DNA of 64,000 nt from Dyadobacter sp. 50-39 (GTDB taxonomy: Bacteria; Bacteroidota; Bacteroidia; Cytophagales; Spirosomataceae): assembly GCA_001898145.1 (NCBI GenBank), contig MKSR01000024.1, positions 1 through 64,000 on the forward strand, given 5' to 3'. The notes below the pieces were generated by a model. The model had not been told where the DNA came from, searched no databases, and saw only the letters and a program-made list of their open reading frames with translations. The position numbers were made by a program, and so were the translations under genes. Positions 1 to 64,000 of this stretch are shown here, in pieces (positions within the stretch are counted from its first letter, which is position 1; each line of letters begins with the position of its first letter).

Positions 1-46
1 GTATTAAATCTACGCGTTTGCTCGATGAGCAACCGTTGGGATATTG

Positions 47-1393
47 TTAGACAACATATAGAGCCATATCAACGACAAAAAATTGCAGCATAGCGACAGT
101 TTGTAATGCACCCGTTGTGATATCCATCGCGATATCCAATTTCTTTGCAATATTCCGTATGTGCAAATTGGTCATTGTTACTATCTGCGAAACGGTACTC
201 TTCTTCTGCTTTGCGGTCATGCCGGAATCCAAAAACGGAAACACGTATGATTCTGGCGCGGTACTGTTGGTATACCTGTTTATGATATTCCAGCTCTCAG
301 CAAACAGATTTATCTTGATCCTGATCTGGTTGCCTTTTCTTGTACGAGCGGTTTTTTGTCTAACGAAGGATAAGCTATTTCCTACCCTGTCAATGTCCTT
401 CCACTTGATATTGCAGATATCTGTAATATTCATCCCATTACTCAGATATGAAAATACCCACAGATCACGGCCTCGCTCTTCATATGAGCCAGGCTCGCTC
501 TGATAGCTGATGATCTTCATAACATCTGTCTTGGATAGAGCTTTTTTGATATTTGCACCGGCCGGAATAACATATCCTCCTTTGCCAAAAGGATACAAAT
601 CTGAGCTTACAACCTTATCTCTGATCGCATCATTAAAAACACTACGTAATTGCCGGCAATATATTCCCACTGTCGTAAGCGTTGCCGGTGTATCAACGGC
701 AGCAGGCTCCCCCTTTTTTAATTTCTTCTTTTTTGCAGCACGGCCATACAGAAGCATCCATTGTTCATATGCCTTTAAAAAATCGGGAGTGACATACTCA
801 AATCTTAAAATTGTAGCAGGTTTCGGTGTATTCCGTTTTGCAGGTTTAGGAATGTTCAGAAATCTGCTTCTATCAGCATCACTGAATGAAGAAATAAACC
901 GTCTCAATGAAATCCCCGTATCTCTGTAACTCGCAGCTGAACCAAGGCGTTCTTCACTTTCCATCGCCTTTGCTTTTAAATCAAGCATGCTTATCACGTC
1001 GTCTGATTCAATCCGTTCGGGCGAAGCTTCAGTCTTCCCATAATTTTCAAATAAATTACGGAACAGATCAAAGGTGAAATTCGGGCCTAGTTGCCTGGCT
1101 ATGTTACGTGCAAAAGGAACAATACCCACGGGGTCAGTCTCCCGGCTCCATAGTTTATGCCAAACATCAAGAAAATTGTCATCCCTGATTTTACCATCCG
1201 GTGATTCTTTCTCTGCATTTTTCTTTAACCGCTCCCACTCTGCCTTGCTCACTTTGATGCCTGTTGAAAACAGTTTCTGCTTTCTTTCAAAGATCACATT
1301 CAGCTTTATCTTATTATCGTCTCTTCTGGTGTCAAAAAACAAATTCACTGTAGCCTGTTTCATGATATTACAATTTTTTGATTGAACGTTCAT
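47..1393 (-). pseudogene. Tyrosine site-specific recombinase (integrase), C-terminally decayed
   Basis: The 448-residue product has the layout of Bacteroidota phage-type integrases: an N-terminal arm-binding segment with FFDTRRDDN and GIKVSKAEW, a SAM-like core-binding region (about 120-240) and the start of the catalytic domain (SYLSNGMNITDICNIKWKDID, then KTARTRKGNQ). The C-terminal part is wrong. Where the family has an ARHSF-type box the protein reads ALQTVAML, so the Arg-His pair is missing, and a stop follows MALYVV before the catalytic tyrosine. After the stop, the same frame reads GCSSSK, which resembles the usual LGHSSxK box with His changed to Cys. I therefore call it a non-functional remnant. 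The gene points away from the tRNA fragment at 1548-1596, as expected for an element integrated in a tRNA gene. It is more AT-rich than the genes to its right. Confidence 0.8.
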
Positions 1394-1547
1394 TCAATTT
1401 TATGTGCAATACAATGTGCAATACAAATTTAAGGATTAGACGATAAACAGACAACAAGCAAAAACAAAAATATTTTATAAATATCTAATTATCAGTATAT
1501 TGCATAACAATAGACAAATATACAATAAGAAGAAAAACCATATTTTT

Positions 1548-1596
1548 ACTGACTCATAATCAGTAGGTGCTTGGTTCGATTCCAAGTGGGCCCACC
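1548..1596 (+). other. 3' half of a tRNA gene (CAU anticodon), probable att site
   Basis: The stretch folds as an anticodon arm (ACTGA, loop CTCATAA, TCAGT), a short variable region, a T arm (CTTGG, TTCGATT, CCAAG) and the acceptor 3' strand TGGGCCC followed by ACC. The anticodon CAU fits a Met or Ile2 tRNA. Nothing resembling the 5' acceptor strand or D arm lies upstream, where the sequence is AT-rich. A displaced tRNA 3' end next to an integrase is the classic mark of integrative element insertion, so this is most likely the right attachment site, with the intact tRNA at the left end of the element outside the window. Confidence 0.75.
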
Positions 1597-1604
1597 TGAA
1601 ATTC

Positions 1605-1640
1605 AAGGACTTAACTTCAAAAGTTGAGTCCTTTTTCTTT
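1605..1640 (+). terminator. Intrinsic terminator of the ancestral tRNA
   Basis: AAGGACTTAACTT (1605-1617) pairs with AAGTTGAGTCCTT (1621-1633) across a three-base loop with one G-T wobble, and is followed by a T-rich run. It lies 9 bp after the tRNA fragment, so it is probably the original chromosomal tRNA terminator. Confidence 0.8.
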
Positions 1641-1908
1641 TTGTTGCAATTGTCTCGAAGGCTGACGAGCGTTTGAAACGAACTTCGGCATCTGGAAAGT
1701 TTTCACGGCCAGCTGATCAGTATCGAGATAGAGCGGAAAGAAGCTATCAGGAAAGTAGTCGGGCATAGCACCCTAAATGACAGCAGCTGGCATTAAATCC
1801 ACATTTCGAAGAATATATACAAAAGGCATAAGTATATCTTTTACTGCCAATTGAAGATGCGGCTGTTTAAAAAATGGTATGTTTGAAACCTAATCTAATC
1901 TTGCAAAA
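1641..1908. other. Intergenic stretch, no gene recognised
   Basis: With the terminator before it, this makes a gap of more than 300 bases between the tRNA fragment and the next lipoprotein. A short open frame at about 1668-1796 (reading RHLESFHGQ and VVGHSTLND) has no start codon and no family that I recognise. The last 40 bases are AT-rich and probably hold the promoter of the gene at 1909. Confidence 0.4.
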
Positions 1909-2340
1909 ATGATTTTCAAAAAATTACTCTTACCCTTCTTTTTGCTGGCTCTATGCCTTACAACATTTTCATGTATCAAAGACCATGTCATCCCACCTGA
2001 TAATAGTCAAACTGAACGATTACTTTTTAGATCGTGGGAAATGGTGGCCGAAGAAAATGGAATCGACAGCTTAAAAAATGTCAAGCGTTCATTTGTGACG
2101 TTTTCCTCTGACGGTACCTGGTCTTCATCAGTGGGTAGCTATGCGCCAATTGGGTCGGGAGATGATAGATATTGGAAATGGCACCCAACCGTCCCTAATC
2201 GATTACTGTGGTGGTATCTTGGGCATGAAACAAATGAAAATAACTATATCGACTTACGAGTGGTAACGGAAGATTCCCTAAAGATCATACATTCAAATGT
2301 GTACTTTAAAGGAAAATACACTTTTGTTCCATTCAAATAA
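1909..2340 (+). CDS. Small lipoprotein, lipocalin-like
   Basis: A 143-residue protein with a type II signal peptide: Lys-Lys, a Leu/Phe-rich core and the lipobox TFSC, giving a lipidated Cys at position 22. The mature part carries features of the small 'lipocalin-like' lipoproteins common in Bacteroidota, namely LLFRSWEMV near the start, FSSDGTW in the middle and a beta-rich, Trp-rich remainder ending YFKGKYTFV. That assignment is by pattern only and no ligand can be named. ATG at 1909 is the only sensible start. The gene stands alone, with a hairpin terminator 59 bp behind it, and it is the first intact gene right of the inferred element boundary. Confidence 0.75.
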   Translation: MIFKKLLLPFFLLALCLTTFSCIKDHVIPPDNSQTERLLFRSWEMVAEENGIDSLKNVKRSFVTFSSDGTWSSSVGSYAPIGSGDDRYWKWHPTVPNRLLWWYLGHETNENNYIDLRVVTEDSLKIIHSNVYFKGKYTFVPFK

Positions 2341-2398
2341 CCACTGTCGTAAAATTTTACGATCATAAGCGAACAATAGGCGAATTACAATTTCGAGC

Positions 2399-2430
2399 AA
2401 AGCCATTACCATCAGGTGATGGCTTTCTTA
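2399..2430 (+). terminator. Probable terminator of the lipoprotein gene
   Basis: AAAGCCAT (2399-2406) pairs with ATGGCTTT (2419-2426) around a 12-base loop and is followed by CTTACT. The T run is weak. Confidence 0.55.
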
Positions 2431-2706
2431 CTGTAGAAATGTGATTGGCTATTCTCACAAAACCCTTCAGAATGTTGCACACAGCCCGGTCTCATCATTC
2501 CTCACGCTTCTCCTGTGGATACATCCTCAGATAAGCGAATCGCCAAATCGCCCAGAGGCAAGCGGACACTATCACCCCGATAAAATACTTGGTTCGATCT
2601 CGTCCGGCCCACTTGTACAGGAAGCGAAAGTAGAAATCGCCGATTTGGTGATTACTGAATTATAGCTTACCGTCATTGCATTTTCATCCAACCAAATCAA
2701 TGCGAT
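2431..2706. other. Intergenic stretch with an inverted repeat and a tRNA-like fragment
   Basis: No convincing gene is present. A 13-base inverted repeat is found at 2538-2550 (AATCGCCAAATCG) and 2641-2653 (CGATTTGGTGATT), with one mismatch. Between the arms, 2588-2612 reads CTTGGTTCGAT...GGCCCAC, which resembles the T arm and acceptor end of a tRNA but does not pair into a stem. It may be a decayed tRNA or attachment remnant. Confidence 0.4.
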
Positions 2707-5700
2707 ATGATCCGTACATATATACCAACCGGGTTGCTGATTCTTGCGCTGTTTTGCCCTGCCGGGAATGCCTCCGCCCAACAAAAGGATAAGACGCAAT
2801 CCTCACGCACGGGGGTGTACACGCCCGAGCAGGAGCTGGCTGGTTTCAAAGTAGCACCCGGATTTGTGGTAGAGCTGGTTGCCAGCGAGCGTGATAGTAT
2901 TGTGAACCCGGTGGATCTGACATTCGACGACGCCGGTCGGCTCTGGACCCAAACGGCCAGGATGTACCCCCTCGACCCTATCGCCGATATTCAATGGAAT
3001 GAGCTGCTCCGGCTGATGGACGACCGGAGCGCCCAGAATAACCATCCGAATTTCAAGCGCATCCTGGAATTATATCAGGGCAAAGAGAAAGGAACGGACA
3101 AAATTATCGTGATCTCCGACCTGTACGGCAAAACACCTGCAAGGACGCAGGTGTGGGCGGATGGCCTCACGATCCCGATGAGCATATTGCCTTACAAAAA
3201 CGGCGCATATGTGGCGCAGGGCTCGGAAATGTTCTTTCTGGATGATGTTGACCACGACGGTAAAGGCGACACCCGTGTGCCGCTGCTGACGGGATTTGGC
3301 TTCACGGACACACACGCGATGGCCCACACGCTCGTACGGGCGCCGGGTGGTTGGATCCATTTCAGTCACGGCGGCCTTAATAAGGGCGAAGTAACGTCCC
3401 TGACAGGCCCTGCGAAAGCTAAGATCGATTTCAGCAAGATCGGCCGGTTTTCGTTCGATGGTAAAAAGATTGAAGTCGTCAGTTCCGGGCTGAACAACAT
3501 CTGGGGTTTCCAGCTTCGGTACAACGGGCAATGGTATGGTTCGGAGGCGAACGACCTGGGGTACTCGGTAGTGCAGCTGGAACCCGGCGCAGGTTTTCCC
3601 GGCATTGGCAATGACAGGATCCGGCCCTACCAGCCATTCATGCCGCCATTGCACGAGTTCAGGGTTGGCGGGACGGGCATTTCGGGTACGGCGTTTGCTG
3701 ACGATGCCTCCGGCTCGTTCCCGGATGAGTACATGGACGTTGCATTTCTTGCCAATCCCATTACCAGCTCTATCAATGCAGTAAAAATGGTACGGAACGA
3801 AGATGGTACCGTCACTTCCAGCCACCTGCCCGACCTGCTTACTTCCGAGGACGACTGGTTCCGCCCAGTGAATATGGAATTCGGGCCGGATGGTTGCCTG
3901 TATATCGCGGATTGGTATAACAAAATCGTTTCGCACAACGAGTTACCGACTACGCACCCCGACCGGGACAAAACGCATGGCCGTATCTGGCGCATCCGGC
4001 ATGTGAGCCAGAAACCGAGGAGCATCCCTAATTTTTATGAGGTTAAAACAAGCGACTTGCCCCGTTACCTCATGTCAGCTTCTTTGTGGGAGAAGCGTGC
4101 GGCCTGGCACCAGATCTCCGACCGCCCGGCCTCGGAAACTTCGGCGCTTGCCCCCCAACTTATAGACATCGCCTCGAAAGAATCCAATGATCCTGCTTCC
4201 CGCATTCATGCATTATGGGCACTGGAAGGGATCCGGCATTACGATTCTGCGTTAGTTACCGCATTGCTGGCCGCAAAATCGTCGGATGTCCGCCGGGAAG
4301 CCGTGCGGTCGCTTGTTAGTTTTGGGCTAAAACCTGCAGAGATGGGCGACGCGGTGGAGAAGCTGATCGACGACGCGAATCCGGCGGTCCGCTCGCAGGT
4401 GATCCGCACGCTGGACGAAGCCGGTGCTGCCGATCCGAAATCCATGGCAATCCTCGCCAAAGCGGCCCGGGCCGAACTGCCCGGAAATCAAATGGGAGGC
4501 AGTTACGAGCGACGGTTTGAGCGTTACCTGGTCAGGAAGGCGCTGGAAAAATCACCGGACGCATTGCAGCAGTTTATCAGCTCCCCGGCTGCGCTGGAAA
4601 TCCCGGCGATAAATATGCTATGGGCTGTGCAGGCATTGCCACCCGCAGAACGGGCCAAAGCATTCCTGCAATTCTGGCCGAAAGCGCATTTGGCTGCCCT
4701 GGACGAATCTACCTTCGTCGGCATGGCAGCTATGCTTTCCGATCAGGCTATCTACCAGGCAATGAAACAAATGCTGGATGACCCGGCGCAGGCCAGGGCC
4801 TATCTAGACTTTGCGGTTCAAAACCAATCGCAGGTGCAATCACCCGCATTAGCCCAACTTCTGGCTGCACCCGTAAACAACCTGCTTCAAAGTCGCGATC
4901 CGGCCGATCGGAACCTTGCGCTGGACGTCGCAGGCCGTTACCGGGTGGCCAGCGCCAGAAAATCCGCCGCCGGGCTTGTTACCGACCAGGCCAGCGACGC
5001 TACATTGAAGCTGATTCTCAAAGTACTGGAAACCGGCCCCGCCCAGGGCGAGCCGACGTTTTTGAAAATGGTGAATAATGAAAACTTCGGCTCCGATATC
5101 AGGGTGGCTGCTCTGGCGAGCCTTGTGAAAGCAAACCCTTCGAAAGCACGGCAAGCGGCGGCACAATGGCTTCCCACCCTGAACGAACAGGAGAAAAAAG
5201 ACCTCGCAACGACGCTGTCGTCTTCAGTGGAAGGGTCAGGACTGCTTTTGGTACTATATGAAAAGAAATTGCTTCCGCTTTCAGCATTTAACCTTTCCGC
5301 AGCCGAACGCGTGGTCGGCGCCACGAAAAACGACGCCCGCAGCGTCGCCATCGTCACTGGTGTCAGAAAGCGGGAAGAAGCCAAACAAAGAGCATTCAAA
5401 GGCCAACTGACAAAGTATATGGCGATTGCCGAAAAGCATAGCGGCAACCCTGAGGCTGGAAAAGTGCTTTTCCAGACCTGCCTCGCCTGCCACCAGGTAG
5501 GAAGCCAGGGACAGGGGGTCGCCCCTGCCCTCGATGGCTCGGCCGACCGGGAGAACGAGGCATTGCTCACGGCTATCTTGAACCCCGACGCGGCGATTGA
5601 ATCCGGATATGCGGTGTACAGGGTGACCAGGAAGGATGGCTCTCAGATGGAGGGTTACCTCGTCAACCGGGATAACCAGGGTACGACGCTCGCTTTTATG

Positions 5701-5847
5701 GGTGGCGGCAAGAGCTTCATCGAGGCAGGCGCCATCAAAAGCCAGGGATTCCTCGGCGGGCGGTCTTTCATGGTCAAAGGACTGATCGACAATTACAGCG
5801 ACCAGCAGGTGGCGGATCTTTTGTCCTACATCAAAACATTAAAATAG
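2707..5847 (+). CDS. PVC-type heme-binding membrane-bound dehydrogenase-like protein
   Basis: A 1046-residue secreted protein. A signal peptide (1-25, ending NASAQ) is followed by a sorbosone/glucose-dehydrogenase-like beta-propeller of the 'PVC-type membrane-bound dehydrogenase' class (about 35-430; VDLTFDDAGRLW, FGPDGCLYIADWYN). A long helical HEAT-repeat region (about 440-880) and a C-terminal cytochrome c-like domain (about 905-1046) complete it. The heme motif is C925-L-A-C928-H929. Family members are thought to oxidise sugars or alcohols in the periplasm and pass electrons to a c-type heme; the substrate here is unknown. ATG at 2707 puts the signal peptide directly at the N-terminus. 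It is followed 108 bp later by the Tm-1-like gene in the same direction, so co-transcription is possible. A related but heme-less-looking protein lies at the right end of the window. Confidence 0.9.
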   Translation: MIRTYIPTGLLILALFCPAGNASAQQKDKTQSSRTGVYTPEQELAGFKVAPGFVVELVASERDSIVNPVDLTFDDAGRLWTQTARMYPLDPIADIQWNELLRLMDDRSAQNNHPNFKRILELYQGKEKGTDKIIVISDLYGKTPARTQVWADGLTIPMSILPYKNGAYVAQGSEMFFLDDVDHDGKGDTRVPLLTGFGFTDTHAMAHTLVRAPGGWIHFSHGGLNKGEVTSLTGPAKAKIDFSKIGRFSFDGKKIEVVSSGLNNIWGFQLRYNGQWYGSEANDLGYSVVQLEPGAGFPGIGNDRIRPYQPFMPPLHEFRVGGTGISGTAFADDASGSFPDEYMDVAFLANPITSSINAVKMVRNEDGTVTSSHLPDLLTSEDDWFRPVNMEFGPDGCLYIADWYNKIVSHNELPTTHPDRDKTHGRIWRIRHVSQKPRSIPNFYEVKTSDLPRYLMSASLWEKRAAWHQISDRPASETSALAPQLIDIASKESNDPASRIHALWALEGIRHYDSALVTALLAAKSSDVRREAVRSLVSFGLKPAEMGDAVEKLIDDANPAVRSQVIRTLDEAGAADPKSMAILAKAARAELPGNQMGGSYERRFERYLVRKALEKSPDALQQFISSPAALEIPAINMLWAVQALPPAERAKAFLQFWPKAHLAALDESTFVGMAAMLSDQAIYQAMKQMLDDPAQARAYLDFAVQNQSQVQSPALAQLLAAPVNNLLQSRDPADRNLALDVAGRYRVASARKSAAGLVTDQASDATLKLILKVLETGPAQGEPTFLKMVNNENFGSDIRVAALASLVKANPSKARQAAAQWLPTLNEQEKKDLATTLSSSVEGSGLLLVLYEKKLLPLSAFNLSAAERVVGATKNDARSVAIVTGVRKREEAKQRAFKGQLTKYMAIAEKHSGNPEAGKVLFQTCLACHQVGSQGQGVAPALDGSADRENEALLTAILNPDAAIESGYAVYRVTRKDGSQMEGYLVNRDNQGTTLAFMGGGKSFIEAGAIKSQGFLGGRSFMVKGLIDNYSDQQVADLLSYIKTLK

Positions 5848-5955
5848 CGCTGAACCCATCGGACCCATTGGAGCGCCCGGCCATGCATTTGATTCAATGC
5901 TGCCGAATCTGCTGCACAGGGTTGTTTTGCGATCGATGTTTAACGATTATTGCAT

Positions 5956-7206
5956 ATGTCAATTTCCGATAAAAGCATTTTAATACTGGGGTGTTTCGAC
6001 ACCAAAGGTGATGTATTCGCCTACCTCCGCGAATGCATTCTCTCCCGCGGAGAAACCGTAATGACTGCCAACACGGGCGTTTTCGGCACCACCGAGGCCT
6101 TCCCGGTCGATTTTGAAGCCAACGACATAGCGCTGGAAGCAGGCCACGATATTGCCGACTTACGCAGAAACCGTGACCGGGGCCGGGCCATCGACGTGAT
6201 GGGGCGGGGCGCGGCAAGGCTGGCAGGCCGGTTGTTTGCCGAAGGGAAGATCAAAGCGGTGATCGGCGCGGGCGGCGGGGGCGGGACCTACATTGCGCTG
6301 TCGGCCATGCAGCAAATCCCGTTTGGCGTGCCCAAACTATGCCTCACCACTTTAGCGACCAAAGACCTCTCCCGGCAAATCGGCGACAAAGACATTATGC
6401 TGATCCCCTCCGTGGTGGATGTAGCGGGTACCAACCACATTCTTCAATTGCTGGTGGAACAGGCCGCAGCCGCCATATGCGCGATGGCGAATGTAAAAGC
6501 AACCGCTCAAAAGACTACCCGTAGCATCGCCATCAGCATGTTTGGAAATACCACCCCATGCGTGGATAAATGCACGGAGCTGCTACAAAAGGAAGGGTAT
6601 GAGGTACTCGCGTTTCATGCGACGGGCGTAGGCGGTAAAACCATGGAGTCGCTGATCCGTGAAGGGGTCTTCGACGCGGTACTGGACATTACCACCACCG
6701 AACTTGCCGACGACCTCTGCGGAGGCATTTGCAATGCAGGTCCTGCACGACTCACCGCCGCTGCCGACATGGGAATACCACAAGTGGTCGTGCCGGGCTG
6801 TATGGATATGGTCAACTTCGCCCATCTGGATACTGTGCCTTCGCAGTTTGCGCAACGCCACCTCTACAGCTGGGCGCCCGACGTAACGCTTATGCGCACG
6901 GATGAGCGCGAAAATGCGCTTCTGGGTGAGCAGCTCGCCCGCAAGGTGAATCGTTCGCCGGCACCCGCGTCGATCGTGTTACCCCGCCGCGGAGTGTCGC
7001 AGGTCGATTCGGACGGCGGTATATTTTATGATCCGGCTGCGGATAATGCCCTGTTTGAGGCGATCCGCACCCATGCTTCAGCCCAGGTGGACGTGATCGA
7101 CGCCGATTTGCACATCAATGACCCGGCGTTTGCGCAGCTGCTCGTGAGCACGCTGCTGGAGGTGATGGAAAAGGCAAAGCAACCGGTCAGCACGGAAAGA
7201 AGATAG
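5956..7206 (+). CDS. Tm-1-like ATP-binding domain protein (UPF0261)
   Basis: A 416-residue cytoplasmic protein of the UPF0261/Tm-1-like family. Near the N-terminus it reads ILILGCFDTKG, a family hallmark, and a glycine-rich loop GAGGGGG at about 104-110 fits the nucleotide-binding part described for plant Tm-1. The second half carries GVGGKTMESLI and VPGCMDMVNF, both usual for the family. I chose ATG at 5956 over a TTG two codons upstream. The next gene encodes the TIM-barrel protein that is commonly its neighbour or its fused C-terminal half in Tm-1-like proteins, so the two probably act together. The reaction is not established. The context with a periplasmic dehydrogenase suggests carbon metabolism, which is inference. 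Confidence 0.9.
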   Translation: MSISDKSILILGCFDTKGDVFAYLRECILSRGETVMTANTGVFGTTEAFPVDFEANDIALEAGHDIADLRRNRDRGRAIDVMGRGAARLAGRLFAEGKIKAVIGAGGGGGTYIALSAMQQIPFGVPKLCLTTLATKDLSRQIGDKDIMLIPSVVDVAGTNHILQLLVEQAAAAICAMANVKATAQKTTRSIAISMFGNTTPCVDKCTELLQKEGYEVLAFHATGVGGKTMESLIREGVFDAVLDITTTELADDLCGGICNAGPARLTAAADMGIPQVVVPGCMDMVNFAHLDTVPSQFAQRHLYSWAPDVTLMRTDERENALLGEQLARKVNRSPAPASIVLPRRGVSQVDSDGGIFYDPAADNALFEAIRTHASAQVDVIDADLHINDPAFAQLLVSTLLEVMEKAKQPVSTERR

Positions 7207-7269
7207 CGGCCCATTTGGTCAATTGCCGTTCAGTACTGATTTTTGAAAAACATTCCAAAAAGAAATATT

Positions 7270-8142
7270 ATGCCTAATCCATGGACAGGGAAAGGAAATC
7301 CCTATACCAAACAGGAAGTAAGAGACCGTCTGAAAAGCACCCTGGACCAGGGAAAAGCCATTATCGCCGCCGGCGCAGGTACAGGTATCAGTGCCAAATT
7401 CATTGAAAAAGGCGGTGCGGATCTGATCATTATATACAATTCGGGGCGCTTCCGTATGGCGGGGCATGGCTCCACGGCGGGTCTGATGGCCTATGGCGAT
7501 GCCAATGCAGTGGCTATGGAAATCGGCGAGTTCGAAGTGCTGCCGGTAGTGGAAGAGGTTCCCGTGATATGCGGGGTGCATGGCTCCGACCCTCGCCGGC
7601 GCATGTGGCACCATTTACTGAGGGTAAAAGAAATGGGTTTTTCCGGTGTCAACAACTTCCCGACCCACAGCATTGTCGACGGACATTTCAGGAGGGTTTT
7701 GGAAGAAACCGGAATGGGCTTTGCCAAAGAAGTGGAGATGATCCGGCTCGCAACAATGATGGACCTTTTCTCGATCGTGTACGTAGCGACGCCTGAGGAA
7801 GCGCGTCAGATGGCAGAGGTAGGTGCCGATGCGGTGATCGCGCACGTAGGCACAACCGTCGGCGGATCGATCGGCGTGGTGGATGCGACGTGCAGCATGG
7901 ACGAGGCCATCAAACGCACCCAGGAAATCGGCGACGCGGCCCGCAATGTCAACAAGGATGTGTTCGTGCTATCCCACGGCGGCCCCGTCAATACCCCCGA
8001 CGATGTCCGCGAAATTCTTTCCAAAACAGATGCACACGGATTTGTGGGTGCATCCTCACTCGAACGCATGGGTGTAGAACAGTCGCTTACGGATCTTACC
8101 CGCGACTTCAAAAGCATTAACCTGAACAACAGGACTATTTAA
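7270..8142 (+). CDS. TIM-barrel 'phosphoenolpyruvate hydrolase family' protein
   Basis: A 290-residue single-domain TIM barrel. It shows KAIIAAGAGTGISAKFIEKGGADLI near the N-terminus, AGHGSTAGLMAYGDAN, and HVGTTVGGSIG followed by SHGGPVNTPDDV, all typical of the family annotated as phosphoenolpyruvate hydrolase-like or TIM-barrel signal transduction protein. This family forms the second half of Tm-1-like proteins in many organisms; here it is a separate gene 63 bp after the UPF0261 gene, and a strong terminator closes the unit. ATG at 7270 is preferred over an upstream TTG at 7243. Enzymatic activity is unproven for most members, so the product name should be read as a family label. Confidence 0.88.
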   Translation: MPNPWTGKGNPYTKQEVRDRLKSTLDQGKAIIAAGAGTGISAKFIEKGGADLIIIYNSGRFRMAGHGSTAGLMAYGDANAVAMEIGEFEVLPVVEEVPVICGVHGSDPRRRMWHHLLRVKEMGFSGVNNFPTHSIVDGHFRRVLEETGMGFAKEVEMIRLATMMDLFSIVYVATPEEARQMAEVGADAVIAHVGTTVGGSIGVVDATCSMDEAIKRTQEIGDAARNVNKDVFVLSHGGPVNTPDDVREILSKTDAHGFVGASSLERMGVEQSLTDLTRDFKSINLNNRTI

Positions 8143-8148
8143 TTCGGA

Positions 8149-8172
8149 CAAGGCCCGTAAATGCGGGCCTTG
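8149..8172 (+). terminator. Hairpin after the TIM-barrel gene
   Basis: CAAGGCCCG pairs perfectly with CGGGCCTTG across the loop TAAATG, 7 bases after the stop codon. There is no long T run, but position and stem strength fit transcription termination. Confidence 0.7.
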
Positions 8173-8304
8173 CTGCCCTACCCGCATCCCTTATACGTTA
8201 GCTATTAGCGTTTTACAAGATTCAGACACCACGCCGGACGGCCATAAAAAAGTCGTTATCCCCGCATTGTTCCTGCGCGGTATTGTTGTCGTGGCCTGGC
8301 CCGG

Positions 8305-8601
8305 CTAAGCCTTGCGGATTGATCCGATCCGCATGGGAGACAACTCGTATGTACAGATACCGGCAGCGATCACGGGATCAGTTCGCACCAGTTGATGGGC
8401 CTCCTCTTCCGAAGAAACTTCCATGACAGCCATTCCAAAGGGACCTTTCGGATCGAGAACCGGGCCAAACAGCAGTGACGTGCCTTCATCGGTGAGCATC
8501 GTCCAGTAGTCTATATGCTGCAACATAATCGCCCGTTCGGTTTCCGACATATCGAGATGGTAGGTTGGGCGCGGGGCAACCAGGCGGAAGAAAAAGTACA
8601 T
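8305..8601 (-). CDS. YciI-like domain protein
   Basis: A 98-residue protein related to the YciI/YCII ferredoxin-like fold. It has an N-terminal strand (MYFFFRLVAPRP), HIDYWTMLTDEGTSLLFGPVLDPKGPFGMAV and the closing MRIGSIRK. In YciI proteins a His-Asp pair forms the putative active site; LQHIDYW fits the position of the conserved His. I use the ATG at 8601; a TTG at 8628 would add nine unconvincing residues. The gene stands alone. Its role is not known beyond the family's suggested small-molecule enzymatic function. Confidence 0.8.
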   Translation of the reverse strand: MYFFFRLVAPRPTYHLDMSETERAIMLQHIDYWTMLTDEGTSLLFGPVLDPKGPFGMAVMEVSSEEEAHQLVRTDPVIAAGICTYELSPMRIGSIRKA

Positions 8602-8774
8602 GACAGAGAAGTTAGGTTGTTTTGTCAAACCAACATAAAAAACCGCCTCTATACAAATGAGCCGCCTAACTTCGTTATTTCCCGATAGAAACTCAATGAA
8701 CTCCGTTCACTAACTGTTTCTTGCCATTACGCCCTGAGGGCTGCATTTTCGTGCGTCTTTTACACTACCAAGAA

Positions 8775-9176
8775 ATGGCCATGCTCACACTTTACACAAT
8801 CGCTTCACTGGTTTTAGCATTTGTTACTCTTGTTGGCGGAAGCCAATGGATGCGTACACGCGAACACCGGAAACTGACAAAAGCATTGAAAAACGGCCGG
8901 GAACATGAGGCGCTTATCCTCGACTCCCGATCCATCAAACCCACCATATTCAACACAGAAAACATCCGGTTGAAAGTGCAGATATTGACGGACAACCCGA
9001 TCGTCGTGGAGTTCGGTTATGACGCATCATACCCCGAATGGCGCGAGTTGACGACGGGAAAAGTGGTTACCGTGGCTATGGACCCCGCCGATCCGCAGAA
9101 TGTGCTGGTTGTTCGCCGCTCGTCGCAGCCGGCGAAAACCTCCTCCCCACGAAACAGCCCGCTGCTGGTTTTTTAG
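8775..9176 (+). CDS. Small membrane-anchored protein, DUF3592-like
   Basis: A 133-residue protein with one N-terminal transmembrane segment (about 4-22, LYTIASLVLAFVTLVGG), a basic stretch (RTREHRKLTK) and a beta-rich soluble part in which VVTVAMDPADPQNVLVV near the end resembles the DUF3592 fold. Start choice is between ATG at 8775 and ATG at 8781; both retain the membrane segment. The reading frame ends with a 4-base overlap with the stop of the convergent small gene at 9173. No function can be assigned from sequence. Confidence 0.65.
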   Translation: MAMLTLYTIASLVLAFVTLVGGSQWMRTREHRKLTKALKNGREHEALILDSRSIKPTIFNTENIRLKVQILTDNPIVVEFGYDASYPEWRELTTGKVVTVAMDPADPQNVLVVRRSSQPAKTSSPRNSPLLVF

Positions 9177-9403
9177 AGAATCACCATGATATCCGGGTTG
9201 GGCCGGTCCTTTTTGTCGAGATATTCCCAGGATACAATGTCTTCTTCGGGATAAATATTCCCGGTATCTTCCGGTCCTTCATCGCCGATAGCTTCAATAA
9301 ATGCTTTCGAAGCCTTCTTGTAGGTCCCTTCCCGGGGAATGCCGTTCATGTCGGTAAACAAAACCAGCGACTGGTCTTCGGGCAGCTTTCTGTCTTTCAT
9401 CAT
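9173..9403 (-). CDS. Small acidic hypothetical protein
   Basis: A 76-residue soluble protein rich in Glu, Asp and Lys. No signal peptide, membrane segment or known motif is visible. It starts with two consecutive ATG codons (9403 and 9400) and its stop overlaps that of the convergent gene by 4 bases. Codon usage is in keeping with the neighbours, so I consider it a real gene of unknown role. Confidence 0.6.
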   Translation of the reverse strand: MMKDRKLPEDQSLVLFTDMNGIPREGTYKKASKAFIEAIGDEGPEDTGNIYPEEDIVSWEYLDKKDRPNPDIMVIL

Positions 9404-9483
9404 GGTCGGTTTTTAAATGATAAAAGAAGACATTTATGCCTTCTTTTACCCATTTACTTCAAATTTTGTGCCTGCATTCGGGA

Positions 9484-9801
9484 CTAATGCCCGAAAACCA
9501 GCCCGAGCGTCACTTCCAGCCTCGACAGGCTTTCGTATTCTTCCTTTTCCAGTTTTACTTTCTCTTTCTGGCCGCCGTTTTCAATATTCACCTGGGTAAT
9601 GGTTCCGCTCAGCAGGGACAGGTTCAGGTAAAGTTTCGACGCATCCTTCAATCTGATCCCAAAACCCGCTTCAAGTCCAACGCCCGCCGTGCCGCCCGAG
9701 ATATTGACCGGTGCCCCGGCCGTGGTCACTATGAGATCCTGCGCAAAAGCGACGCCGGGCCCGATCAGGCTGATCAGGAATGCGAAAAGCAAATTTTTCA
9801 T
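9484..9801 (-). CDS. Small secreted hypothetical protein
   Basis: A 105-residue protein with a clear type I signal peptide (1-20, ending GVAFAQ). The mature part starts DLIVTTAGAPVNI and continues with GLEAGFGIRLKD and LYLNLSLLSG, alternating hydrophobic residues like a small outer-membrane barrel fragment, then a charged KEKVKLEKEEY segment and RLEVTLGLVFG. The fold may be a short beta-barrel or beta-sandwich; this is a guess from the pattern. It follows the gene remnant at 9823-9960 by about 20 bases in the same direction, so it may once have been the second gene of an operon. Confidence 0.65.
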   Translation of the reverse strand: MKNLLFAFLISLIGPGVAFAQDLIVTTAGAPVNISGGTAGVGLEAGFGIRLKDASKLYLNLSLLSGTITQVNIENGGQKEKVKLEKEEYESLSRLEVTLGLVFGH

Positions 9802-9822
9802 CGGAGCACCTATTTACGTTTT

Positions 9823-9960
9823 TTAACCAATGTTTTCGGTCTGGCCGGTGCGGCGATCGACCAGGTCGAGCGTGGGGCGACCCACTACCACTCCCATTCC
9901 GATACCGCAGCGGATGTAATGGGTGCGGCCTTTTTTGATATCGATGGGAATTGACGCTTT
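9823..9960 (-). pseudogene. 3' fragment of a DUF2846-like gene
   Basis: The minus strand encodes about 46 residues in a clean frame: SIPIDIKKGRTHYIRCGIG, then VVVGRPTLDLVDRR and a stop after QTENIG. The GxTYYIRCGI and VGRP.L..V pattern is the C-terminal end of DUF2846-type proteins. The N-terminal two thirds are absent: immediately upstream lies the stop codon of the esterase gene at 9965, so no start or signal sequence remains. I read this as a truncated gene left by a deletion or rearrangement. An in-frame ATG exists at 10005, inside the esterase gene, but would add only unrelated residues. Confidence 0.5.
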
Positions 9961-9964
9961 CGAC

Positions 9965-11137
9965 TCAGAAGCCTTTCGTGAAGCGGATAAAATTGGCCCA
10001 GTCATACGATGTCATATTGTGCTCGCCTTCTCGGTTATGATACCCGAAGCGGTGACCGATAACCGGCTTATCGATGCCTGGAGCGTCTTTGGGCAGCTCA
10101 GGCTTAATGCCGTACAATGCGTACACCGGTTCCGCTGCTTTCAGCGCCAGAAATGTTCCTTTGGGATCAGCCCAAAGATCTTTGGAAGCATTGGTAGCGT
10201 ACACGGGACGGGGCGCGATGAGTGCAATGAGCATATGCTGGTCTACCGGCAGTGCATTTTCCTTGTCGTTGTATTTCTTGTAATTGTTGTTAAACCAATG
10301 CGGGAAGGAGGCGTTGATGCGGCTGATGCGCTCGCCATATTGCCTTCTGGCCAGCGCCGCACCCGTATTTCCGGAGCAATTGGTCACGCATGCTGCAAAA
10401 CGCCGGTCCTGCGCGGCTGCCCATAATGAAGTTTTGCCGCCCCGCGAGTGTCCTACGACAATGACTTTTTTGGAATCGATATCTTTGTCGGTCTGAAAAT
10501 AATCCATTACCCGGCTTGCGCCCCAGGCCCAGGCGCCGATGGCCTTCATGCCGTTGTCCTTTTTCAACTGTTCGGGGTAAAGCTTTTGCAAAACGCCCGT
10601 CGCGTAGGTATCCTTATTGTCGGGAGCGAGATCGCTCACATGAAATGCCGCTATCGCAAAGCCACTATCCACCACCATTTCTGCCGGCCAGAACTCACTT
10701 TTTTTCGCACGCGTCGGATCGGTATTTTCTTTTCCGCGATTATTGATCAGCAGAAATACCGGCACCGGTTTCTTTGCCTGCGACGGGACAAAAAGCACCA
10801 AATTGATCAGCACCGATTTCCCTTTTCTGAAAACCGTGATCCCCACCTGTTTCAGGACTGCCCTGCCATTCATTTCCGCCCCGTCATCCTCCGTCAATGC
10901 GTAGCGGATGCTATCGTATTCGGTGGGCATCTGTCCGTAGATGTGGTCTTCAAACAGTTTCAGCACTTCCGGCCTTCTCAGCTTCTCCCATTTTTCTTCA
11001 CTCTTAATTGCCTTGCCCGAGGTGGTTTTCAGCACATCCGGCAAAGTATAATGCGGAACTTTCGACTCGTCGTAATTCTGGGCAAATGCGGGGCAGACGG
11101 TAATGAGCAGGATGTAGAAAAGGGCAATTCGTTTCAT
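9965..11137 (-). CDS. CE15-like glucuronoyl esterase / alpha/beta hydrolase
   Basis: A 390-residue secreted hydrolase. The signal peptide (1-19, ending CPAFAQ) is followed by the N-terminal features of carbohydrate esterase family 15: LPDVL, then RRPEVLKLFEDHIYGQMP. The nucleophile elbow is VVGHSRGGKT, matching the GxSRxGK motif of bacterial glucuronoyl esterases, and the C-terminal HNREGEHNMTSYDW supplies the probable catalytic histidine. CE15 enzymes cleave ester bonds between 4-O-methylglucuronic acid on xylan and lignin alcohols; many bacterial members act on simpler glucuronate esters. ATG at 11137 gives the signal peptide directly. It is a single gene here, not next to other xylan genes. 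Confidence 0.85.
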   Translation of the reverse strand: MKRIALFYILLITVCPAFAQNYDESKVPHYTLPDVLKTTSGKAIKSEEKWEKLRRPEVLKLFEDHIYGQMPTEYDSIRYALTEDDGAEMNGRAVLKQVGITVFRKGKSVLINLVLFVPSQAKKPVPVFLLINNRGKENTDPTRAKKSEFWPAEMVVDSGFAIAAFHVSDLAPDNKDTYATGVLQKLYPEQLKKDNGMKAIGAWAWGASRVMDYFQTDKDIDSKKVIVVGHSRGGKTSLWAAAQDRRFAACVTNCSGNTGAALARRQYGERISRINASFPHWFNNNYKKYNDKENALPVDQHMLIALIAPRPVYATNASKDLWADPKGTFLALKAAEPVYALYGIKPELPKDAPGIDKPVIGHRFGYHNREGEHNMTSYDWANFIRFTKGF

Positions 11138-11327
11138 AAGAACTAGTTCGGTATTATTTCAAATTAAAACACTTAAGTATCCGGTATTTACCTGAAAAAG
11201 CGGTTGTTAATCGGCTGCGCATTTTTTTTTCCTGTAACCACCCAACCTGAGAGCGTGTCTGTGCAGTTTATTTTATTGACGGGTGGCCACCTGATTTACA
11301 TCCATTCAATTTTAAACACGGATAGTC

Positions 11328-11675
11328 ATGAAAACAGAAAGATGGCTGGTATTGTGCGTTGTTTCGCTACTGATCCAGCTGGTGGCCTGCGAACGGGGAA
11401 AACTGGAAGAGAACACGCCTGCGCCGGTTTCCGCACGCACCGGAGCGGACAGTATGAAGGTGGATAGTATTTCTTATGATACTATCAGGAACGACACCAT
11501 TTGGAAAGACAGTATCCTACATGATACGATCCCCCGGGACACGATCATCCCGGATACCACTATGATCGACAGTACGATCGCCGACAGCACTTTTTCAGAC
11601 AGTTTGGGATCACTACGCCAATCCGCCCGTTCTGGGGCAGCTCTGGCCCGTCTCAAAAGTATTCACAGAAAGTAG
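11328..11675 (+). CDS. Lipoprotein with eleven D-[ST]-x-x-x pentapeptide repeats
   Basis: A 115-residue lipoprotein with a hydrophobic signal peptide ending LVAC (Cys21). A short Thr/Pro linker leads into eleven uninterrupted five-residue units, positions 41-95, each beginning Asp-Ser or Asp-Thr: DSMKV, DSISY, DTIRN, DTIWK, DSILH, DTIPR, DTIIP, DTTMI, DSTIA, DSTFS, DSLGS. A basic tail (LARLKSIHRK) ends the protein. The 15-base DNA units (11448-11612) have diverged at third positions, so the repeat is old and kept by selection at protein level. I know no named family. The pattern could form a solenoid, bind cations, or act as a rod on the cell surface; all are guesses. The ECF sigma gene follows in the same direction. 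Confidence 0.75.
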   Translation: MKTERWLVLCVVSLLIQLVACERGKLEENTPAPVSARTGADSMKVDSISYDTIRNDTIWKDSILHDTIPRDTIIPDTTMIDSTIADSTFSDSLGSLRQSARSGAALARLKSIHRK

Positions 11676-11760
11676 CTGAGACGGTTTCAGGACAAGGAAG
11701 TTGCTTACGTTTCAACATCAGGTGTGGCCGGCTTTCGGCCACACTGCTCACGGACGCTGT

Positions 11761-12294
11761 TTGAATCTACTACCGGAAATATTGGCAGGTTGCAGGCGAC
11801 GGGAGCGCCAAAGTCAGGAAAAATTGTACCGGCAATTTTACCCGGTCCTGTTCGCGCTTTGTAAAAACTTTTTCGAAGACAAGCACGATATCCTGACGGC
11901 CATCAATAACGGAATGATGAAAGTGTTCACGAACATCGACCAATACGACGCGGCAAAAGGTGAATTTTTCAGCTGGATGTACACCATCGTCCGCAATGCT
12001 GCGCTCACCATGCTCAGGGACCGCAAGACGCAGGCATTCGACTATGTGGAAATCGAGGATAAGATGGGATTTGTATCCCATGAAGACCCTTTCGAGCAGC
12101 TATCCGGAAACGACATCCACCTCTACCTGGTACAGCTGCCCGTTGCTACCCGCCGGATTTGCAGCTTGCATTATCTGGATGGGTTTTCAGTCCGGGAAAT
12201 CGCCGCGGCACTGGCTATCAGTGAAGGCACGGTGAAATGGCATTTGAGCGAAAGCAGGAACAGGTTGAAAGTAATCTTTGAAAACCCCCTCTGA
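11761..12294 (+). CDS. ECF-type RNA polymerase sigma factor
   Basis: A sigma-70 family protein with region 2 (LYRQFYPVLFALCKNFFEDKHD, then FFSWMYTIVRNAALTMLRDRK) and region 4 (LPVATRRICSLHYLDGFSVREIAAALAISEGTVKWHLSESRNRL), the helix-turn-helix that reads the -35 element. There is no ATG before region 2, so the start is uncertain: TTG at 11761 gives 177 residues, the usual ECF size, while TTG at 11701 or GTG at 11722 would lengthen it. The stop codon overlaps by one base the ATG of the membrane protein that follows, suggesting translational coupling and a sigma/regulator pair. The protein is expected to redirect transcription in response to an envelope signal. Confidence 0.85.
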   Translation: MNLLPEILAGCRRRERQSQEKLYRQFYPVLFALCKNFFEDKHDILTAINNGMMKVFTNIDQYDAAKGEFFSWMYTIVRNAALTMLRDRKTQAFDYVEIEDKMGFVSHEDPFEQLSGNDIHLYLVQLPVATRRICSLHYLDGFSVREIAAALAISEGTVKWHLSESRNRLKVIFENPL

Positions 12295-13751
12295 TGAACA
12301 GCCAAGATAAACATATTAACAAGTTCCTCCGCGACCCGCTTCCCGATCCGGAAATCCCGGCTGACGACGCCTGGGCAGGCATGAACGATATGCTGAATGT
12401 CCCGGCAGATACGAATCCGGCAGGCTATGCCGGCCAGGGGCAATTAGCAGGTGTTTGGAAAGCGGCAGCGAAGTTCAAAGGACTATTGATCGGCATTTCA
12501 GCCATTATAACATTGGCGGTAATAGCTTTAATTGTGATGAATGCTGACACCAGCAACTCTATACAGGTTAAAACAGGGATGAAAACACCCGTTCCTGGGC
12601 TGAAAAAAGAAGACATTCCAGCTTTCGGCGGTGCTTCCCAAAAATTACCCGCTGCCACCACGCCGGCCGGAAAGACAACGTCTGGAAATGCATTGACCCA
12701 AATCGCACCGTCCCGGACATCGCCCGCAGAAAAAACGCCGGCAGCAACGGCCACGGCATCCGTCTCACCCGCAACGAAATCGGGCAGGCCTGCCGGTTCA
12801 GGGAATGAACGCATTGAAACAGACTTCATACGTTCCACGAAAGCAGACGATAAACTCCGCCGCCCGGATACCAGGCGGGACAACACCCCTCGTACGCGCA
12901 GCGCATATGCGCCGGTTAGTGAGCGCGGGGATGAGAATCACCCCATTTTAGGTGTTGAAAACCCTAGCAACGCACCGGCGCTCAGCTTTCCCGGAAGTCT
13001 GAAACCGCTGACCGGCCACTTTGAAAGTACGCAGGCCGATTTGAGCAATTTAGTGCAAAAGCCTGCTTCACCAAACCCAACGCCAGCAACCGCCAAAATG
13101 CGCAGTTCCATGTGGAAGAACATTCATTTCGGACCGGAATGGACCGTCAACCGGAGCATTGTCTCGACGAAATATATGTTCGCCGGAGCCGATAGCGTCA
13201 ACCATCCCTGGCGATTGGCGATACCGGGACTGTTTGTTTCCAAAAGCTGGAAACGGCATTCTGCCACTTTCATTTTTAATCCATTGCATAGTTATGTCGG
13301 CGAGAAAGAGCGGATCGCGCAACGGGTCGACACTACCCGTCTGACGGATTCCCTCTACGACATCGCCATCCATAACACCTATTTTATCAAATCATTTGGC
13401 GTGAACTTCGCGCTGCAATACCAATTCGAGGCAGCCAGATGGCTTTCCCTCGTAGGCGGGCTATCCTATGCGCATTACCCGGCCGCGTTGCTCCGGAAAG
13501 AAATTCAAACTGCCGGCAATATCTCCCAAGCTTACGAGAAGGCACGTGGCAGGGACGCTATGCAAACTTATCTCCGCGCGCAACAGTGGAACATCCGGGT
13601 CGGATTTTTGTCAGGGACGCCCGATGTACTGAACGGACGCTTGCAAATAGGTTTTACCATGATTATCCCGGTATCGAACCTGGCGCAGGATGGCATCAAG
13701 AGCATCAAATCTCCTAACGTTCAAGGCTCGATACGGTTTTTAGTCAAATAG
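12294..13751 (+). CDS. Transmembrane protein with a beta-barrel-like C-terminus, sigma-factor partner
   Basis: A 485-residue protein starting one base inside the sigma factor gene's stop (TGATG). The N-terminal 60 residues look cytoplasmic (FLRDPLPDPEIPADDAW, similar to the short segments of Bacteroidota anti-sigma-like proteins). A single membrane helix follows at about 63-82. A 180-residue linker rich in Pro, Thr, Ala and Ser precedes a C-terminal domain (about 270-485) with alternating aromatic and hydrophobic strands, like an outer-membrane beta-barrel (SVVGGLSYAHYP-like turns, RLQIGFTMIIPV). If right, the protein would span from inner to outer membrane. Its position suggests it regulates the sigma factor, but no standard anti-sigma motif is seen. 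Confidence 0.7.
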   Translation: MNSQDKHINKFLRDPLPDPEIPADDAWAGMNDMLNVPADTNPAGYAGQGQLAGVWKAAAKFKGLLIGISAIITLAVIALIVMNADTSNSIQVKTGMKTPVPGLKKEDIPAFGGASQKLPAATTPAGKTTSGNALTQIAPSRTSPAEKTPAATATASVSPATKSGRPAGSGNERIETDFIRSTKADDKLRRPDTRRDNTPRTRSAYAPVSERGDENHPILGVENPSNAPALSFPGSLKPLTGHFESTQADLSNLVQKPASPNPTPATAKMRSSMWKNIHFGPEWTVNRSIVSTKYMFAGADSVNHPWRLAIPGLFVSKSWKRHSATFIFNPLHSYVGEKERIAQRVDTTRLTDSLYDIAIHNTYFIKSFGVNFALQYQFEAARWLSLVGGLSYAHYPAALLRKEIQTAGNISQAYEKARGRDAMQTYLRAQQWNIRVGFLSGTPDVLNGRLQIGFTMIIPVSNLAQDGIKSIKSPNVQGSIRFLVK

Positions 13752-13755
13752 ATGC

Positions 13756-13779
13756 GGCGCGACCAAATACGTTCGCGCC
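13756..13779. terminator. Hairpin between convergent genes
   Basis: GGCGCGA pairs with TCGCGCC across ten bases, just between the convergent stop codons at 13751 and 13799. There is no strong T run; weak bidirectional terminator. Confidence 0.4.
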
Positions 13780-13798
13780 ACCCTGTTTATCTGCATAA

Positions 13799-16009
13799 TT
13801 AAATCTTGATCCCGAACGAGATTCCCAGGCTCCGGCCGTCGGAGCTCCACACCCCGGCACCGGGGTACATGGTCGGGCGCTTGGTGAAATACTGCTTGTT
13901 GGTTATGTTGTTCATGCCAAAACGCAGTTTGTAATGCTGCCCCAGGTAAAGCGTCGCATTGAGGTCCAGCAGACCGTAGCCCGGCACCTTTCCGATCGTG
14001 CCATTTGCCGACGGCTCCACTGTGTTAAGCGGGTTGGCGAAATTGGAACTCACATAGCTGTATTGAGCAGTTACAGAGAGTTTTTTGTGTTGGAACTGAA
14101 TGCCGTTTCTGGAAATCCAGGTAGGTACTCCCTCCACGCGGTTGCCTGCAACGCTTTTATTCTCGCCATTAGCTACGGCCGTTCCGCGCACATACTGTGC
14201 GTCGAAATAGGATGTCGACGTAAAAAACGAAAGTTCGGTTTGAGGTTCGCCCCCATTATACCGGCTGAATGCGGTGTATTCCAGGTATGCTTCCACACCG
14301 CGCGTCCTGCTGTCGCCGGTGGTGGTGCGATACAGATAAGCAGCGCCGTTTTCATCCTTCATCGATACGGTACCCATGCGGTGGTTGATCATTACTTGAA
14401 ACAGGCCGATGTCGTATTTCAACACATCCGCGATATTGCCGCTCACGCCTGCTTCCAGGTTATACCCCGTTGCATCTTTGAGGTTCTTGTCCACTCGTTC
14501 CAAAACCGATCCGGGAATAATATCCTTGAACACCACCGGCCTGTATGCCTGCGAGAAGCCCGCATATGCACGGCTATGCTCGCCGATCTTGTATTGTGAA
14601 CTGATCCCGAAGAGCGGGAAGCTGTGCTTGATGGTGTTCGGCAGGTTTTTCGGGTCGTAATAAGTGATCCGGCCGGTCATGTCGGTCCCGCCTTTCTCCA
14701 CTCGGACGCCGGGCGAGAAGCTGAGGCGCGGCGTGATGTAAATGAGGTTTTCCACAAACACGGCAACGTTGTCTGTGGTGAGATACATATCGCGGCCAAA
14801 CTGCGGATCGGTCAGTGTGAGATCGAAATCGCTGCCGGTGGTACCTTTGCCCAGCTGCCTTCGGCGGAGCTTGTTGTGCATGTATTGAATCCCTCCTGAT
14901 ACCACATTCCGGAAACCCAGAAAATCGTACTGGTGCACGAGGCGGAGCTCGGAGGTAAGGCTTTTGAAATTATCGATATCCACCTGCCGCGCGCGATATG
15001 CATGGGTGACCCGGCTGATCGTGTCGGGCACATTCGCGAATGCATCGAACATCACACTGTTGCGAGCGCCGTACACGCCCGAAGTAGTGAATTTCAACTG
15101 GGTATTGGGGTTAACTTTCCAGTCCATCACGAGGGACGGCACGTAAATGTCCGGGTTGAAATAGTTACGCGAGCGCGTCGACTGCCGCGGATCTTCCTGA
15201 AACATCGCATCGGTCAGCGGTCCGGGGATTTGGTATAGATATTCCGAACGGCCCAGCTCGGCCTTCACGCGGAACGATTTACTGAATTCATACGTGAGGC
15301 TCACATACTGCGACTGCGCATCCGATTTCGCATTCTTGCGGTAACCGTTCGAGTGGCGTTTTTGATAATAAGCCGAGTAAGTAAGCTTGCCCACTTTGCC
15401 GCCGATCGCATTGTAGGAGCTGAAAAGACCGAACGAGCCTGCGGAATTGACGGTTTCGAAGCTGAATGCTTTGGTCGTGTCCGGGCTTTTGGTGACGTAG
15501 TTGATCATCCCCCCGAATTGCGCCCCGTACTGCAATGAGGAAGTTCCCCGTACGAGTTCCACGCGCTGGATCGATTCCATAGCCGGACTGTAATGGCTGG
15601 CGGGGTAACCGTACATGTCGGAATTGGTGATAATGCCGTTCTGCCGGATGTTGTATTCCCAGGAGCGGTGCGGGTCGAGGCCGCGGGTGGAAATGTTGAT
15701 CTGGTTGCCGCTCCCATCCATATCGTACACGAATACGCCGGGGATTTTCGCAAATATCTGCCGCCCGGTTTTCTCGGCGATGTTGCCGTTCACGCCGTCG
15801 ATCTGGATCACCTCGCTTCGCTTACCGGCGGTGATATAGGTATTGTGGACGTCGGGGAGGCGTTCGGTGTGGATGATGTTTTTCCGCTCTCCCACGGTAA
15901 CTTCCTGAAGATCTAAGACCTTTTCGTAACCCTCCTTCTTATCGTTTTGTGCATGAGCATGTTGTAGAAGGGAGCAAAAAGCAAAGGTGGTGATGTAAAA
16001 TTGTTTCAT
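13799..16009 (-). CDS. TonB-dependent receptor, FecA-like
   Basis: A 736-residue outer-membrane receptor. The signal peptide (about 1-20, MKQFYITTFAF to HAHAQ) is followed by a plug domain (RQIFAKIPGVFVYDMDGSGNQINISTRGLDPHRSWEYNIRQNG split over the N-terminal 150 residues, with VELVRGTSSLQYGAQFGGMINYVTK) and a 22-strand-type barrel ending in GISFGIKI. The plug motif is that of the Fe(III)-dicitrate (FecA)/siderophore receptor group, so ferric-chelate uptake is likely. It has no carboxypeptidase-like extension. ATG at 16009 gives a proper signal peptide; an upstream in-frame ATG at 16063 would add 18 unsuitable residues. It lies 68 bp after the DUF3179 gene and is probably co-transcribed with it. 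Confidence 0.9.
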   Translation of the reverse strand: MKQFYITTFAFCSLLQHAHAQNDKKEGYEKVLDLQEVTVGERKNIIHTERLPDVHNTYITAGKRSEVIQIDGVNGNIAEKTGRQIFAKIPGVFVYDMDGSGNQINISTRGLDPHRSWEYNIRQNGIITNSDMYGYPASHYSPAMESIQRVELVRGTSSLQYGAQFGGMINYVTKSPDTTKAFSFETVNSAGSFGLFSSYNAIGGKVGKLTYSAYYQKRHSNGYRKNAKSDAQSQYVSLTYEFSKSFRVKAELGRSEYLYQIPGPLTDAMFQEDPRQSTRSRNYFNPDIYVPSLVMDWKVNPNTQLKFTTSGVYGARNSVMFDAFANVPDTISRVTHAYRARQVDIDNFKSLTSELRLVHQYDFLGFRNVVSGGIQYMHNKLRRRQLGKGTTGSDFDLTLTDPQFGRDMYLTTDNVAVFVENLIYITPRLSFSPGVRVEKGGTDMTGRITYYDPKNLPNTIKHSFPLFGISSQYKIGEHSRAYAGFSQAYRPVVFKDIIPGSVLERVDKNLKDATGYNLEAGVSGNIADVLKYDIGLFQVMINHRMGTVSMKDENGAAYLYRTTTGDSRTRGVEAYLEYTAFSRYNGGEPQTELSFFTSTSYFDAQYVRGTAVANGENKSVAGNRVEGVPTWISRNGIQFQHKKLSVTAQYSYVSSNFANPLNTVEPSANGTIGKVPGYGLLDLNATLYLGQHYKLRFGMNNITNKQYFTKRPTMYPGAGVWSSDGRSLGISFGIKI

Positions 16010-16077
16010 TAGCGTTTGTATTGTCTTAATTCCTCCTCGGTATCTGAAAACATACATTGCCACGACGGAATGTATGT

Positions 16078-17220
16078 TCAGTACTTTTCAGTACCGGGAT
16101 GGAAGGTGCGCCAGCTATGCCAGAACTCCTGGTAGGCATTGATGCGTTTCAGGTCGCTGCCGGTGCCTGCGAGGCGTTTGCCCAGGAGATTGTGCGCGCT
16201 GATTTTAGTAAAAATTGTATCGTTTCTCAATGTAAATGGGTCACTTCCTGCTTTGTCGAATGCGAAAAAGCTGTTGTTGTCTGCACTCAATACCAGCGCT
16301 ACCGGCACGTCGCCGACCTGGTTGTTGATAATGCGCTCTTTTTTGAGCCTGTTCCAATCGAATGCCTTGGCCTTGCCGCCCGCCTGAATACCCACAACCC
16401 ACGACTTTTCTTGCCAGGATATGGTGTCGGTTTTGGTGAGCGCAGATTTCCCGCGGCCGGACTCGTAACGGCTCATGGAGTCATATTTGGCCTGGTACAC
16501 CGGGTCCGGCTGCATTACTTTGCTGTTCGGGTGCAATTTCAGCCATTGGCTGAGCGAGGTTTGGGTGCTGGCCAGCTCGGGAAGCATTTTACCTTTCAAC
16601 GGGCCGGCGATCGCCTCGCCGTTGGCCTGCCGCCACCAGCTGCCGGTTTCACCATCTTCGAACATCGCATTGAAATGGTCCATTCCCACGAGCCGGAATA
16701 CCTCCGGCTTGCCGTCCACCGTCGGTTCAAAAACCCGGCCGGTACGGCATACGGTGCAATACGTTACCATAATGGGCTTCCCCCCGAGCTCGTCGCGCAC
16801 CTGGTGATGGTAGCCGATATATTGGATCGGGTACGCTTTCGCTTCGCCATTGCTCTCCACGCCGATCACCAGCCGGTCCATATCCACTTTATTGCTGGCT
16901 GCGTTGTGCTGAATGACCTGTGAGGGCTGGTAAAACATCGTATCCGCTGCCATTTCGAAGTTCGTCGCATAAGTAATGCCGGCGGCGGCCAGCAGAAAAA
17001 TAGCTGGTAACCATTTCATTTTGCCGGAGAATACCGAAAACCCGCCCGCAACAATCATCGCCCAGAACAATATCCGCAGCGGCCAGCGCCATGTATGCAG
17101 GAAATACGCGGCATCGATGCTATTCATCTGCTGACTCCCCGGCATAGGCATGATGAAGTATACCTTGGCTATTTCGTAGAGGATAATGCCAATGATCCCG
17201 AGGTAAAAAAGCTTCTTCAT
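16078..17220 (-). CDS. DUF3179 domain membrane protein
   Basis: A 380-residue protein with about three hydrophobic helices in the first 95 residues (FYLGIIGIILYEIAKVYF; LRILFWAMIVAGGF; WLPAIFLLAAAGITYA) followed by a DUF3179 domain. The domain marker YCTVCRTGRVF contains a CxxC pair, and GMDHFNAMFED and SWWRQANGEAIAGPLKG are also typical. DUF3179 proteins are periplasmic or extracellular and of unknown function; the Cys pair may bind metal or be redox-active. Placement directly upstream of a FecA-like receptor on the same strand hints at a role in metal handling, which is inference. Confidence 0.88.
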   Translation of the reverse strand: MKKLFYLGIIGIILYEIAKVYFIMPMPGSQQMNSIDAAYFLHTWRWPLRILFWAMIVAGGFSVFSGKMKWLPAIFLLAAAGITYATNFEMAADTMFYQPSQVIQHNAASNKVDMDRLVIGVESNGEAKAYPIQYIGYHHQVRDELGGKPIMVTYCTVCRTGRVFEPTVDGKPEVFRLVGMDHFNAMFEDGETGSWWRQANGEAIAGPLKGKMLPELASTQTSLSQWLKLHPNSKVMQPDPVYQAKYDSMSRYESGRGKSALTKTDTISWQEKSWVVGIQAGGKAKAFDWNRLKKERIINNQVGDVPVALVLSADNNSFFAFDKAGSDPFTLRNDTIFTKISAHNLLGKRLAGTGSDLKRINAYQEFWHSWRTFHPGTEKY

Positions 17221-17272
17221 ATATAGTATCCCAAATAAAGTCAGGTAATTTGTTTGTAGCGAACCGATTATG

Positions 17273-17302
17273 CTTGACCCTTCGACTCCGCTCAGGATAA
17301 CA
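17273..17302. repeat. Possible dispersed intergenic repeat
   Basis: The piece containing CCCTTCGACTCCGCTCAGGA resembles a short dispersed intergenic repeat that I recall from many bacterial genomes. Only one copy is present in this window, so this rests on memory. Confidence 0.35.
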
Positions 17303-17352
17303 TTACGTCGGGTTGCAAATGGTACAGCGCACCGAAAGATTTGTAAAGAAAT

Positions 17353-17374
17353 GGGTTCGCCAAGCGGCGAACCC
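17353..17374 (-). terminator. Terminator after the MFS transporter gene
   Basis: GGGTTCGCC (17353-17361) and GGCGAACCC (17366-17374) form a perfect 9-base stem with a four-base loop. On the minus strand it is followed by a T-rich run (ATTTCTTTAC). It closes the operon running from 22686 to 17418. Confidence 0.75.
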
Positions 17375-17417
17375 GTTTGCCCAATATATTAACCTATGAT
17401 AATACGCAAAACCATGC

Positions 17418-18635
17418 TCATTTGCTTCTGAAGGTGACGAATAGCGCGACCAGGAAAGGAAGTGAAAATACCAGCAGGGCATTTCCGAAACCTCCCAGCA
17501 CTGCCACCAGAGAGCCGATGAAAAAAACTGCCGTAGCGGTAAAGAACCGGCCGACATTGAAACAAAAACCCGTAGCCGTGCCCCGCACCGCAAACGGAAA
17601 TAACTCCGGTATGTAACTGGACAATGCCCCCTGGCTGATCCCGAAACAGAATGCAAGCAATGCTGTTTCGATGTAAATGATGCTGGAAAAGGTGCGGTTG
17701 GTGATAAACAGCACGCCGCACATCACTACGCAGGTGGCGAATGTGGCCATCAATGTATTTTTCTTGCCAAAGCGGTTCATCAGGATCCCCGAGAAGATAC
17801 CGCCCGTAATGCCGCCCATTCCAAGCAGGATCATCAGCAGGCCGCGTTCCTTCTGGCCGTCCTGCCCGCTCGCGAGCAGCGACTGTGCCCATGTGGGCAG
17901 CCATGAGAATATGCCCCAAAGCCCGATCAGTACCGCGCCGAAAATCAAAGAGCCGCGGATAAGATTGCCCCGGTTTTGACCCTGAAAAATGCTTTCTTCC
18001 CCGTTTTTCACCGCCCTGACGTTTTTCCACCGATCCGATTCCGGCAACAGCAGGAAGATCAGCAGTGCCGCAGCGACGGGAATGATACCGATCCCGAATG
18101 CCGTGCGCCAGTTGGAAAAGAGCAGGTTCAGGCTTCCGGTGGTGACGATACCAATCGGGAAACATACCGCCAGCACGCCCAGGATCACGGCGCGGCTGCG
18201 GTCCTCCCATATTTCGGAAATGTAGACGGTGGTGATTAGCAATACGCCGCCGACCCCCATTCCCGCCGTGAAACGGATGGCGAGCAATGAATACCAGTCG
18301 GGGACGATGGTCACCAGGCAGGTTGAAATGCCGTACAAGGCCGTAACCAATGTAAGGGACTTTTTGCGGCCTATCCGGTCGCTTACCACACCGAACAGCA
18401 GCCCGCCGCACATCCAGCCGTAGAGATAGATGGCATTCACATAAGCCCCTATTTCGCCCAGCTCCGCCTCGCTCACTGCCGCGCCTTTCAGCTCGGGAAT
18501 GGCGACCGGCAGGTACACCGACATCAGCGTGGACACCGTACCGCTCAGCGTGTAGGCCACCACGCACAGGCCGAACGCCAGCCATTTCCGGCTTACGCTG
18601 ATCGGTTCCACGCGGGTCATATTCAATGTTTCCAT
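17418..18635 (-). CDS. MFS transporter, sugar/aromatic-acid symporter type
   Basis: A 405-residue integral membrane protein with about twelve helices in two halves. The loop 2-3 signature GVVSDRIGRKKS is the major facilitator hallmark, and VYISEIWEDRSRAVILG after helix 4 is typical of the sugar- and aromatic-acid:proton symporter subfamilies. It should act in the inner membrane. The gene is 6 bp behind the TonB-dependent receptor at 18642, so the two form an outer- and inner-membrane uptake pair for the same unknown compound. The first ATG (18635) is used; a second in-frame ATG five codons on is possible. Confidence 0.9.
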   Translation of the reverse strand: METLNMTRVEPISVSRKWLAFGLCVVAYTLSGTVSTLMSVYLPVAIPELKGAAVSEAELGEIGAYVNAIYLYGWMCGGLLFGVVSDRIGRKKSLTLVTALYGISTCLVTIVPDWYSLLAIRFTAGMGVGGVLLITTVYISEIWEDRSRAVILGVLAVCFPIGIVTTGSLNLLFSNWRTAFGIGIIPVAAALLIFLLLPESDRWKNVRAVKNGEESIFQGQNRGNLIRGSLIFGAVLIGLWGIFSWLPTWAQSLLASGQDGQKERGLLMILLGMGGITGGIFSGILMNRFGKKNTLMATFATCVVMCGVLFITNRTFSSIIYIETALLAFCFGISQGALSSYIPELFPFAVRGTATGFCFNVGRFFTATAVFFIGSLVAVLGGFGNALLVFSLPFLVALFVTFRSK

Positions 18636-18641
18636 AGCCGT

Positions 18642-21428
18642 TTAGCGGAATAGTTCGTCAAAGTTCAGGCTCACGTAGTATAGTCCGCCTACGGCCGGAG
18701 AGCCGTAAGCCTGCACGATGTATTTGTTGGTGATATTGGAACCGCCCAGTTTCACCACCGTTTTCAGGCTGGGAATGCGGTAGCTCACCTGTGCATCGAG
18801 TAAATTGTAGGCATCCACACGGCCCGGGCGCATTTCGGTAAATGTGCCGTACCAGTCGAAAGCCTGCTGCCAGTGCCATGCCAAGTTGAAGCCCAGACGT
18901 TCGGTCAGCTTCGCATTACCGAACATCACATTGGTTTTCCATTTAGGTGTGTTGAATGCCGGGATATTGTTCGGGTCGGCATCGCCCATGTTGAAATCAA
19001 TCCAGGTAGCGTTAGCGGATAGTTTGTAATTTTTAGGTAAAGAATAAGTCAAACCTGCGCTTACACCCTGGATCGACACCTGGTCTTGGGCATTGGTATA
19101 CAACTGATACAACTGCCTGCCGGAACCGAGCAGCTCCATGGCAGCAGCCTGGTTCACCGAGCCATCCGCAGCGAGGATATTGGAAGGAGCCGCAGCTACC
19201 ACTGTGTTGATGATAAAATCGGTGTACTGGCTGTAATAGTAATTGATGTCGAACAACATTTTCTTAGCAATCAAGCCCTTGTAGCCCACCTCGTAGCTCT
19301 TCACTTTTTCGGATTTGATATAAGGCACATTGGACTTCACCAGCTTGGCTTTGTTATTCGCCACCGCCTGAGGGAAAGGAATGCCCTTGGCCATATCAGC
19401 CCCGAAAGCAGAAGCAAATTCCGAGAATGAAGCGATCGTCACCGAGTTGGTATAGGCATTCATGCCTACCGAATTCACCGGCGCACCGCCAAGGATGATG
19501 ATCGGGCCGACATTCAGCTTGATATACTGATCACCGATCGTCGGGTTACGGAAACCGGTCTGGTAAGAAGCGCGGAAATGGTGGTTCTCGTTGGGTGAGA
19601 AAACAGCCGAAGCACGCGGTGTAAAGCGGCCAACGAAGTTTTCATTCTTATCGTAACGGCCCGAAACCGTCAGTTTCAGCCGGTCTTTCCAGAGCGATTT
19701 CGACGCCTGGGCAAACATGCCGTATTCTTCGTTCGTCAGGTTTTTGTCTTTGTCGTCGAAAAGCGTCCCCCCTGTGTTAAGGAAATACTTCCGGTAGTTG
19801 CCGCCCACCTGGAAATTGATCACTTTCAGAAGCGAGCTGAAATCGTACATGCCCTCGATGTGGTTGAGGCTGCATTGGCTGAGGATACCGGCCCCGGCAA
19901 GCCCGCGCGTTTTGATGAGCCGGTCTTTGGCGGAATTAAAAGCGTCGGAACCGGGCGCAATGCGGCCCTCATCCGCGAATGCACGAGCAGCGGTATGGCT
20001 CTGCTGCGTCACACCATTGATAGCACCGGTGAAAGCCGCCGCATACCGGGCAAACCAGGTCGAGTCGGCCTTGTTGGGAGCTACGGTGTTGCCTGCGAGG
20101 TCTTTCACCCAGGTACGGTTGATCTGCTGGCCCAATGCACGGGTGTTGTAGGAATTGGTCGAGTACTCATGGTTGGTGTAGGCGCGTACGTAGAAATTGC
20201 TGCCGCGGAGTTCCAGCCGGTGCTGCACAAATTTAAAATCATTGATCACAAACCTGTTCGAACCGGTGTACTGTGCAGTCCCCTGGTTGAAATTGCCCTG
20301 GTAAATGGCTTCCAGCTTGTCGGTAATGCGGTAATGCAATGCGCCACTCAGTTTCAGACTGTAAACGCCGTACGTAGCCAGGTCTTTCTCTTCATAGCCT
20401 GTGCGGGAAACGCGGCCGATGTTGGGCAATGCCTGTGCTACTTCGTCGCCGTAGATGTTCAGCGCATTCCGGCCCGGGTTGTTGGGCCCCCGGTTTTCGG
20501 GATTGGTGTTCGGATCGATGTCCGTGTAGTCGTTGGCGTACCAGTCGGTACCTTTCAGGTAAGATGCATTCACTTTGAATGCGAGTTTGTTGTTGAAGGC
20601 TTTCGCATATCGGATCGCCAGGTCATAGAGCGGTTTGGCTCCCAGATCGGTCCCGTCGCCGATGTGGTTAATTCCAAATTTAGTCTGCGCGCTCAGGCCC
20701 TGGTACTCAAAAGGATTTTTGGTGCGTGTATTCAGCATGCCATTGAATGCGATCGGCCCGTACAATGCCGAAGCCGCGCCGGGGATCAGTTCTGCACTTT
20801 CGACATCGATGTCGTGCGGGCCGAAAAGGTTGCCCATCGCAAAGCCCAGGCCCGACGGCTGGTTGTCTACTCCATCCACCAGCTGCAAAAAGCGGCTGTT
20901 ACCCGTCGTATTGAACCCGCGGGTGTTGATTTGTTTATAGGTAAGGCTACTCGTCACCATGTCGAGCGATTTCAGGTTGACCAAACCGTCATAAAAGTTG
21001 GCCGAAGGTGTCTGCTGGATCGCACGCGAGTCCATTTTCTCGATGCTTACCGGCGAACGAAGGATATTCTCCTCCACGCGTGACGCGGTCACTACCACCT
21101 GGTTCAGCTCCTCAATGGCCGGTACCAGATTGACGCGCAGCTCCTCTGCCGAAGCCACTTCCTTCTCCTGGCGTGCATAGCCTACCAATGAGATGATCAG
21201 CGTGGCGGGAGTATTTGTTTTTAATTCAAAATAACCCTCTGCATTGGTGATGGTGCCGGTATTTTTGCCCTTTACAGAAACCGAAACACCCGACAGCGGC
21301 TTTTGGGAGTCATTATCAAAAATGTGGCCCGAGATTTTAGTCGCCTGGGCAGCGGCCTTTTGTATGCCTGCGATTTGTACAATGCACAGGCTCATGATCA
21401 TGAAGAGGATGGGTAAAGTTCTTTCCAT
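18642..21428 (-). CDS. TonB-dependent receptor with carboxypeptidase-like N-terminal domain
   Basis: A 928-residue receptor. The signal peptide (about 1-28) is followed by a carboxypeptidase-D regulatory-like domain (about 32-110; ISGHIFDNDSQKPLSGVSVSVKG, GYFELKTNTPATLIISLVGY). A plug follows (ELNQVVVTASRVEENILRSPVSIEKM; TRGFNTTGNSRFLQLVDGVDNQ; AELIPGAASALYGPIAFNGMLN) and then the barrel, ending in YYVSLNFDELFR. No SusD partner is present, so this is the stand-alone receptor type. Its substrate is unknown. It is transcribed after two AhpD-like genes (19 bp gap to 21448) and before the MFS gene, suggesting uptake of a redox-active or aromatic compound, which is inference. Confidence 0.9.
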   Translation of the reverse strand: MERTLPILFMIMSLCIVQIAGIQKAAAQATKISGHIFDNDSQKPLSGVSVSVKGKNTGTITNAEGYFELKTNTPATLIISLVGYARQEKEVASAEELRVNLVPAIEELNQVVVTASRVEENILRSPVSIEKMDSRAIQQTPSANFYDGLVNLKSLDMVTSSLTYKQINTRGFNTTGNSRFLQLVDGVDNQPSGLGFAMGNLFGPHDIDVESAELIPGAASALYGPIAFNGMLNTRTKNPFEYQGLSAQTKFGINHIGDGTDLGAKPLYDLAIRYAKAFNNKLAFKVNASYLKGTDWYANDYTDIDPNTNPENRGPNNPGRNALNIYGDEVAQALPNIGRVSRTGYEEKDLATYGVYSLKLSGALHYRITDKLEAIYQGNFNQGTAQYTGSNRFVINDFKFVQHRLELRGSNFYVRAYTNHEYSTNSYNTRALGQQINRTWVKDLAGNTVAPNKADSTWFARYAAAFTGAINGVTQQSHTAARAFADEGRIAPGSDAFNSAKDRLIKTRGLAGAGILSQCSLNHIEGMYDFSSLLKVINFQVGGNYRKYFLNTGGTLFDDKDKNLTNEEYGMFAQASKSLWKDRLKLTVSGRYDKNENFVGRFTPRASAVFSPNENHHFRASYQTGFRNPTIGDQYIKLNVGPIIILGGAPVNSVGMNAYTNSVTIASFSEFASAFGADMAKGIPFPQAVANNKAKLVKSNVPYIKSEKVKSYEVGYKGLIAKKMLFDINYYYSQYTDFIINTVVAAAPSNILAADGSVNQAAAMELLGSGRQLYQLYTNAQDQVSIQGVSAGLTYSLPKNYKLSANATWIDFNMGDADPNNIPAFNTPKWKTNVMFGNAKLTERLGFNLAWHWQQAFDWYGTFTEMRPGRVDAYNLLDAQVSYRIPSLKTVVKLGGSNITNKYIVQAYGSPAVGGLYYVSLNFDELFR

Positions 21429-21447
21429 AGGTTCGATTTGTAATAGT

Positions 21448-22023
21448 TCAGGAAGGTCGGTTTTGCTTTTTCAAATGGTCGTAGCCGTTCGGCAGACGGT
21501 TGTAACCGTGTTCCACTAAACGTTGGCCGAGACCGGTGTAAAATTGGGGGTCGGCAGGTGCGACAGTGGCCATACCATCGACATAGCGGTTGTAAAGGCA
21601 AAACAGCCCCGCGATCAGCACCGTGTCATGGATTTCCGTGTCCGTAGCGCCTTGCGCCTTCGCATGCGCAACCGATTCGGCCGTCACCGCTTTTCCGCTT
21701 TGCTGAACCTGTGCGGCGATTTTCAGCAATGCTTTCATCTTGTCGCTCACCGGTGTAGCGTCGATATCCTGCTTCATAATCGCGCAGGTTTCGTTCTCCC
21801 CGAGCAGTAAATCCGCGGCAGCGGTGTGGGCGGCTGTGCAAAAACGGCATTCGTTGTGATGCGAAACGACGGTCGCGATGAGCTCACGCTCCGCTGGCGT
21901 CAGCGAGTTCTCGCCCCGCAGTATGAACTGCGTCAGCTGGCGTATAGGCTCGGCCGTTAGCTGGCTGTATTCCAGCAATCCGGTAATGCCGGGCAAATGC
22001 TCCGGTAGGGGTATATGTGGCAT
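21448..22023 (-). CDS. Carboxymuconolactone decarboxylase / AhpD-like protein, CxxC intact
   Basis: A 191-residue helical protein of the AhpD/CMD superfamily ('peroxidase-related enzyme'). The active-site motif is NECRFCTAAH, giving C59, C62 and H66 in the ExxCxxCxxxH arrangement used for thiol redox chemistry. AALLKIAA-type helices and DTEIHDTVLIAGLFCLYNRYVDG in the C-terminal half are usual for the family. It is homologous throughout to the next gene upstream (22120), in which the first cysteine is lost. Members reduce peroxides or act on ring-cleavage products, and the exact substrate cannot be read. Probably co-transcribed with the receptor at 18642. Confidence 0.88.
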   Translation of the reverse strand: MPHIPLPEHLPGITGLLEYSQLTAEPIRQLTQFILRGENSLTPAERELIATVVSHHNECRFCTAAHTAAADLLLGENETCAIMKQDIDATPVSDKMKALLKIAAQVQQSGKAVTAESVAHAKAQGATDTEIHDTVLIAGLFCLYNRYVDGMATVAPADPQFYTGLGQRLVEHGYNRLPNGYDHLKKQNRPS

Positions 22024-22119
22024 GATACGTGGTTCCTTTTGTGTTAACGATCTGTACAGTTGTCAGGAAGAGGTCAAGCGTAGTCAGAATTTGTCATGTA
22101 CTTATGACCAAAAGACACC

Positions 22120-22686
22120 CTACACCTCGACGGCGTCCTGTTTGATCGGGAACCGTACATACCCTGTAAACGCCATGCGCTGCCCCATTTCACGGTAAGC
22201 CTCATTCTCTTGCGGCGCCCAGGTGCCCAGTCCGTCCACATAGCGGTTGAACATACAGAATGCAGCGGCGATCAGCACCGTGTCGTGGATCTCCTTGTCA
22301 CCTGCTCCTTCCGCACGTGCCGCCGCGATATCCTCATCGGTGACAGCCTTGCCGCTCTTCTGCACTTTCGCAGCGATATTCAGCAATGCACGGAGTTTGG
22401 GGGACACTTCGATCACCTGGAAGCCGTTCTTAATGTCGTCGATCAGGCTCACATCGTGGCCCAGGTGCGCCATCGCTGCCGAACCATGCGAGGTATGGCA
22501 GAAATGCGTGTCATTCAGAAGCGATACATAAGATGCGATCAGCTCGCGTTCACCGCTTGTAAGCGGCGATTCTCCGCGCAGCAGGGTCTCTGCCAAAAGT
22601 TGCAGTGGGCCAGCCGTCTCGGGCCGGAAGTTGAAAAGGCCGACGATACCGGGTAGCGATTCGTCAGGCAGCGTAATATGCGCCAT
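22120..22686 (-). CDS. AhpD-like protein lacking the first active-site cysteine
   Basis: A 188-residue paralogue of the gene at 21448, aligned end to end (LPGIVGLFNFRPETAGPL; GEKELIASYVS-like region; DKEIHDTVLIAAAFCMFNRYVDGLGTW). The active-site segment reads NDTHFCHTSHG: only C63 of the CxxC pair remains, with Thr at the position of the first Cys, while H67 is kept. Thiol-disulfide exchange of the AhpD type is therefore unlikely, though a one-cysteine mechanism or a role as partner subunit is possible. ATG at 22686 matches the start of the paralogue; an ATG at 22776 would add 30 residues with no counterpart. Ninety-six bases separate it from the next gene. Confidence 0.85.
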   Translation of the reverse strand: MAHITLPDESLPGIVGLFNFRPETAGPLQLLAETLLRGESPLTSGERELIASYVSLLNDTHFCHTSHGSAAMAHLGHDVSLIDDIKNGFQVIEVSPKLRALLNIAAKVQKSGKAVTDEDIAAARAEGAGDKEIHDTVLIAAAFCMFNRYVDGLGTWAPQENEAYREMGQRMAFTGYVRFPIKQDAVEV

Positions 22687-22830
22687 TTGAGGGAAGATTT
22701 CTGGTGAGTGAATCGGTCTTTCCTCCTGCATGCGGGCAGCCGCGGATGTGAATGTACATCCAGGCATCGTGTGCATAACGTACGCACCGGGACCGCGGGG
22801 TAATGTCAGGAAGAATAAAAGAAAGATTGA

Positions 22831-23388
22831 CTAAGCCAGATCTGGCGGCGGGGATGGTATAGAAGAATATCTTTCAGGCAGAATAGATCTGACGGGGAAT
22901 TGCAGGGCCATGCCATTGGATGGCTCCCATTCCAGCACATAAAACACATGCTGGCGACCAGCGGTCATATACTCTTTCAGGAAGTTCTTTAAAATGCTGG
23001 AATGCGCGTCATTCTGAGTACCCGACGCCTGGCCTGTCACCTGGTCGTTGATCTTCGATACCAGGTCCGAAAAGCGGTCGCGGGCATTCTGGTCGAACTC
23101 GCAATGCACATACAAGGTATCGTTGATCAGCTGCTGGCTTTTCATCTGATAAAACTGGCCCTCGTGCTGGATTTGCCCCTGAACGGGCTCCGGCGCATCC
23201 CAGTTGGTTTGGTACGGCACCGAAACGGGCACTTTAATTACAATATCCGCAGAGCCCGTAGCCTGCTCCACAAAGTCCTTTCCCGCAGCACTGATGGTAT
23301 AGCGCTCCTCCGACAGGTAGACTATCGAATAGCCTACCATGTTATAAAGCAGCAGCCCCAGCAGCAATATGGAAATGATCCTGCGCAA
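22831..23388 (-). CDS. Membrane-anchored hypothetical protein
   Basis: A 185-residue protein with one N-terminal membrane segment (about 4-24, IISILLLGLLLYNMVGYSIVYL), then a soluble region with a predicted mix of strands and helices and a Pro-rich tail (IPSPPPDLA). No ATG precedes the segment; TTG at 23388 is the best start, and the next ATG would cut the membrane helix. A TACATTTG hexamer-like -7 element lies on the minus strand at 23428-23421. I recognise no family. It is on the same strand as the AhpD pair, 144 bp upstream, and might be the first gene of that unit. Confidence 0.6.
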   Translation of the reverse strand: MRRIISILLLGLLLYNMVGYSIVYLSEERYTISAAGKDFVEQATGSADIVIKVPVSVPYQTNWDAPEPVQGQIQHEGQFYQMKSQQLINDTLYVHCEFDQNARDRFSDLVSKINDQVTGQASGTQNDAHSSILKNFLKEYMTAGRQHVFYVLEWEPSNGMALQFPVRSILPERYSSIPSPPPDLA

Positions 23389-23839
23389 TGTTGAAATATT
23401 GAAATTTTATGGAGTTTACACAAATGTATGGAAATGAGTGAAAAAATCATCGGCCCGGCATTTAAAAGTTTAAGCATTACCGGTTTCGGACTTTACTTCC
23501 GATTGCCCAACAAATACCTATATCCTTAACCGTTACCCGACGCCTCGTTTCTCACCGTCTGATAATTCATCGGCTACCCATGGTCATTTCCTTAATATCT
23601 ATATAAAATAATTCAAATATCTCCTTGATATTGTCCCAAATACCGCACTCCAGAATACCCATTCGGGAAAACCAATTACTAGAAGAAAGAGCAAGTCAAT
23701 GCTCTGTGGCCATGCTTTGCCCGGTGTCAATGCCAAACTATCAGTGCTGACGTCGTCGGATCGGACGGGAGAAAAGATGCAGGTCTCTTAATCTATAAGC
23801 TGTGCATCACTGAAAAATCAATTAAAACACACATTGAAC
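23389..23839. other. Divergent intergenic region
   Basis: About 450 bases between divergent genes. No open frame looks coding. The left part should hold the promoter of the gene at 22831. The right end carries the leader AAAAATCAATTAAAACACAC (23813-23832), which recurs before the protease gene at 24722. Nothing else is recognised. Confidence 0.5.
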
Positions 23840-24265
23840 ATGAAAATAAAAATGATTTCCTGCGCCAGTGCTTTGTTCTTTCTGGCCGTTTTTAGTTGCG
23901 AACGCGAGAAGCCCGATCCGGAATGTCGGGATGCGTCGTGTTGCGGGTATCCCTGGGAATACCTGCGGTATGTTGAGGACGAGCCGGTATCATTAACCGG
24001 CCCCCCATATTTGCCCCTCTATTCCGTTCGATTTACAAAAGAGCTGTCTACGATCTTGGTCAACTTAGAATATCCTGGCCAGGCTGCAATCTGCCAAAAG
24101 TCGCTTTACAAGATCGACGGATTTCCATTGACCCATAAAAGTAAGGTCGAACCCGATTCATTTCCCTACCGTGTATCAGGCAAACTCCTGATATATGCCT
24201 CGGAAGGAGTTGTGTACAATCCAATCTTCGCCTTCTACATTGACAAAATCGAGAAAATCAACTAA
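23840..24265 (+). CDS. Cys-rich lipoprotein, copy 1 of a tandem pair
   Basis: A 141-residue lipoprotein: MKIKMISCASALFFLAVFSC gives a type II signal with the lipidated Cys at position 20. The mature N-terminus is EREKPDPECRDASCC, with three more cysteines in ten residues, and the conserved block EPVSLTGPPY follows. The C-terminus FYIDKIEKIN is identical in style to that of the next gene. It is about half identical by eye to the gene at 24279, a clear tandem duplication. ATG at 23840 is used. No known family; the pair sits just upstream of a secreted protease and might serve as surface accessory, inhibitor or immunity protein, which is inference. Confidence 0.75.
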   Translation: MKIKMISCASALFFLAVFSCEREKPDPECRDASCCGYPWEYLRYVEDEPVSLTGPPYLPLYSVRFTKELSTILVNLEYPGQAAICQKSLYKIDGFPLTHKSKVEPDSFPYRVSGKLLIYASEGVVYNPIFAFYIDKIEKIN

Positions 24266-24278
24266 ACACACTTAAAAC

Positions 24279-24707
24279 ATGAAAAGAAAATTGATCTCCT
24301 GTGCCAGCGCTTTGTTCTTCCTGGCCATTTTCAACTGCAAGCGCGACAAGCCGGATCCCGAATGCAGGGATGCCTCGTGTTGCAATCCATTCGCTTACGA
24401 ATACGTCGAATATTTAGTTGACGAACCCGTCGCATTAACGGGTCCGCCTTATTATGCGTACCACTCCATTCAGTTTTCGAGGAAATTTCCAAGCAAATCC
24501 GATGGGAGATACCTCATCGATCTGGCCAGCATTTGCGAAAAGTCTTCCCATAAACTCCGCGGATTTCCCCTTACCTATGGAAAGAATAATGAATCAAATG
24601 CATTCCCGTACCGCGTGTCGGGAAAACTATTGGACTGGAAGGGCGAAAAAGCTGTCCATCTGCCCATTCTCACGCTTTACATTGACAAAATCGAAAAAAT
24701 CAATTAA
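24279..24707 (+). CDS. Cys-rich lipoprotein, copy 2 of a tandem pair
   Basis: A 142-residue paralogue of the preceding gene, 13 bp behind it. It shares the signal (LISCASALFFLAIFNC), KPDPECRDASCC, EPVALTGPPY, the FPYRVSGKLL block and the DKIEKIN ending. The central part (about 50-100) differs most, with SIQFSRKFPSKSDGRY in place of SVRFTKELSTILVN. The start ATG is preceded by CTAAACACACTTAAAAC, a variant of the same leader found before copy 1 and before the protease. No function can be assigned. It is likely in one transcript with copy 1 and probably the protease. Confidence 0.75.
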   Translation: MKRKLISCASALFFLAIFNCKRDKPDPECRDASCCNPFAYEYVEYLVDEPVALTGPPYYAYHSIQFSRKFPSKSDGRYLIDLASICEKSSHKLRGFPLTYGKNNESNAFPYRVSGKLLDWKGEKAVHLPILTLYIDKIEKIN

Positions 24708-24721
24708 AACACACTTATGAG

Positions 24722-27256
24722 ATGAAAGCACTTATAAAAACCACCATCTGCGTAATGTTTGCAGTAATTGCCGGTTCAACTTTGGCTCAACCGCAATACA
24801 ACCCTTACTATCGGAGTCATCGAGACACCTCATTCGATTCACTTTTCAGCAGGATGACAGATTACGGCTGGTTATTCCTGAAAGATGATCCGGCATCACG
24901 GATCTCACCCGACACCTTTGTTGCCCGCTATGCGACCAACCTCGGTTTGTCGGAAGACTATATGCTAAAAGCAACTAAAGAAGATACAGAAACACCGGAA
25001 GGAATGACAGTAGCGATGCGGCATCAACTTTTTCAGGTACACTACAAGAATGTGCCCGTAGAAGGTAATGAGTTCAGCCTACATTCCATTGAAAATGTAT
25101 TGAAAACTGCACACGGAAAGATTGTGGCTGAACTGGATGTGGATGTATCCGGAGGAATCGACGCAGGCCTTGCCCTGCAAATAGCGCTGGACGAGCAAGG
25201 ACTAACACCAGAAAGTTTTGATGGCAATATGCTTCCGACAGGCTCATTGATCCTGGCCCGAAAGGATGAGCATTTCCTTGAAGAGAGTTATCGGCTGGCC
25301 TGGGTCTTTGACTTGAAATCAGAAAAAATTCAGGAGCCTTACCGCGTATATGTGGACACCCGGACCGGAGATATCCTGAAAAAAGTGCCTTTGTTTATGA
25401 ACTGTTTCTCAGGATCGCATGAGCGGATACCACAGCCGCAATATCCCAAAGTAGGATTGCTTTCCCAAATGCCATGGGTCGCATCCATCATGATACCCAA
25501 TTATAGCCGGTATCTGAATGGACAGCCCAATATTACTTTCGAGACAGAACAAATCGGTGGCCAATACCGATTGAGTGCTTATAACAACAAATTAAACACG
25601 CGAATCGCCACTTTCCCGGTGATTGTAAATGGGGAGCCCACATTTCCGTGGTCTTGGTACCCAGACATCTTCAATTCTACTAGTGATTGGAGCAATGCCA
25701 ACCGAAACGCTACTACTGCACATTGGCTCGCTCAGAAAATGCATGACATGTGTTGGCTTTTGTTTCTGCGAAACGGGTATGACGGTAATGGTTCTTACCC
25801 AAAGGTTGTAGTTGAAGCTACGGAAGTAAACTCAAAGTGGACCGGAAGTCAAGTTCAATTCGGAAATGGCTTTAACAGCAACAGCTTGGTAACCATTGAT
25901 CTCTTCGGACACGAGTATGCACATGCACTTACCGAGAAAACGGCAAACCTGGCCTATCAGGGAGAATCAGGAGCATTGAATGAATCAATATCGGACATAA
26001 TGGGAACGACTCTGGAATTCAACCTATTAGGAGCGAATGCCAATTTTGATGTAGGGGAAGACGCACAAATCTTTCGAAGTATGTCTAATCCCCGACAAGT
26101 TACGCTGTATACAAATTTCGATGGTCAACCAGATTTCTACCTGGGACCAGGATGGTCATCTATCAATGGCTGCGTTCCAATTCGGGAGAACGACTATTGC
26201 GGCGTACAAACCAACAGCGGAGTCATGAACAAATGGTACTGGTACATGCGCACGGGCGGCCCCACTGGCACACCCCTGGATTATGCGAAACCCGCGAAGG
26301 TGGTGTATCGGGCAATGCAGTTCTACCTGCATTCCAACTCCACTTACTATGATGCGGCCGAAGCAACCATACAGGGAGCGATCGATGCGTACGGTGCCTG
26401 CTCCGATATCGCGCGGCAGGCTGCTTATGCCTGGACGCAAGTTGGAATTTCGCATATCACACCTTGCACCGACTGCAACTTTGCGATCACCACCAGTGCC
26501 TCGCCCGCTGCGCCTGCTTGCGGGGCACCGGTAACGCTCACTGCGAGCTGCTCCGGCTCGGGATGCGCACATGTGAACAGCTATCAATGGACTGGCAATA
26601 GCATCGCTCAGAATGGCAAGTCGGTGACCATCAGTGCACCTGGGGCACCTGGATCATACACCTACAATGTAAGTACAATCAAAAACGGGTGCCTGCTGAA
26701 TGTCGCACCCCTCAATGTCACAACCCAAAACAGTTGCAACTTCAATGTTTCGGCGTCGAACAGCAATGGTAATCCTTCGCCCGGGCAGGGTTTGCAGCTG
26801 CTTTACAGCTGCTCCGGTGGCGATTGCGGCGGCGTCTCTTACGCATGGAGCGGGAATAGGGTCAACGGAAGTAGTTCTCCGTTGAATATCAATGCGCCCG
26901 GTGCGACAGGCAGCTATACCTACACAGTTACGGCCACCAGAAACGGATGCGGTCCCAAAACTGCCTCGACAAGTATCAATGTGAGCAACGGTGGTGGTAT
27001 GAATGCCTGCATCGAGGCGGAAACATCCAATGGTAACGGTCCTGTCAGCAGCGACCCAAATGCATCTAACGGGCAGACGCGTGGTGCCGAGAACAACAGC
27101 AACCATTATGTAGACTACGTGGTTACCGGCGTTCCTTCTAGTGGCGTTTATGCCGTCAAGCTTCGGTACTATTCATCCAGCGCGCCGGTGGTGAGCGTGA
27201 GTGTCAATGGCGGTGGTGGGTATCGAGGAACAGGAAACAGCAGCTCCCGCGACTGA
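24722..27256 (+). CDS. M4 (thermolysin-family) metalloprotease, frame-disrupted at the 3' end
   Basis: An 844-residue secreted protein. The signal peptide (1-23, ending STLAQ) is followed by an FTP/PepSY-type propeptide (about 60-220), the M4 catalytic domain (about 250-580), two Ig/PKD-like repeats each starting CNF and containing SCSGxxC (about 590-755) and a partial carbohydrate-binding-like domain (ACIEAETSNGNG, about 763-835). Zinc ligands are present: H397-E398-Y-A-H401 and E421 in GALNESISD. The transition-state histidine of thermolysin (GGVHTNSG position) is Q496 here, in CGVQTNSG. The frame ends at GTGNSSSRD, whereas the type IX sorting domain continues in the next frame (27201-27500). 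Activity and secretion are both doubtful as the sequence stands. Confidence 0.8.
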   Translation: MKALIKTTICVMFAVIAGSTLAQPQYNPYYRSHRDTSFDSLFSRMTDYGWLFLKDDPASRISPDTFVARYATNLGLSEDYMLKATKEDTETPEGMTVAMRHQLFQVHYKNVPVEGNEFSLHSIENVLKTAHGKIVAELDVDVSGGIDAGLALQIALDEQGLTPESFDGNMLPTGSLILARKDEHFLEESYRLAWVFDLKSEKIQEPYRVYVDTRTGDILKKVPLFMNCFSGSHERIPQPQYPKVGLLSQMPWVASIMIPNYSRYLNGQPNITFETEQIGGQYRLSAYNNKLNTRIATFPVIVNGEPTFPWSWYPDIFNSTSDWSNANRNATTAHWLAQKMHDMCWLLFLRNGYDGNGSYPKVVVEATEVNSKWTGSQVQFGNGFNSNSLVTIDLFGHEYAHALTEKTANLAYQGESGALNESISDIMGTTLEFNLLGANANFDVGEDAQIFRSMSNPRQVTLYTNFDGQPDFYLGPGWSSINGCVPIRENDYCGVQTNSGVMNKWYWYMRTGGPTGTPLDYAKPAKVVYRAMQFYLHSNSTYYDAAEATIQGAIDAYGACSDIARQAAYAWTQVGISHITPCTDCNFAITTSASPAAPACGAPVTLTASCSGSGCAHVNSYQWTGNSIAQNGKSVTISAPGAPGSYTYNVSTIKNGCLLNVAPLNVTTQNSCNFNVSASNSNGNPSPGQGLQLLYSCSGGDCGGVSYAWSGNRVNGSSSPLNINAPGATGSYTYTVTATRNGCGPKTASTSINVSNGGGMNACIEAETSNGNGPVSSDPNASNGQTRGAENNSNHYVDYVVTGVPSSGVYAVKLRYYSSSAPVVSVSVNGGGGYRGTGNSSSRD

Positions 27257-27500
27257 TCTTTTCGTATCTCCCAATCCAAACTCGGGACAATTCGAAGTGT
27301 CGTTTTATCTGAACAAAGGAGAAGCGGCTGTGCTCTCGGTGTTGGATATGCGAGGTAATGCGCATTTCAGGCAAACACTTTCCGGCGAGGGAATTCACCG
27401 TCAAAAGATTTCACTGTCAAATATTCCTTCGGGTACTTACCTGGTGCAAATAAAACGCGAAAGTGGCAGCACATCCACCAGGACGATTATTCTGAAATAA
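27201..27500 (+). pseudogene. Detached type IX secretion sorting domain of the M4 protease
   Basis: The +1 frame relative to the protease reads FVSPNPNSGQFEVSF, VLDMRG, GIHRQKISLSNIPSGTYLVQI and TRTIILK, a textbook type A C-terminal sorting domain recognised by the type IX secretion system, which cleaves it at the outer membrane. It has no start or signal of its own; an ATG at 27201 lies inside the protease frame. The junction is in GGCGGTGGTGGG (about 27209-27220), where the upstream carbohydrate-binding-like domain is also cut to about half its normal length. A deletion with a frame change is the simplest reading. Confidence 0.8.
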
Positions 27501-27511
27501 CAAGCTGTTCA

Positions 27512-27553
27512 GCAGGGTTCGGCCGGCGCGTTTGTGTCAGGCGAACCCTGCTA
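27512..27553 (+). terminator. Hairpin after the protease region
   Basis: AGCAGGGTTCG pairs perfectly with CGAACCCTGCT across a 20-base loop, 12 bases after the stop at 27500. There is no T run; a terminator or mRNA-stability element. Confidence 0.5.
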
Positions 27554-27605
27554 TATGAATCTATCAAAAGCCGGTATTCTTTAACTCTTTAATAATTGAC
27601 AAGTT

Positions 27606-28244
27606 ATGAAAACGCTATTGACAATCATTATTGCCATTTATACATACAGCCTCTCCAACGAGCTGGCCGCACAGAGCACTTCCAAATGGGAATTTGGCAT
27701 CGCAGCCGGTCTGGGCCGCACGTACTATGATCGAAAATACGACGATTTCTCCTTCGACTTCTCCAAAGTTCCCCACTTCCAATCCAATTATGACTGGTGT
27801 GCGGGGATTTTCAGCGAGTGGCATTTCAATCGGAGATTTTCGATGCTTTCCCAACTTGTTTACCAACAAACTGACATACTGCCCGACGTTTTTAGCCAAT
27901 GGTACGGAAAAGGCTTCTGGTATGCGGAGGAGACCCATCACCACGGGCGCGCAGAGGCTGGCGTAAGATGGTATATCAACCCAAGGTCGAGATTCATTTT
28001 CTTCATTGAAACAAAAGCCGGAGCTGATATGTTTTTCGCCGCTACCGATCGTCCATTTTTCGAAGAAAAGGTAACAAACCAGGATGCTTTTGGCTATGAT
28101 CGTATTTTGCCGGTCGCCTCGGCAGCTGCCGGAATCAAATGGCGAAGATTTGGCCTGATGGCCGACTACGGCCACGACCTTCTACGTGCCCATCGCGAAT
28201 CGCCATTGTACTTCGATTCGCTAGGAAAAAAACAGGAATACTGA
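27606..28244 (+). CDS. Outer-membrane beta-barrel protein
   Basis: A 212-residue protein with a signal peptide (1-23, ending ELAAQ) and alternating-residue strands with aromatic girdles: KWEFGIAAGLGRTYYD, FSMLSQLVYQQTDI, AEAGVRWYINPRSRFIFFIETKAGADMFF, LPVASAAAGIKWRRFGLMADYGHDL. This is the small PorT/OmpW-like 'outer membrane beta-barrel' class of Bacteroidota, about eight strands. A His cluster (EETHHHGR) sits in one loop. The role is unknown; it follows the protease unit but has its own upstream spacer of 105 bases. Confidence 0.75.
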   Translation: MKTLLTIIIAIYTYSLSNELAAQSTSKWEFGIAAGLGRTYYDRKYDDFSFDFSKVPHFQSNYDWCAGIFSEWHFNRRFSMLSQLVYQQTDILPDVFSQWYGKGFWYAEETHHHGRAEAGVRWYINPRSRFIFFIETKAGADMFFAATDRPFFEEKVTNQDAFGYDRILPVASAAAGIKWRRFGLMADYGHDLLRAHRESPLYFDSLGKKQEY

Positions 28245-28306
28245 CACAACGCATTACCGCGAAGGCTACTTTTACGATTTTCAAGTAGCATTCAAATCAC
28301 TATCAA

Positions 28307-28645
28307 ATGCCTTTCGTCAATTTCAAAACCAACAAGACAGTCAAAATCTGGGACGGGATATATGGTACGCTGGGTCATTCGGAGCAGCAGACTTTCGGGC
28401 ATTTCACGATCGATGCCGGAACGGTGCTGCCAGAACACAGCCATTTCCATGAGCAATGGTGCCACGTGCTGGAAGGCGAACTGGAATTCACCGTCGATGG
28501 GGAAACGATGCTCCTCACGCCCGGCATGACCGCACACATTCCGCCGCACGCGCCGCATTCCGCGGTCGCGCATACGCAATGCAGGGTGATCGACTGCTTC
28601 ACGCCCGCGCGCCAGGACTTTATCGAATTGGAAAAGCAATCATAG
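28307..28645 (+). CDS. Cupin-domain protein
   Basis: A 112-residue single-domain cupin. Motif 1 reads LPEHSHFHEQWCHVLEGELEF, with H-H-H/E metal ligands, and motif 2 reads PGMTAHIPPHAPHSAV with the last ligand His. Such mono-cupins bind Fe, Mn or Zn and act as small dioxygenases, isomerases or sugar-binding proteins. Together with the catabolic cluster that starts just to the right (convergent), a role in sugar or uronate metabolism is possible, for example like KdgF, but the family is too broad to decide. Confidence 0.85.
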   Translation: MPFVNFKTNKTVKIWDGIYGTLGHSEQQTFGHFTIDAGTVLPEHSHFHEQWCHVLEGELEFTVDGETMLLTPGMTAHIPPHAPHSAVAHTQCRVIDCFTPARQDFIELEKQS

Positions 28646-28672
28646 GTCGAAGGCTCTATGCTTTCGACCTAT
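28642..28672. terminator. Bidirectional hairpin between cupin and GH109-like genes
   Basis: ATAGGTCGAA pairs with TTCGACCTAT across eleven bases, between the convergent stops at 28645 and 28680. It lacks a long T run. Confidence 0.55.
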
Positions 28673-28679
28673 CACACTA

Positions 28680-30065
28680 TCATAGCCGTACGCCGGTTGT
28701 CCCGCCTTTTTCCATCGAAATGTCAATCGGCGTGTTGGTTTTCCAGCTTCCGCGGGTAAAATCCGGCACATCGATGGAGTTGGACCGGTGTGATACCGAC
28801 CATTCGCTCAGCGGGCCGATCGAGCTCCACAATGCGGCATCGTACACGTCCTGGTCGAGGGGAAGGCCGTTGCGCAGGCAGTCGATGGTGCGCCAGTCCA
28901 TGAGAAAATCCATGCCGCCATGGCCGCCGACCTGTTTGGCCACCTCTCCTATTTTTTTCACGATGGCCGGGGTATTTGCGGCTTCGAGGGCCTTGTATTC
29001 TTCCGCCGAAAGCCATTCGTGCCCTTTAGCGATACGGGCGGGTTCCGGATATTTCAATGCAGCACCTTTTGTTCCGCTCACGAGCTGAATGCGCGAATAG
29101 GGCCTGGGCGATGCCACATCGAACTGCACCATGATCGTCTTTCCCTTTTTCGTGCGGATCGTCGAGGTATTCATCATCCCGTTGAACGGCTTGCCGACAA
29201 AGGGTTTGAAATCCGGGTCGTTGGCAGCCAGCCGCCGGGCAGTGTCGCCCATGACAAAATCATTGTTCGACATGGATACCAGGTAGTCCATCGCATCCCC
29301 GCGATTGATGTTCATCACCTGGCAAATAGGCCCCAGCCCGTGCGTAGGATAAAGATTGCCTGTCCGCTGCGAGAGTTCTTTCAGCTCCCAGAACTGGTAA
29401 AACCGCTCCTTGTCGAATACATATTCCTGCAAGTTATGAATGTAGGCGCCCTCGGCGTGGGTGATTTCACCAAAGAAGCCCTGCCGCGCCAGGTTCAATG
29501 TAAGCAGCTCCGAAAAGTCGTAGCAGCAATTCTCGGTCATCATGCAATGCTTTCTGGTCTTTTCCGATGTCTCGACGAGTTGCCAGCATTCTTCGATCGT
29601 CTTGGCTGCGGGTACTTCCACGCATACATGCTTCCCATGATTCATCGAGAATACCGCCATCGGTGTGTGCAATGCCCAGGGCGTCACAATGTACACCAGG
29701 TCCAGGTCTTTCCGCTCGCACAGCTTTTTCCAGGCATCGGCATGGGTATGGTAACCCTGCGGCTTATGCCCATTGCCGGCCACCATTTGAATGGCCTCGT
29801 TCACTTTAGATTCCCTTAAATCGCAAACGGCCCGGATCTCCACGCCGGCGATTTTATTCATCCGCTCCACAGCCGCCATCCCCCGGTTGCCAAGCCCGAT
29901 AAAACCGACGCGCACCGTGTCGATTTTTGGAGCAGCATAATTGCACATATTGAATGGCTGTGCACCGGCAGGTCGTTCCAACCCCATACCTGTGGCAGCC
30001 GGCGCTATGGCCGATGCAAGTCCGAGACCGGTCAATCGGATAAAATCTCTGCGCTGCTGGTTCAT
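28680..30065 (-). CDS. GH109-like Gfo/Idh/MocA oxidoreductase
   Basis: A 461-residue protein with a twin-arginine-type leader (QRRDFIRLTGLGLASA). A Rossmann domain follows (VRVGFIGLGNRGMAAVERM, about 50-180) and then the Gfo/Idh/MocA C-terminal sheet. MMTENCCYDFSELLTLNLARQGFFGEITHAEGAY and NLYPTHGLGPICQ are shared with glycoside hydrolase family 109, NAD-dependent alpha-N-acetylgalactosaminidases that cleave by a redox mechanism. Tat export with bound cofactor fits a periplasmic site. It is the last gene of the minus-strand operon that starts at 37337, which supports an aminosugar-containing substrate, though oxidase activity on another sugar cannot be excluded. Confidence 0.85.
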   Translation of the reverse strand: MNQQRRDFIRLTGLGLASAIAPAATGMGLERPAGAQPFNMCNYAAPKIDTVRVGFIGLGNRGMAAVERMNKIAGVEIRAVCDLRESKVNEAIQMVAGNGHKPQGYHTHADAWKKLCERKDLDLVYIVTPWALHTPMAVFSMNHGKHVCVEVPAAKTIEECWQLVETSEKTRKHCMMTENCCYDFSELLTLNLARQGFFGEITHAEGAYIHNLQEYVFDKERFYQFWELKELSQRTGNLYPTHGLGPICQVMNINRGDAMDYLVSMSNNDFVMGDTARRLAANDPDFKPFVGKPFNGMMNTSTIRTKKGKTIMVQFDVASPRPYSRIQLVSGTKGAALKYPEPARIAKGHEWLSAEEYKALEAANTPAIVKKIGEVAKQVGGHGGMDFLMDWRTIDCLRNGLPLDQDVYDAALWSSIGPLSEWSVSHRSNSIDVPDFTRGSWKTNTPIDISMEKGGTTGVRL

Positions 30066-30077
30066 CGGTCGGCGGAG

Positions 30078-31160
30078 TTATGCATTTGAAATGGATTCAC
30101 TGAGAAATTGCGGCGTGTAGCCATGGTCCTTCGCCCACTGTACGGCCGTGCGGATCTTGTCCCGGAAATCGGGTTGGTAGTTGAAGTAGAACGGGTAGAA
30201 GTACTGCTCATGTACCAACAAGTCGAGGTAGGGCGGCTTGTGGCCATTCTTTTCGTGCGAATCAAGGTGCGGTCGGATCGCTTCCAGCTTTTTCGCATCG
30301 ATCACGATGCTCGCGCGGACGAACGTGATATCCTGCTCCGTATCCCGCCATACAAAGCGGTTTTTGAGGTGCCTCCGCTGCGGCACCGTAAGGTAATAGG
30401 AAGCCGAATACTGGTCGTCATCCACATTGAAATACCCTACCTGCCCCACGTACCCGGCATCACGCATCGCCCGGGAGCCGTCGGCGGTGGCCTCCCCCCA
30501 GTGAATGGTGGTGACGGAACGCATTACCTCTTCCCCGGCAAACCGCCGGATTTCATTCATGATAAGGTCACAATCGCGTTTCACCTCGTCATAACCCGCA
30601 TTGACATACGGCATATCGGGAAACTCCTGCAATGCATGAAAGCTCAGCCTCAACCAGTCGGCGTTGGCCTTCCATTCATTTTTATACTGGTCGGTAAACT
30701 CCGAGAGATTGAACCCGTCGGTCTGGTAAAAGAGGTTCAGGTGGATCTTCGTCCCGTAGTCCGCATTGATTTCTTTTAAAAACCCGAGGTACGGATTCTC
30801 GAAAAGCGACGCGTAACGGTCTTTGTTCTGCTGAATATCACGCAGGAACCAGATATTATCGTCGATCGACAGCCGGTAATGCCCGGCGAAATTTTTGAGC
30901 AGAAAAACGCGGATGGCTGTTTTTTCACCACTCCGCAGATCCACTGCTTCCAGCCTGTTTTCGTAACCTTCCAAAGATACCTCCGCCTCGAAATGCCCGT
31001 TTGCACGCGCAGCCGGCACGCCGTTCACTGTGATTTCCGCATCTTCCGGCGCGGCAATCCGGACGGTAATTTTCAATTTTCCGTCCGCCAAATCGCCGTC
31101 AAGGCCATGGAGGACGTCTCCTTCAATGGGAGTAATGAAGTTGAGTGGGTTATTCGGCAT
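30078..31160 (-). CDS. Uncharacterised protein, polysaccharide-deacetylase-like barrel
   Basis: A 360-residue protein with no signal peptide. The first 95 residues look like a small Ig-like beta-sandwich (ITVRIAAPEDAEITVNGVPA; GHFEAEVSLEGYENRLEAVD). The rest has features of a deformed TIM barrel related to polysaccharide deacetylases: YRLSIDDNIWFLRDI (SIDD in place of the TFDD motif), LRLSFHALQEFPD (a SFHA-type motif), TTIHWGEA and a closing WAKDHGYTPQFLSES. The Asp-Asp and His positions would suit a metal-dependent deacetylase, but the usual spacing is not met, so the activity is a guess. It is tightly packed in the operon (12 bp to the next gene, 11 bp to the SDR). Confidence 0.7.
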   Translation of the reverse strand: MPNNPLNFITPIEGDVLHGLDGDLADGKLKITVRIAAPEDAEITVNGVPAARANGHFEAEVSLEGYENRLEAVDLRSGEKTAIRVFLLKNFAGHYRLSIDDNIWFLRDIQQNKDRYASLFENPYLGFLKEINADYGTKIHLNLFYQTDGFNLSEFTDQYKNEWKANADWLRLSFHALQEFPDMPYVNAGYDEVKRDCDLIMNEIRRFAGEEVMRSVTTIHWGEATADGSRAMRDAGYVGQVGYFNVDDDQYSASYYLTVPQRRHLKNRFVWRDTEQDITFVRASIVIDAKKLEAIRPHLDSHEKNGHKPPYLDLLVHEQYFYPFYFNYQPDFRDKIRTAVQWAKDHGYTPQFLSESISNA

Positions 31161-31171
31161 GATGATAGTCG

Positions 31172-31915
31172 CTAATAAGTGGCCCTGCCTCCCGAGAGGT
31201 CGAACGTGAAACCGGTCGTAAAACTGCTCTCCGGCGACACGATGAATGCCGCCATATTCGCTGCCTCCTCGAGGGTACCGCAGCGCTTCATGGGGATCTT
31301 GTCGGTCATGTACTTCACCTGCGCCTCGGGCATCGCATCCACGAGCGGCGTACGGATCACGGCGGGTGCGAGCGCGTTCACGGTGATGCCCGTTTCGGCG
31401 TATTCTTTCCCCTGCACCTTGGTCATTCCAATCACCGCCGCCTTCGAAGCCGAGTAGGCCAGCATACCCGCATTTCCTTCTTTTCCGGCAATAGATGCAA
31501 CGTGCAGAATCCGCCCGTAGTTATGGTGCAGCATATAGGGAAGCACGGCTTTGGCGGTGTAAAAGCTCGCCATGAAATTGATATTGAACACTTTCTGCAA
31601 ATTGGCGGTGTCTACCTCGTGGCTTTTGATGTTCGTAGCCCCTGTGATACCGGCGCAATTGATCAGGATGTCGATCTTGCCAAAACGCTCCGCCACACGC
31701 GCTACCGCGGCCGCGACACGTTGCTCGTCCGTCACATCCACGCCTATAAGCTCTTCCCGCTCCGCATTCCCGACGAACTCGTCGTTCAATGCCTGCTCAT
31801 TCAGGTCCAGCAATCCGATTCTGGCGCCCTCATTCAATAATTTGTGGGCGATCACCAATCCCAGGCCAGAAGCGGAGCCCGTAATAATGGCGACCTGGTT
31901 CTCGAAAGTGTTCAT
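31172..31915 (-). CDS. SDR-family oxidoreductase
   Basis: A 247-residue classical short-chain dehydrogenase. It has the cofactor loop TGSASGLG, D at the end of strand 2 (LLDLNE) suggesting NAD preference, INCAGITG, the catalytic Ser in HVASIAGKEG and the YSASK Tyr/Lys pair. RTPLVDAMPE and FTFDLSGGRATY at the C-terminus resemble 3-oxoacyl-ACP-reductase-like and sugar or sugar-acid dehydrogenases. The ATG at 31915 is chosen because a longer frame to 32026 adds 37 residues with no SDR homology. The genomic setting argues for oxidation of a sugar or sugar acid. Confidence 0.9.
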   Translation of the reverse strand: MNTFENQVAIITGSASGLGLVIAHKLLNEGARIGLLDLNEQALNDEFVGNAEREELIGVDVTDEQRVAAAVARVAERFGKIDILINCAGITGATNIKSHEVDTANLQKVFNINFMASFYTAKAVLPYMLHHNYGRILHVASIAGKEGNAGMLAYSASKAAVIGMTKVQGKEYAETGITVNALAPAVIRTPLVDAMPEAQVKYMTDKIPMKRCGTLEEAANMAAFIVSPESSFTTGFTFDLSGGRATY

Positions 31916-31983
31916 TTTACCAGCGTGTTTAGAGGTGGACTTAGGTTGGCTGGTTTTAAAAATACTTGTTTCTCCGTTGCTAA

Positions 31984-32940
31984 TCACGCTTTTGACAAGG
32001 TTGTTTCCAATGACTTGATTTCCCACGTTTCATCGTTAAGCACATCCAGTACCCTCTGGTTCAGCTCCTTAATATAGGAAACCGAAGAAGGGTCGGGAAT
32101 ATACGCAGCCTTGCGTGCAACGCTGTTTTTCAGGATACCGCGGGCCATCAGCAGCTCTTTTTCGGCGTAATGGAAAAGCTCCATGTTCTGCAGGGAGAAG
32201 AATATCTGCGGCATTACCTTTTCAAACAGGTCGAATGCCCTTTGGTGAGCGCCCTGGTTGCGCAGCGTAAATACCTTCTGCAAAATGTCCGACACAGCCA
32301 GCCCCGGCATGACGCCCCGGATGCCCAGCGGGATCAGTTCGAGCATATAAAGCCCGCCCCAGCCTTCAAAAAGCCCGATCTTCCCTCCTGTTTCCTTAAT
32401 GATACTTTCAAACTTCGGTGCACAAAGCGGCTCTTCAAGTTTGAGGTACTTGAAATTGGGGTGTTCGGCCATCAGCTCGCGGATGAATCCAACGCTGATC
32501 GACGAGCCGCCCGGATTGAAATCCTGGATGAGTACCGGGGTGTCGGGGATCGACTGTAAAAATCCCGACAAATAAGCTTTGAGCGAATCTTCCGGCAAGC
32601 TAAAAATCCGCGGCACTGCCAGCGACACCACGTCCGCACCCGCCGCCACATTCGCCTGCGCGAGCCGGATGGCCTGTCTCAGCGAAGGGTGGTTGGACTG
32701 CGCGACGATTTTCAGGCGTCCCGCCGCGTGCGACACGGCTACGCGTACGACCTGCAACTTCTCGTCGTCGGTCAGTTTATAAAATTCGCTGGCATAAGCC
32801 GGCAGGCACACCGCTTCGATTCCGCTCGAAACAGCAAAGTCGATCAGGTCGCGGAGGGCTGCTTCGTCAATCTCCTCGTCTTCTGTAAATGGCGTCGGGA
32901 TAATGGGCACTACGCCGAACAGTTCGTTTTCTGCATTCAT
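31984..32940 (-). CDS. Dihydrodipicolinate synthase / N-acetylneuraminate lyase family protein
   Basis: A 318-residue TIM-barrel class I lyase. The Schiff-base lysine is in FKYLKLEEPL; the N-terminal VVPIIPTPFTEDEEID is the family start. The residues that bind the pyruvyl group differ from true DapA: the GTTGE segment is PAYASEF and the YN.P.RTG segment is QDFNPGGSS. It is therefore unlikely to make dihydrodipicolinate and more likely to cleave or dehydrate a 2-keto-3-deoxy sugar acid to pyruvate or a related 2-oxo acid. Its position after an enolase-superfamily gene and a transporter supports that role. Confidence 0.88.
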   Translation of the reverse strand: MNAENELFGVVPIIPTPFTEDEEIDEAALRDLIDFAVSSGIEAVCLPAYASEFYKLTDDEKLQVVRVAVSHAAGRLKIVAQSNHPSLRQAIRLAQANVAAGADVVSLAVPRIFSLPEDSLKAYLSGFLQSIPDTPVLIQDFNPGGSSISVGFIRELMAEHPNFKYLKLEEPLCAPKFESIIKETGGKIGLFEGWGGLYMLELIPLGIRGVMPGLAVSDILQKVFTLRNQGAHQRAFDLFEKVMPQIFFSLQNMELFHYAEKELLMARGILKNSVARKAAYIPDPSSVSYIKELNQRVLDVLNDETWEIKSLETTLSKA

Positions 32941-32952
32941 ACACTTAGGGTT

Positions 32953-33891
32953 TTATGGATTGGCATTAACCAGTTCTTCCTGCTTCTTTTCCCGCGCCGC
33001 CTTGCTGTCAACAATGGTCAGTATCAAGGTCGACGCGAGTACCAGCACTCCACCGATAATGGCCTGGGTTTTCAATGTTTCGCCCAAAACGAAAGCCGCG
33101 ATGGGCAATCCCATGAACGTAATGAGGTAATTGGACAATGCGACTTGCGTGGCATCGAGGTATCTGAGGACTTTGAAAAACAATAGCATCGACAGGAAGT
33201 TGTGAAAGAGCGTGAGCGCGATCATTCCCGTCCAGGTTTGCGCGGTGTAGTGCGGTATCACCGAAAACATTCCGGGTTCGTAGTACCACACCAGCGGCGC
33301 CAGCAGGATCACCATCACGAGGTAGGTGTAGAAAACCATTTCCATTTCGGTGTACTGTTCCGCGACTTTCTTGCAGCCTACATTATAATAGCCGTTGCCC
33401 AGTATCGCGAGGAATATCAGCAGGTTACCGACGGCATATTGCGAGCTCATATCCATATTCCGGATATCGTCGGTTGAGCAAAGCAACACACCCGCAATGG
33501 CGATACCGAAGCTGATCCAGCGAATGCGGTTCATTTTTTCTTTTAATATAAAAAATGCAAATACCGCTGTTACGACCGGCAATGCCAGGATCAGGATCGC
33601 CGCATTGCTGGCCAGCGAGTACTGCGTGCCCCAGGTCATGAGCACTTGTGACGGGAATGCGCCGATGGCCGCCAGCTGCACGAAAATGAGCACGTCCCTG
33701 ATCTTTTTGTTGCCTTTCTTAAAGTCCCGCCAGGCATACGGAGCCAGGAAAACCGTGGCCAGGAGCATAGGCAGCCAAACCGTAAAATACGGCCCCACCT
33801 GATCCTGCGTAAGCTTTATGCACGTGAAATGGAACGACCAGATCAGGTTGCAGAAGAAGAGGATACTCCACGAAAAGAAGGCTTTCTTCAT
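32953..33891 (-). CDS. EamA/DMT-family transporter
   Basis: A 312-residue integral membrane protein with about ten helices in two EamA repeats (FFCNLIWSFHFTCIKL at the start; ALPVVTAVFAFFILKEKMN; FFKVLRYLDATQVALSNYLITFMGLPIAAFVLGE in the second half). DMT transporters export or import small metabolites such as amino acids and sugar derivatives. The start ATG overlaps the stop of the enolase-superfamily gene by 4 bases (ATGA), so it is certainly in that operon and likely carries the pathway's substrate across the inner membrane. Confidence 0.9.
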   Translation of the reverse strand: MKKAFFSWSILFFCNLIWSFHFTCIKLTQDQVGPYFTVWLPMLLATVFLAPYAWRDFKKGNKKIRDVLIFVQLAAIGAFPSQVLMTWGTQYSLASNAAILILALPVVTAVFAFFILKEKMNRIRWISFGIAIAGVLLCSTDDIRNMDMSSQYAVGNLLIFLAILGNGYYNVGCKKVAEQYTEMEMVFYTYLVMVILLAPLVWYYEPGMFSVIPHYTAQTWTGMIALTLFHNFLSMLLFFKVLRYLDATQVALSNYLITFMGLPIAAFVLGETLKTQAIIGGVLVLASTLILTIVDSKAAREKKQEELVNANP

Positions 33892-35021
33892 GAATGCGCA
33901 GTTAGGATTTTTCCGGTTTGATATTTTTGAAGCGCGTTATAGTCGAGTGTGATACCCAGCCCGTCACCCTGCGGCAATTTCGCGGCGCCGTTTTCGAATG
34001 CGATCGGTTCGGCGATAAGGTCATCTACCCGTACCAGTTCGCCGAAAATGTCCGACGGAATGGCGCAGTTAATGCTGGCCGCCGCAATGTGCAGGCCCAT
34101 GGTTTCCGAAACTCCCAGATCTACCTCCGACCCCCGCCAGCAAAGTTTACCTTCCAGGTAAGCGATCTCGGCCAGCAGCATGCAATTGTAAGCCGAGCCA
34201 TTGAAATTATAGCCATCGGCGGCATCCGCACGCACGAACGTGATCATGTCGCGGATATCCTGCGTGTACGGGAGCGAAATGTGCCTGTAAAGTGGTATGC
34301 CGAGGTGTTTCCGAAGGTATTTAAACCCTTCCACATCCGCATGCAGTACCGGGTCTTCGAGGCCCAGCATGACGTCCATCTCCACACCCTCCATCAATTT
34401 CATGGTGGTATCCACATCGTTCCAGCGCTGGTTGGGGTCGAGCAGGACTTTAATACCTTCACCGCATCGCTTTTTGATCTCCTCCGTCCAGAGCCGCACC
34501 GGGTCCTCGTCGGAGCACTTGAATTTGAATACTTTATGACCTTTCTGCATAGCTTCGAATGCTTTTTGTGCTGCATCCTCCGGTGTCCTCCGGCCTGTCC
34601 AGCCCATGCAATCGACCGTTTCGCGGTAGCCGCCGCCGAGCAATTGGTACACCGGCACATGCAGGAGCTTGCCCACCAGGTCGAGCACACAGCTTTCGAA
34701 AGCCTCGTATATGCGCTGGTCGGTAACAGGCAGCCGCCGCCAGTTCAGTTTCAATACATCCTTGCCAACAAATTCCTGCATACTTTCCCTGACCAGGTCA
34801 CCGGAAGCGCTGCGATATGTTTCGCCCACGCCCGTAAGCCCGTTTGCGAGGGTCATTTCGACGACCCATTTGGGCTGATTGGCAAAATCCGTCCAACTTT
34901 CGCCGGTCAGGAATTTCTTGGCAAATGCGCTGTCCTTGTCCAGAACGGTTTCTGAATTAAGGCTTCCGGGTTTGGCCGGCACGATTACTTCCGTGGCCCG
35001 GACCGATACGATTGTTGTCAT
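33888..35021 (-). CDS. Enolase-superfamily (mandelate racemase/muconate lactonizing) enzyme
   Basis: A 377-residue protein with the N-terminal capping domain (about 1-120) and a modified TIM barrel. Visible catalytic elements are KFKCSDE (KxK-type base after strand 2), LLDPNQRW (Asp ligand 1) and LEDPVL (Glu ligand 2). GVSETMGLHIAAA near the end matches the strand 8 region. At the third ligand position, where most members have Glu or Asp, the sequence reads YRHISLPY, so the metal site may be altered or bind differently. The family dehydrates or racemises acid sugars. The gene overlaps the neighbouring genes by 4 bases at both ends, showing strong operon coupling. Confidence 0.88.
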   Translation of the reverse strand: MTTIVSVRATEVIVPAKPGSLNSETVLDKDSAFAKKFLTGESWTDFANQPKWVVEMTLANGLTGVGETYRSASGDLVRESMQEFVGKDVLKLNWRRLPVTDQRIYEAFESCVLDLVGKLLHVPVYQLLGGGYRETVDCMGWTGRRTPEDAAQKAFEAMQKGHKVFKFKCSDEDPVRLWTEEIKKRCGEGIKVLLDPNQRWNDVDTTMKLMEGVEMDVMLGLEDPVLHADVEGFKYLRKHLGIPLYRHISLPYTQDIRDMITFVRADAADGYNFNGSAYNCMLLAEIAYLEGKLCWRGSEVDLGVSETMGLHIAAASINCAIPSDIFGELVRVDDLIAEPIAFENGAAKLPQGDGLGITLDYNALQKYQTGKILTAHS

Positions 35022-35962
35022 TCGCGGGGGTATTTTTCAGCCAGCTTCCGGATGTCGTAGCTGAAATCGATAAATGCTTTTTCCCAGGCTTCCGCACTTT
35101 CCGGTGTGTAGGAATAGAATCCCTGGGCATTACTTACGCCTTTGGCCCCCGACGCCACCAGCTTCTCCATCATTTCGGGGGCGGACTGCCGGTTATCGAG
35201 ATCAGGAAACAAGTCCCTCATCACAGTAAGATAAGCGGGTATGCCGGTGAGGTCCATAAAACGGAACGGCCCTGCAAACGTGATCCAGTAACCCAGGTCG
35301 TTGCGCAGCGAGCGGTCGACGTCCTCGACCGTCGCATAGCCGTTTTCCACCAGATTGAATGCTTCCCTGAGCATGGCGTACATGATACGGTTGGTGATAA
35401 ACCCACGGATATCCTTTCGCAGCAGCGATGGCTCTTTACCCCAGCCCTCGGCCAGTTTCACAATTGTTTCCGCATATTCCAGTGCGGAGTCCTTCCCGCA
35501 TATCACCTCCATAAACCGGGTAATATGCGCAGGCTCAGCCCAGTGAATGCCCAGCAGGCGGCCGGGATATTGCAGACCGGCCTGCAAAACAGACACCGGG
35601 ATCGCAGAGGTATTACTCCCGATGATGGCCGTTGGCGAAAGCACGGTTTCCAATGCGGCGTACACCGCCTTTTTGGCTTCCACGTCCTCGGTGATCGACT
35701 CGATTACCACATCGTGCCCGGCCAAACGCGCCACGTCGGCAGTAATGCGGATGCGCTCAACCACCGTTTCCGGCGGGTCTTTCAGCAGCCCTTCCGCATG
35801 AAGCTCCTGCAAAAAGCCCAGAATGCGGCCCCGTGCCGGAGCTGCTTCGCTTTCGTCTTTCACCAGTGCGGTAACGTCATGCCCGGCCGCGAGAATGCAG
35901 GTGGCAATACTGCTGCCCATTAACCCAAGGCCTACCGTACCGATGCGCTGTTTAAAACTCAT
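35018..35962 (-). CDS. 3-hydroxyacyl-CoA dehydrogenase-family NAD-binding protein
   Basis: A 314-residue two-domain dehydrogenase. The Rossmann loop is VGLGLMGSSIA, followed by ESITEDVEAKKAVY and the catalytic His in GIHWAEPAHITRFMEV, with an all-helical C-terminal domain (RGFITNRIMYAMLREAFNLVENG). Besides fatty-acid enzymes this family includes L-gulonate 3-dehydrogenase (lambda-crystallin) and carnitine dehydrogenase. With an enolase-superfamily enzyme and a DHDPS-fold lyase beside it, a sugar-acid dehydrogenase is the better guess here than beta-oxidation. The stop overlaps the next start by 4 bases. Confidence 0.88.
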   Translation of the reverse strand: MSFKQRIGTVGLGLMGSSIATCILAAGHDVTALVKDESEAAPARGRILGFLQELHAEGLLKDPPETVVERIRITADVARLAGHDVVIESITEDVEAKKAVYAALETVLSPTAIIGSNTSAIPVSVLQAGLQYPGRLLGIHWAEPAHITRFMEVICGKDSALEYAETIVKLAEGWGKEPSLLRKDIRGFITNRIMYAMLREAFNLVENGYATVEDVDRSLRNDLGYWITFAGPFRFMDLTGIPAYLTVMRDLFPDLDNRQSAPEMMEKLVASGAKGVSNAQGFYSYTPESAEAWEKAFIDFSYDIRKLAEKYPRE

Positions 35963-35993
35963 TTTATTTTAATGCAAAATCTGAATGTCTACA

Positions 35994-36374
35994 CTAACCG
36001 ATCAGCGCGATAGCGTCGATCTCGATTTTGATCCCGTCCGACAGCACCGACTGCACCGTGGTGCGGGCAGGAAGGATGCCATTGAAAAACGAAGCATAAG
36101 CGGCATTATAGCGATCGAAATCCTCGATGTTCTCCAAATGCACGGTGCATTTCATAATGTCGTCGATGGTACCGCCCGCTGCTTCCACCACTTTTTTCAC
36201 ATGTTCGAGCGTAAGCAGTGTCTCTTCCTCAATCGTACCGTGCTTTACCTCGCCGGTAAGCAGGTCCAGCGGCCCCTGACCGCTTACAAACAGCAAGCCG
36301 TTTTTCAAAACACCGGCAGAATACGCGCCGGTGCTAACACTTTTATCAGGGTGCTTGATTTCTTGTTTGGGCAT
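35994..36374 (-). CDS. RidA-family enamine/imine deaminase
   Basis: A 126-residue YjgF/YER057c/UK114 protein. Diagnostic parts are YSAGVLKNGLLFVSGQGPLD, CTVHLENIEDFDRYNAAYASFF and the arginine in PARTTVQSVL that holds the carboxylate of the 2-imino acid. RidA proteins hydrolyse reactive enamines or imines made by dehydratases and PLP enzymes. In this operon it would fit a step in which an amino group is lost from an amino-sugar acid. It begins 177 bp after the creatininase gene; that gap holds the repeat described below. Confidence 0.92.
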   Translation of the reverse strand: MPKQEIKHPDKSVSTGAYSAGVLKNGLLFVSGQGPLDLLTGEVKHGTIEEETLLTLEHVKKVVEAAGGTIDDIMKCTVHLENIEDFDRYNAAYASFFNGILPARTTVQSVLSDGIKIEIDAIALIG

Positions 36375-36388
36375 TTGAATGATGATTT

Positions 36389-36470
36389 GGCTATAAGCGG
36401 TAGGCTGTAAGCTGTAAGCAATAGGCTTTAAGCTGTAAGCTATAAGCAGTAGGCTTTAAGCAGCTTAGGC
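36389..36470 (+). repeat. GCTNTAAGC-type short repeat array, forward arm
   Basis: Many near-copies of GGCTGTAAGC, GCTATAAGC and GGCTTTAAGC are packed in about 80 bases just upstream of the RidA gene. With the inverted arm at 36526-36560 it can form a large imperfect stem. The same design recurs at 60828-60940. Confidence 0.75.
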
Positions 36471-36525
36471 AATTGGTTGTAAAAAATTGAACAATTCTAT
36501 ATCTCGAAAAAACACATACGAACCC

Positions 36526-36560
36526 ACAGCTTACAGCTTATAGCTTATAGCTTAAAAGCC
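36526..36560 (-). repeat. GCTNTAAGC-type short repeat array, inverted arm
   Basis: ACAGCTTACAGCTTATAGC and following copies are the reverse complement of the units at 36389-36470. The TAA stop codon of the creatininase gene (36554-36552 on the minus strand) lies within this repeat arm. Confidence 0.75.
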
Positions 36561-37337
36561 CCCTCCAATCTCCCAACCCGCAAATGCTTCCAAAAAAGTC
36601 ACCAATGCTTCGGTAGCCTTCGCGACGAGGTGCGCGCCTTTTTCGGCGGTTGCTTTTTGCGGTTCGCCGCTGCTGCCGTTACTGGAAACGAAGGCGGTCT
36701 GCTTGAAGAGCGTCACGCCGCGGTAAGGCTCGTCGTCTTCCCAGGGAATGTAGCCGTTACTTGCCGGCCGCTTCGCCCGCACCGCATTTTCCATCCATAC
36801 TTTCTCGGGAAAGAGATGCAGCATCATACTTGTTTCGTACTCGCAGGCGTGGCTCAGCGCCGGACTTTCCATCGGCGCTTCCCCGGCGAACGGCTTTCCG
36901 GCCAGCTCCCAATAGGTTACCAATGCAATGTTAGCGGCATTTGCCTGCGGAGAACCCGCGCTCAGGACTGCAAGGGCCTGCTTTACCGGCGTAATGTTAC
37001 CGCCGTGACCATTCAGCAGGACGATCCTCCGAAAACCGTTTTCCAGCAACGAGTCGACCACGTCCACGATTACCTGTGTGTATAATGCCGGATTGATACT
37101 GATTGTCCCGCCGAACGACAAATGATGGTGGCTCGCTCCGAACGGGAACGTAGGGCACAACATCACCCGGTCGGGCAAGGCCGCCTCAGAAGTAACCGCG
37201 AGATGCGTTACTATATCCGTATCCGTTACCACCGCCAGATGCGGCCCGTGCTGCTCGATAGCCCCCAGCGGAAGCACCAGTACCACTTCCTCAGCGGATG
37301 CACGGATCGACGGATAATTCAAATGAGCGAATAACAT
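36552..37337 (-). CDS. Creatininase-family amidohydrolase
   Basis: A 261-residue metal-dependent hydrolase. Metal-binding residues are visible in GAIEQHGPHLAVVTDTD (E28, H30, D39), NGHGGN and HACEYETSMM (where the family usually has HAGE). Members hydrolyse cyclic or open amides: creatinine, formylaminopyrimidines and mycofactocin precursors. In this context an amide of an acetamido sugar acid or lactam is a reasonable substrate, but this is inference. It is the first gene of the long minus-strand operon; the promoter region at 37338-37512 carries the paired operator. Confidence 0.9.
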   Translation of the reverse strand: MLFAHLNYPSIRASAEEVVLVLPLGAIEQHGPHLAVVTDTDIVTHLAVTSEAALPDRVMLCPTFPFGASHHHLSFGGTISINPALYTQVIVDVVDSLLENGFRRIVLLNGHGGNITPVKQALAVLSAGSPQANAANIALVTYWELAGKPFAGEAPMESPALSHACEYETSMMLHLFPEKVWMENAVRAKRPASNGYIPWEDDEPYRGVTLFKQTAFVSSNGSSGEPQKATAEKGAHLVAKATEALVTFLEAFAGWEIGGGF

Positions 37338-37383
37338 GACAGCGGTTTAGCAGAGGCGATGATCAAATGTAGATATTAATTTT

Positions 37384-37416
37384 TTGTTTACAACATTAAT
37401 ATAAAATAGTTTACAA
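37384..37416 (-). promoter_or_regulatory. Paired GntR-type operator before the creatininase operon
   Basis: TTGTTTACAA (37384-37393) and TAGTTTACAA (37407-37416) lie exactly 23 bp apart in AT-rich DNA, 47-79 bases upstream of the creatininase start. Equivalent pairs precede the SusC gene and the GntR gene itself. Confidence 0.65.
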
Positions 37417-37512
37417 AAATGATTCATACCATTTTAAACAACATTCTTTCCCTTCAAATCACAAAAAGCATGTCCATATTGCAGAAGGCGCCACATTACT
37501 CAGCTAAAAGGC

Positions 37513-39573
37513 TTAGAAATCGGGCTTGAACAGCATCTCGAATGACTGGTCGGCTACATGGTCCGGCTTGTTTTCAATGCGGTAGCTGACGACCTTCAGG
37601 AAAAGCTTTTGCCACAAACCATATTCCACATCGAACCGGCCCAACATGGTATTGAGGCGATAGGGCATATATTCGGAGCGCCAGGCTTCCGAATAGGCGG
37701 CTTTGAGTTCTCCACCCTCATCCATGACATCCACCAGCAGTCCGTGGCACAGGTAGGCAATATCGTACACGACGAAATCATTTTTCTTCCGCTGCAACAT
37801 AGCCTCATTCCATCGGTCGCAAATGGTTTTGGCCCACAAAAAGCGCGTTGCCGAGTAGGTCATCAGCTGCGCTGTGACAATCATAGACCGAACGAATGCC
37901 GTATCCGAGGGACTGCATTTGGCCAATGCATTGATGAGCTCTCCCTGCGCCGCTTCGCCATATTTGCGTGCATCCCGGAAATCCGCAGCGTGCGCATTCG
38001 TGTTTTTGAGATAATAGGGCGAAAACGGGTTCGACCAGCTTTCGATGATGGTTCCGCGCGGCATGCCATTGGTATTCCGGCCGAGGCATTTGTCCAGCGA
38101 AGCATTCGAAGCAGCAAGGTGCTCGAAGGCACGGTGCATTTCTGCGGCCGCCTGCGGGTACATCACGCGGCTATACAACTCAGTAAAGGTCTTTTTATCA
38201 GGAACATTACCTTGCCATGCACCGATACACCCGTAAGCCATAAACAGCCACGAGGCCCGCACAAACGGCTCCACAGGATCTGTCCACACGGAGTGGATAA
38301 ACCCAAGCGCATTGTTTTTCACACCGGCTTGCAGGCAGAGATCGATATTGTTGTAAGTATAATTGGCATCGGGATAAATATGGCCCCATCCTGAAACCGC
38401 CGGCTGTATAAAAAACGGCTTTTTCTCTTTTAAAATAGGATTGAGATAGCGGTTAATCTCAACGGTATCAGGCTTATACTCCCATAAAACCGGTATAACT
38501 TCGTCCGGGATTTTTTTGATGATGTCGGGATAATAATTGTTCATATCCGTCCATGCCAGCACGGTCTTACCATACTTTTTGAGCTCGGCATGCACGAATG
38601 TGAGCTGTTGCACCCAAAGCTCTTCGGAGTTGATGCGGGCATCCTTGTCGTCGGCAATGCGCTTGGTTTCCCAGGTTTCGTCAAACCCCACGTGGATGAA
38701 CGGACTTGGAAAAAGTTGTGCGTACTGCGCGATCCAGTCTTTCAGCAATGCATTCGTAGCGGGTTTGCGCGGGTCGAGCTCGTGCCCGTACTGGCCTATC
38801 GCCAGGCCGGCATACTGCTCGCTGCGCAGCAGTTCGTGCAAATGACCGTACAGGTTGAGGAAAGGCACCACGTCCATGTGCCGCTGCTTGCCGTAGGCGA
38901 TAATGTCGCGTACCTGTGCCTGGGTGTAACCCGAGCGGTATGCGACATTCGGAAAGCCATTCAACGCTATACTGACCTCGTTATAAAAGTAGTACTGATT
39001 GGTTTTCCACCTGGCCAGGAAGTCGATCTGCCGCTTGATTTCCGCAACCGTGGGCAGGCCACCGTGCGCAAAGTCCATCATCACGCCGCGGTAAGTCAGC
39101 CGGGGCTTATCTTCAATGGCCACGCCCTGGATAACCGCATTTTTACCATTACCCGTTATCAGCTGCCGCAAAGTTTGAACCGCATAATATAGTCCCGCGG
39201 ATGTCTCGGCATCTACACGCACGCCTCTACGCGAGACGGCCAGCCTATAATGCTCCCGGCTGCTTTTACCGGCCTTTTCCGACACATCGGGCAATGCACC
39301 TCCCTCCCTCCTAACGACCCATTGAAAGGTCGCCGAAGCGGAAGAAGATGCATTTTTGACACCCTGGCCCGTCCGCTCGCCGATGATACTTTTTAGCTCC
39401 TGCAATGCAAACCGCACCTCGGCATTTGCCGACGGAGGCAAGGCGACCGTCAGTGAGGTTACCAAAAAAACTTCGTCCGAAAAGCGCGCTGATTGCGGCT
39501 GCGGAAACAGTATGGGCGCATTCTGGGCAAAAGCAGGCGTAAAAAGCAAGCAGGCTAAGAGCAGGCGGAGCAT
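37513..39573 (-). CDS. GH20-like beta-N-acetylhexosaminidase family protein
   Basis: A 686-residue secreted enzyme. The signal peptide (1-17, TPAFAQ) is followed by an N-terminal GH20b-like alpha/beta domain (about 20-150) and the barrel starting RLTYRGVMMDFAHGGLPTVAEIKRQIDFLARWKTNQY. The catalytic pair is D298-E299 in HVGFDETWE, where classical GH20 enzymes have H.GGDE; Asp holds the acetamido group and Glu is the acid. A C-terminal 200-residue helical domain is extra. It probably releases N-acetylhexosamine or a related unit at the surface or in the periplasm. It is 26 bp behind SusD, third in the SusC operon. ATG at 39573 is used over TTG at 39579. Confidence 0.88.
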   Translation of the reverse strand: MLRLLLACLLFTPAFAQNAPILFPQPQSARFSDEVFLVTSLTVALPPSANAEVRFALQELKSIIGERTGQGVKNASSSASATFQWVVRREGGALPDVSEKAGKSSREHYRLAVSRRGVRVDAETSAGLYYAVQTLRQLITGNGKNAVIQGVAIEDKPRLTYRGVMMDFAHGGLPTVAEIKRQIDFLARWKTNQYYFYNEVSIALNGFPNVAYRSGYTQAQVRDIIAYGKQRHMDVVPFLNLYGHLHELLRSEQYAGLAIGQYGHELDPRKPATNALLKDWIAQYAQLFPSPFIHVGFDETWETKRIADDKDARINSEELWVQQLTFVHAELKKYGKTVLAWTDMNNYYPDIIKKIPDEVIPVLWEYKPDTVEINRYLNPILKEKKPFFIQPAVSGWGHIYPDANYTYNNIDLCLQAGVKNNALGFIHSVWTDPVEPFVRASWLFMAYGCIGAWQGNVPDKKTFTELYSRVMYPQAAAEMHRAFEHLAASNASLDKCLGRNTNGMPRGTIIESWSNPFSPYYLKNTNAHAADFRDARKYGEAAQGELINALAKCSPSDTAFVRSMIVTAQLMTYSATRFLWAKTICDRWNEAMLQRKKNDFVVYDIAYLCHGLLVDVMDEGGELKAAYSEAWRSEYMPYRLNTMLGRFDVEYGLWQKLFLKVVSYRIENKPDHVADQSFEMLFKPDF

Positions 39574-39599
39574 TGACAAAATTCAGAAGTTTAAAGGTT

Positions 39600-41186
39600 T
39601 CAATTCTTATCCCACCAAAGCGGGGTGGCGGCATTATCCGGCCCTCCAAGCATTTTCACGGCCTTTTCTACCTCGGCTGCATTGGTTTGCTTTTCGGTAT
39701 CGAGGAAAGGCATCCGACGGATGAATGTACCTTCCGGCAGGTCAGCATTTTCGCTATGGACGATCGGGTAAAGCTTCGGCAGTCCTGTTCTTCTCACCTC
39801 AGCCCAGCCTTCCATACCATCCGGAAACAATGCCAGCCATTTCTGCTGTGCCACCTGCTTGCGCTGCATGCTCTCGGAACCGCTCCATTTGACCGGATAA
39901 TCGTTTACCGCCGGGGAATTCATACCATCCTTCGGCGCAATGGGAACTGCCGTGTTCGCAATGTATTTCGCGATGGCCGCCTGGTCCGTGATACCCCACT
40001 GGGCCATGGAAGCCTGAATGCCCTTTTTGTAAAAATCCTCGGCCGTACCGCCCATATTCCAGCCATTGAGAGCCCCTTCGGCACGAAGGAAATAGGCCTC
40101 GGCAGTATGCAGGATGTTCTGGGGCACATTGTAGGTCGTTTTCCAATCGCTGCCTACCCAGGTCGCCCAGCGCGTGCCCATATTGGAATTGAAAAGCCTT
40201 GAATTGATATCGATGATCTTTTCTGACGTAAACAATCCATTACGAACCCCCTCATAAGTGCCTGTCGACACGGACGGCTGGAAGTATACCGGCAGTCGCG
40301 GGTCTGCGTATCCTTTCAAAATCGACTCCATGGAGGCGCTCATACGGACATCGTCCCAGCCTGCCGTAACAGCTAGGCCATTGTATTCGGCATAAGTGGT
40401 GGTCGACTTGGGCATGTAGGCATCGTCGGCAATGTCGGTAAACACGCCAGCTGCCACAGCGGCTTCCGCCTGCTGCTTCGCCATTTCGGGGTTCACTTTC
40501 GATATCCGCAATGCGAGCCGCAGGCGGAGTGTATTCGCAAACTTCATCCAGGCCGTTGCAGGCGAGGCATTTTTGTTATACACCAGGTCGTAAGTACCGA
40601 AAGGCTTATCGCCGGAACGCGATTTCAATACAGTCGAAGCAGCATCCAGTCGTTTGAAAAAATCGTAGTAAATGGAATCCTGCGGCGTGTAGGAAACGTA
40701 GCGTTTGCCCGAAGCGGCATCGGAATACGGAATCGGACCGAAGTAGTCTGTGATCCGGTGGAACATCCACACCCACCAGATATTCGCCAATGCATTCTCG
40801 GCACTTTGCGTTTCCGTACCGGCGATGATCGATTTCAGCTGCGGCGCCGCTGCGGTGTATACGGGGTTCCAGCAGGCGGGCATCCAGTCCTGCCGGATCA
40901 CGTACCGGTCGGTCGGGAAAGAGTGCGCGGCCTGCGACAGGAACTGGGAGTATACCGAAGCGATGGTACCCTCGCCCACCTCGAAATTGTCGGGGCTCAG
41001 CGTCGGGCTCATCAATGCATAGGCAAACATGAACGGGTATTCTTTGCTGCCGACGCTGCTGATTTTGGTCGCATCGGTGTTCAGCGAATCGAAATTGTCG
41101 GTACAGCCGGTCAGAATGGCCGCCACGATGGCCACCGGTAGCATTTTAGTGAGTACCCGGGCTATATTTTTTATCCTCGTCAACAT
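39600..41186 (-). CDS. SusD/RagB-family glycan-binding lipoprotein
   Basis: A 528-residue surface lipoprotein with signal ILTGC (Cys28) and an N-terminal NFDSLNTDATKISSV segment typical of the SusD-like class 2 families. The helical TPR part (NALANIWWVWMFHRITDYFGPIPYSDA; WMKFANTLRLRLALRISKVNP) and the C-terminal AEAYFLRAEGALNGWNMGG and KWLALFPDGMEGWAEVRRTGLPKL are characteristic. It forms a lid on the SusC barrel encoded 12 bp upstream and captures the oligosaccharide. Specificity cannot be read from the sequence; the GH20 and GH109-like enzymes in the same regulon point to N-acetylated sugars. Confidence 0.95.
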   Translation of the reverse strand: MLTRIKNIARVLTKMLPVAIVAAILTGCTDNFDSLNTDATKISSVGSKEYPFMFAYALMSPTLSPDNFEVGEGTIASVYSQFLSQAAHSFPTDRYVIRQDWMPACWNPVYTAAAPQLKSIIAGTETQSAENALANIWWVWMFHRITDYFGPIPYSDAASGKRYVSYTPQDSIYYDFFKRLDAASTVLKSRSGDKPFGTYDLVYNKNASPATAWMKFANTLRLRLALRISKVNPEMAKQQAEAAVAAGVFTDIADDAYMPKSTTTYAEYNGLAVTAGWDDVRMSASMESILKGYADPRLPVYFQPSVSTGTYEGVRNGLFTSEKIIDINSRLFNSNMGTRWATWVGSDWKTTYNVPQNILHTAEAYFLRAEGALNGWNMGGTAEDFYKKGIQASMAQWGITDQAAIAKYIANTAVPIAPKDGMNSPAVNDYPVKWSGSESMQRKQVAQQKWLALFPDGMEGWAEVRRTGLPKLYPIVHSENADLPEGTFIRRMPFLDTEKQTNAAEVEKAVKMLGGPDNAATPLWWDKN

Positions 41187-41198
41187 AATGAGTTGTTT

Positions 41199-44100
41199 TT
41201 AGAATGATAGTTTGAGGTTCAATCCGATGTTCCGGGTCGATGGTAAATTGAAATACTCGATACCCTGGTAATTGCTGTTACCGAGGCTCATTTCAGGATC
41301 GAAATCCATTTTCCGCTTGCCTATGCCCGGAATGTCGAGAATCGCATGACCACGATAGATAAAGAACAGGTTGCGGGCGACCACCGAAAGCCTTGCCGAG
41401 CTGAGGAAGCCGGGCAGGTTTTTGAAATCATACCCCAGCGAAACTTCCCGCACACGAACATTGGTAGCGTGATAAGTAAAGAATTCACCCCACGAATAAT
41501 CGCCTTGTGCAACCGTTTGCCAGAATGCCTCCGCATTCGTAGGAACTGTGTTGGCTGCGCCCTCGGCGGTAACGCCCTCCACTACCCATGAACCTGCATC
41601 GCGGAATTTCTCCGTGTCGACACCCGTTCCATTGTAAGCCATTTGGGCAGCCGTACCCGAAGTAATCACCCCACCGAACTTGCCGTCGATGAGCACATTA
41701 AGCGCCCAGTTTTTGTAATTGAAGTTGTTACTGAAACCGGCTGAAAATTTCGGGTTAAAGTTGCCCAGCTTCTCGATAGCATCCGATTTAACGGGCACGC
41801 CTTTATCGCTCACAACATATTTACCATTCAGCGTTTTCCATTTATAACCATACAAATCCCCGAACGAACCACCCTGCTTGATCAGCGGCGTGGCCGTACG
41901 AACGCTTGTCGATGAACCCAGGTAGAGCTGGCTCACGCCGTCGTAAAGCTCCACTACTTTGCTCTTGTTCAATGCATAGTTGAGGCCCATATTCCAGGTG
42001 AAATCTTTGGCAACAACCGGCTTGATGCTCAGCACCACTTCAAATCCCTTGTTCTGGATATTACCCGCATTCACATTCAGCGTGGAGTACCCCGAAGATG
42101 CAGGCGATGCCACGCGAAGCAGCTGGTTTTTGGAATTGGTTTTGTACCAGGTCAAATCAATGCCCAGGCGGTTGTTGTAAAAGCGCCATTCGGTACCGAG
42201 CTCGACGGATTGCGTCAGCTCGGGCTTCAGGTTGGCAATCGCCTTCGTGCTGCTGCTGGCAATGTAGCCGCCGAACCCGCCACGGATGTAGGTATACGTC
42301 TGACCCAGCAGGTAAGGATCGGCATCGTTACCCACCTTTGTAAACGATCCCCGCACCTTACCCAGGTTTACCCATTGCGGCAGCTTGACCATCTCCGAAA
42401 CGACAGCAGACAAACCGACGGATGGGTAGAAGTAGGAATACGGCGACGGCAGTGTGCTCGACCAGTCGTTGCGCGCAGTGAGGTCAAGGAAAAGGTAATC
42501 TCTGTACCCGAACTGCACCGTTCCGTACACCGACTGCAATTGTCGTTTGGCTGTTGCAGTTTCTGTTTTAAGTGTCGTAGCGTAGCTCAGGTCATATTTA
42601 TTGGCGAAACCAAGCCCGTCGGCCGCATTGATCCGGTGGCGCATGCTCCGGTTCAGAATAGAACCACCCAGGTTATACGTCAGTTTGAGGTCCGGTGCGA
42701 TGTTATTGGTACCGGTGAGCAAAACGTCGGCATTGCGCTCAGCGATGTAGTCGTTCCCCTCGGAATAATAACCGCCCGGCTGCCGCGCATAGTTGACCGT
42801 ATTGTTTGCGTATTTCTGGCTGATGAAATCATTATAGCTATCCGAACTTACCCGGCCCTGGATATTCAGCCAGTCCGTCAGTTTATATCTCAAAACAAAC
42901 AAACCTGTAACACGGCTGCGGTTTTCATCCCGATGCGTGTTGTTGATCGTCCAGTAAGGGTTCATATAAACCGCGTCGGGACTGGTCCAGAATGTAGGTG
43001 TTTCCACCCCGGTGACGTCCACTTTTTTGTAAGATTTAAGTGTCTCGGGATCAACGCTGCGCGGCATACGGTAGACGTTCGCCACCACCATACCATCGCC
43101 TCCCACGCCCGGCTTATTGAAGATGTTCTGCAGCATATATGTCACCTTCACATCCGCCGACAGCCTGCTTGTGATATCGTAGCTCAACCGGGCATTGAAA
43201 GTGTTTCTGGCCAACCGGTTATGCGGCACTATGCCGTTGATGTAGTTATTGGCATATGAAAAATACGATTGCACCTTCTCGGAGCCGCCGCTCACGCCTA
43301 CCGAGTTGTTGGTAGAAATCGCAGTTTTGAAAAAGTCCCTGATATTGTCGGGATAAGCTTGCAGGGAGACAGTATTACCCGCCCAGTTCTGTACGCTCTG
43401 GCCTGTAATGCGCGCCCCCCAGCTTCCGTTGGTGAGCGTGGAATAGACCCCGCCGGAGCCCTGGCTGTAAGTATTTTGCAATGCGGGTGTTACCAGCGCC
43501 TTGTCTACCGTAACGCCGGAATTCACATTTACATTGATCTTTCCGTTCTTACCTTTTTTGGTCGTGATCATGATTACCCCGTTGGCTGCACGGCTTCCGT
43601 AAAGCGCCGCTCCCGCCGCCCCTTTCAGGACGTTAATCGACTCGATGTCATCGGGGTTGATGCTCGATGCACCGTCGCTCCCGCTATGCCCGCCTGCATC
43701 GTAACGCACCTGGCCCGCGGGCGTGGAATTGTCGATCGCCACCCCGTCCACGACGATCAATGCACTGTTGGAGCCCTGGATAGAGCGGTTACCCCGCAAA
43801 ACAATCCTCGTAGCACCGCCGGGGCCATTCGCGGAGGGAGTAATGGTGAGTCCGGCGATTTTCCCGGAAAGGGTATTCGTGAAGTTTGCGTCGCGGATCT
43901 CATTCACCTGGTCGCCGCCTATTTTCTGCGTCGCGTAGGTGAGCGTCTTCGCCGCCCGCTCGATACCCAGGGCCGTGACCACTACTTCCTGCAAGCCCAT
44001 GGCATCGTCGGACAACGTAATGTCCCCCAACGCGTTCCTGTTGCCGATCTGCACTTCCTGCGTTTTCATACCTATATATGAAACGACGATGGCGGAGGCG

Positions 44101-44381
44101 CTTTCCGGCACGGCTACGTCAAAGTTTCCGTCTTTGTCGGCGATAGCTCCCAGCGTGGAATGCTTTACCACCACGGACGCACCCGGCACCGGCGCGCCCT
44201 TCTGATCGATAACCCGCCCGGTGATCTTTTTATTCTGTTGTGCATTGGCCTGGCTGAAACAGGCAGTAACGATCAGCACTCCCAGCAGCATTGAAAGGAC
44301 CCGCAGGCGGTTACGTAAACGAAGCCGCAGCAAAGGAATCTCCGAAGGGAGGGATTCCGGGAATTTTAGAGATTTTTTCAT
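41199..44381 (-). CDS. SusC/RagA-family TonB-linked outer-membrane transporter
   Basis: A 1060-residue SusC protein. Signal peptide about 1-48, ending QANAQ; carboxypeptidase-like domain (ITGRVIDQKGAPVPGASVVVKHSTLGAIADKDGNFDVAVP); plug with the SusC hallmark LSGKIAGLTI, RGNRSIQGSNSALIVVDGVAID and VLKGAAGAALYGSRAANGVIMITTKKG; then the barrel, ending in NIGLNLKLSF. It imports the oligosaccharide captured by SusD using TonB energy. ATG at 44381 is favoured; an upstream in-frame ATG at 44426 would add 15 residues. The promoter at 44430-44510 holds the second paired operator. Confidence 0.95.
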   Translation of the reverse strand: MKKSLKFPESLPSEIPLLRLRLRNRLRVLSMLLGVLIVTACFSQANAQQNKKITGRVIDQKGAPVPGASVVVKHSTLGAIADKDGNFDVAVPESASAIVVSYIGMKTQEVQIGNRNALGDITLSDDAMGLQEVVVTALGIERAAKTLTYATQKIGGDQVNEIRDANFTNTLSGKIAGLTITPSANGPGGATRIVLRGNRSIQGSNSALIVVDGVAIDNSTPAGQVRYDAGGHSGSDGASSINPDDIESINVLKGAAGAALYGSRAANGVIMITTKKGKNGKINVNVNSGVTVDKALVTPALQNTYSQGSGGVYSTLTNGSWGARITGQSVQNWAGNTVSLQAYPDNIRDFFKTAISTNNSVGVSGGSEKVQSYFSYANNYINGIVPHNRLARNTFNARLSYDITSRLSADVKVTYMLQNIFNKPGVGGDGMVVANVYRMPRSVDPETLKSYKKVDVTGVETPTFWTSPDAVYMNPYWTINNTHRDENRSRVTGLFVLRYKLTDWLNIQGRVSSDSYNDFISQKYANNTVNYARQPGGYYSEGNDYIAERNADVLLTGTNNIAPDLKLTYNLGGSILNRSMRHRINAADGLGFANKYDLSYATTLKTETATAKRQLQSVYGTVQFGYRDYLFLDLTARNDWSSTLPSPYSYFYPSVGLSAVVSEMVKLPQWVNLGKVRGSFTKVGNDADPYLLGQTYTYIRGGFGGYIASSSTKAIANLKPELTQSVELGTEWRFYNNRLGIDLTWYKTNSKNQLLRVASPASSGYSTLNVNAGNIQNKGFEVVLSIKPVVAKDFTWNMGLNYALNKSKVVELYDGVSQLYLGSSTSVRTATPLIKQGGSFGDLYGYKWKTLNGKYVVSDKGVPVKSDAIEKLGNFNPKFSAGFSNNFNYKNWALNVLIDGKFGGVITSGTAAQMAYNGTGVDTEKFRDAGSWVVEGVTAEGAANTVPTNAEAFWQTVAQGDYSWGEFFTYHATNVRVREVSLGYDFKNLPGFLSSARLSVVARNLFFIYRGHAILDIPGIGKRKMDFDPEMSLGNSNYQGIEYFNLPSTRNIGLNLKLSF

Positions 44382-44475
44382 AAACAAAGATTTCGGAACA
44401 GTAATGGGTTTAATGGGCAAACACAATCGCTCCTCCCCGAATGGGGTGAGCAGGCAATAAGAGGTACTCGAATTT

Positions 44476-44508
44476 ATGTTAACAAATATATTATTTTTTT
44501 GTCAACAA
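44476..44508 (-). promoter_or_regulatory. Paired GntR-type operator before the SusC operon
   Basis: ATGTTAACAA (44476-44485) and TTGTCAACAA (44499-44508) are 23 bp apart, the same spacing as at 37384 and 37407, and are 95-127 bases upstream of the preferred SusC start. Confidence 0.65.
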
Positions 44509-44624
44509 AAAAATTTGAGAAAAATTATTGTTCTGCATTTTCGACAAATGATCTATCGCGAATAGGCGAACTTGCCGAATACTGTCCAGTTACTGCCGGC
44601 TCCCACCGAAAATCCTATGGGTAC

Positions 44625-44659
44625 AAAAAAAGCCGGTCCCGTGGGGTTGGGACCGGCTT
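44625..44659 (-). terminator. Terminator of the GntR regulator gene
   Basis: AAGCCGGTCCC (44630-44640) pairs perfectly with GGGACCGGCTT (44649-44659), 29 bases after the stop at 44688 on the minus strand, followed there by a run of seven T. A strong intrinsic terminator separating gntR from the SusC promoter. Confidence 0.9.
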
Positions 44660-44687
44660 GCAGCCATATCAATGCTTTATAAATGGT

Positions 44688-45326
44688 CTACGTAAGGTCG
44701 ATGGACGCCACCTCACCACGGATCAGATGTTTCAAAAGCGCTTCCTCTGCCCGTTTGACGTCACCCTCCTTAATACCCGCCACGATTTCGCGATGCTCCT
44801 GGTCGGTCAGTTCGTAGTCGTCCATATGCGTTTGCGTTTTACCCAGTTTTTGGTGAAACAAAGGGATATTACTCGCCTGGTACAAGTCCACAAGTTTCTC
44901 ATTACCAGCACACTCAATCAAGGTTTCATGAAATTTAACATCCGCCTCACAAGCTCCGCCAAAGTAGCCGCGCTCGACCATCGACGTAAAGTCATCGCAA
45001 ATGCGGTCGAGTTCTGCGACCTGCTCGGCGGTCACTTTCTGTATCAGTAGCCGCAACGCGCCTATTTCAAGGATTTCCCGAAGCTCGCGGATCTTATGGC
45101 TGTCTTCAAGGGTGAGTGTTTTCACGAAAAAGCCTCCCTTTTCTCCCTGCACTATCAACTGTTCACCCAGAAGCCTGGTCAACGCCTCGCGGATAGCCAT
45201 TCTGTTGACGTCCAACTTCTTAGACCATTCATCCTCTTTCAACCGCGTTCCCGAGGTGAGTTGGTTCGACAGTATCTTTTTTCTCAGTTCTGTATAGGCC
45301 CTGTTCGAGAGTGAGTCTTCCTTCAT
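44688..45326 (-). CDS. GntR-family transcriptional regulator, FCD type
   Basis: A 212-residue regulator. The winged helix-turn-helix (about 8-72) reads LTSGTRLKEDEWSKKLDVNRMAIREALTRLLGEQLI split over its core, and is followed by the wing QGEKGGFFV. The C-terminal all-helical FCD domain (about 80-205; IRELREILEIGALRL; FHETLIECAGNEKLVDLY; DHEEIV-type His/Asp metal site) senses an organic acid in FadR/LldR/UxuR relatives. It is placed between the SusC operon and a divergent glycosidase-like gene and has the paired motif in its own promoter, so autoregulation and control of the neighbouring sugar genes are likely. Confidence 0.93.
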   Translation of the reverse strand: MKEDSLSNRAYTELRKKILSNQLTSGTRLKEDEWSKKLDVNRMAIREALTRLLGEQLIVQGEKGGFFVKTLTLEDSHKIRELREILEIGALRLLIQKVTAEQVAELDRICDDFTSMVERGYFGGACEADVKFHETLIECAGNEKLVDLYQASNIPLFHQKLGKTQTHMDDYELTDQEHREIVAGIKEGDVKRAEEALLKHLIRGEVASIDLT

Positions 45327-45330
45327 TTCA

Positions 45331-45362
45331 ATGTAAACAAGAATTCAAAATTTAGTAAACCA
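45331..45362. promoter_or_regulatory. Paired GntR-type operator between gntR and the divergent gene
   Basis: ATGTAAACAA (45331-45340) and TAGTAAACCA (45353-45362) are 22 bp apart, 5 bases beyond the gntR start codon. They are reverse-oriented versions of the motif before the creatininase and SusC genes and may serve the divergent gene at 45520 too. Confidence 0.6.
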
Positions 45363-45519
45363 AAACATTTATATAAAGGTAAGCAATATTCATAACTTCC
45401 GTTTGTGTATACAATGTATCTACTTCTATACACTTTTTTCAAAGTATTTCAGTTTTCAAGCATTTTTCTCGTATTTTACCTTTCCGAAACACCTCCTTAG
45501 GTTACAAATAAACCGACCC

Positions 45520-46830
45520 TTGTCTATTAGAATACATCTACTGCTGCCGCTGGCTTTCATGCTTGTGCTGTCGGGCTGTTTGGGAGAAAAAGAACCCAAC
45601 AGATCGGCAAAAGTTTATATTGACCATTCCGATGGCCGCTACACCGTTATGCGAAACGGCAAACCTTACGCGATCAAAGGTGCCGGCGGCGACTCTCATT
45701 TCCGCGAACTCCGGGAAGCCGGTGGTAATACCGTGCGCACCTGGGATACCACCCGTCTGGCCCAGGTGCTCGACAGCGCGCAAAAGCATGATCTGGCGGT
45801 AATCGTCGGCCTCCCGCTTCCCAATAGCGGTGACATATCTTTCTACACTGATCCCAAAATTACCCAAACCCGTTATCGGGCATTGCAATCAATTATCAGG
45901 AGGTTCAGAAACCATCCTGCGGTGCTGATGTGGTGCCTGGGTAATGAGCTGGATTTTCCCTACAAGTGGACTTACGCAGACTTTTACGATTCGTTCAACG
46001 AGCTTACCGACATGATCCACCGGGAAGATCCTGACCATCCTGTCACCACTACCATCCTGAATTTTAACCCGAAATACATTATGAATGTCAGGCTGCGCTG
46101 CGACATCGATGTCATTTCCTTCAATATTTTCAGCACGATCCCCAAGCTCCGGCAAAGCCTCGACGACCTTGCATGGTTCTGGAAAGGCCCCTACATGCTG
46201 CTTGAATGGGGTATCAACGGCCCTTGGGAGGGCACGGAACAAACGGCCTGGGGTGCCTATATCGAAGACACCAGTAAAAAGAAGGCCGAAACCTACCAGC
46301 GACGTTACCGCGAACATATGCCGCTCGACGACCCGCGTTTTCTGGGCGCCTGTGTCTTTTACTGGGGGTGCAAACAAGAAACCACCCAAACGTGGTTCAG
46401 CATATTCGATGAAAACGGCAACGCTTCCGAGGCGGTTGATGCCATGCACCAGATCTGGACGGGTAAACCTTCGAACGTGGCGTATCCCGGTCTCAATTAT
46501 ATGCTGGTCAACAGCAAGGGTGCGCGGGATAACATCCTCTTGAACCCGTCGGCAGCGGCATCCGCGGAAGTGGTGCTGCTCAAAGGCCAGGACAGCATCC
46601 GCGCGATCCGCTGGCAGATTTTCCGGGAAGACTGGTACCGCGAAAACCAGATTAACAGCACACGGAGACTGACGCCGCTTTTGACAATGGCGAGTTCCGG
46701 AAACAATCCGCGCTTTTCTTTTACAGCCCCGAAGCAGGAAGGTCCCTACCGGATTTTTGCCACTGTGTATGATAATGCCGGAAATTTCGCTTCAAGTAAT
46801 ACCCCGTTTTATGTCGTAAGCCCCCCATGA
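45520..46830 (+). CDS. GH2/GH5-like TIM-barrel lipoprotein
   Basis: A 436-residue lipoprotein (signal ending MLVLSGC). After a short strand region with the GH2-type opening YTVMRNGKPYAIKGAGGDSHFRELREAGGNTVRTW, spread over residues 30-80, comes a TIM barrel with the acid/base E143 in MWCLGNELDF and the probable nucleophile E229 in YMLLEWGINGP. A C-terminal beta domain (about 350-436) ends the protein. No ATG precedes the signal, so TTG at 45520 is the best start. Its stop overlaps the next gene's ATG by 4 bases. It is probably an active glycosidase or transglycosylase working on the polymer made by that synthase. Confidence 0.8.
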   Translation: MSIRIHLLLPLAFMLVLSGCLGEKEPNRSAKVYIDHSDGRYTVMRNGKPYAIKGAGGDSHFRELREAGGNTVRTWDTTRLAQVLDSAQKHDLAVIVGLPLPNSGDISFYTDPKITQTRYRALQSIIRRFRNHPAVLMWCLGNELDFPYKWTYADFYDSFNELTDMIHREDPDHPVTTTILNFNPKYIMNVRLRCDIDVISFNIFSTIPKLRQSLDDLAWFWKGPYMLLEWGINGPWEGTEQTAWGAYIEDTSKKKAETYQRRYREHMPLDDPRFLGACVFYWGCKQETTQTWFSIFDENGNASEAVDAMHQIWTGKPSNVAYPGLNYMLVNSKGARDNILLNPSAAASAEVVLLKGQDSIRAIRWQIFREDWYRENQINSTRRLTPLLTMASSGNNPRFSFTAPKQEGPYRIFATVYDNAGNFASSNTPFYVVSPP

Positions 46831-49787
46831 ACCAGACAATATATGTAAAACCTCCTACCCGCAAGCAACTGATCATGCTGCGGCTGATGATCTTCTTCGG
46901 ACTGGTTTCGATGGGATTTTTTATCACCAGTGTCCTCTCCGAATCGGTGAGGGGCTATGCGCCTTTGTACTGGATGCTCGTGGTCACATTTGTATTCACC
47001 TGCCTGAAAGTGCTGCATGAATGGCTGCATTACCTGTTCATCACCGTGCCGCCCACGCCGCCGCTGACACGCAGGTACACGGTGGATATCTTCACGACTT
47101 TTTGCGCCGGTGAGCCCTACGAAATGATCGTGGAGACTTTGACGGCTATTCAGAATATTACTTATCCGCATGAAACTTACCTGTGCGACGAGGCGGACGA
47201 CCCCTACCTGCGCGGGGTATGCGAGCGCCTGGGCGTGCACCACGTCACGCGCACGGACAAGCGGAATGCCAAGGCCGGGAATATCAACAATGCATTGCGC
47301 ATCTCCAAAGGGGAACTTTGCGTGGTCCTCGATCCCGACCATGTCCCTTTTCCCGACTTCCTCGACCCCATCGTTTCGCATTTCGACAATCCCGAAATCG
47401 GTTATGTACAAATTGTACAAGCTTACAAAAATCACGATGAAGGGCTGATCGCCAAGGGCGCTGCTCAGCAGACCTATCAGTTTTATGGTCCGATGATGAT
47501 GACCATGAACCACTACGGGACCGTGCTCGCTATCGGGGCCAATTGCACATTCCGCCGGACGGCGCTGGATTCCATCGGCGGACATTCGGCAGGCCTTGCG
47601 GAAGATATGCATACTTCCATGCAGCTGCACGCGAAGGGATGGAAGTCAGTATATGTACCGGTTGTGCTTGCGCGAGGGCTGGTACCTTCCACACTGTCGG
47701 CCTACTACAAGCAGCAGCTGAAATGGTCACGCGGGGTTTTTGACCTGTTTGTGCATGTGTATCCGAAATTGTTCTCGAAGTTCACGTGGGCGCAGCGGCT
47801 GCATTACGCTTCGATCCCGCTGCATTATGCTTCGGGTTTCATTTTCCTGATCAACTTCCTGATCCCCATACTGGCACTGGTATTCGACGTAAGCCCGATG
47901 CACTTCGACCTCACGGATTTCTTCCTGGTGATCCTGCCCATGGTTTCCTGCATTGTACTGATCCGGCATTTTGTGCAATGGTGGGTGATGGAAGATGAAG
48001 AACGAGGCTTCCACGTCGTGGGCGGGCTTCTCATGATCGGCACCTGGTGGATATTTATCCTGGGCATACTTTATACGATTTCAGGCAAGAAAATACCTTA
48101 CGTACCCACTCCGAAAGATGGTAACGAGGCCAACAACTGGCCGCTCAATATCCCTAACCTGGCCGTGCTGGGCATTTCCATTCTGGCAATCATCTACGGG
48201 CTGTATGAGGACCTCAACCCCTATAACCTTATTATGGCCGGTTTCGCCGGGGTGAACTGTTTTTTCATGTGTTTCAATATCGCAGCGAGCCGCCAGCAGC
48301 AGATACGCGAATTTTCCGGTTCATCGGCATTCCTTGAAAATGCATTCAAAGCGATCAAGGAGTTCAAGGGTAATTTCTGGATTTTGCGCCGGCGCATTTA
48401 TGGCGGTGTACGCACTTCCGCTTTCCTGATCACCATACTGGTGATCAGCATCATCATTTACTTCCGGCGCTTCAATCCCGAATGGGAATATGATATGGCG
48501 ATTGCCCATAAAAACCAGGCATATGCCAGCAAACTGGCGAGGCAGAAGTCTATCCCGCATCCCGGTGTCCCGGCACTCTTTCGTGCCATGGGCGTACGTG
48601 AGCCGGCAGCGAATGCCCCGAATGCCGAAAATCCGATTATTTTCTTCGAAGGCACCCGAGGGGTAAACTATACCAAGGGGCATAACTGGTCGCGCAGGTA
48701 CCCTGCATTTACCAAGCCCGAGCTCGAAGCCGACCTTACCCAAATGCAGCGGACGGGTATCAATGCAATCCGGCATTTCGGCCCCGGCATTTACGATTAT
48801 AACATTCTAAGGGCTACCCGGCGAGCCGGAATCAAGGTTCACTACACATTCTGGGTTCCTGAAACGCTCGATTTCATTCAGAACAAAGACGGTGCAGATG
48901 AGCTGGCAGATGAAATCCTGGCGACCGTTAGCCGGCTCAAAGACAAAAAACACATTGTATCCTGGAACATCGGCAATCCGGCGCTGCAACGGCAGCGTCG
49001 TTCAAAGCGTGTTGCGGAGCAAAAGCTGTATCTGGAGTGGCTGAAAACCGTGAGCGAGGCAATCAAGCGCATCGACGGATCGCGACCCCTTACCGTAGAT
49101 CTTTTACTGAATGGTGATACACAAAAGCTGGCCTATCTGATCAAACAGGTATCCCCGGCTGTGGATGCATTCGGACTGGTGTTAATGAACGGCGGAAAGA
49201 AAATAGAAGGGCTCCGTCTTCCGGAATTGGCCGCCCCTTGCTACCTGAGCTACATCGGCGCCGACGCTTTTGCCAAAATCAGCGAGCGACATGCCGGCAC
49301 CTTTGTGTCCAACTGGCAGGATGAAAAGATATTTAAGCATGTAAGCTTCGATGGCCTGCGCGATTACGCCGGAAGACCGAAACGTTCGCTGGAAGTATTG
49401 GAATCAATATGGAGCGGCCAACAAGCGCCGGGACCTACCGTGCCTTTCAAAATCCTCAAACCCGCCATCGGCACTTTTGAAGGTTCAAACCTGGATTATC
49501 ATGCTATTATGCAGCAGGATAATCAATGGAAGGTGTTCGGCGGGTCAAAAGGTGTCCGGCTCGAATGGAAGCTGGCCCGGACGGATGGCTTCAATAATCC
49601 GATCGAAATGACGGATATCGGCGAAGGAACGCAATTAACGCTCAACATCCCGCAACATGCGTCGCTGTACCGGCTGTACCTCTATGTGATCCGCGATGGA
49701 ATCGTTAATGAAATCATCGAATCGGAGCTCAATACACCCCTTCAACCTCAGCAAAAACCACGAGGGCCATTAGTGACCGGCCTGTAA
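46827..49787 (+). CDS. GT2 polysaccharide synthase fused to a glycosidase-like domain
   Basis: A 986-residue membrane protein. Two helices (about 18-36, 46-64) are followed by a cellulose-synthase-like GT2 domain (about 85-310) with DEADD, the DxD motif D169-P-D171, the base D260 in LAEDMH and Q297-L-K-W300 at the place of QxxRW. About five or six more helices follow, the last at about 531-549. The remaining 435 residues should lie in the periplasm and form a GH2/GH5-like barrel (FFEGTRGVNYTKGHNWSRRYP; GINAIRHFGPGIYDY). There the acid/base position reads WNIGNP, with P718 instead of Glu, and the nucleophile strand has no acidic residue, so this domain is probably a polymer-binding pseudoenzyme. 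Product unknown. Confidence 0.85.
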   Translation: MNQTIYVKPPTRKQLIMLRLMIFFGLVSMGFFITSVLSESVRGYAPLYWMLVVTFVFTCLKVLHEWLHYLFITVPPTPPLTRRYTVDIFTTFCAGEPYEMIVETLTAIQNITYPHETYLCDEADDPYLRGVCERLGVHHVTRTDKRNAKAGNINNALRISKGELCVVLDPDHVPFPDFLDPIVSHFDNPEIGYVQIVQAYKNHDEGLIAKGAAQQTYQFYGPMMMTMNHYGTVLAIGANCTFRRTALDSIGGHSAGLAEDMHTSMQLHAKGWKSVYVPVVLARGLVPSTLSAYYKQQLKWSRGVFDLFVHVYPKLFSKFTWAQRLHYASIPLHYASGFIFLINFLIPILALVFDVSPMHFDLTDFFLVILPMVSCIVLIRHFVQWWVMEDEERGFHVVGGLLMIGTWWIFILGILYTISGKKIPYVPTPKDGNEANNWPLNIPNLAVLGISILAIIYGLYEDLNPYNLIMAGFAGVNCFFMCFNIAASRQQQIREFSGSSAFLENAFKAIKEFKGNFWILRRRIYGGVRTSAFLITILVISIIIYFRRFNPEWEYDMAIAHKNQAYASKLARQKSIPHPGVPALFRAMGVREPAANAPNAENPIIFFEGTRGVNYTKGHNWSRRYPAFTKPELEADLTQMQRTGINAIRHFGPGIYDYNILRATRRAGIKVHYTFWVPETLDFIQNKDGADELADEILATVSRLKDKKHIVSWNIGNPALQRQRRSKRVAEQKLYLEWLKTVSEAIKRIDGSRPLTVDLLLNGDTQKLAYLIKQVSPAVDAFGLVLMNGGKKIEGLRLPELAAPCYLSYIGADAFAKISERHAGTFVSNWQDEKIFKHVSFDGLRDYAGRPKRSLEVLESIWSGQQAPGPTVPFKILKPAIGTFEGSNLDYHAIMQQDNQWKVFGGSKGVRLEWKLARTDGFNNPIEMTDIGEGTQLTLNIPQHASLYRLYLYVIRDGIVNEIIESELNTPLQPQQKPRGPLVTGL

Positions 49788-51449
49788 TGCTTTTACGAAA
49801 CGATTAAAGGTGGACTGGCTGATTCCCCAGTTGGGTGCGGGTATGTTACCCCAAACCGCCGGGTTATCAGCCAGGTTGAAATAGCTCGCGCCAACCACTT
49901 CTTTGTGGACCGCCAGCACTGCTGCGGCTTTTTCCAGCCATTGGGTCTGAAAATCTTCTGGCCCTTTCACGCCGAATTCCGTTACAAATATCGGTTTGGA
50001 GGCAAACCGCATACGCCAAACCTTGCGATCGAATATAGTTTCGAAAGACTCCTGCTTGGTCGGGTCGGTAATGTTCTTGTCGGGCAGACCATAAATGGCG
50101 ACACTGATGAAATCCACCACGTCGCCTCCGGGATACCATTCCATGGAACCTCTGTCACCGGCAGGGCCCCACACTTTTTTTACATTTTCAATTCCCTTGC
50201 TGAGCCCCATGAAATGCCGGAATGCCTTGATATACGGCACCGGATCGCGGCTCTGCCACGAATACCGGTGAATGGGAATTTCCATTTCGTGCGCAAATCG
50301 GACGTAAACCGGGAGGCGGGTCTTTGAAATGGTGTTAAAAAGTGATTTGAATTCCTCATCATAGACTCCCTGTGCTGTATTTTCCAACCCCAGGGAATCG
50401 TTTCTTGCTTTCAAGTCGCGCCAGGGTTCAACAGAAACGATCGCCTGATGGCCTCGCCGGACGATCGCCTCGAAATCCTTAGCGAAAATCCCCTTCTGAA
50501 TATTTTCAAGGTCGACAAACAAATGCTCAACCTGCACGGCCTTGGAACCGGTAAGCGCCAGTTTCGGATCATAGACGCCCAATATCGGCAGCGCATTGGC
50601 GGGCCGGCCTTGCGGCTGCTTAATGCTGTATGTCTGGAACAGCCAGGCAGAATCTTTCCTGATCTGTCGGGTAGCCGCCTTCAAATCGACTTGCAATGCA
50701 TTCACCAGGCTGTCGCTACCAGAAGCCAGTACCCAAACCGGTTTGTTCATGAACCGGGTGCGGATCAACTTTCTCCGAAGTGCCGTTTCTGCGTCGGGAC
50801 CCGCCGGGTAAGCCGTCGCCGAGCGCTCGCTTTGCCCGTTGACCGAGACACCGATGGCGTCCACCACGTCATCGCCCGGCCAGTATTCCTCCGTACCCGG
50901 ATAACCCGCGGGAGACCACATGATTTCCAGCGATGGCTTGGCTTTTTTGCACGTCCTAGCCACATGCCGGAATGCCTTAATGTAATCGACCGGCGACTGG
51001 TATTGCCACGAATGGCGCTGCACCGGTACTTCCATATCCGGATCCCAGCGCAGGTAAATGCGTTTTGTTTCAGGCAATGCGCGGCATAGCGAATGCAATA
51101 CGTCGTCGAAATCGCCATCCGTTACCAATGTAAGCGCTCCCTCCTGCCCGGCCGCGACGGTCAGCAACAAGTCCTGATCAGCCTTAACGCCTTGTAATAC
51201 AGCAGCGAGAGCGGCTTCGGAAGTCTTTGGATGAATTTGAATAGAGATGTGTTGAAGTGGAGGATTTATTACTCCCAGCGAATCAGCGCGATTGATGTAT
51301 CCTACCGGCTGCTCGGCAAAAGCGGCGTTCATTACATCGGCGGCTTTACCGTCGGATTTGGAATGCGGGGAAGCCCGTAGCCAGTAAAACACCAGTGCGC
51401 CGACTGCTAAAAGCCCTGCGAGTAGTAAAAAAACGCCTTTTATCTTCAT
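49770..51449 (-). CDS. Tandem GH26-like protein, one active-looking and one degenerate half
   Basis: A 559-residue membrane-anchored protein (signal anchor about 5-25). It holds two homologous GH26-type barrels. The C-terminal one keeps the acid/base (RFAHEMEIP, H387-E388) and the nucleophile (FVTEFG, E491). The N-terminal one repeats the same frame (RWDPDMEVP; then HSWQYQSPVDYIKAFRH) but has P137-D138 instead of His-Glu and no glutamate in the nucleophile strand (WVLASGS). GH26 enzymes cut beta-mannan or related beta-glycans; with the convergent GT2 synthase next door the target is probably the exported polymer. The gene overlaps the synthase 3' end by 18 bases. Confidence 0.85.
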   Translation of the reverse strand: MKIKGVFLLLAGLLAVGALVFYWLRASPHSKSDGKAADVMNAAFAEQPVGYINRADSLGVINPPLQHISIQIHPKTSEAALAAVLQGVKADQDLLLTVAAGQEGALTLVTDGDFDDVLHSLCRALPETKRIYLRWDPDMEVPVQRHSWQYQSPVDYIKAFRHVARTCKKAKPSLEIMWSPAGYPGTEEYWPGDDVVDAIGVSVNGQSERSATAYPAGPDAETALRRKLIRTRFMNKPVWVLASGSDSLVNALQVDLKAATRQIRKDSAWLFQTYSIKQPQGRPANALPILGVYDPKLALTGSKAVQVEHLFVDLENIQKGIFAKDFEAIVRRGHQAIVSVEPWRDLKARNDSLGLENTAQGVYDEEFKSLFNTISKTRLPVYVRFAHEMEIPIHRYSWQSRDPVPYIKAFRHFMGLSKGIENVKKVWGPAGDRGSMEWYPGGDVVDFISVAIYGLPDKNITDPTKQESFETIFDRKVWRMRFASKPIFVTEFGVKGPEDFQTQWLEKAAAVLAVHKEVVGASYFNLADNPAVWGNIPAPNWGISQSTFNRFVKALQAGH

Positions 51450-51586
51450 AGAAAGCCCGAAAAGAAATGCTGCGGTTCAAATTAGTAAATTCAGCAATGC
51501 GTCGGGCGAAAGGCAACTGGATATCTTTAAAATCAAACCGGGCAGAGATCGGATACTTTCGTACCCAACCCCGCCCGGCTATCAGT

Positions 51587-51620
51587 GTGTGTTATATTTC
51601 TTAGTGTGTTATATTTCTTA
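51587..51620. repeat. Two tandem 17-bp repeats
   Basis: GTGTGTTATATTTCTTA occurs twice head to tail just downstream of the gene at 51653 (minus strand). Confidence 0.8.
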
Positions 51621-51652
51621 CTTGGTTGGCGTCGGCCGAAAGCGGCTTGTCG

Positions 51653-51985
51653 TTAAACAAGCTCGCTTTCGTACTGCAATCCAATGTGTGTTGGTGGGTA
51701 GCTGAGAATGCGGTTAAATTCCGAAATGGCCTGGTTTACGTGACGCTGGGTGATTCCGCTGTATTCCATCAGGATAACCTTGGCCTGTTGCGCGCTGGAA
51801 CGCTTCATTTTCCAGTATTGCGGGTGATTAACCCCGATTGGTGCGCGAAAATATTTTTCTTTAGGTTCGCGAATTAAGATCTCACAGTCCATGTCGCGCT
51901 GGGGATTATCGTGGAGGAAGTAGCTTTTTACGACGACTTTAACCTCCCTGCCGCTTTTTAATTGGAAAATTTTTTCGTGAATCAT
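51653..51985 (-). CDS. Hypothetical cytoplasmic protein
   Basis: A 110-residue basic protein, MIHEKIFQLKSGREVKVVVKSYFL at the start and a helical C-terminal half (SSAQQAKVILMEYSGITQRHVNQAISEFNRIL). No signal, membrane segment or family motif is seen. ATG at 51985 is used; the frame extends to 52111 but that part is Cys-rich and unlike a protein N-terminus. Similar small 'hypothetical' proteins of about 110 residues are common in Cytophagales; no role can be given. Confidence 0.65.
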   Translation of the reverse strand: MIHEKIFQLKSGREVKVVVKSYFLHDNPQRDMDCEILIREPKEKYFRAPIGVNHPQYWKMKRSSAQQAKVILMEYSGITQRHVNQAISEFNRILSYPPTHIGLQYESELV

Positions 51986-52194
51986 GACTTGTCTTTTATG
52001 AGTTAAGGATCGATGAATAAGCTGAACTGCTGACAATGCTTCTTGCTTCCTTAAAACTTCATACCAGCAGCGCTTGTGAAAACATGTACAAACTTCGCCC
52101 CTACTTAGCACATTTCAGCAAAATGATTAGTAAACGGTCGGTTGGATGAGCGTCCGGTAACGATCTGATTCAGAGGTAAGTAAATTTACGTATA

Positions 52195-53370
52195 TCATTC
52201 ATCGACAATGTGCCCCACAAATTGCGCGGTGTTGTCCAAAATCTTCCCGCCCCGCCTGAATCCCAGCGCACATGCCTCCCCGGCATAAAACACGCCCGCC
52301 TGATAAGTACGGCCGTCCGGATCGGTTGGAAGGAGCGTATACTCCTGGTAAATCCGCGCCTGATCGCCGTATTCCCCGGCCGCAGTCTCCTGCACTTCGC
52401 CATCCTCGCCGTGGATCGTAACATTAGCGCCTTCGCGCCCGAGCATTACCTTGCTTACCGACCTTTTATGCGGGAGTGGTTCGCGGTCCGTTTGTAGCAG
52501 CAACGGATGATATGGGTAAAGGTCCCACAGGATTTTCAGGATGTATTTGGATTGGAATAACAAAGTATAAGCCGGATTGAGGATCACAGCCTTCCTGTTT
52601 TTTACAATCTCCGTCAGCATGCCCGCCAGTTCCGGCTCATCGGTGCCGATGTTCTCCCAGGGCACCAGCTTGAACCAGAAATCGAACCGCACAAAACGCC
52701 CGTGCTCCGGCTCCTGGTAGAATATCCCTTCGCCATTCGAAAATTCCACATCGTCGATATAGGCGAATTCGACATCGAAACCTGCTTCTTTTGCCGCTTC
52801 CATCAACACGGCCACATTGGTATCGTCCTCGGGATAGCCCCGCATGGCCGAAAACAGCATTGAAGGAGTCAGGTCGTTGTTTTCTTCTTTTAAATAAACA
52901 AACTGGCCAACGAGCGTTTCGAACAAAGTGTTGAACTGTTTCGACTCGTCCATTCCGTTCATCCGCAAATGCGCCCATTGTACAACCGCCGTTTCCGGAA
53001 TACATGTGGCGGTATCCGCATTGAATTCGATCAGTTTTACCGGTTCTTCATCGAAGCCTCCGGCGAGGTCGAAACGGCCGTACAGGTGAATTTGCCGGTC
53101 GTCGTTCCATGAAAGCTTGATCAGATCGACCAGATTTTCCGGAATGCCCATTTCGCGGAAGAGGGTGTTATCGATCGCATACTGGCCCGCTTCTACCAGC
53201 ATATCATATAATGTACCCGCAGCCTCGTAGTAGCTTTCCGCTTGCTGTTCGGTTACGACTACCATATCATTCACGACATAAGGCGCCGTGTCGGTGCCAA
53301 GTGCCCAATCCCAGCCCGCTTGCTTCAGAGCATTCTGCGGCGGATGAGGCAACGATTTCAAGTTTACCAT
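52195..53370 (-). CDS. Glutathionylspermidine synthase-family ATP-grasp protein (YgiC-like)
   Basis: A 391-residue soluble protein of the GSP synthase C-terminal domain family. It shows YGRFDLAGGF, KLIEFNADTATCIPETAVVQW, KRSVSKVMLGREGANV and GEYGDQARIYQEYTLLPTD, the ATP-grasp and substrate-loop parts. It lacks the amidase half of the bifunctional E. coli Gsp enzyme, as YgiC and YjfC do. It should ligate an amine to a peptide carboxylate; the true substrates are unknown. It follows a YgiB-like lipoprotein by 45 bp, the arrangement seen in many bacteria. Confidence 0.92.
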   Translation of the reverse strand: MVNLKSLPHPPQNALKQAGWDWALGTDTAPYVVNDMVVVTEQQAESYYEAAGTLYDMLVEAGQYAIDNTLFREMGIPENLVDLIKLSWNDDRQIHLYGRFDLAGGFDEEPVKLIEFNADTATCIPETAVVQWAHLRMNGMDESKQFNTLFETLVGQFVYLKEENNDLTPSMLFSAMRGYPEDDTNVAVLMEAAKEAGFDVEFAYIDDVEFSNGEGIFYQEPEHGRFVRFDFWFKLVPWENIGTDEPELAGMLTEIVKNRKAVILNPAYTLLFQSKYILKILWDLYPYHPLLLQTDREPLPHKRSVSKVMLGREGANVTIHGEDGEVQETAAGEYGDQARIYQEYTLLPTDPDGRTYQAGVFYAGEACALGFRRGGKILDNTAQFVGHIVDE

Positions 53371-53415
53371 GGTTGAGTGATGCGTTCAAAATTTGGGAGT
53401 TCGGGATAATCAACC

Positions 53416-54027
53416 TTATCCTCCGCTTCTGCCGGATGATCTTCCGAAAAATCCTTTACGACCGCCTGCCGGCCTGGTTGTGACTGTGCGCACGGAACGG
53501 GAAGTTTCCACGTCCAGGGCCGCGCTGCGTGAACTTGCCCACGCACCCGGGTTGGCATAGAAAGACCTGCTTCGCTCCACGTCCATTCGGCTGCGGTAGT
53601 TGTTCATATAAGAATACGACGAGTTACGGCCCAGCAGGTAACCCATTCCGCCGTAGAGCAGCATGCTTGAAAGCCCGCTGTGATAGCCCATATGCGGGTT
53701 CGACCGGATTTCCTGGTCGATCAGCGCCTTGGCCGCCGTGGGGTTCAGTGTGTCTTTGTGCCCGTCGAGATAGGAAACAATGGCCATGGAGCTATCGGCC
53801 GGAACGCTCTCCTCGCTCATGATCTTAAATTCTCCCGGGCTCACTTCTTTGATAAAAGACTTGATGCCTTTGCCGTAAGTCGTTTCTTCGTAACTATACT
53901 CGGATTCGTCGTCATTCGAAGAACACGAAACAAGCGTGGTACCCGACAGCAAAGCAAGCGCCAGTGCGCCGCCCATGCCGATGTCTTTTACCTTTCTGAT
54001 AAAAGAGCCCTTTCGTAACTCTGCCAT
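53416..54027 (-). CDS. YgiB-like lipoprotein
   Basis: A 203-residue protein. The N-terminal basic segment and hydrophobic stretch end in LVSC, about position 35, suggesting a late lipobox (or membrane anchor). An acidic region (SSNDDESEYSYEE) follows, then PNPHMGYHSGLSSMLLYGGMGYLLGRN-like glycine-rich middle part, and a Ser/Arg/Gly-rich tail ending GRSSGRSGG. This is the composition of the YgiB/UPF0323 group, whose gene usually lies just before the glutathionylspermidine synthase-like gene, as here. The function is not known; it may bring the partner enzyme's product to the envelope. Confidence 0.75.
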   Translation of the reverse strand: MAELRKGSFIRKVKDIGMGGALALALLSGTTLVSCSSNDDESEYSYEETTYGKGIKSFIKEVSPGEFKIMSEESVPADSSMAIVSYLDGHKDTLNPTAAKALIDQEIRSNPHMGYHSGLSSMLLYGGMGYLLGRNSSYSYMNNYRSRMDVERSRSFYANPGAWASSRSAALDVETSRSVRTVTTRPAGGRKGFFGRSSGRSGG

Positions 54028-54143
54028 AATGTTGATTTTCTGTTGAGGATTTTCAAAAATAATGCATCATCGCCGGAGCTGGCCCATCATTCGTGCCAAT
54101 GGTTCATCCGGTGGATATTGCAGCATGTGGACTTACAGGCGGT

Positions 54144-54188
54144 AAAAAAAAATTGGGCATCACCGGTGAATAATCCAGTCATGCCCAA
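54144..54188 (-). terminator. Terminator of the aminotransferase gene
   Basis: TTGGGCAT (54153-54160) pairs with ATGCCCAA (54181-54188). On the minus strand the stem is followed by nine T residues, 23 bases past the stop at 54211. Confidence 0.8.
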
Positions 54189-54210
54189 AGTACATTATCA
54201 ACTGTAAATA

Positions 54211-55497
54211 TCAGACCTTTTTCGCGATTTTCTCGATTGCGCCAACGAGCTTATCCAGGTCGCTCGTCTTCGTGTACACATGCGGCGTCACCCGCACGCA
54301 ATGGATATTTTCCCAATTTATCCCCACAGTATGAATCTGGTAGTCTTTCATGAGCTTACCATCCAGCTCTTCCGGCTTCATGCCATCGATGCTTACACCG
54401 GCTATTGCACAGGAATACTCGGGTTTCAGGGAGGTGTGGATCTTCACCCCCGGGATTTGCGCAGCCTTTTCAGCCCAGTACTTTTTCAGGTAATGAATGC
54501 GCTCCTGCTTGCGTTTACTGCCAATGCCTTCCTGGAAATTGATCGCCTCGCCGATCGCCTGCTCAATAGGGAAACTCCGCGTGCCGAGCGTTTCGAATTT
54601 GCGGATATTACCGCTTTTAGGCTCGCTATTGCAAAGCAACGGCCATATTTTCTCAATTTTATCTTTTTTGATCCACATCATACCACTCCCCACGGGTGCA
54701 CTCAGGAACTTGTGCAGGCTGGTCCCGAAGTAGTCGCATTCAAGGTCAGGAATTTTATAATCCAGCAACCCAAAAGTGTGGGCACCGTCACAAACTACCT
54801 CGATACCCTTGGCATGGGCCATTTGTGCAATCTTTTTAACCGGCATGATCTGTCCCACCCAGTTGATAATGTGCGTGACGTGGATGATTTTCGTCCTTGG
54901 TGTGATCGCATCGGCATAGGCCTTCACGATCTGCTCGTCGTTTTCAATCGGAAAATCAAAAGATAGCTGCTTGTAAACCAGACCGTCACGCATTTGCCGC
55001 TGTTTCCAGGCTTGTACCATATTCGGATAGTCCTGCAAAGTGCCGATGATTTCGTCGCCTTTTTCCAGCGGCAAGCCAAAAATGATGGTATTCAATGCCT
55101 CAGTGGCATTGCGGTTGATCGCGATTTCCTCCGCGTCGGCGCCGGCGAGCCTGGCCAGACGCTGCCGGAGCGGCTCACGGCCTTTGTCCATAATGCGCCA
55201 CATATAATAGGAAGGTCCCTGTGCGGCCGCTTTGTTGTATTTGTCCAAAGCCTCCTGCACGACAATCGGCGAGGGCGATACGCCACCGTTGTTAAGGATA
55301 ATGATCTCGCTTTTGCTTGCGGTGTAGGCGTCCTGGATCACCGACCAGTATTCCTCATTGCTTTCGCTGGCGGGGTTCCAAAGTTGTTCTGCTTCGAGGA
55401 ATTGCTCCGCGTGGAGCTGGTTGAAGAGGCTGTTGATCCCGAAAGCGCCCATGCCAAGGGCAGCACTCTTCCGGAAAAAAGAACGGCGGTTGCTCAT
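54211..55497 (-). CDS. Tat-exported class V aminotransferase
   Basis: A 428-residue PLP enzyme of the class V (NifS/isopenicillin N epimerase-like) type. The N-terminus NRRSFFRKSAALGMGAFG is a twin-arginine signal, so it works in the periplasm. PLP contacts are NRNATEALNTIIFGL, VTHIINWVGQIMP, the Asp in VVCDGAHTFG and the Schiff-base lysine in FGTSLHKFLSAPVGSG. Relatives are annotated as isopenicillin-N epimerase or cysteine desulfurase-like, but the periplasmic place makes desulfurase work for Fe-S clusters unlikely. ATG at 55497 places the RR motif at the N-terminus; a longer frame to 55536 would bury it. Confidence 0.9.
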   Translation of the reverse strand: MSNRRSFFRKSAALGMGAFGINSLFNQLHAEQFLEAEQLWNPASESNEEYWSVIQDAYTASKSEIIILNNGGVSPSPIVVQEALDKYNKAAAQGPSYYMWRIMDKGREPLRQRLARLAGADAEEIAINRNATEALNTIIFGLPLEKGDEIIGTLQDYPNMVQAWKQRQMRDGLVYKQLSFDFPIENDEQIVKAYADAITPRTKIIHVTHIINWVGQIMPVKKIAQMAHAKGIEVVCDGAHTFGLLDYKIPDLECDYFGTSLHKFLSAPVGSGMMWIKKDKIEKIWPLLCNSEPKSGNIRKFETLGTRSFPIEQAIGEAINFQEGIGSKRKQERIHYLKKYWAEKAAQIPGVKIHTSLKPEYSCAIAGVSIDGMKPEELDGKLMKDYQIHTVGINWENIHCVRVTPHVYTKTSDLDKLVGAIEKIAKKV

Positions 55498-55563
55498 AAA
55501 ATTTTGTTTAAGGAATAGTAATGGAGTGAAGTACAATATATTGAATATCTACTTCAATCCCAA

Positions 55564-56328
55564 TTACTCAACCCCTGAACCTTCCTTCACCGTCGCCGCT
55601 TTCAGCCATTCGTAGGTATTGGCGGGCATTGGCAAACCATCAACATCCAGTTGGAGAAACATCAGATGCAAATGCGTAGGAGAGCGCTTTTGGTAAGCAT
55701 TGTAGCCGGAACGTCCCATTTCCGAAATTTTGTCCCCCGCATTGACCCACTGCCCCGGCTGCACTTCCACAATATTGTTGTGGGCATAATAGAAAAGGCC
55801 GTCGAGGCACGGATCGTAAATCCAGATCCAGTTGCCGCCGCGGTATTCACTGTCGTACTTCCAGCTTGTTTCAGTGGCGAGCACCAGGCCGGAAGTGAAT
55901 GCCAGGACATCGACAGGCTGCCAGGTGCGGTCGTCGAGCACATCCTGGTCCTTGTCGCGTACGAAAAGATCATGGGCGGGATGGCTACCGGAAACGCTGC
56001 TATCAAAAAGGTCGAAACCATTGGCGCGGTAGCCTCGGCCCCTCGACCCAATCGACTCCCTGGCTGTGTATCCTTTGACCGGGTAAACAAAATAAGACGA
56101 GTCGATGGAGCGGCACGTATCCCGTCGAAATTCGGCCCGGAGGTTCCGCATAACAGCCCCGAAAGCCGCCCGTGCCGAGTCGGGTGAGATCACATTATCG
56201 CGGATATCCATCTGGATCTGATGGAAAGTCCGGCAGTATTCTGCAATTTTATCGGAAGATTCACTCTGGTTTGTCAAACCGGCTGCACAAATCACCAACA
56301 CAACCCCGGCAATTCTTTTAAATGTCAT
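55564..56328 (-). CDS. M23-family (LytM-like) metallopeptidase
   Basis: A 254-residue secreted protein. After a signal peptide (about 1-20) and a helical 70-residue region comes the peptidase domain: FVYPVKGYTARESIGSRGRGYR, the first zinc motif SHPAHDLFV (His and Asp), GLVLATE, NWIWIYDPCLDGLFYYAHN, VQPGQWVNAGDKISEMGRSG, and the second motif THLHLMF (HxH). M23 enzymes cut peptidoglycan cross-bridges or serve as regulators of such enzymes; all zinc ligands are present here. ATG at 56328 is preferred over a GTG at 56361. Confidence 0.88.
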   Translation of the reverse strand: MTFKRIAGVVLVICAAGLTNQSESSDKIAEYCRTFHQIQMDIRDNVISPDSARAAFGAVMRNLRAEFRRDTCRSIDSSYFVYPVKGYTARESIGSRGRGYRANGFDLFDSSVSGSHPAHDLFVRDKDQDVLDDRTWQPVDVLAFTSGLVLATETSWKYDSEYRGGNWIWIYDPCLDGLFYYAHNNIVEVQPGQWVNAGDKISEMGRSGYNAYQKRSPTHLHLMFLQLDVDGLPMPANTYEWLKAATVKEGSGVE

Positions 56329-56489
56329 CAACAATGCGTTAATCAACCCCTTTTCTTTCACTTAAACCCTGTTTTTGAGGAACGATAGCGAGAATGCTCA
56401 CTAATAAAAAAGTCTTGCAAAGGTATCCGTTCTAGGTTAAATAAATGCACGGAAGTTCTTTATTGGTCAAACACTAAAATCAGATTACA

Positions 56490-57461
56490 ATGCAAAAACG
56501 TCGTTTTGGACGAACTGGCTGGGAAATCAGCGAAGTAGGTTACGGAATGTGGGGACTGGCGGGCTGGACCGGCTCCGACCGCAAAGAAACGGACGATTCC
56601 CTGAACCTGGCTGTCGAATCGGGTGTCAATTTTTTCGATACCGCCTGGGGCTACGGCGAGGGCCTGAGTGAGCGCATTCTCGGCGAGCTGATCAAGCGCT
56701 ACCCCGACAGAAAGCTGTACGCCGCAACCAAAATACCGCCTAAGAACCGCCAATGGCCTTCACGCCCTGAATTTGCGCTGAAAGACGTATTTCCGGCCGA
56801 CTACATTGTGGAATACACCGAAAAAAGCCTTCAGAACCTGGGAACCGAGCAGATTGACCTGCTGCAGTTCCACGTGTGGGAAGATGCCTGGGCCGAGGAA
56901 GATGAATGGAAAGAGGCCATTCAAAAATTAACCAAAGAGGGAAAAGTTGCAGCGTGGGGAATCAGTATCAACCGCTGGGAGCCGAACAATGCACTAAAAA
57001 CGCTCGAAACCGGCCTGATCGACGCCGTACAGGTGATTTACAATATTTTCGACCAGGCTCCGGAGGATCTTCTGTTCCCGCTTTGCCGGAAACTGGATAT
57101 CGGCGTGATCGCCCGCGTCCCGTTCGATGAAGGTACCCTCACCGGTACATTGACGAAGGAAACCACTTTCCCTGCCGACGACTGGCGCGCAACCTATTTC
57201 GTGCCTGAAAACCTGAACACCAGCGTGGATCACGCCGAGGCACTGCGCCCGGATATTCCCGCGGGTATGACGATGGCCGAACTTGCCCTGCGTTTCATCC
57301 TTAACAATCCCGACGTGCATACCACGATCCCGGGCATGCGCAGGCTCGCGAATGTGCGCGCGAACGTAGCCGTGAGCGACGGCGTGAAGCTCGACGCGGC
57401 AGTGGCGGAAAAAATGAAAGCCCACCGCTGGGACCGCCAGCCGACCAAGTGGTCGCAATAA
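56490..57461 (+). CDS. Aldo/keto reductase
   Basis: A 323-residue NAD(P)H-dependent barrel enzyme. The catalytic tetrad is visible: Asp and Tyr in NFFDTAWGYGEG, Lys in LYAATKIPP and His in DLLQFHVW. WGISINRWEP and the C-terminal TIPGMRRLANVRAN form the cofactor pocket. The N-terminus QKRRFGRTGWEISEVGYGMWGLAG is typical of the AKR13/YghZ-like bacterial group. The substrate (a sugar aldehyde or a methylglyoxal-type compound) cannot be decided. It is a single-gene unit ended by a strong bidirectional terminator. Confidence 0.92.
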   Translation: MQKRRFGRTGWEISEVGYGMWGLAGWTGSDRKETDDSLNLAVESGVNFFDTAWGYGEGLSERILGELIKRYPDRKLYAATKIPPKNRQWPSRPEFALKDVFPADYIVEYTEKSLQNLGTEQIDLLQFHVWEDAWAEEDEWKEAIQKLTKEGKVAAWGISINRWEPNNALKTLETGLIDAVQVIYNIFDQAPEDLLFPLCRKLDIGVIARVPFDEGTLTGTLTKETTFPADDWRATYFVPENLNTSVDHAEALRPDIPAGMTMAELALRFILNNPDVHTTIPGMRRLANVRANVAVSDGVKLDAAVAEKMKAHRWDRQPTKWSQ

Positions 57462-57463
57462 CT

Positions 57464-57508
57464 AAAAAGCGAAATGCCTTCCATCACCGGGAGGCATTTC
57501 GCTTTTTA
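57464..57508. terminator. Bidirectional terminator between aldo/keto reductase and DoxX genes
   Basis: GCGAAATGCCT (57469-57479) pairs with AGGCATTTCGC (57492-57502), flanked by five A on one side and five T on the other, so it can end transcription from both convergent genes. Confidence 0.92.
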
Positions 57509-57520
57509 TACAGCCCTTAT

Positions 57521-57931
57521 CTAGCGATACAATTTCGCATCCACGGAAAACCTTCCGGGACCTGTCAGAAACAGTGCAATGTAAGGCAGGAGGAACAGCA
57601 ATGCATGTTCCTTCATATCGAAAGGGTCTTTGGCGTGCACGATAGCCGCCACCACGACCATCGTGATGATCAGTGGAATGAGCGCCGCACGCGTTCCCAG
57701 GCCTAGAATAATGAGGATGGAACATCCGAATTCGGCACAGATCGTGAGCACGTAGGAAAGCTCCTCCCCAATCCCGATCGGATCCGCAAACGAATGATCG
57801 CCGCCGAGAAATGTGGTAAGCTTCGCGTAACCGTGCGTGAGCATAAGGCATGAAATCCCGACCCGCAGAATCAGCACGGCCCAGTCCGCCGAAGCCGGGA
57901 GTTTGATCGGTTTCAAAAATCTTTTAAGCAT
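57521..57931 (-). CDS. DoxX-family membrane protein
   Basis: A 136-residue four-helix membrane protein: LILRVGISCLMLTHGYAKL (helix 1 with the usual TGxxHG-like turn), YVLTICAEFGCSILIILGLGTRAALIPLIITMVVVAAIV (helices 2 and 3), and HALLFLLPYIALFLTGPGRFSVDAKL at the end. Members of DoxX/DUF417-type families are found in oxidative-stress complexes or as quinol oxidase subunits; the job here is unknown. Confidence 0.9.
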   Translation of the reverse strand: MLKRFLKPIKLPASADWAVLILRVGISCLMLTHGYAKLTTFLGGDHSFADPIGIGEELSYVLTICAEFGCSILIILGLGTRAALIPLIITMVVVAAIVHAKDPFDMKEHALLFLLPYIALFLTGPGRFSVDAKLYR

Positions 57932-58051
57932 AGTGGGTTGAATTGGTTATACATCGTTCAGCAAAGGTTTAGAACCAATGCAGCTGCGAAGATAGTTTCC
58001 AAGCGCATTCACTGTAACCGAATTTTTAATTTTCATATATCAAGTTTTATT

Positions 58052-58067
58052 TTTAGGTTTGTCTAAA
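58052..58067 (+). promoter_or_regulatory. DtxR/MntR-like box before the TonB-dependent receptor
   Basis: TTTAGGTTTGTCTAAA is a palindrome with perfect TTTAG/CTAAA arms, 41 bases before the start codon, like the operators of iron- or manganese-sensing DtxR-family repressors. A weaker repeat (TTTATATTCAGATAAA) follows at 58069-58084. Confidence 0.6.
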
Positions 58068-58108
58068 TTTATATTCAGATAAAAATAAATTAATAATTCG
58101 GCGGTTCT

Positions 58109-60370
58109 ATGAAGCTTCGTATACTACTACTATTCAGCTGCTTGCCATTCGGTGCCTGGGCGCAGTTCTCGCTATCCGGAAAGATCTCACTGGAAGGGCA
58201 GAGCGACCCTGCATTCGGGGCATCTGTTTATATCAATGAATTGAAAACAGGTACGACGGCGGACACGGCAGGATATTTCCGGCTTACCGGCGTTCCCAAA
58301 GGCGTTTACACCGTGCGTGTCAGTTATGTTTCGATGCCTACCGTCACCGAGAAGAATGTCCGGATCGACCGCGATGTCCGAAAAGATTTTGTCATGAAAT
58401 CGGGTGCCAATGCATTGGAAGAGGTGGTTGTAACGGGTACAATGAAAGAAGTTTCGAAGCTGGACAGTCCGGTTCCGGTGGACATTATCACCTCCAAATT
58501 CATTTATAAAAACCCCGTACCCAGCATTTTCGAGGGGCTGAGCTATGTCAATGGCGTGCGCCCCCAGCTGAATTGCAATGTCTGCAATACGGGCGACATC
58601 CATATCAACGGGCTTGAAGGCCCATACACTATGGTGCTGATCGACGGCATGCCGATGGTAAGCGGACTTTCGACGGTGTACGGTCTTTCCGGCATTCCCA
58701 ATAGCCTGATCGAACGGGTGGAAATCGTGAAAGGGCCTGCGTCTACCCTGTATGGTTCGGAAGCGGTGGGCGGCTTGATCAATATTATCACTAAAAATCC
58801 GTCGAAAGCGCCGGTGTTCTCGGCGGATGTGTTCAGTACAACCTGGCGCGACTATAATGTAGACCTCGGCGTGAAGTTTACGCCCGGCGAAAAAAGCAGC
58901 TCCTTGCTGGGGGTAAACTATTTCAATTATCAGAATCCGACAGACCATAATAAAGACGGCTTCACCGACTTGACACTTCAAAACCGCATTTCGGTGTTCA
59001 ATAAATGGTCGTTCAATCTGCGGAACAACCGGCACGCCAATATAGCGGCTCGCTACTATTACGAGGACCGGTGGGGCGGACAAATGCAATGGAACCGCTC
59101 TTACCGGGGCGGAGACCAGGTTTATGGCGAGAGTATTTATACCAAACGGTTTGAGGTTTTGGGAAACTATCAGCTTCCGCTTTCAGAAAAAGTTACGTTA
59201 CAATATTCTTTCAGCTCCCACAACCAGAACTCGGCGTACGGCCATGTGCCATTCAATGCGGACCAGAAAATTGCATTCGCGCAGCTTCTTTGGGATAAGG
59301 AGATCGGCAAGCACAGCCTCCTGATGGGAACACCCTTCCGTTACACTTTTTACAATGATAATACGCCTGCCACACGCTACGCCGACGGGCAGGACCATGC
59401 CGACAAGATTTATCTTCCCGGCATATTTATCCAGGACGAGATCAAAAGCGGCCCGCATTCCATTCTGCTCGGCGCCCGCTATGACTATAACAGCCGCCAT
59501 GGAAGCATTTTCACGCCAAGGGGCGCTTACAAATACAAATTCAACCAGACGGATGTGGTAAGGCTCAATATCGGACGAGGCTTCCGGATTGTGAACCTTT
59601 TTACCGAAGACCATGCCGCATTGACCGGCTCCCGAGAGGTCATTCTGAAAGAGGCACTGAAACCGGAGCAAAGCTGGAATGCCAATATCAACCTCGTCAA
59701 GAAAATTGTAACGGGTAATTCATTCATCGGAATCGACGCCTCGGTATTTTATACACACTTCACCAACCGCATTCTCCCCGATTACGATACCAACCCTAAC
59801 CAAATTATTTATGATAACCTGGACGGTTATGCGGTGTCCAAAGGCATTAGCCTGAACCTGGATTTCAACTTCCCGTTCCCGCTTAAAATCATTGCCGGCG
59901 GGACGTACATGGACAACTTCCAGAAAGAGAATGGCGTGCGTTTCAGGCCGGTACTCACCGAAAGGTTTACAGGAACCTGGTCCGTTTCCTACGAGATAGA
60001 AAAAGCGGGGCTCTCATTCGACTACACCGGAAACATTTATGGGCCTATGCGGCTGCCTCTTCTGAGCGCAGAGGACCCGCGTGCCGCCAACTCGCCGGTA
60101 TGGTCTTTGCAGAACATCCAGCTCACCAAAAAATTTGCTAGTGGACTGGAAATTTATGGGGGTGTCAAAAACATTCTCAACTTCACACCGCCCGCCAATT
60201 CGATCGCCCGCGCCCACGATCCGTTCGACAAAAATGTCAGATTTGACGACCAGGGACAAGTAATTGCAACGCCCGACAATCCTTACCGGCTAACGTTCGA
60301 TCCGTCGTATGTTTATGCGCCAAATCAGGGCATCAGGGCATTTTTGGGCGCGAGATACACCCTCAAATAA
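58109..60370 (+). CDS. TonB-dependent receptor, probable metal-regulated uptake
   Basis: A 753-residue receptor. Signal peptide 1-18 (GAWAQ), carboxypeptidase-like domain (about 22-105; FGASVYINELKTGTTADTAGYFRLTGVPKGVYTVRVSY), plug (ALEEVVVTGTMKEVSKLDSPVPVDI; SIFEGLSYVNGVRPQLNCNVCNTGDIHINGLEG; IVKGPASTLYGSEAVGGLINIITK) and a barrel ending in FLGARYTLK. The plug contains a CxxC (CNVC), unusual in siderophore receptors and a possible metal-binding or redox pair. With the DtxR-like box upstream, iron, manganese or copper chelate uptake is a fair guess. It stands alone. Confidence 0.9.
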   Translation: MKLRILLLFSCLPFGAWAQFSLSGKISLEGQSDPAFGASVYINELKTGTTADTAGYFRLTGVPKGVYTVRVSYVSMPTVTEKNVRIDRDVRKDFVMKSGANALEEVVVTGTMKEVSKLDSPVPVDIITSKFIYKNPVPSIFEGLSYVNGVRPQLNCNVCNTGDIHINGLEGPYTMVLIDGMPMVSGLSTVYGLSGIPNSLIERVEIVKGPASTLYGSEAVGGLINIITKNPSKAPVFSADVFSTTWRDYNVDLGVKFTPGEKSSSLLGVNYFNYQNPTDHNKDGFTDLTLQNRISVFNKWSFNLRNNRHANIAARYYYEDRWGGQMQWNRSYRGGDQVYGESIYTKRFEVLGNYQLPLSEKVTLQYSFSSHNQNSAYGHVPFNADQKIAFAQLLWDKEIGKHSLLMGTPFRYTFYNDNTPATRYADGQDHADKIYLPGIFIQDEIKSGPHSILLGARYDYNSRHGSIFTPRGAYKYKFNQTDVVRLNIGRGFRIVNLFTEDHAALTGSREVILKEALKPEQSWNANINLVKKIVTGNSFIGIDASVFYTHFTNRILPDYDTNPNQIIYDNLDGYAVSKGISLNLDFNFPFPLKIIAGGTYMDNFQKENGVRFRPVLTERFTGTWSVSYEIEKAGLSFDYTGNIYGPMRLPLLSAEDPRAANSPVWSLQNIQLTKKFASGLEIYGGVKNILNFTPPANSIARAHDPFDKNVRFDDQGQVIATPDNPYRLTFDPSYVYAPNQGIRAFLGARYTLK

Positions 60371-60457
60371 AAGAGTGCCGAGATTTTAAAAAATGTCGCA
60401 TGAAATGTTATTATATAACTTTTCAAAGACCAAATAGATTTAGCATTCTGATATTCA

Positions 60458-60488
60458 TTGATTTGAATATTTTTTGATTGTATCTTTG
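60458..60488 (+). promoter_or_regulatory. Bacteroidota-type promoter of the isoamylase-domain gene
   Basis: A -33 TTG (60458-60460) and a -7 TATCTTTG (60481-60488) are 20 bases apart and match the phylum consensus (TTG, TAnnTTTG). The start codon is 29 bases downstream. Confidence 0.7.
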
Positions 60489-60516
60489 AGCCATCAACCA
60501 ATTAACACTACAAGTT

Positions 60517-60825
60517 ATGGCATTAACAAAACAGTTTGTAAAAAGTAAATCTGTTTACAAAGTGACGTTTACAGTTCCTGCGGAAGCAGCATCAGAAGCG
60601 AAGAAAATTGCCCTCGTAGGCGAGTTCAATGGCTGGAATCCGGAAGAAGCTATCGCATTGAAAAAACAGAAAGACGGCTCATTCAAAACCAGCCTCGAAC
60701 TGGGAGCGGGAGAATATCAGTTCCGTTACATTCTCGACGGCGAGAAGTGGGAAAACGACTGGGCAGCAGACAAATATGTACCAGCCGGCGTAGATGCTAC
60801 GGAGAATTCGGTGGTGGTACTTTAA
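60517..60825 (+). CDS. Isoamylase early-set / CBM48-like small protein
   Basis: A 102-residue single Ig-like domain: KVTFTVPAEAASEAKKIALVGEFNGWNPEEAIALKKQKDGSFKTSLELGAGEYQFRYILDGEKWENDWAADKYVP spread over residues 14-88. The GEFNGWNP and YQFRYILDG motifs are those of AMPK-beta/CBM48 glycogen-binding domains, including the Trp residues that stack on glucan rings. It has no catalytic domain and no signal, so it probably binds glycogen or another protein in the cytoplasm. A strong phylum-type promoter suggests high expression. Confidence 0.9.
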   Translation: MALTKQFVKSKSVYKVTFTVPAEAASEAKKIALVGEFNGWNPEEAIALKKQKDGSFKTSLELGAGEYQFRYILDGEKWENDWAADKYVPAGVDATENSVVVL

Positions 60826-60827
60826 TG

Positions 60828-60866
60828 GGCTTTAGGCTATAAGCTGTAAGCCTTAGGCTAAAAGCA
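60828..60866 (+). repeat. GCTNTAAGC-type repeat, forward arm (second locus)
   Basis: GGCTTTAGGCTATAAGCTG, GTAAGCCTTAGGC and AAAAGC units directly follow the stop at 60825. They match the units at 36389-36470. Confidence 0.7.
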
Positions 60867-60897
60867 AAAAACCGGGAACCAGTTCCCGGTTTTTTTA
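60865..60897. terminator. Bidirectional terminator inside the repeat
   Basis: ACCGGGAAC pairs with GTTCCCGGT across two bases and is flanked by AAAAA and TTTTTT, so it serves both convergent genes. It lies in the middle of the inverted repeat arms. Confidence 0.92.
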
Positions 60898-60910
60898 TAC
60901 CTGTACCATA

Positions 60911-60940
60911 AAAGCTTATGGCCTATAGCTTACTGCCTAT
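60911..60940 (-). repeat. GCTNTAAGC-type repeat, inverted arm (second locus)
   Basis: AAAGCTTATGGCCTATAGC and TTACTGCCTAT are the reverse complement of the forward arm and end 5 bases from the stop codon of the minus-strand gene at 60945. Confidence 0.65.
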
Positions 60941-60944
60941 CACC

Positions 60945-61865
60945 CTATATCGTAAAACTATCACTCTCCACATACGCCTTGATCAGCGCTTCTTCGCCTT
61001 CTTTTCCCTGCTGCGAGTTTCCGTGTTCCATCCCCATGATAAACGACTTGCCTTCCTTCTTGCTGCGGTCGTAGATGTATTTGAAGATGTTTTTGTAGTT
61101 GATTTCCCCTGTTGTCGGCTCTTTACGACCGGGTTCATCTCCGATCTGGAAGTAATCGATTTCACTCCACGTGCGGTCGATGTTGTAAATCAGGCGCCCT
61201 TCGTTTTTCTGCATGTGGTAGATATCATACAGGATCTTGCAGGATTTGCTGTTCACGCCACGGCAGATTTCATAAGTTTGATCGGACGTTCTGAGGAACA
61301 AATTCGGTGAGTCGCTCAGCGGTTCCAGCACCATTACCAGGCCGTGCGGTTCCAGGATTTCAGCACCACGGCGCAATGCATCGATCACGTTTCCGGTTTG
61401 TACGCCGATCGGCAGGTTTCTCTCGAAATCGCCCGGAACGACCGTCATCCATTTCGCATTCACGCGTTTCGCCACCTCCACTGCCTTTTTGCAGCCATTG
61501 AGGAAGATATCGATGTATTCTTTTTTGCCTGCGGCCAATGTATTGGCACCATTACCGCCTTTGTCCACCACAAATACCCCCATTTCCATTCCCAAACGGC
61601 TCATTTCCTTCGCAATGGCCTCCTGTTGCTCCACTGGGCGGCCCATCATACCGTTGTCTTCCAACGCCATAAACCCTTGGTCTGCCATAAATTTAAGCTG
61701 GTCGATCACGTCCTTTCCGGCGCTGTTCTGGAACATCCCGAAGTGGGAAGCATATTTGAGCTTAAACTTGTTTTTGGCCATCGGAGCGGCGCCCAATGCA
61801 TCTCCTGCTGCAATTGCGGCACCAGCCAAACCAAGGGTAGATTTTACAAAATTTCTGCGGAGCAT
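60945..61865 (-). CDS. Tat-exported sugar phosphate isomerase/epimerase-like TIM barrel
   Basis: A 306-residue xylose-isomerase-like TIM barrel (hydroxypyruvate isomerase group). The N-terminus LRRNFVKSTLGLAGAAIAAG is a twin-arginine-like signal. Inside are FGMFQNSAGKDVIDQLKFMADQGFMALEDNG, TVVPGDFERNLPIGVQT, VMVLEPLSD (Glu ligand), CKILYDIYHMQKNEG (Asp/His ligands), FQIGDEPGRKEPTTGEIN and FIMGMEHGNSQ. These give the metal site and base typical of sugar epimerases. It is 80 bp downstream of the dehydrogenase-like gene on the same strand, so both may modify the same sugar in the periplasm. Confidence 0.88.
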   Translation of the reverse strand: MLRRNFVKSTLGLAGAAIAAGDALGAAPMAKNKFKLKYASHFGMFQNSAGKDVIDQLKFMADQGFMALEDNGMMGRPVEQQEAIAKEMSRLGMEMGVFVVDKGGNGANTLAAGKKEYIDIFLNGCKKAVEVAKRVNAKWMTVVPGDFERNLPIGVQTGNVIDALRRGAEILEPHGLVMVLEPLSDSPNLFLRTSDQTYEICRGVNSKSCKILYDIYHMQKNEGRLIYNIDRTWSEIDYFQIGDEPGRKEPTTGEINYKNIFKYIYDRSKKEGKSFIMGMEHGNSQQGKEGEEALIKAYVESDSFTI

Positions 61866-61945
61866 AAATGTTTCGATGTTTTTGTTTCAAATTTAAAGAT
61901 GTACAGTCCGGAAATATACCCCAAAATCGCATCTCAATCTTCGTA

Positions 61946-64000
61946 CTACTGGCTTTTTCTGCGTTTTCTTCGCTCCTTCTTGCCACTTTTCGGTTCTTCG
62001 GAAGGCTTGGTTACCACTTCCTCCACAGGCGGCTTCGGCAGGTAAGGTGCGAGCTGCGCTTTGATCTCCTCCCGGAATGCATTCTTCACGCCCTCCAGGG
62101 CAGCCACTTTCACTTCTCCGTCGATCTGATCCCCCCTCAGCAACTTCACCACCGCTTCTTCACCGGGCCAGCTCGCTCCCAGGTACCTCGCCGCATTTTT
62201 GCGCACGCTCATCGACTCGCCCGCATTCAGCAATGTCGAACGCAGCAAATAAACCGACTCCGAGCTGCCTACCGTCTGTATCGAAGCCAGCAACGCCGAT
62301 TTCCTCTCGTCATTCATTCCGGCCAGTTTTTGGCTCAGGTATGAAATACCCGCCTGTTCGAGCAGCAAAGCACCGGCGTCGCGGCCTATCACCTCATCCG
62401 ACTTACTCAAAGCCAGTTTCAGCAACCGGTCATTTTCCGATTCCAGCTCGTAGCGCGTCATCAGATCAATGTAATGCTCCGTACCGTAAGTCTCGTCGAG
62501 CAGCTTGTTCAGCGCCGTCAACCCCTGCTGGGAGTTTGTTACAAATGATTTATCCAAATGCAGCAGCGCCAGTTTGCTCACTTCAATACGATCGGAAGAA
62601 GGGACGTTCAACACACTCAGCAATGCCTGTGTTTTTTCATAACCTGCATGGAAGAAGTCAAACGAACGGAAATAGCGGAGCCTGCTTTTGAAACTTACCG
62701 CCGTATCGGCAGCCAATTCGCTTAGGTAGGGAATGGCCTTCCGTGTGCGCGCGAGCCAGATAATGTCCTTACCGGCATCGCGCAGCCACGGTTTCGGCCC
62801 CTGCCGTTCCAACCAAGCGGGAAAAAGGCGCTCCCACTGGTCGTAGGCGCCGATGCTTAGCGCCTCCACGGTCCAGCGGTCATTACCTTTATATTGTTTG
62901 GCCAGTTGAAGCCACACATCCAATGCTTCGTAAGTATGATTATGGTTGATCGCCAATGCGCATTCGCGGCGTACCTGCGGGTCGCGGTCGGAGGTGAGAC
63001 GCTTGATGTATTCGGTGGGGTCGCTGTTACGCTGGCGCACCGCCCGCAACGCGGTAATGCGCAAATTCGGGTTCAACTCGCGGAACCCGATGTCGAGGTT
63101 GCGGTAATTGAAACCCTCGATGCGGTTCAATACCCACAATGCACGGGCGCGGAGCTTGGGATTGCCATTATATAACCTGAAAAGTTCTTCCAAAAAAGGC
63201 TCAGCCGCCCAGCCGTGCTTTACACACGCATTCCAGGCCAGATAGCGCTGCGACAAGTTGGGGCTTTGCAATGCTTTTACCGCCTGCTCAGGTATGGAAA
63301 GGTCAAAAACGGGGACCTTATAAGGGGTACCGGGAGGCGCAACGCGGAAAATGCGGCCGCGGCTCCGGTCTTTCATTTTGTGAGAGCCCATTACAGGGTC
63401 GTACCAGTCGGACACGATCAGCGAACCGTCGGGTGCCACGCACACATCCGTCGGCCGAAACCACTTATCACGTTTGCCCTCAAGAATGGGCAATATACCG
63501 GTTGATTTATAACCTGCACCCTCGTTCTGAACCGGGAATGCGCTCACGTAGCCCTGCCCGGCGTCGGCAAGGAGAATCTGGTCCCAGTAGCGGCGAGGCA
63601 GCAAGTCTCCTTCGTAGATCGTCATTCCCATTGGAAAACCCGAGCCGGTTTCCAGCAAATCGGGCACTACTCCAGGGTCATTCTGGTGCCAGTGGCGGCG
63701 CGGGATTTCGTCTTCCAGGTTGGTACGGTTGAGCCTCCAGCTTGCCCCCGTCATTTCATCGATATAACCGAAATTACCATTCTCCATCACGTACGATACG
63801 CGGTCGGCCCCGTTGCCCGGCTCCTCCTGGTCCGACTGCCACATGGTACCGTAGCTATCCACCGCCACTTCCCAGCCATTGCGGAAGTTTTCTGCCATGA
63901 TTTCCACCTTGGTAAAGTCCTGCTCGCAGCGGAAGATCACACCCTGCCTGTATTGCCGGAAATCAATCGGCCGCTCGTATTTATCGAGCAGCGGCCGGTC
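61946..64000 (-). CDS. PVC-type dehydrogenase-like HEAT-repeat protein, 5' end outside window
   Basis: The 684 visible residues continue the frame to the window edge (DRPLLDKYERPIDFRQ at the boundary), so the true start lies beyond 64000. The visible N-terminal part is the end of the beta-propeller (QGVIFRCEQDFTKVEIMAEN; VAVDSYGTMWQSDQEEPGN; WFRPTDVCVAPDGSLIVSDWYDPVMG), followed by HEAT repeats (about 230-640) and a Lys/Arg-rich tail ending KKERRKRRKSQ. Unlike the relative at 2707, no CxxCH heme motif is seen and the cytochrome domain is absent. It may pair with a separate cytochrome. It is the promoter-proximal gene to the TIM-barrel isomerase. Confidence 0.88.
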   Translation of the reverse strand, partial: DRPLLDKYERPIDFRQYRQGVIFRCEQDFTKVEIMAENFRNGWEVAVDSYGTMWQSDQEEPGNGADRVSYVMENGNFGYIDEMTGASWRLNRTNLEDEIPRRHWHQNDPGVVPDLLETGSGFPMGMTIYEGDLLPRRYWDQILLADAGQGYVSAFPVQNEGAGYKSTGILPILEGKRDKWFRPTDVCVAPDGSLIVSDWYDPVMGSHKMKDRSRGRIFRVAPPGTPYKVPVFDLSIPEQAVKALQSPNLSQRYLAWNACVKHGWAAEPFLEELFRLYNGNPKLRARALWVLNRIEGFNYRNLDIGFRELNPNLRITALRAVRQRNSDPTEYIKRLTSDRDPQVRRECALAINHNHTYEALDVWLQLAKQYKGNDRWTVEALSIGAYDQWERLFPAWLERQGPKPWLRDAGKDIIWLARTRKAIPYLSELAADTAVSFKSRLRYFRSFDFFHAGYEKTQALLSVLNVPSSDRIEVSKLALLHLDKSFVTNSQQGLTALNKLLDETYGTEHYIDLMTRYELESENDRLLKLALSKSDEVIGRDAGALLLEQAGISYLSQKLAGMNDERKSALLASIQTVGSSESVYLLRSTLLNAGESMSVRKNAARYLGASWPGEEAVVKLLRGDQIDGEVKVAALEGVKNAFREEIKAQLAPYLPKPPVEEVVTKPSEEPKSGKKERRKRRKSQ

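Follow-up and report, generated by a model that had tools for sequence, protein, structure and literature searches.

A membrane glycosyltransferase of Dyadobacter sp. 50-39 carries at its C-terminus a glycosidase domain of the GH158 type that has lost both catalytic glutamates, while the gene overlapping its start encodes a GH158 relative with a complete catalytic pair, apparently a working cutter. Loss of the catalytic glutamates is the rule across this family of synthases, a GH158 partner is encoded at every locus examined and the fused domain is under purifying selection. This arrangement suggests a role for the dead domain in handling the nascent chain, not in cutting it. The locus lies within a stretch of 64,000 nucleotides (the window; positions 1 to 64,000 of contig MKSR01000024.1), and its features are collected in Table 1.

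Table 1. Features of the synthase locus, with positions in the window
Feature	Positions	Strand	Basis or remark
GH158 lipoprotein, lipobox LSGC, catalytic pair complete	45403-46830	+	ORF; PDB matches; alignment
Synthase gene: GT2 core, transmembrane helices and dead GH158-like domain (external, inferred)	46827-49787	+	ORF, 986 aa, no internal stop
GT2 domain, presumably cytoplasmic, residues 83-335 approximately	47073-47831	+	Invariant columns; Pfam and BcsA matches
Last hydrophobic helix, core residues 533-544	48423-48458	+	Hydropathy
Pseudo-GH158 barrel, (alpha/beta)8, about residues 605-865	48639-49421	+	AF2 model; Foldseek and VIA; profile search
Pro718 codon, acid/base position after beta-4	48978-48980	+	Alignment and AF2 model
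Tyr809 codon, nucleophile position near end of beta-7	49251-49253	+	Alignment and AF2 model
Ig-like beta-sandwich at the C-terminus, resembling that of BuGH158, about residues 874-967	49446-49727	+	AF2 model; VIA; profile search
Tandem GH26 protein, convergent; N-terminal hydrophobic stretch (probable membrane anchor)	49770-51449	-	Shares 18 bases with the 3' end of the synthase gene
C-terminal GH26 half, catalytic pair intact (HEM, TEFG)	49773-50549	-	Alignment; structure match
N-terminal GH26-like half, dead: PDM for HEM, Ala at nucleophile position	50550-51347	-	Alignment

The synthase and its fused domain

The membrane synthase portion of the protein (GT2) occupies residues 1 to about 550, where Pfam GT2-type matches lie within residues 98-353 and BcsA structures match at about 1e-33. 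The GT2 motifs D121, D169xD171 and E259D260 are present and invariant across 11 aligned sequences, and residues 296-300 read QQLKW; QQ(L/I)KW is found in 105 of 105 synthases, that is, Q(Q/R)xRW with Lys replacing Arg. This protein probably builds and exports a sugar chain. An identity as the bacterial cellulose synthase BcsA was ruled out because the genome is without BcsB: PF03170 gave no match across the Dyadobacter genome in a search whose control picks up E. coli and B. subtilis. Among the Pfam matches of the synthase there was neither a PilZ domain nor a GH17 domain.

The last hydrophobic helix is presumably absent from the BcsA plan, so that the C-terminal domain would be periplasmic. 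The loop ahead of this helix (residues 483-532) holds 9 Lys or Arg against 3 Asp or Glu, and, judged by hydropathy and charge, the fused domain apparently sits in the periplasm, just outside the membrane; segment 402-412, if membrane-spanning, would flip the topology parity of the synthase. A full-length model of the 986-residue protein (pLDDT 61, pTM 0.43) was too poor for placing the domain over the channel, or for topology, and was set aside.

A reading of the DNA made from the sequence alone (the sequence-only reading) had described the external part as a barrel of 435 residues. The AF2 model (pLDDT 87.9) does contain a TIM barrel, but the C-terminal stretch, residues 555-986, is 432 residues long, and the barrel fills only part of it, the rest including the beta-sandwich. 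Foldseek and VIA assigned the model to the GH158 fold, sandwich included, with GH2, GH157 and GH164 barrels at lower Z among the VIA matches listed, and a profile search matched it to the GH158 structure 9oro at 1.2e-8. The fused domain therefore has the (alpha/beta)8 barrel and Ig-like sandwich of a GH158 and lacks both catalytic glutamates of one. The catalytic sites of BuGH158 are N136/E137 (acid/base, end of beta-4) and E220 (beta-7 nucleophile), and the Asn ahead of the acid/base Glu is essential for its activity, as stated in parts of the source paper (PMC7157763). Residues 713-718 of the fused domain, WNIGNP, align to WCLGNE of the upstream lipoprotein, as expected from the earlier claim that an acid/base motif WxxGNE had turned into WNIGNP, and the nucleophile, likewise said to be gone, is replaced at the beta-7 site by Tyr809, within PCYLSYIG.

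The lipoprotein, by contrast, had been credited with both glutamates, and it has them: numbered from 45493, the acid/base is E152 (codon 45946-45948) and the nucleophile E238 (codon 46204-46206). Its start codon is uncertain (45403 or later), and at its stop it shares 4 bases with the start of the synthase gene. Its PDB matches are GH158(Pro) 9oro (1.8e-57) and BuGH158 6pal (1.4e-48).

Glutamate loss and selection across the family

Structure prediction and a survey of homologues had been named as tests of the sequence-only reading; the prediction returned the barrel described above, and the survey showed that most homologues do not retain the glutamates. It covered 85 distinct type A synthases of Bacteroidota, relatives of the Dyadobacter protein from many soil and plant bacteria, and the fused domain was analysable in 78. 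The seven left out have a broken frame (L093, L107), run into a contig end (L123, L142, L145) or have lost the barrel (the MAG synthases L143 and L144, which keep the sandwich alone); by far the most of the 85 have an open frame. The acid/base Glu is missing from 78 of 78 fused domains and the nucleophile Glu from 70, eight retaining it, while the Asn ahead of the acid/base position is kept in 67 of the 78. A segment after beta-7, conserved among live GH158s, has been deleted from 76 to 78 of these domains, so the old cleft is altered. Catalytic Glu loss is thus a rule across the family, no local accident and beyond chance.

Selection was estimated from 21 pairs drawn from seven close relatives, in many of which dS is high; dN/dS was 0.077-0.134 for the ectodomain and 0.070-0.131 for the lipoprotein. 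The ectodomain is under purifying selection, and a pseudogene or mere chance was rejected on these values together with the Glu-loss counts. An origin of the domain by recent duplication of the adjoining GH158 gene found no support, since the 77 fused domains in the tree group as a single clade (support 0.94), separate from the partner GH158s; the tree was midpoint-rooted with a poor outgroup, in which L171, L172, L173 and L158 were evidently not translated in the GH158 frame.

The fused domain has near-invariant residues of its own, namely Trp621, Asp657, Trp713, Trp830 and Asp832, which, with the purifying selection, argue for a retooled, non-hydrolytic chain-handling module. These residues were chosen post hoc, after conservation had been compared between faces. 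In that comparison mean conservation was no higher on the catalytic face than on the opposite one (JSD 0.448 vs 0.506, one-sided p 0.95). Aromatic columns conserved at 85% or more on the catalytic face are Y615, W621, Y656, F675, W676 and W830; such columns make up 6/91 positions there, 1/41 on the opposite face, 3/102 in helices and 3/19 in strand cores, with no clear enrichment.

Partner GH158 genes and GH26 modules

A GH158 partner ORF is encoded at 104 of 104 synthase loci. We counted 107 such ORFs, five of them fragments without the acid/base region (two of these being tails of broken synthases); the acid/base Glu is present in 102/102 ORFs covering the region and the nucleophile in 104/104. 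Only 50 of 100 partner ORFs have the strict lipobox pattern. When 61 genomes of the family were searched both ways, the 18 bearing the synthase were exactly the 18 bearing the GH158. Clustering of the neighbours over the 104 loci gave GH158 at all of them, tandem GH26 at 38 and, next, a SusC-like protein at 21.

The commonest architecture is GT2-GH26-dead GH158. The Dyadobacter sp. 50-39 lineage has lost the GH26 module of the fusion, and a separate dead-live GH26 pair adjoins the synthase. Across the tandem proteins, C halves keep both Glu in 38/38 and N halves keep the nucleophile in 0/38. The closest solved relative of the live half is Endoglucanase H (2bv9, 2.6e-15), which we take to be the lichenase CtLic26A. 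Fused GH26 modules look degenerate or partly deleted in some Dyadobacter, Runella and Siphonobacter. A sister group of 20 synthases carries a fused GH26-like domain, with the nucleophile absent in 20/20; a common origin of the type A and type B fused GH26 has weak tree support (0.18).

Exchange between the two forms of GH26 was assessed at those type A loci that have 4 kb or more of flank on each side; of the 85, 16 dropped out, 12 because their flanks were too short and 4 because they were incomplete or short themselves. The separate tandem gene is present at 26 of 36 loci without an intact fused GH26 and at 8 of the 33 whose fused module is intact (Fisher p 9.7e-5, uncorrected for kinship). 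Among 20 genomes, the gene was found elsewhere in the genome for L088 and L089, yet also for L105, whose fused module is intact. The tandem profile matched none of 40 synthase-negative genomes, and the same query does match elsewhere. We rejected a rule-like replacement of the lost fused GH26 by the separate dead-live protein: it is a tendency only, broken by the sister group, in which the tandem gene occurs in 1 of 20 genomes, and by Runella, where it is missing from both genomes examined despite a degenerate fused module. The GH158 family assignment, the partner at 104/104 loci, the extra GH26 module of the commonest fusion and the dead-live GH26 neighbour all go beyond the sequence-only reading.

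Proposed chain handling at the synthase exit

That reading had proposed that the dead domain grips the emerging chain or gates its release. Gripping is the better-supported half, which we infer from homology, topology, selection and the conserved aromatics; gating of release found no specific support. We propose that the processive GT2 synthase would polymerise a beta-glucan in the cytoplasm, probably beta-1,3 or mixed 1,3/1,4, and thread it through its own membrane channel, and that the extra transmembrane helix would tether the dead GH158 barrel at the periplasmic exit. There the old substrate cleft, rebuilt around the new near-invariant residues, would hold and steer the chain without cutting it and present it to the live GH158 lipoprotein of the overlapping gene, which may trim or transglycosylate it; in the Dyadobacter sp. 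50-39 lineage the live GH26 encoded next door may act too. A glucan product is favoured by what related enzymes act on: for GH158 enzymes and the closest GH26 relatives with solved structures, the substrates are beta-1,3 or mixed-linkage glucans or beta-1,3-xylan, and the closest of those GH26 relatives presumably has lichenase activity. In favour of the hand-over also counts the nucleophile loss in a second glycosidase fold on the same synthase, in the sister group, and against it count the lack of face-wide conservation, the altered cleft, the barrel loss in L143 and L144 and the lipobox in only half of the partners. Taken whole, we consider this model evenly balanced between right and wrong. 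A broader form of it, in which Bacteroidota beta-glucan synthases rely on a dead exit module reached through a GH158-like domain in the main group and a GH26-like one in the sister group, with the cutter complete in the separate GH158 and the rebuilt site (Asp832, Asp657, Trp621, Trp830) gripping, metering or even chemically processing the chain, is offered tentatively, and we lean somewhat against its holding in full.

The domain could instead be mainly a docking or assembly platform that brings the GH158 lipoprotein, or else an adjacent synthase, to the exit, with no need for glycan contact. The constant presence of the partner in the same locus, the opposite face being as conserved as the catalytic one, and the sandwich, which survives barrel loss and has conserved residues of its own (W901 and W914, in 77/78), all fit such a role, but the row of W621, W713, W830, Q831 and D832 at the strand ends of the catalytic face seems more than pure docking would need, and we think this reading unlikely, if worth serious attention. 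Somewhat more doubtful is an NdvB-type remodelling in which the product is a short cyclic beta-glucan, cyclised by the live GH158 or a fused GH26 while the dead domain holds the chain, a scheme that may overlap with the hand-over model. It shares the general plan of the GH17-GT2 proteins, as far as parts of PMC10237404 describe it, and beyond GH158 and tandem GH26 no gene recurs widely at the loci; yet GH17 and GH158 have only their clan in common, the cyclic product is a conjecture, and a rare exporter could escape notice among neighbours that were clustered and not annotated singly.

The conserved charged residues also allow a barrel that is rewired and not dead, with Asp832, Asp657 and Lys617 as candidate catalytic residues for transglycosylation or another chain release. 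D832, at the end of beta-8, is invariant in 78/78 and falls outside the columns at least 85% conserved in live GH158s, D657 is Asp or Glu in 77/78 and K617 is Lys or Arg in 76/78. However, Asp and Lys with aromatics would equally fit a binding site, and we know of no precedent for rewired catalysis in clan GH-A, so that we judge this reading improbable. That the domain is the remnant of a former fused hydrolase, now in decay, is very improbable indeed: the degenerate fused GH26 modules, the two broken frames and the two lost barrels would suit decay, but the low dN/dS, residues invariant in all 78 domains over many genera, the single fused clade and the mostly open frames are strongly against it.

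A glycosidase fold can outlive its catalysis and be kept for handling glycans, as in the chitinase-like lectins and other dead, glycan-binding GH18 barrels; the fused domain differs from these in belonging to another family and being part of a synthase. It shares with BuGH158 (6pal) and GH158(Pro) (9oro series) the barrel and Ig-like sandwich, the upstream lipoprotein being their catalytically complete relative, but it differs in being joined to a synthase, in having near-invariant residues of its own, and in lacking the acid/base, usually the nucleophile, and the post-beta-7 segment. The synthase resembles BcsA in its GT2 core motifs (it is 28.3% identical to an E. coli BcsA carried on a plasmid) and departs from it in the missing PilZ match, the genome without BcsB, QQ(L/I)KW in place of QxxRW, and the additional C-terminal helix and ectodomain. 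The live half of the tandem GH26 is related to Endoglucanase H, though here it is probably membrane-anchored, attached to a dead twin and placed in a synthase locus. The nearest known design is that of the pseudomonad Orphan and NdvB proteins, GH17-GT2 fusions whose N-terminal GH17 barrel keeps its catalytic motifs and is periplasmic by the authors' prediction, according to parts of PMC10237404. Both designs join a BcsA-like GT2 core to a tethered clan GH-A barrel of beta-1,3-glucanase type, but in ours the barrel is GH158-like (or GH26-like), C-terminal and short of a full catalytic pair, a catalytically complete GH158 being the product of another gene. Judging by titles and the beginnings of abstracts among the matches listed, mostly open-access, we recognised no GT2 fused to a dead GH158 or GH26 in the literature, which leaves its absence unproven.

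Little is understood of how a bacterial synthase hands over its growing chain for cutting, cyclisation or release. In this family evolution seems to have split holding, by a synthase-borne barrel without a catalytic pair, from cutting, by a complete partner, and if so the locus would offer a natural two-part system for studying chain capture without hydrolysis. It also suggests that many Bacteroidota of soils and plants make a beta-glucan yet to be characterised, and a GH158 or GH26 gene next to a synthase of this kind should not automatically be taken as a sign of glucan feeding.

The window synthase and its relatives

The window synthase has 986 residues, and its N-terminal half is a GT2 membrane synthase, kin of cellulose synthase, in which D121, D169xD171, E259D260 and QQLKW (residues 296-300) show no variation among the 11 sequences of alignment A1. 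Where the Q(Q/R)xRW signature has Arg, these proteins carry Lys: QQ(L/I)KW is present in all 105 synthases that we collected, as QQLKW in 104 and QQIKW in one, and a link of this substitution to linkage specificity is possible. The protein is not a BcsA, since PilZ is absent from its Pfam matches and BcsB was not found in the window's genome of 7.7 Mb. Hydropathy of 19 homologues places two helices ahead of the GT2 domain and several behind it, the last at 533-544, after a loop with 9 K/R against 3 D/E. This suggests that the C-terminal domain, a GH158-like barrel plus a beta-sandwich, is periplasmic, a topology whose parity requires segment 402-412 to be interfacial.

Homologues came from two samples, 38 regions out of 37 genomes of the window's family and 79 named loci from the best 80 of 208 matches. 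The named loci belong to Dyadobacter, Persicitalea, Mucilaginibacter, Larkinella, Pedobacter, Parapedobacter, Segetibacter, Siphonobacter, Runella, Pseudarcicella, Arcicella, Flavihumibacter, Flavitalea, Ferruginibacter, Terrimonas, Chitinophaga, Chryseolinea and less classified MAGs; the six nearest to the window locus are Dyadobacter loci (L069-L072, L077 and L100; 79 to 82% identity over the best segment). With the window included and duplicates dropped, the final set held 105 synthases from 104 loci: 85 of type A, in which a GH158-like module is expected, and 20 of type B, a sister group with a GH26-like module only. For 78 of the 85, the fused GH158-like domain was amenable to alignment. 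A profile search with the ectodomain in a phylum sample of 395 genomes gave matches in 15 at 1e-10; ten of these, the window's own among them, lay beyond 1e-100 in frames of at least 984 aa, a match strength and frame length consistent with fusions.

Catalytic residues of the fused domain and its partner

The sequence-only reading had described the fused glycosidase domain of the window as dead, and our survey of homologous fusions bears this out as a general loss: the acid/base Glu is missing from all 78 aligned domains, and the nucleophile is kept in 8, including three Larkinella proteins (one of the remaining 70 has a gap there). The acid/base position is occupied by Thr (21), Ala (20), Asn (15), Pro (9), Asp (4), Ser (3), Tyr (2), Leu (2), Lys (1) or His (1), and the Asn ahead of it is retained in 67 of the 78.

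A separate GH158 ORF is present in all 104 loci. Among the 107 distinct ORFs adjoining synthases, the acid/base is kept in 102 of 102 and the nucleophile in 104 of 104 that cover the region, those outside these tallies being fragments. All 81 synthases of the window and the named loci have their GH158 upstream in the same orientation, at spacings from a 205-base overlap to a 134-base gap (mechanical ORF starts); a few copies are cut or broken (loci L103, L113 and L146). The 20 type B regions have a GH158 nearby, in varying orientation. Since, out of 100 long partner ORFs, 50 show a strict lipobox pattern, that of the window among them, the label lipoprotein is certain for only part of the partners. 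Both queries were run against 61 genomes of the family: 18 have a synthase, exactly these 18 have a GH158, and 19 of 23 GH158 matches fell at the synthase locus. Extra matches away from it were seen in a few synthase genomes (L171 in genome G044, L172 in G018, L173 in G016).

Possible role of the inactive barrel

Purifying selection on the ectodomain is apparent in 21 pairs from seven close relatives, with dS close to saturation in many of them: its dN/dS (0.077-0.134) resembles that of the lipoprotein (0.070-0.131) and exceeds that of the GT2 core (0.019-0.051). For the ectodomain in the three pairs of lowest divergence, with dS of 0.67-0.95 in each of the three parts, the ratio is 0.098-0.110. 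W621, D636, W713 and D832 are conserved in all 78 fused domains, Y615, W830 and K852 in 77, Q831 and Y656 in 76, and D657 in 74; most of these residues, which are the domain's own, lie where the strands end on the catalytic side. Preservation of the old cleft is nevertheless argued against, because the catalytic face is overall not more conserved than the opposite face, its conserved aromatics are not clearly enriched, and a segment behind beta-7 that is conserved among live enzymes is deleted. Together with the domain's own conserved residues, this makes the barrel look retooled rather than just disarmed.

The most economical account is a division of labour: the synthase would extrude the chain, the dead barrel on the synthase would hold and orient this chain, and cutting or transglycosylation would fall to the GH158 that is encoded separately. 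The computation shows the fold, the catalytic losses, the pairing with GH158 and the selection, and from these we infer where the domain lies, the chain as its ligand, the hand-over and the product. Two rivals are serious, namely that the dead domain is a docking platform or that its catalysis has been rewired. Among the papers listed by our literature search, nothing was recognised as a synthase plus dead glycosidase module with a separate live partner. In the available part of its description (PMC10237404), the pseudomonad Orphan/NdvB protein has the closest described plan: it joins a BcsA-like GT2 to a GH17 domain with catalytic motifs kept, for which cleavage and cyclisation of the chain have been proposed. 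Compared with that description, the present family uses another glycosidase family and a different domain order, has lost the catalytic pair and possesses a separate complete partner.

Module variation and neighbouring genes

Coordinates of the synthase, its neighbours and variant loci
Feature	Locus	Coordinates	Strand	Content
Synthase	window	46827-49787	+	GT2 core, C-terminal ectodomain
Tandem GH26 gene	window	49770-51449		N-terminal hydrophobic stretch, dead GH26-like half, live-looking GH26 half
SusC/SusD pair, GH20 gene, divergent GntR/FCD regulator	window	37513-45326		upstream of synthase locus
Gene with GH109-type C-terminal domain	window	28680-35021		close to EamA transporter and enolase-superfamily genes
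MAG synthase	L143	4968-7265		barrel entirely lost, C-terminal beta-sandwich kept
MAG synthase	L144	8273-10390		barrel entirely lost, C-terminal beta-sandwich kept
Siphonobacter GH26 halves	L093 (region shared with L042)	6421-8159		dead and live halves as two separate ORFs
Chitinophaga japonensis locus	L109	8624-18868		two consecutive GH158-synthase pairs

The commonest protein order, in 59 of the 105 synthases, is GT2, GH26-like, dead GH158-like (about 1250 aa). The GH26 module is absent from the window's short form and 20 further type A proteins, and since short forms are scattered among long forms in the GT2 tree, it has probably been lost more than once. Within type A it is intact in 41, degenerate, remnant or absent in 40, and incomplete or short in 4; in type B the nucleophile is missing from 20 of 20 and the acid/base present in 10. 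Combining these type B losses (20) with those of the GH158-like domain (78), every one of the 98 analysable synthases carries at least one glycosidase module, from two families, without a full catalytic pair. The two MAG synthases are exceptions to any requirement for a barrel, so the sandwich may have its own role. At the Chitinophaga locus, the first fused GH26 has lost the His ahead of the acid/base and the second seems intact.

Besides GH158, no gene other than the tandem GH26 is a frequent neighbour (38 of 104 loci); a SusC-like cluster comes next (21 of 104). Both Glu are present in all 38 C halves, and the nucleophile in none of the 38 N halves. At L093, the Siphonobacter synthase frame is broken close to its 3' end. 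The live half of the window's tandem protein has as nearest relatives Endoglucanase H, a lichenase, and then beta-1,3-xylanases, a beta-mannanase being much weaker; with the GH158, these relatives make a glucan with beta-1,3 or mixed linkages the favoured putative product. A GH26 gene is also noted in an exopolysaccharide cluster of Actinoplanes that belongs to a different pathway, according to the available part of its description (PMC13390465). The SusC/SusD and GH20 region looks like an ordinary glycan uptake locus, and its SusD and GH20 were found again in just 6 of 104 loci.
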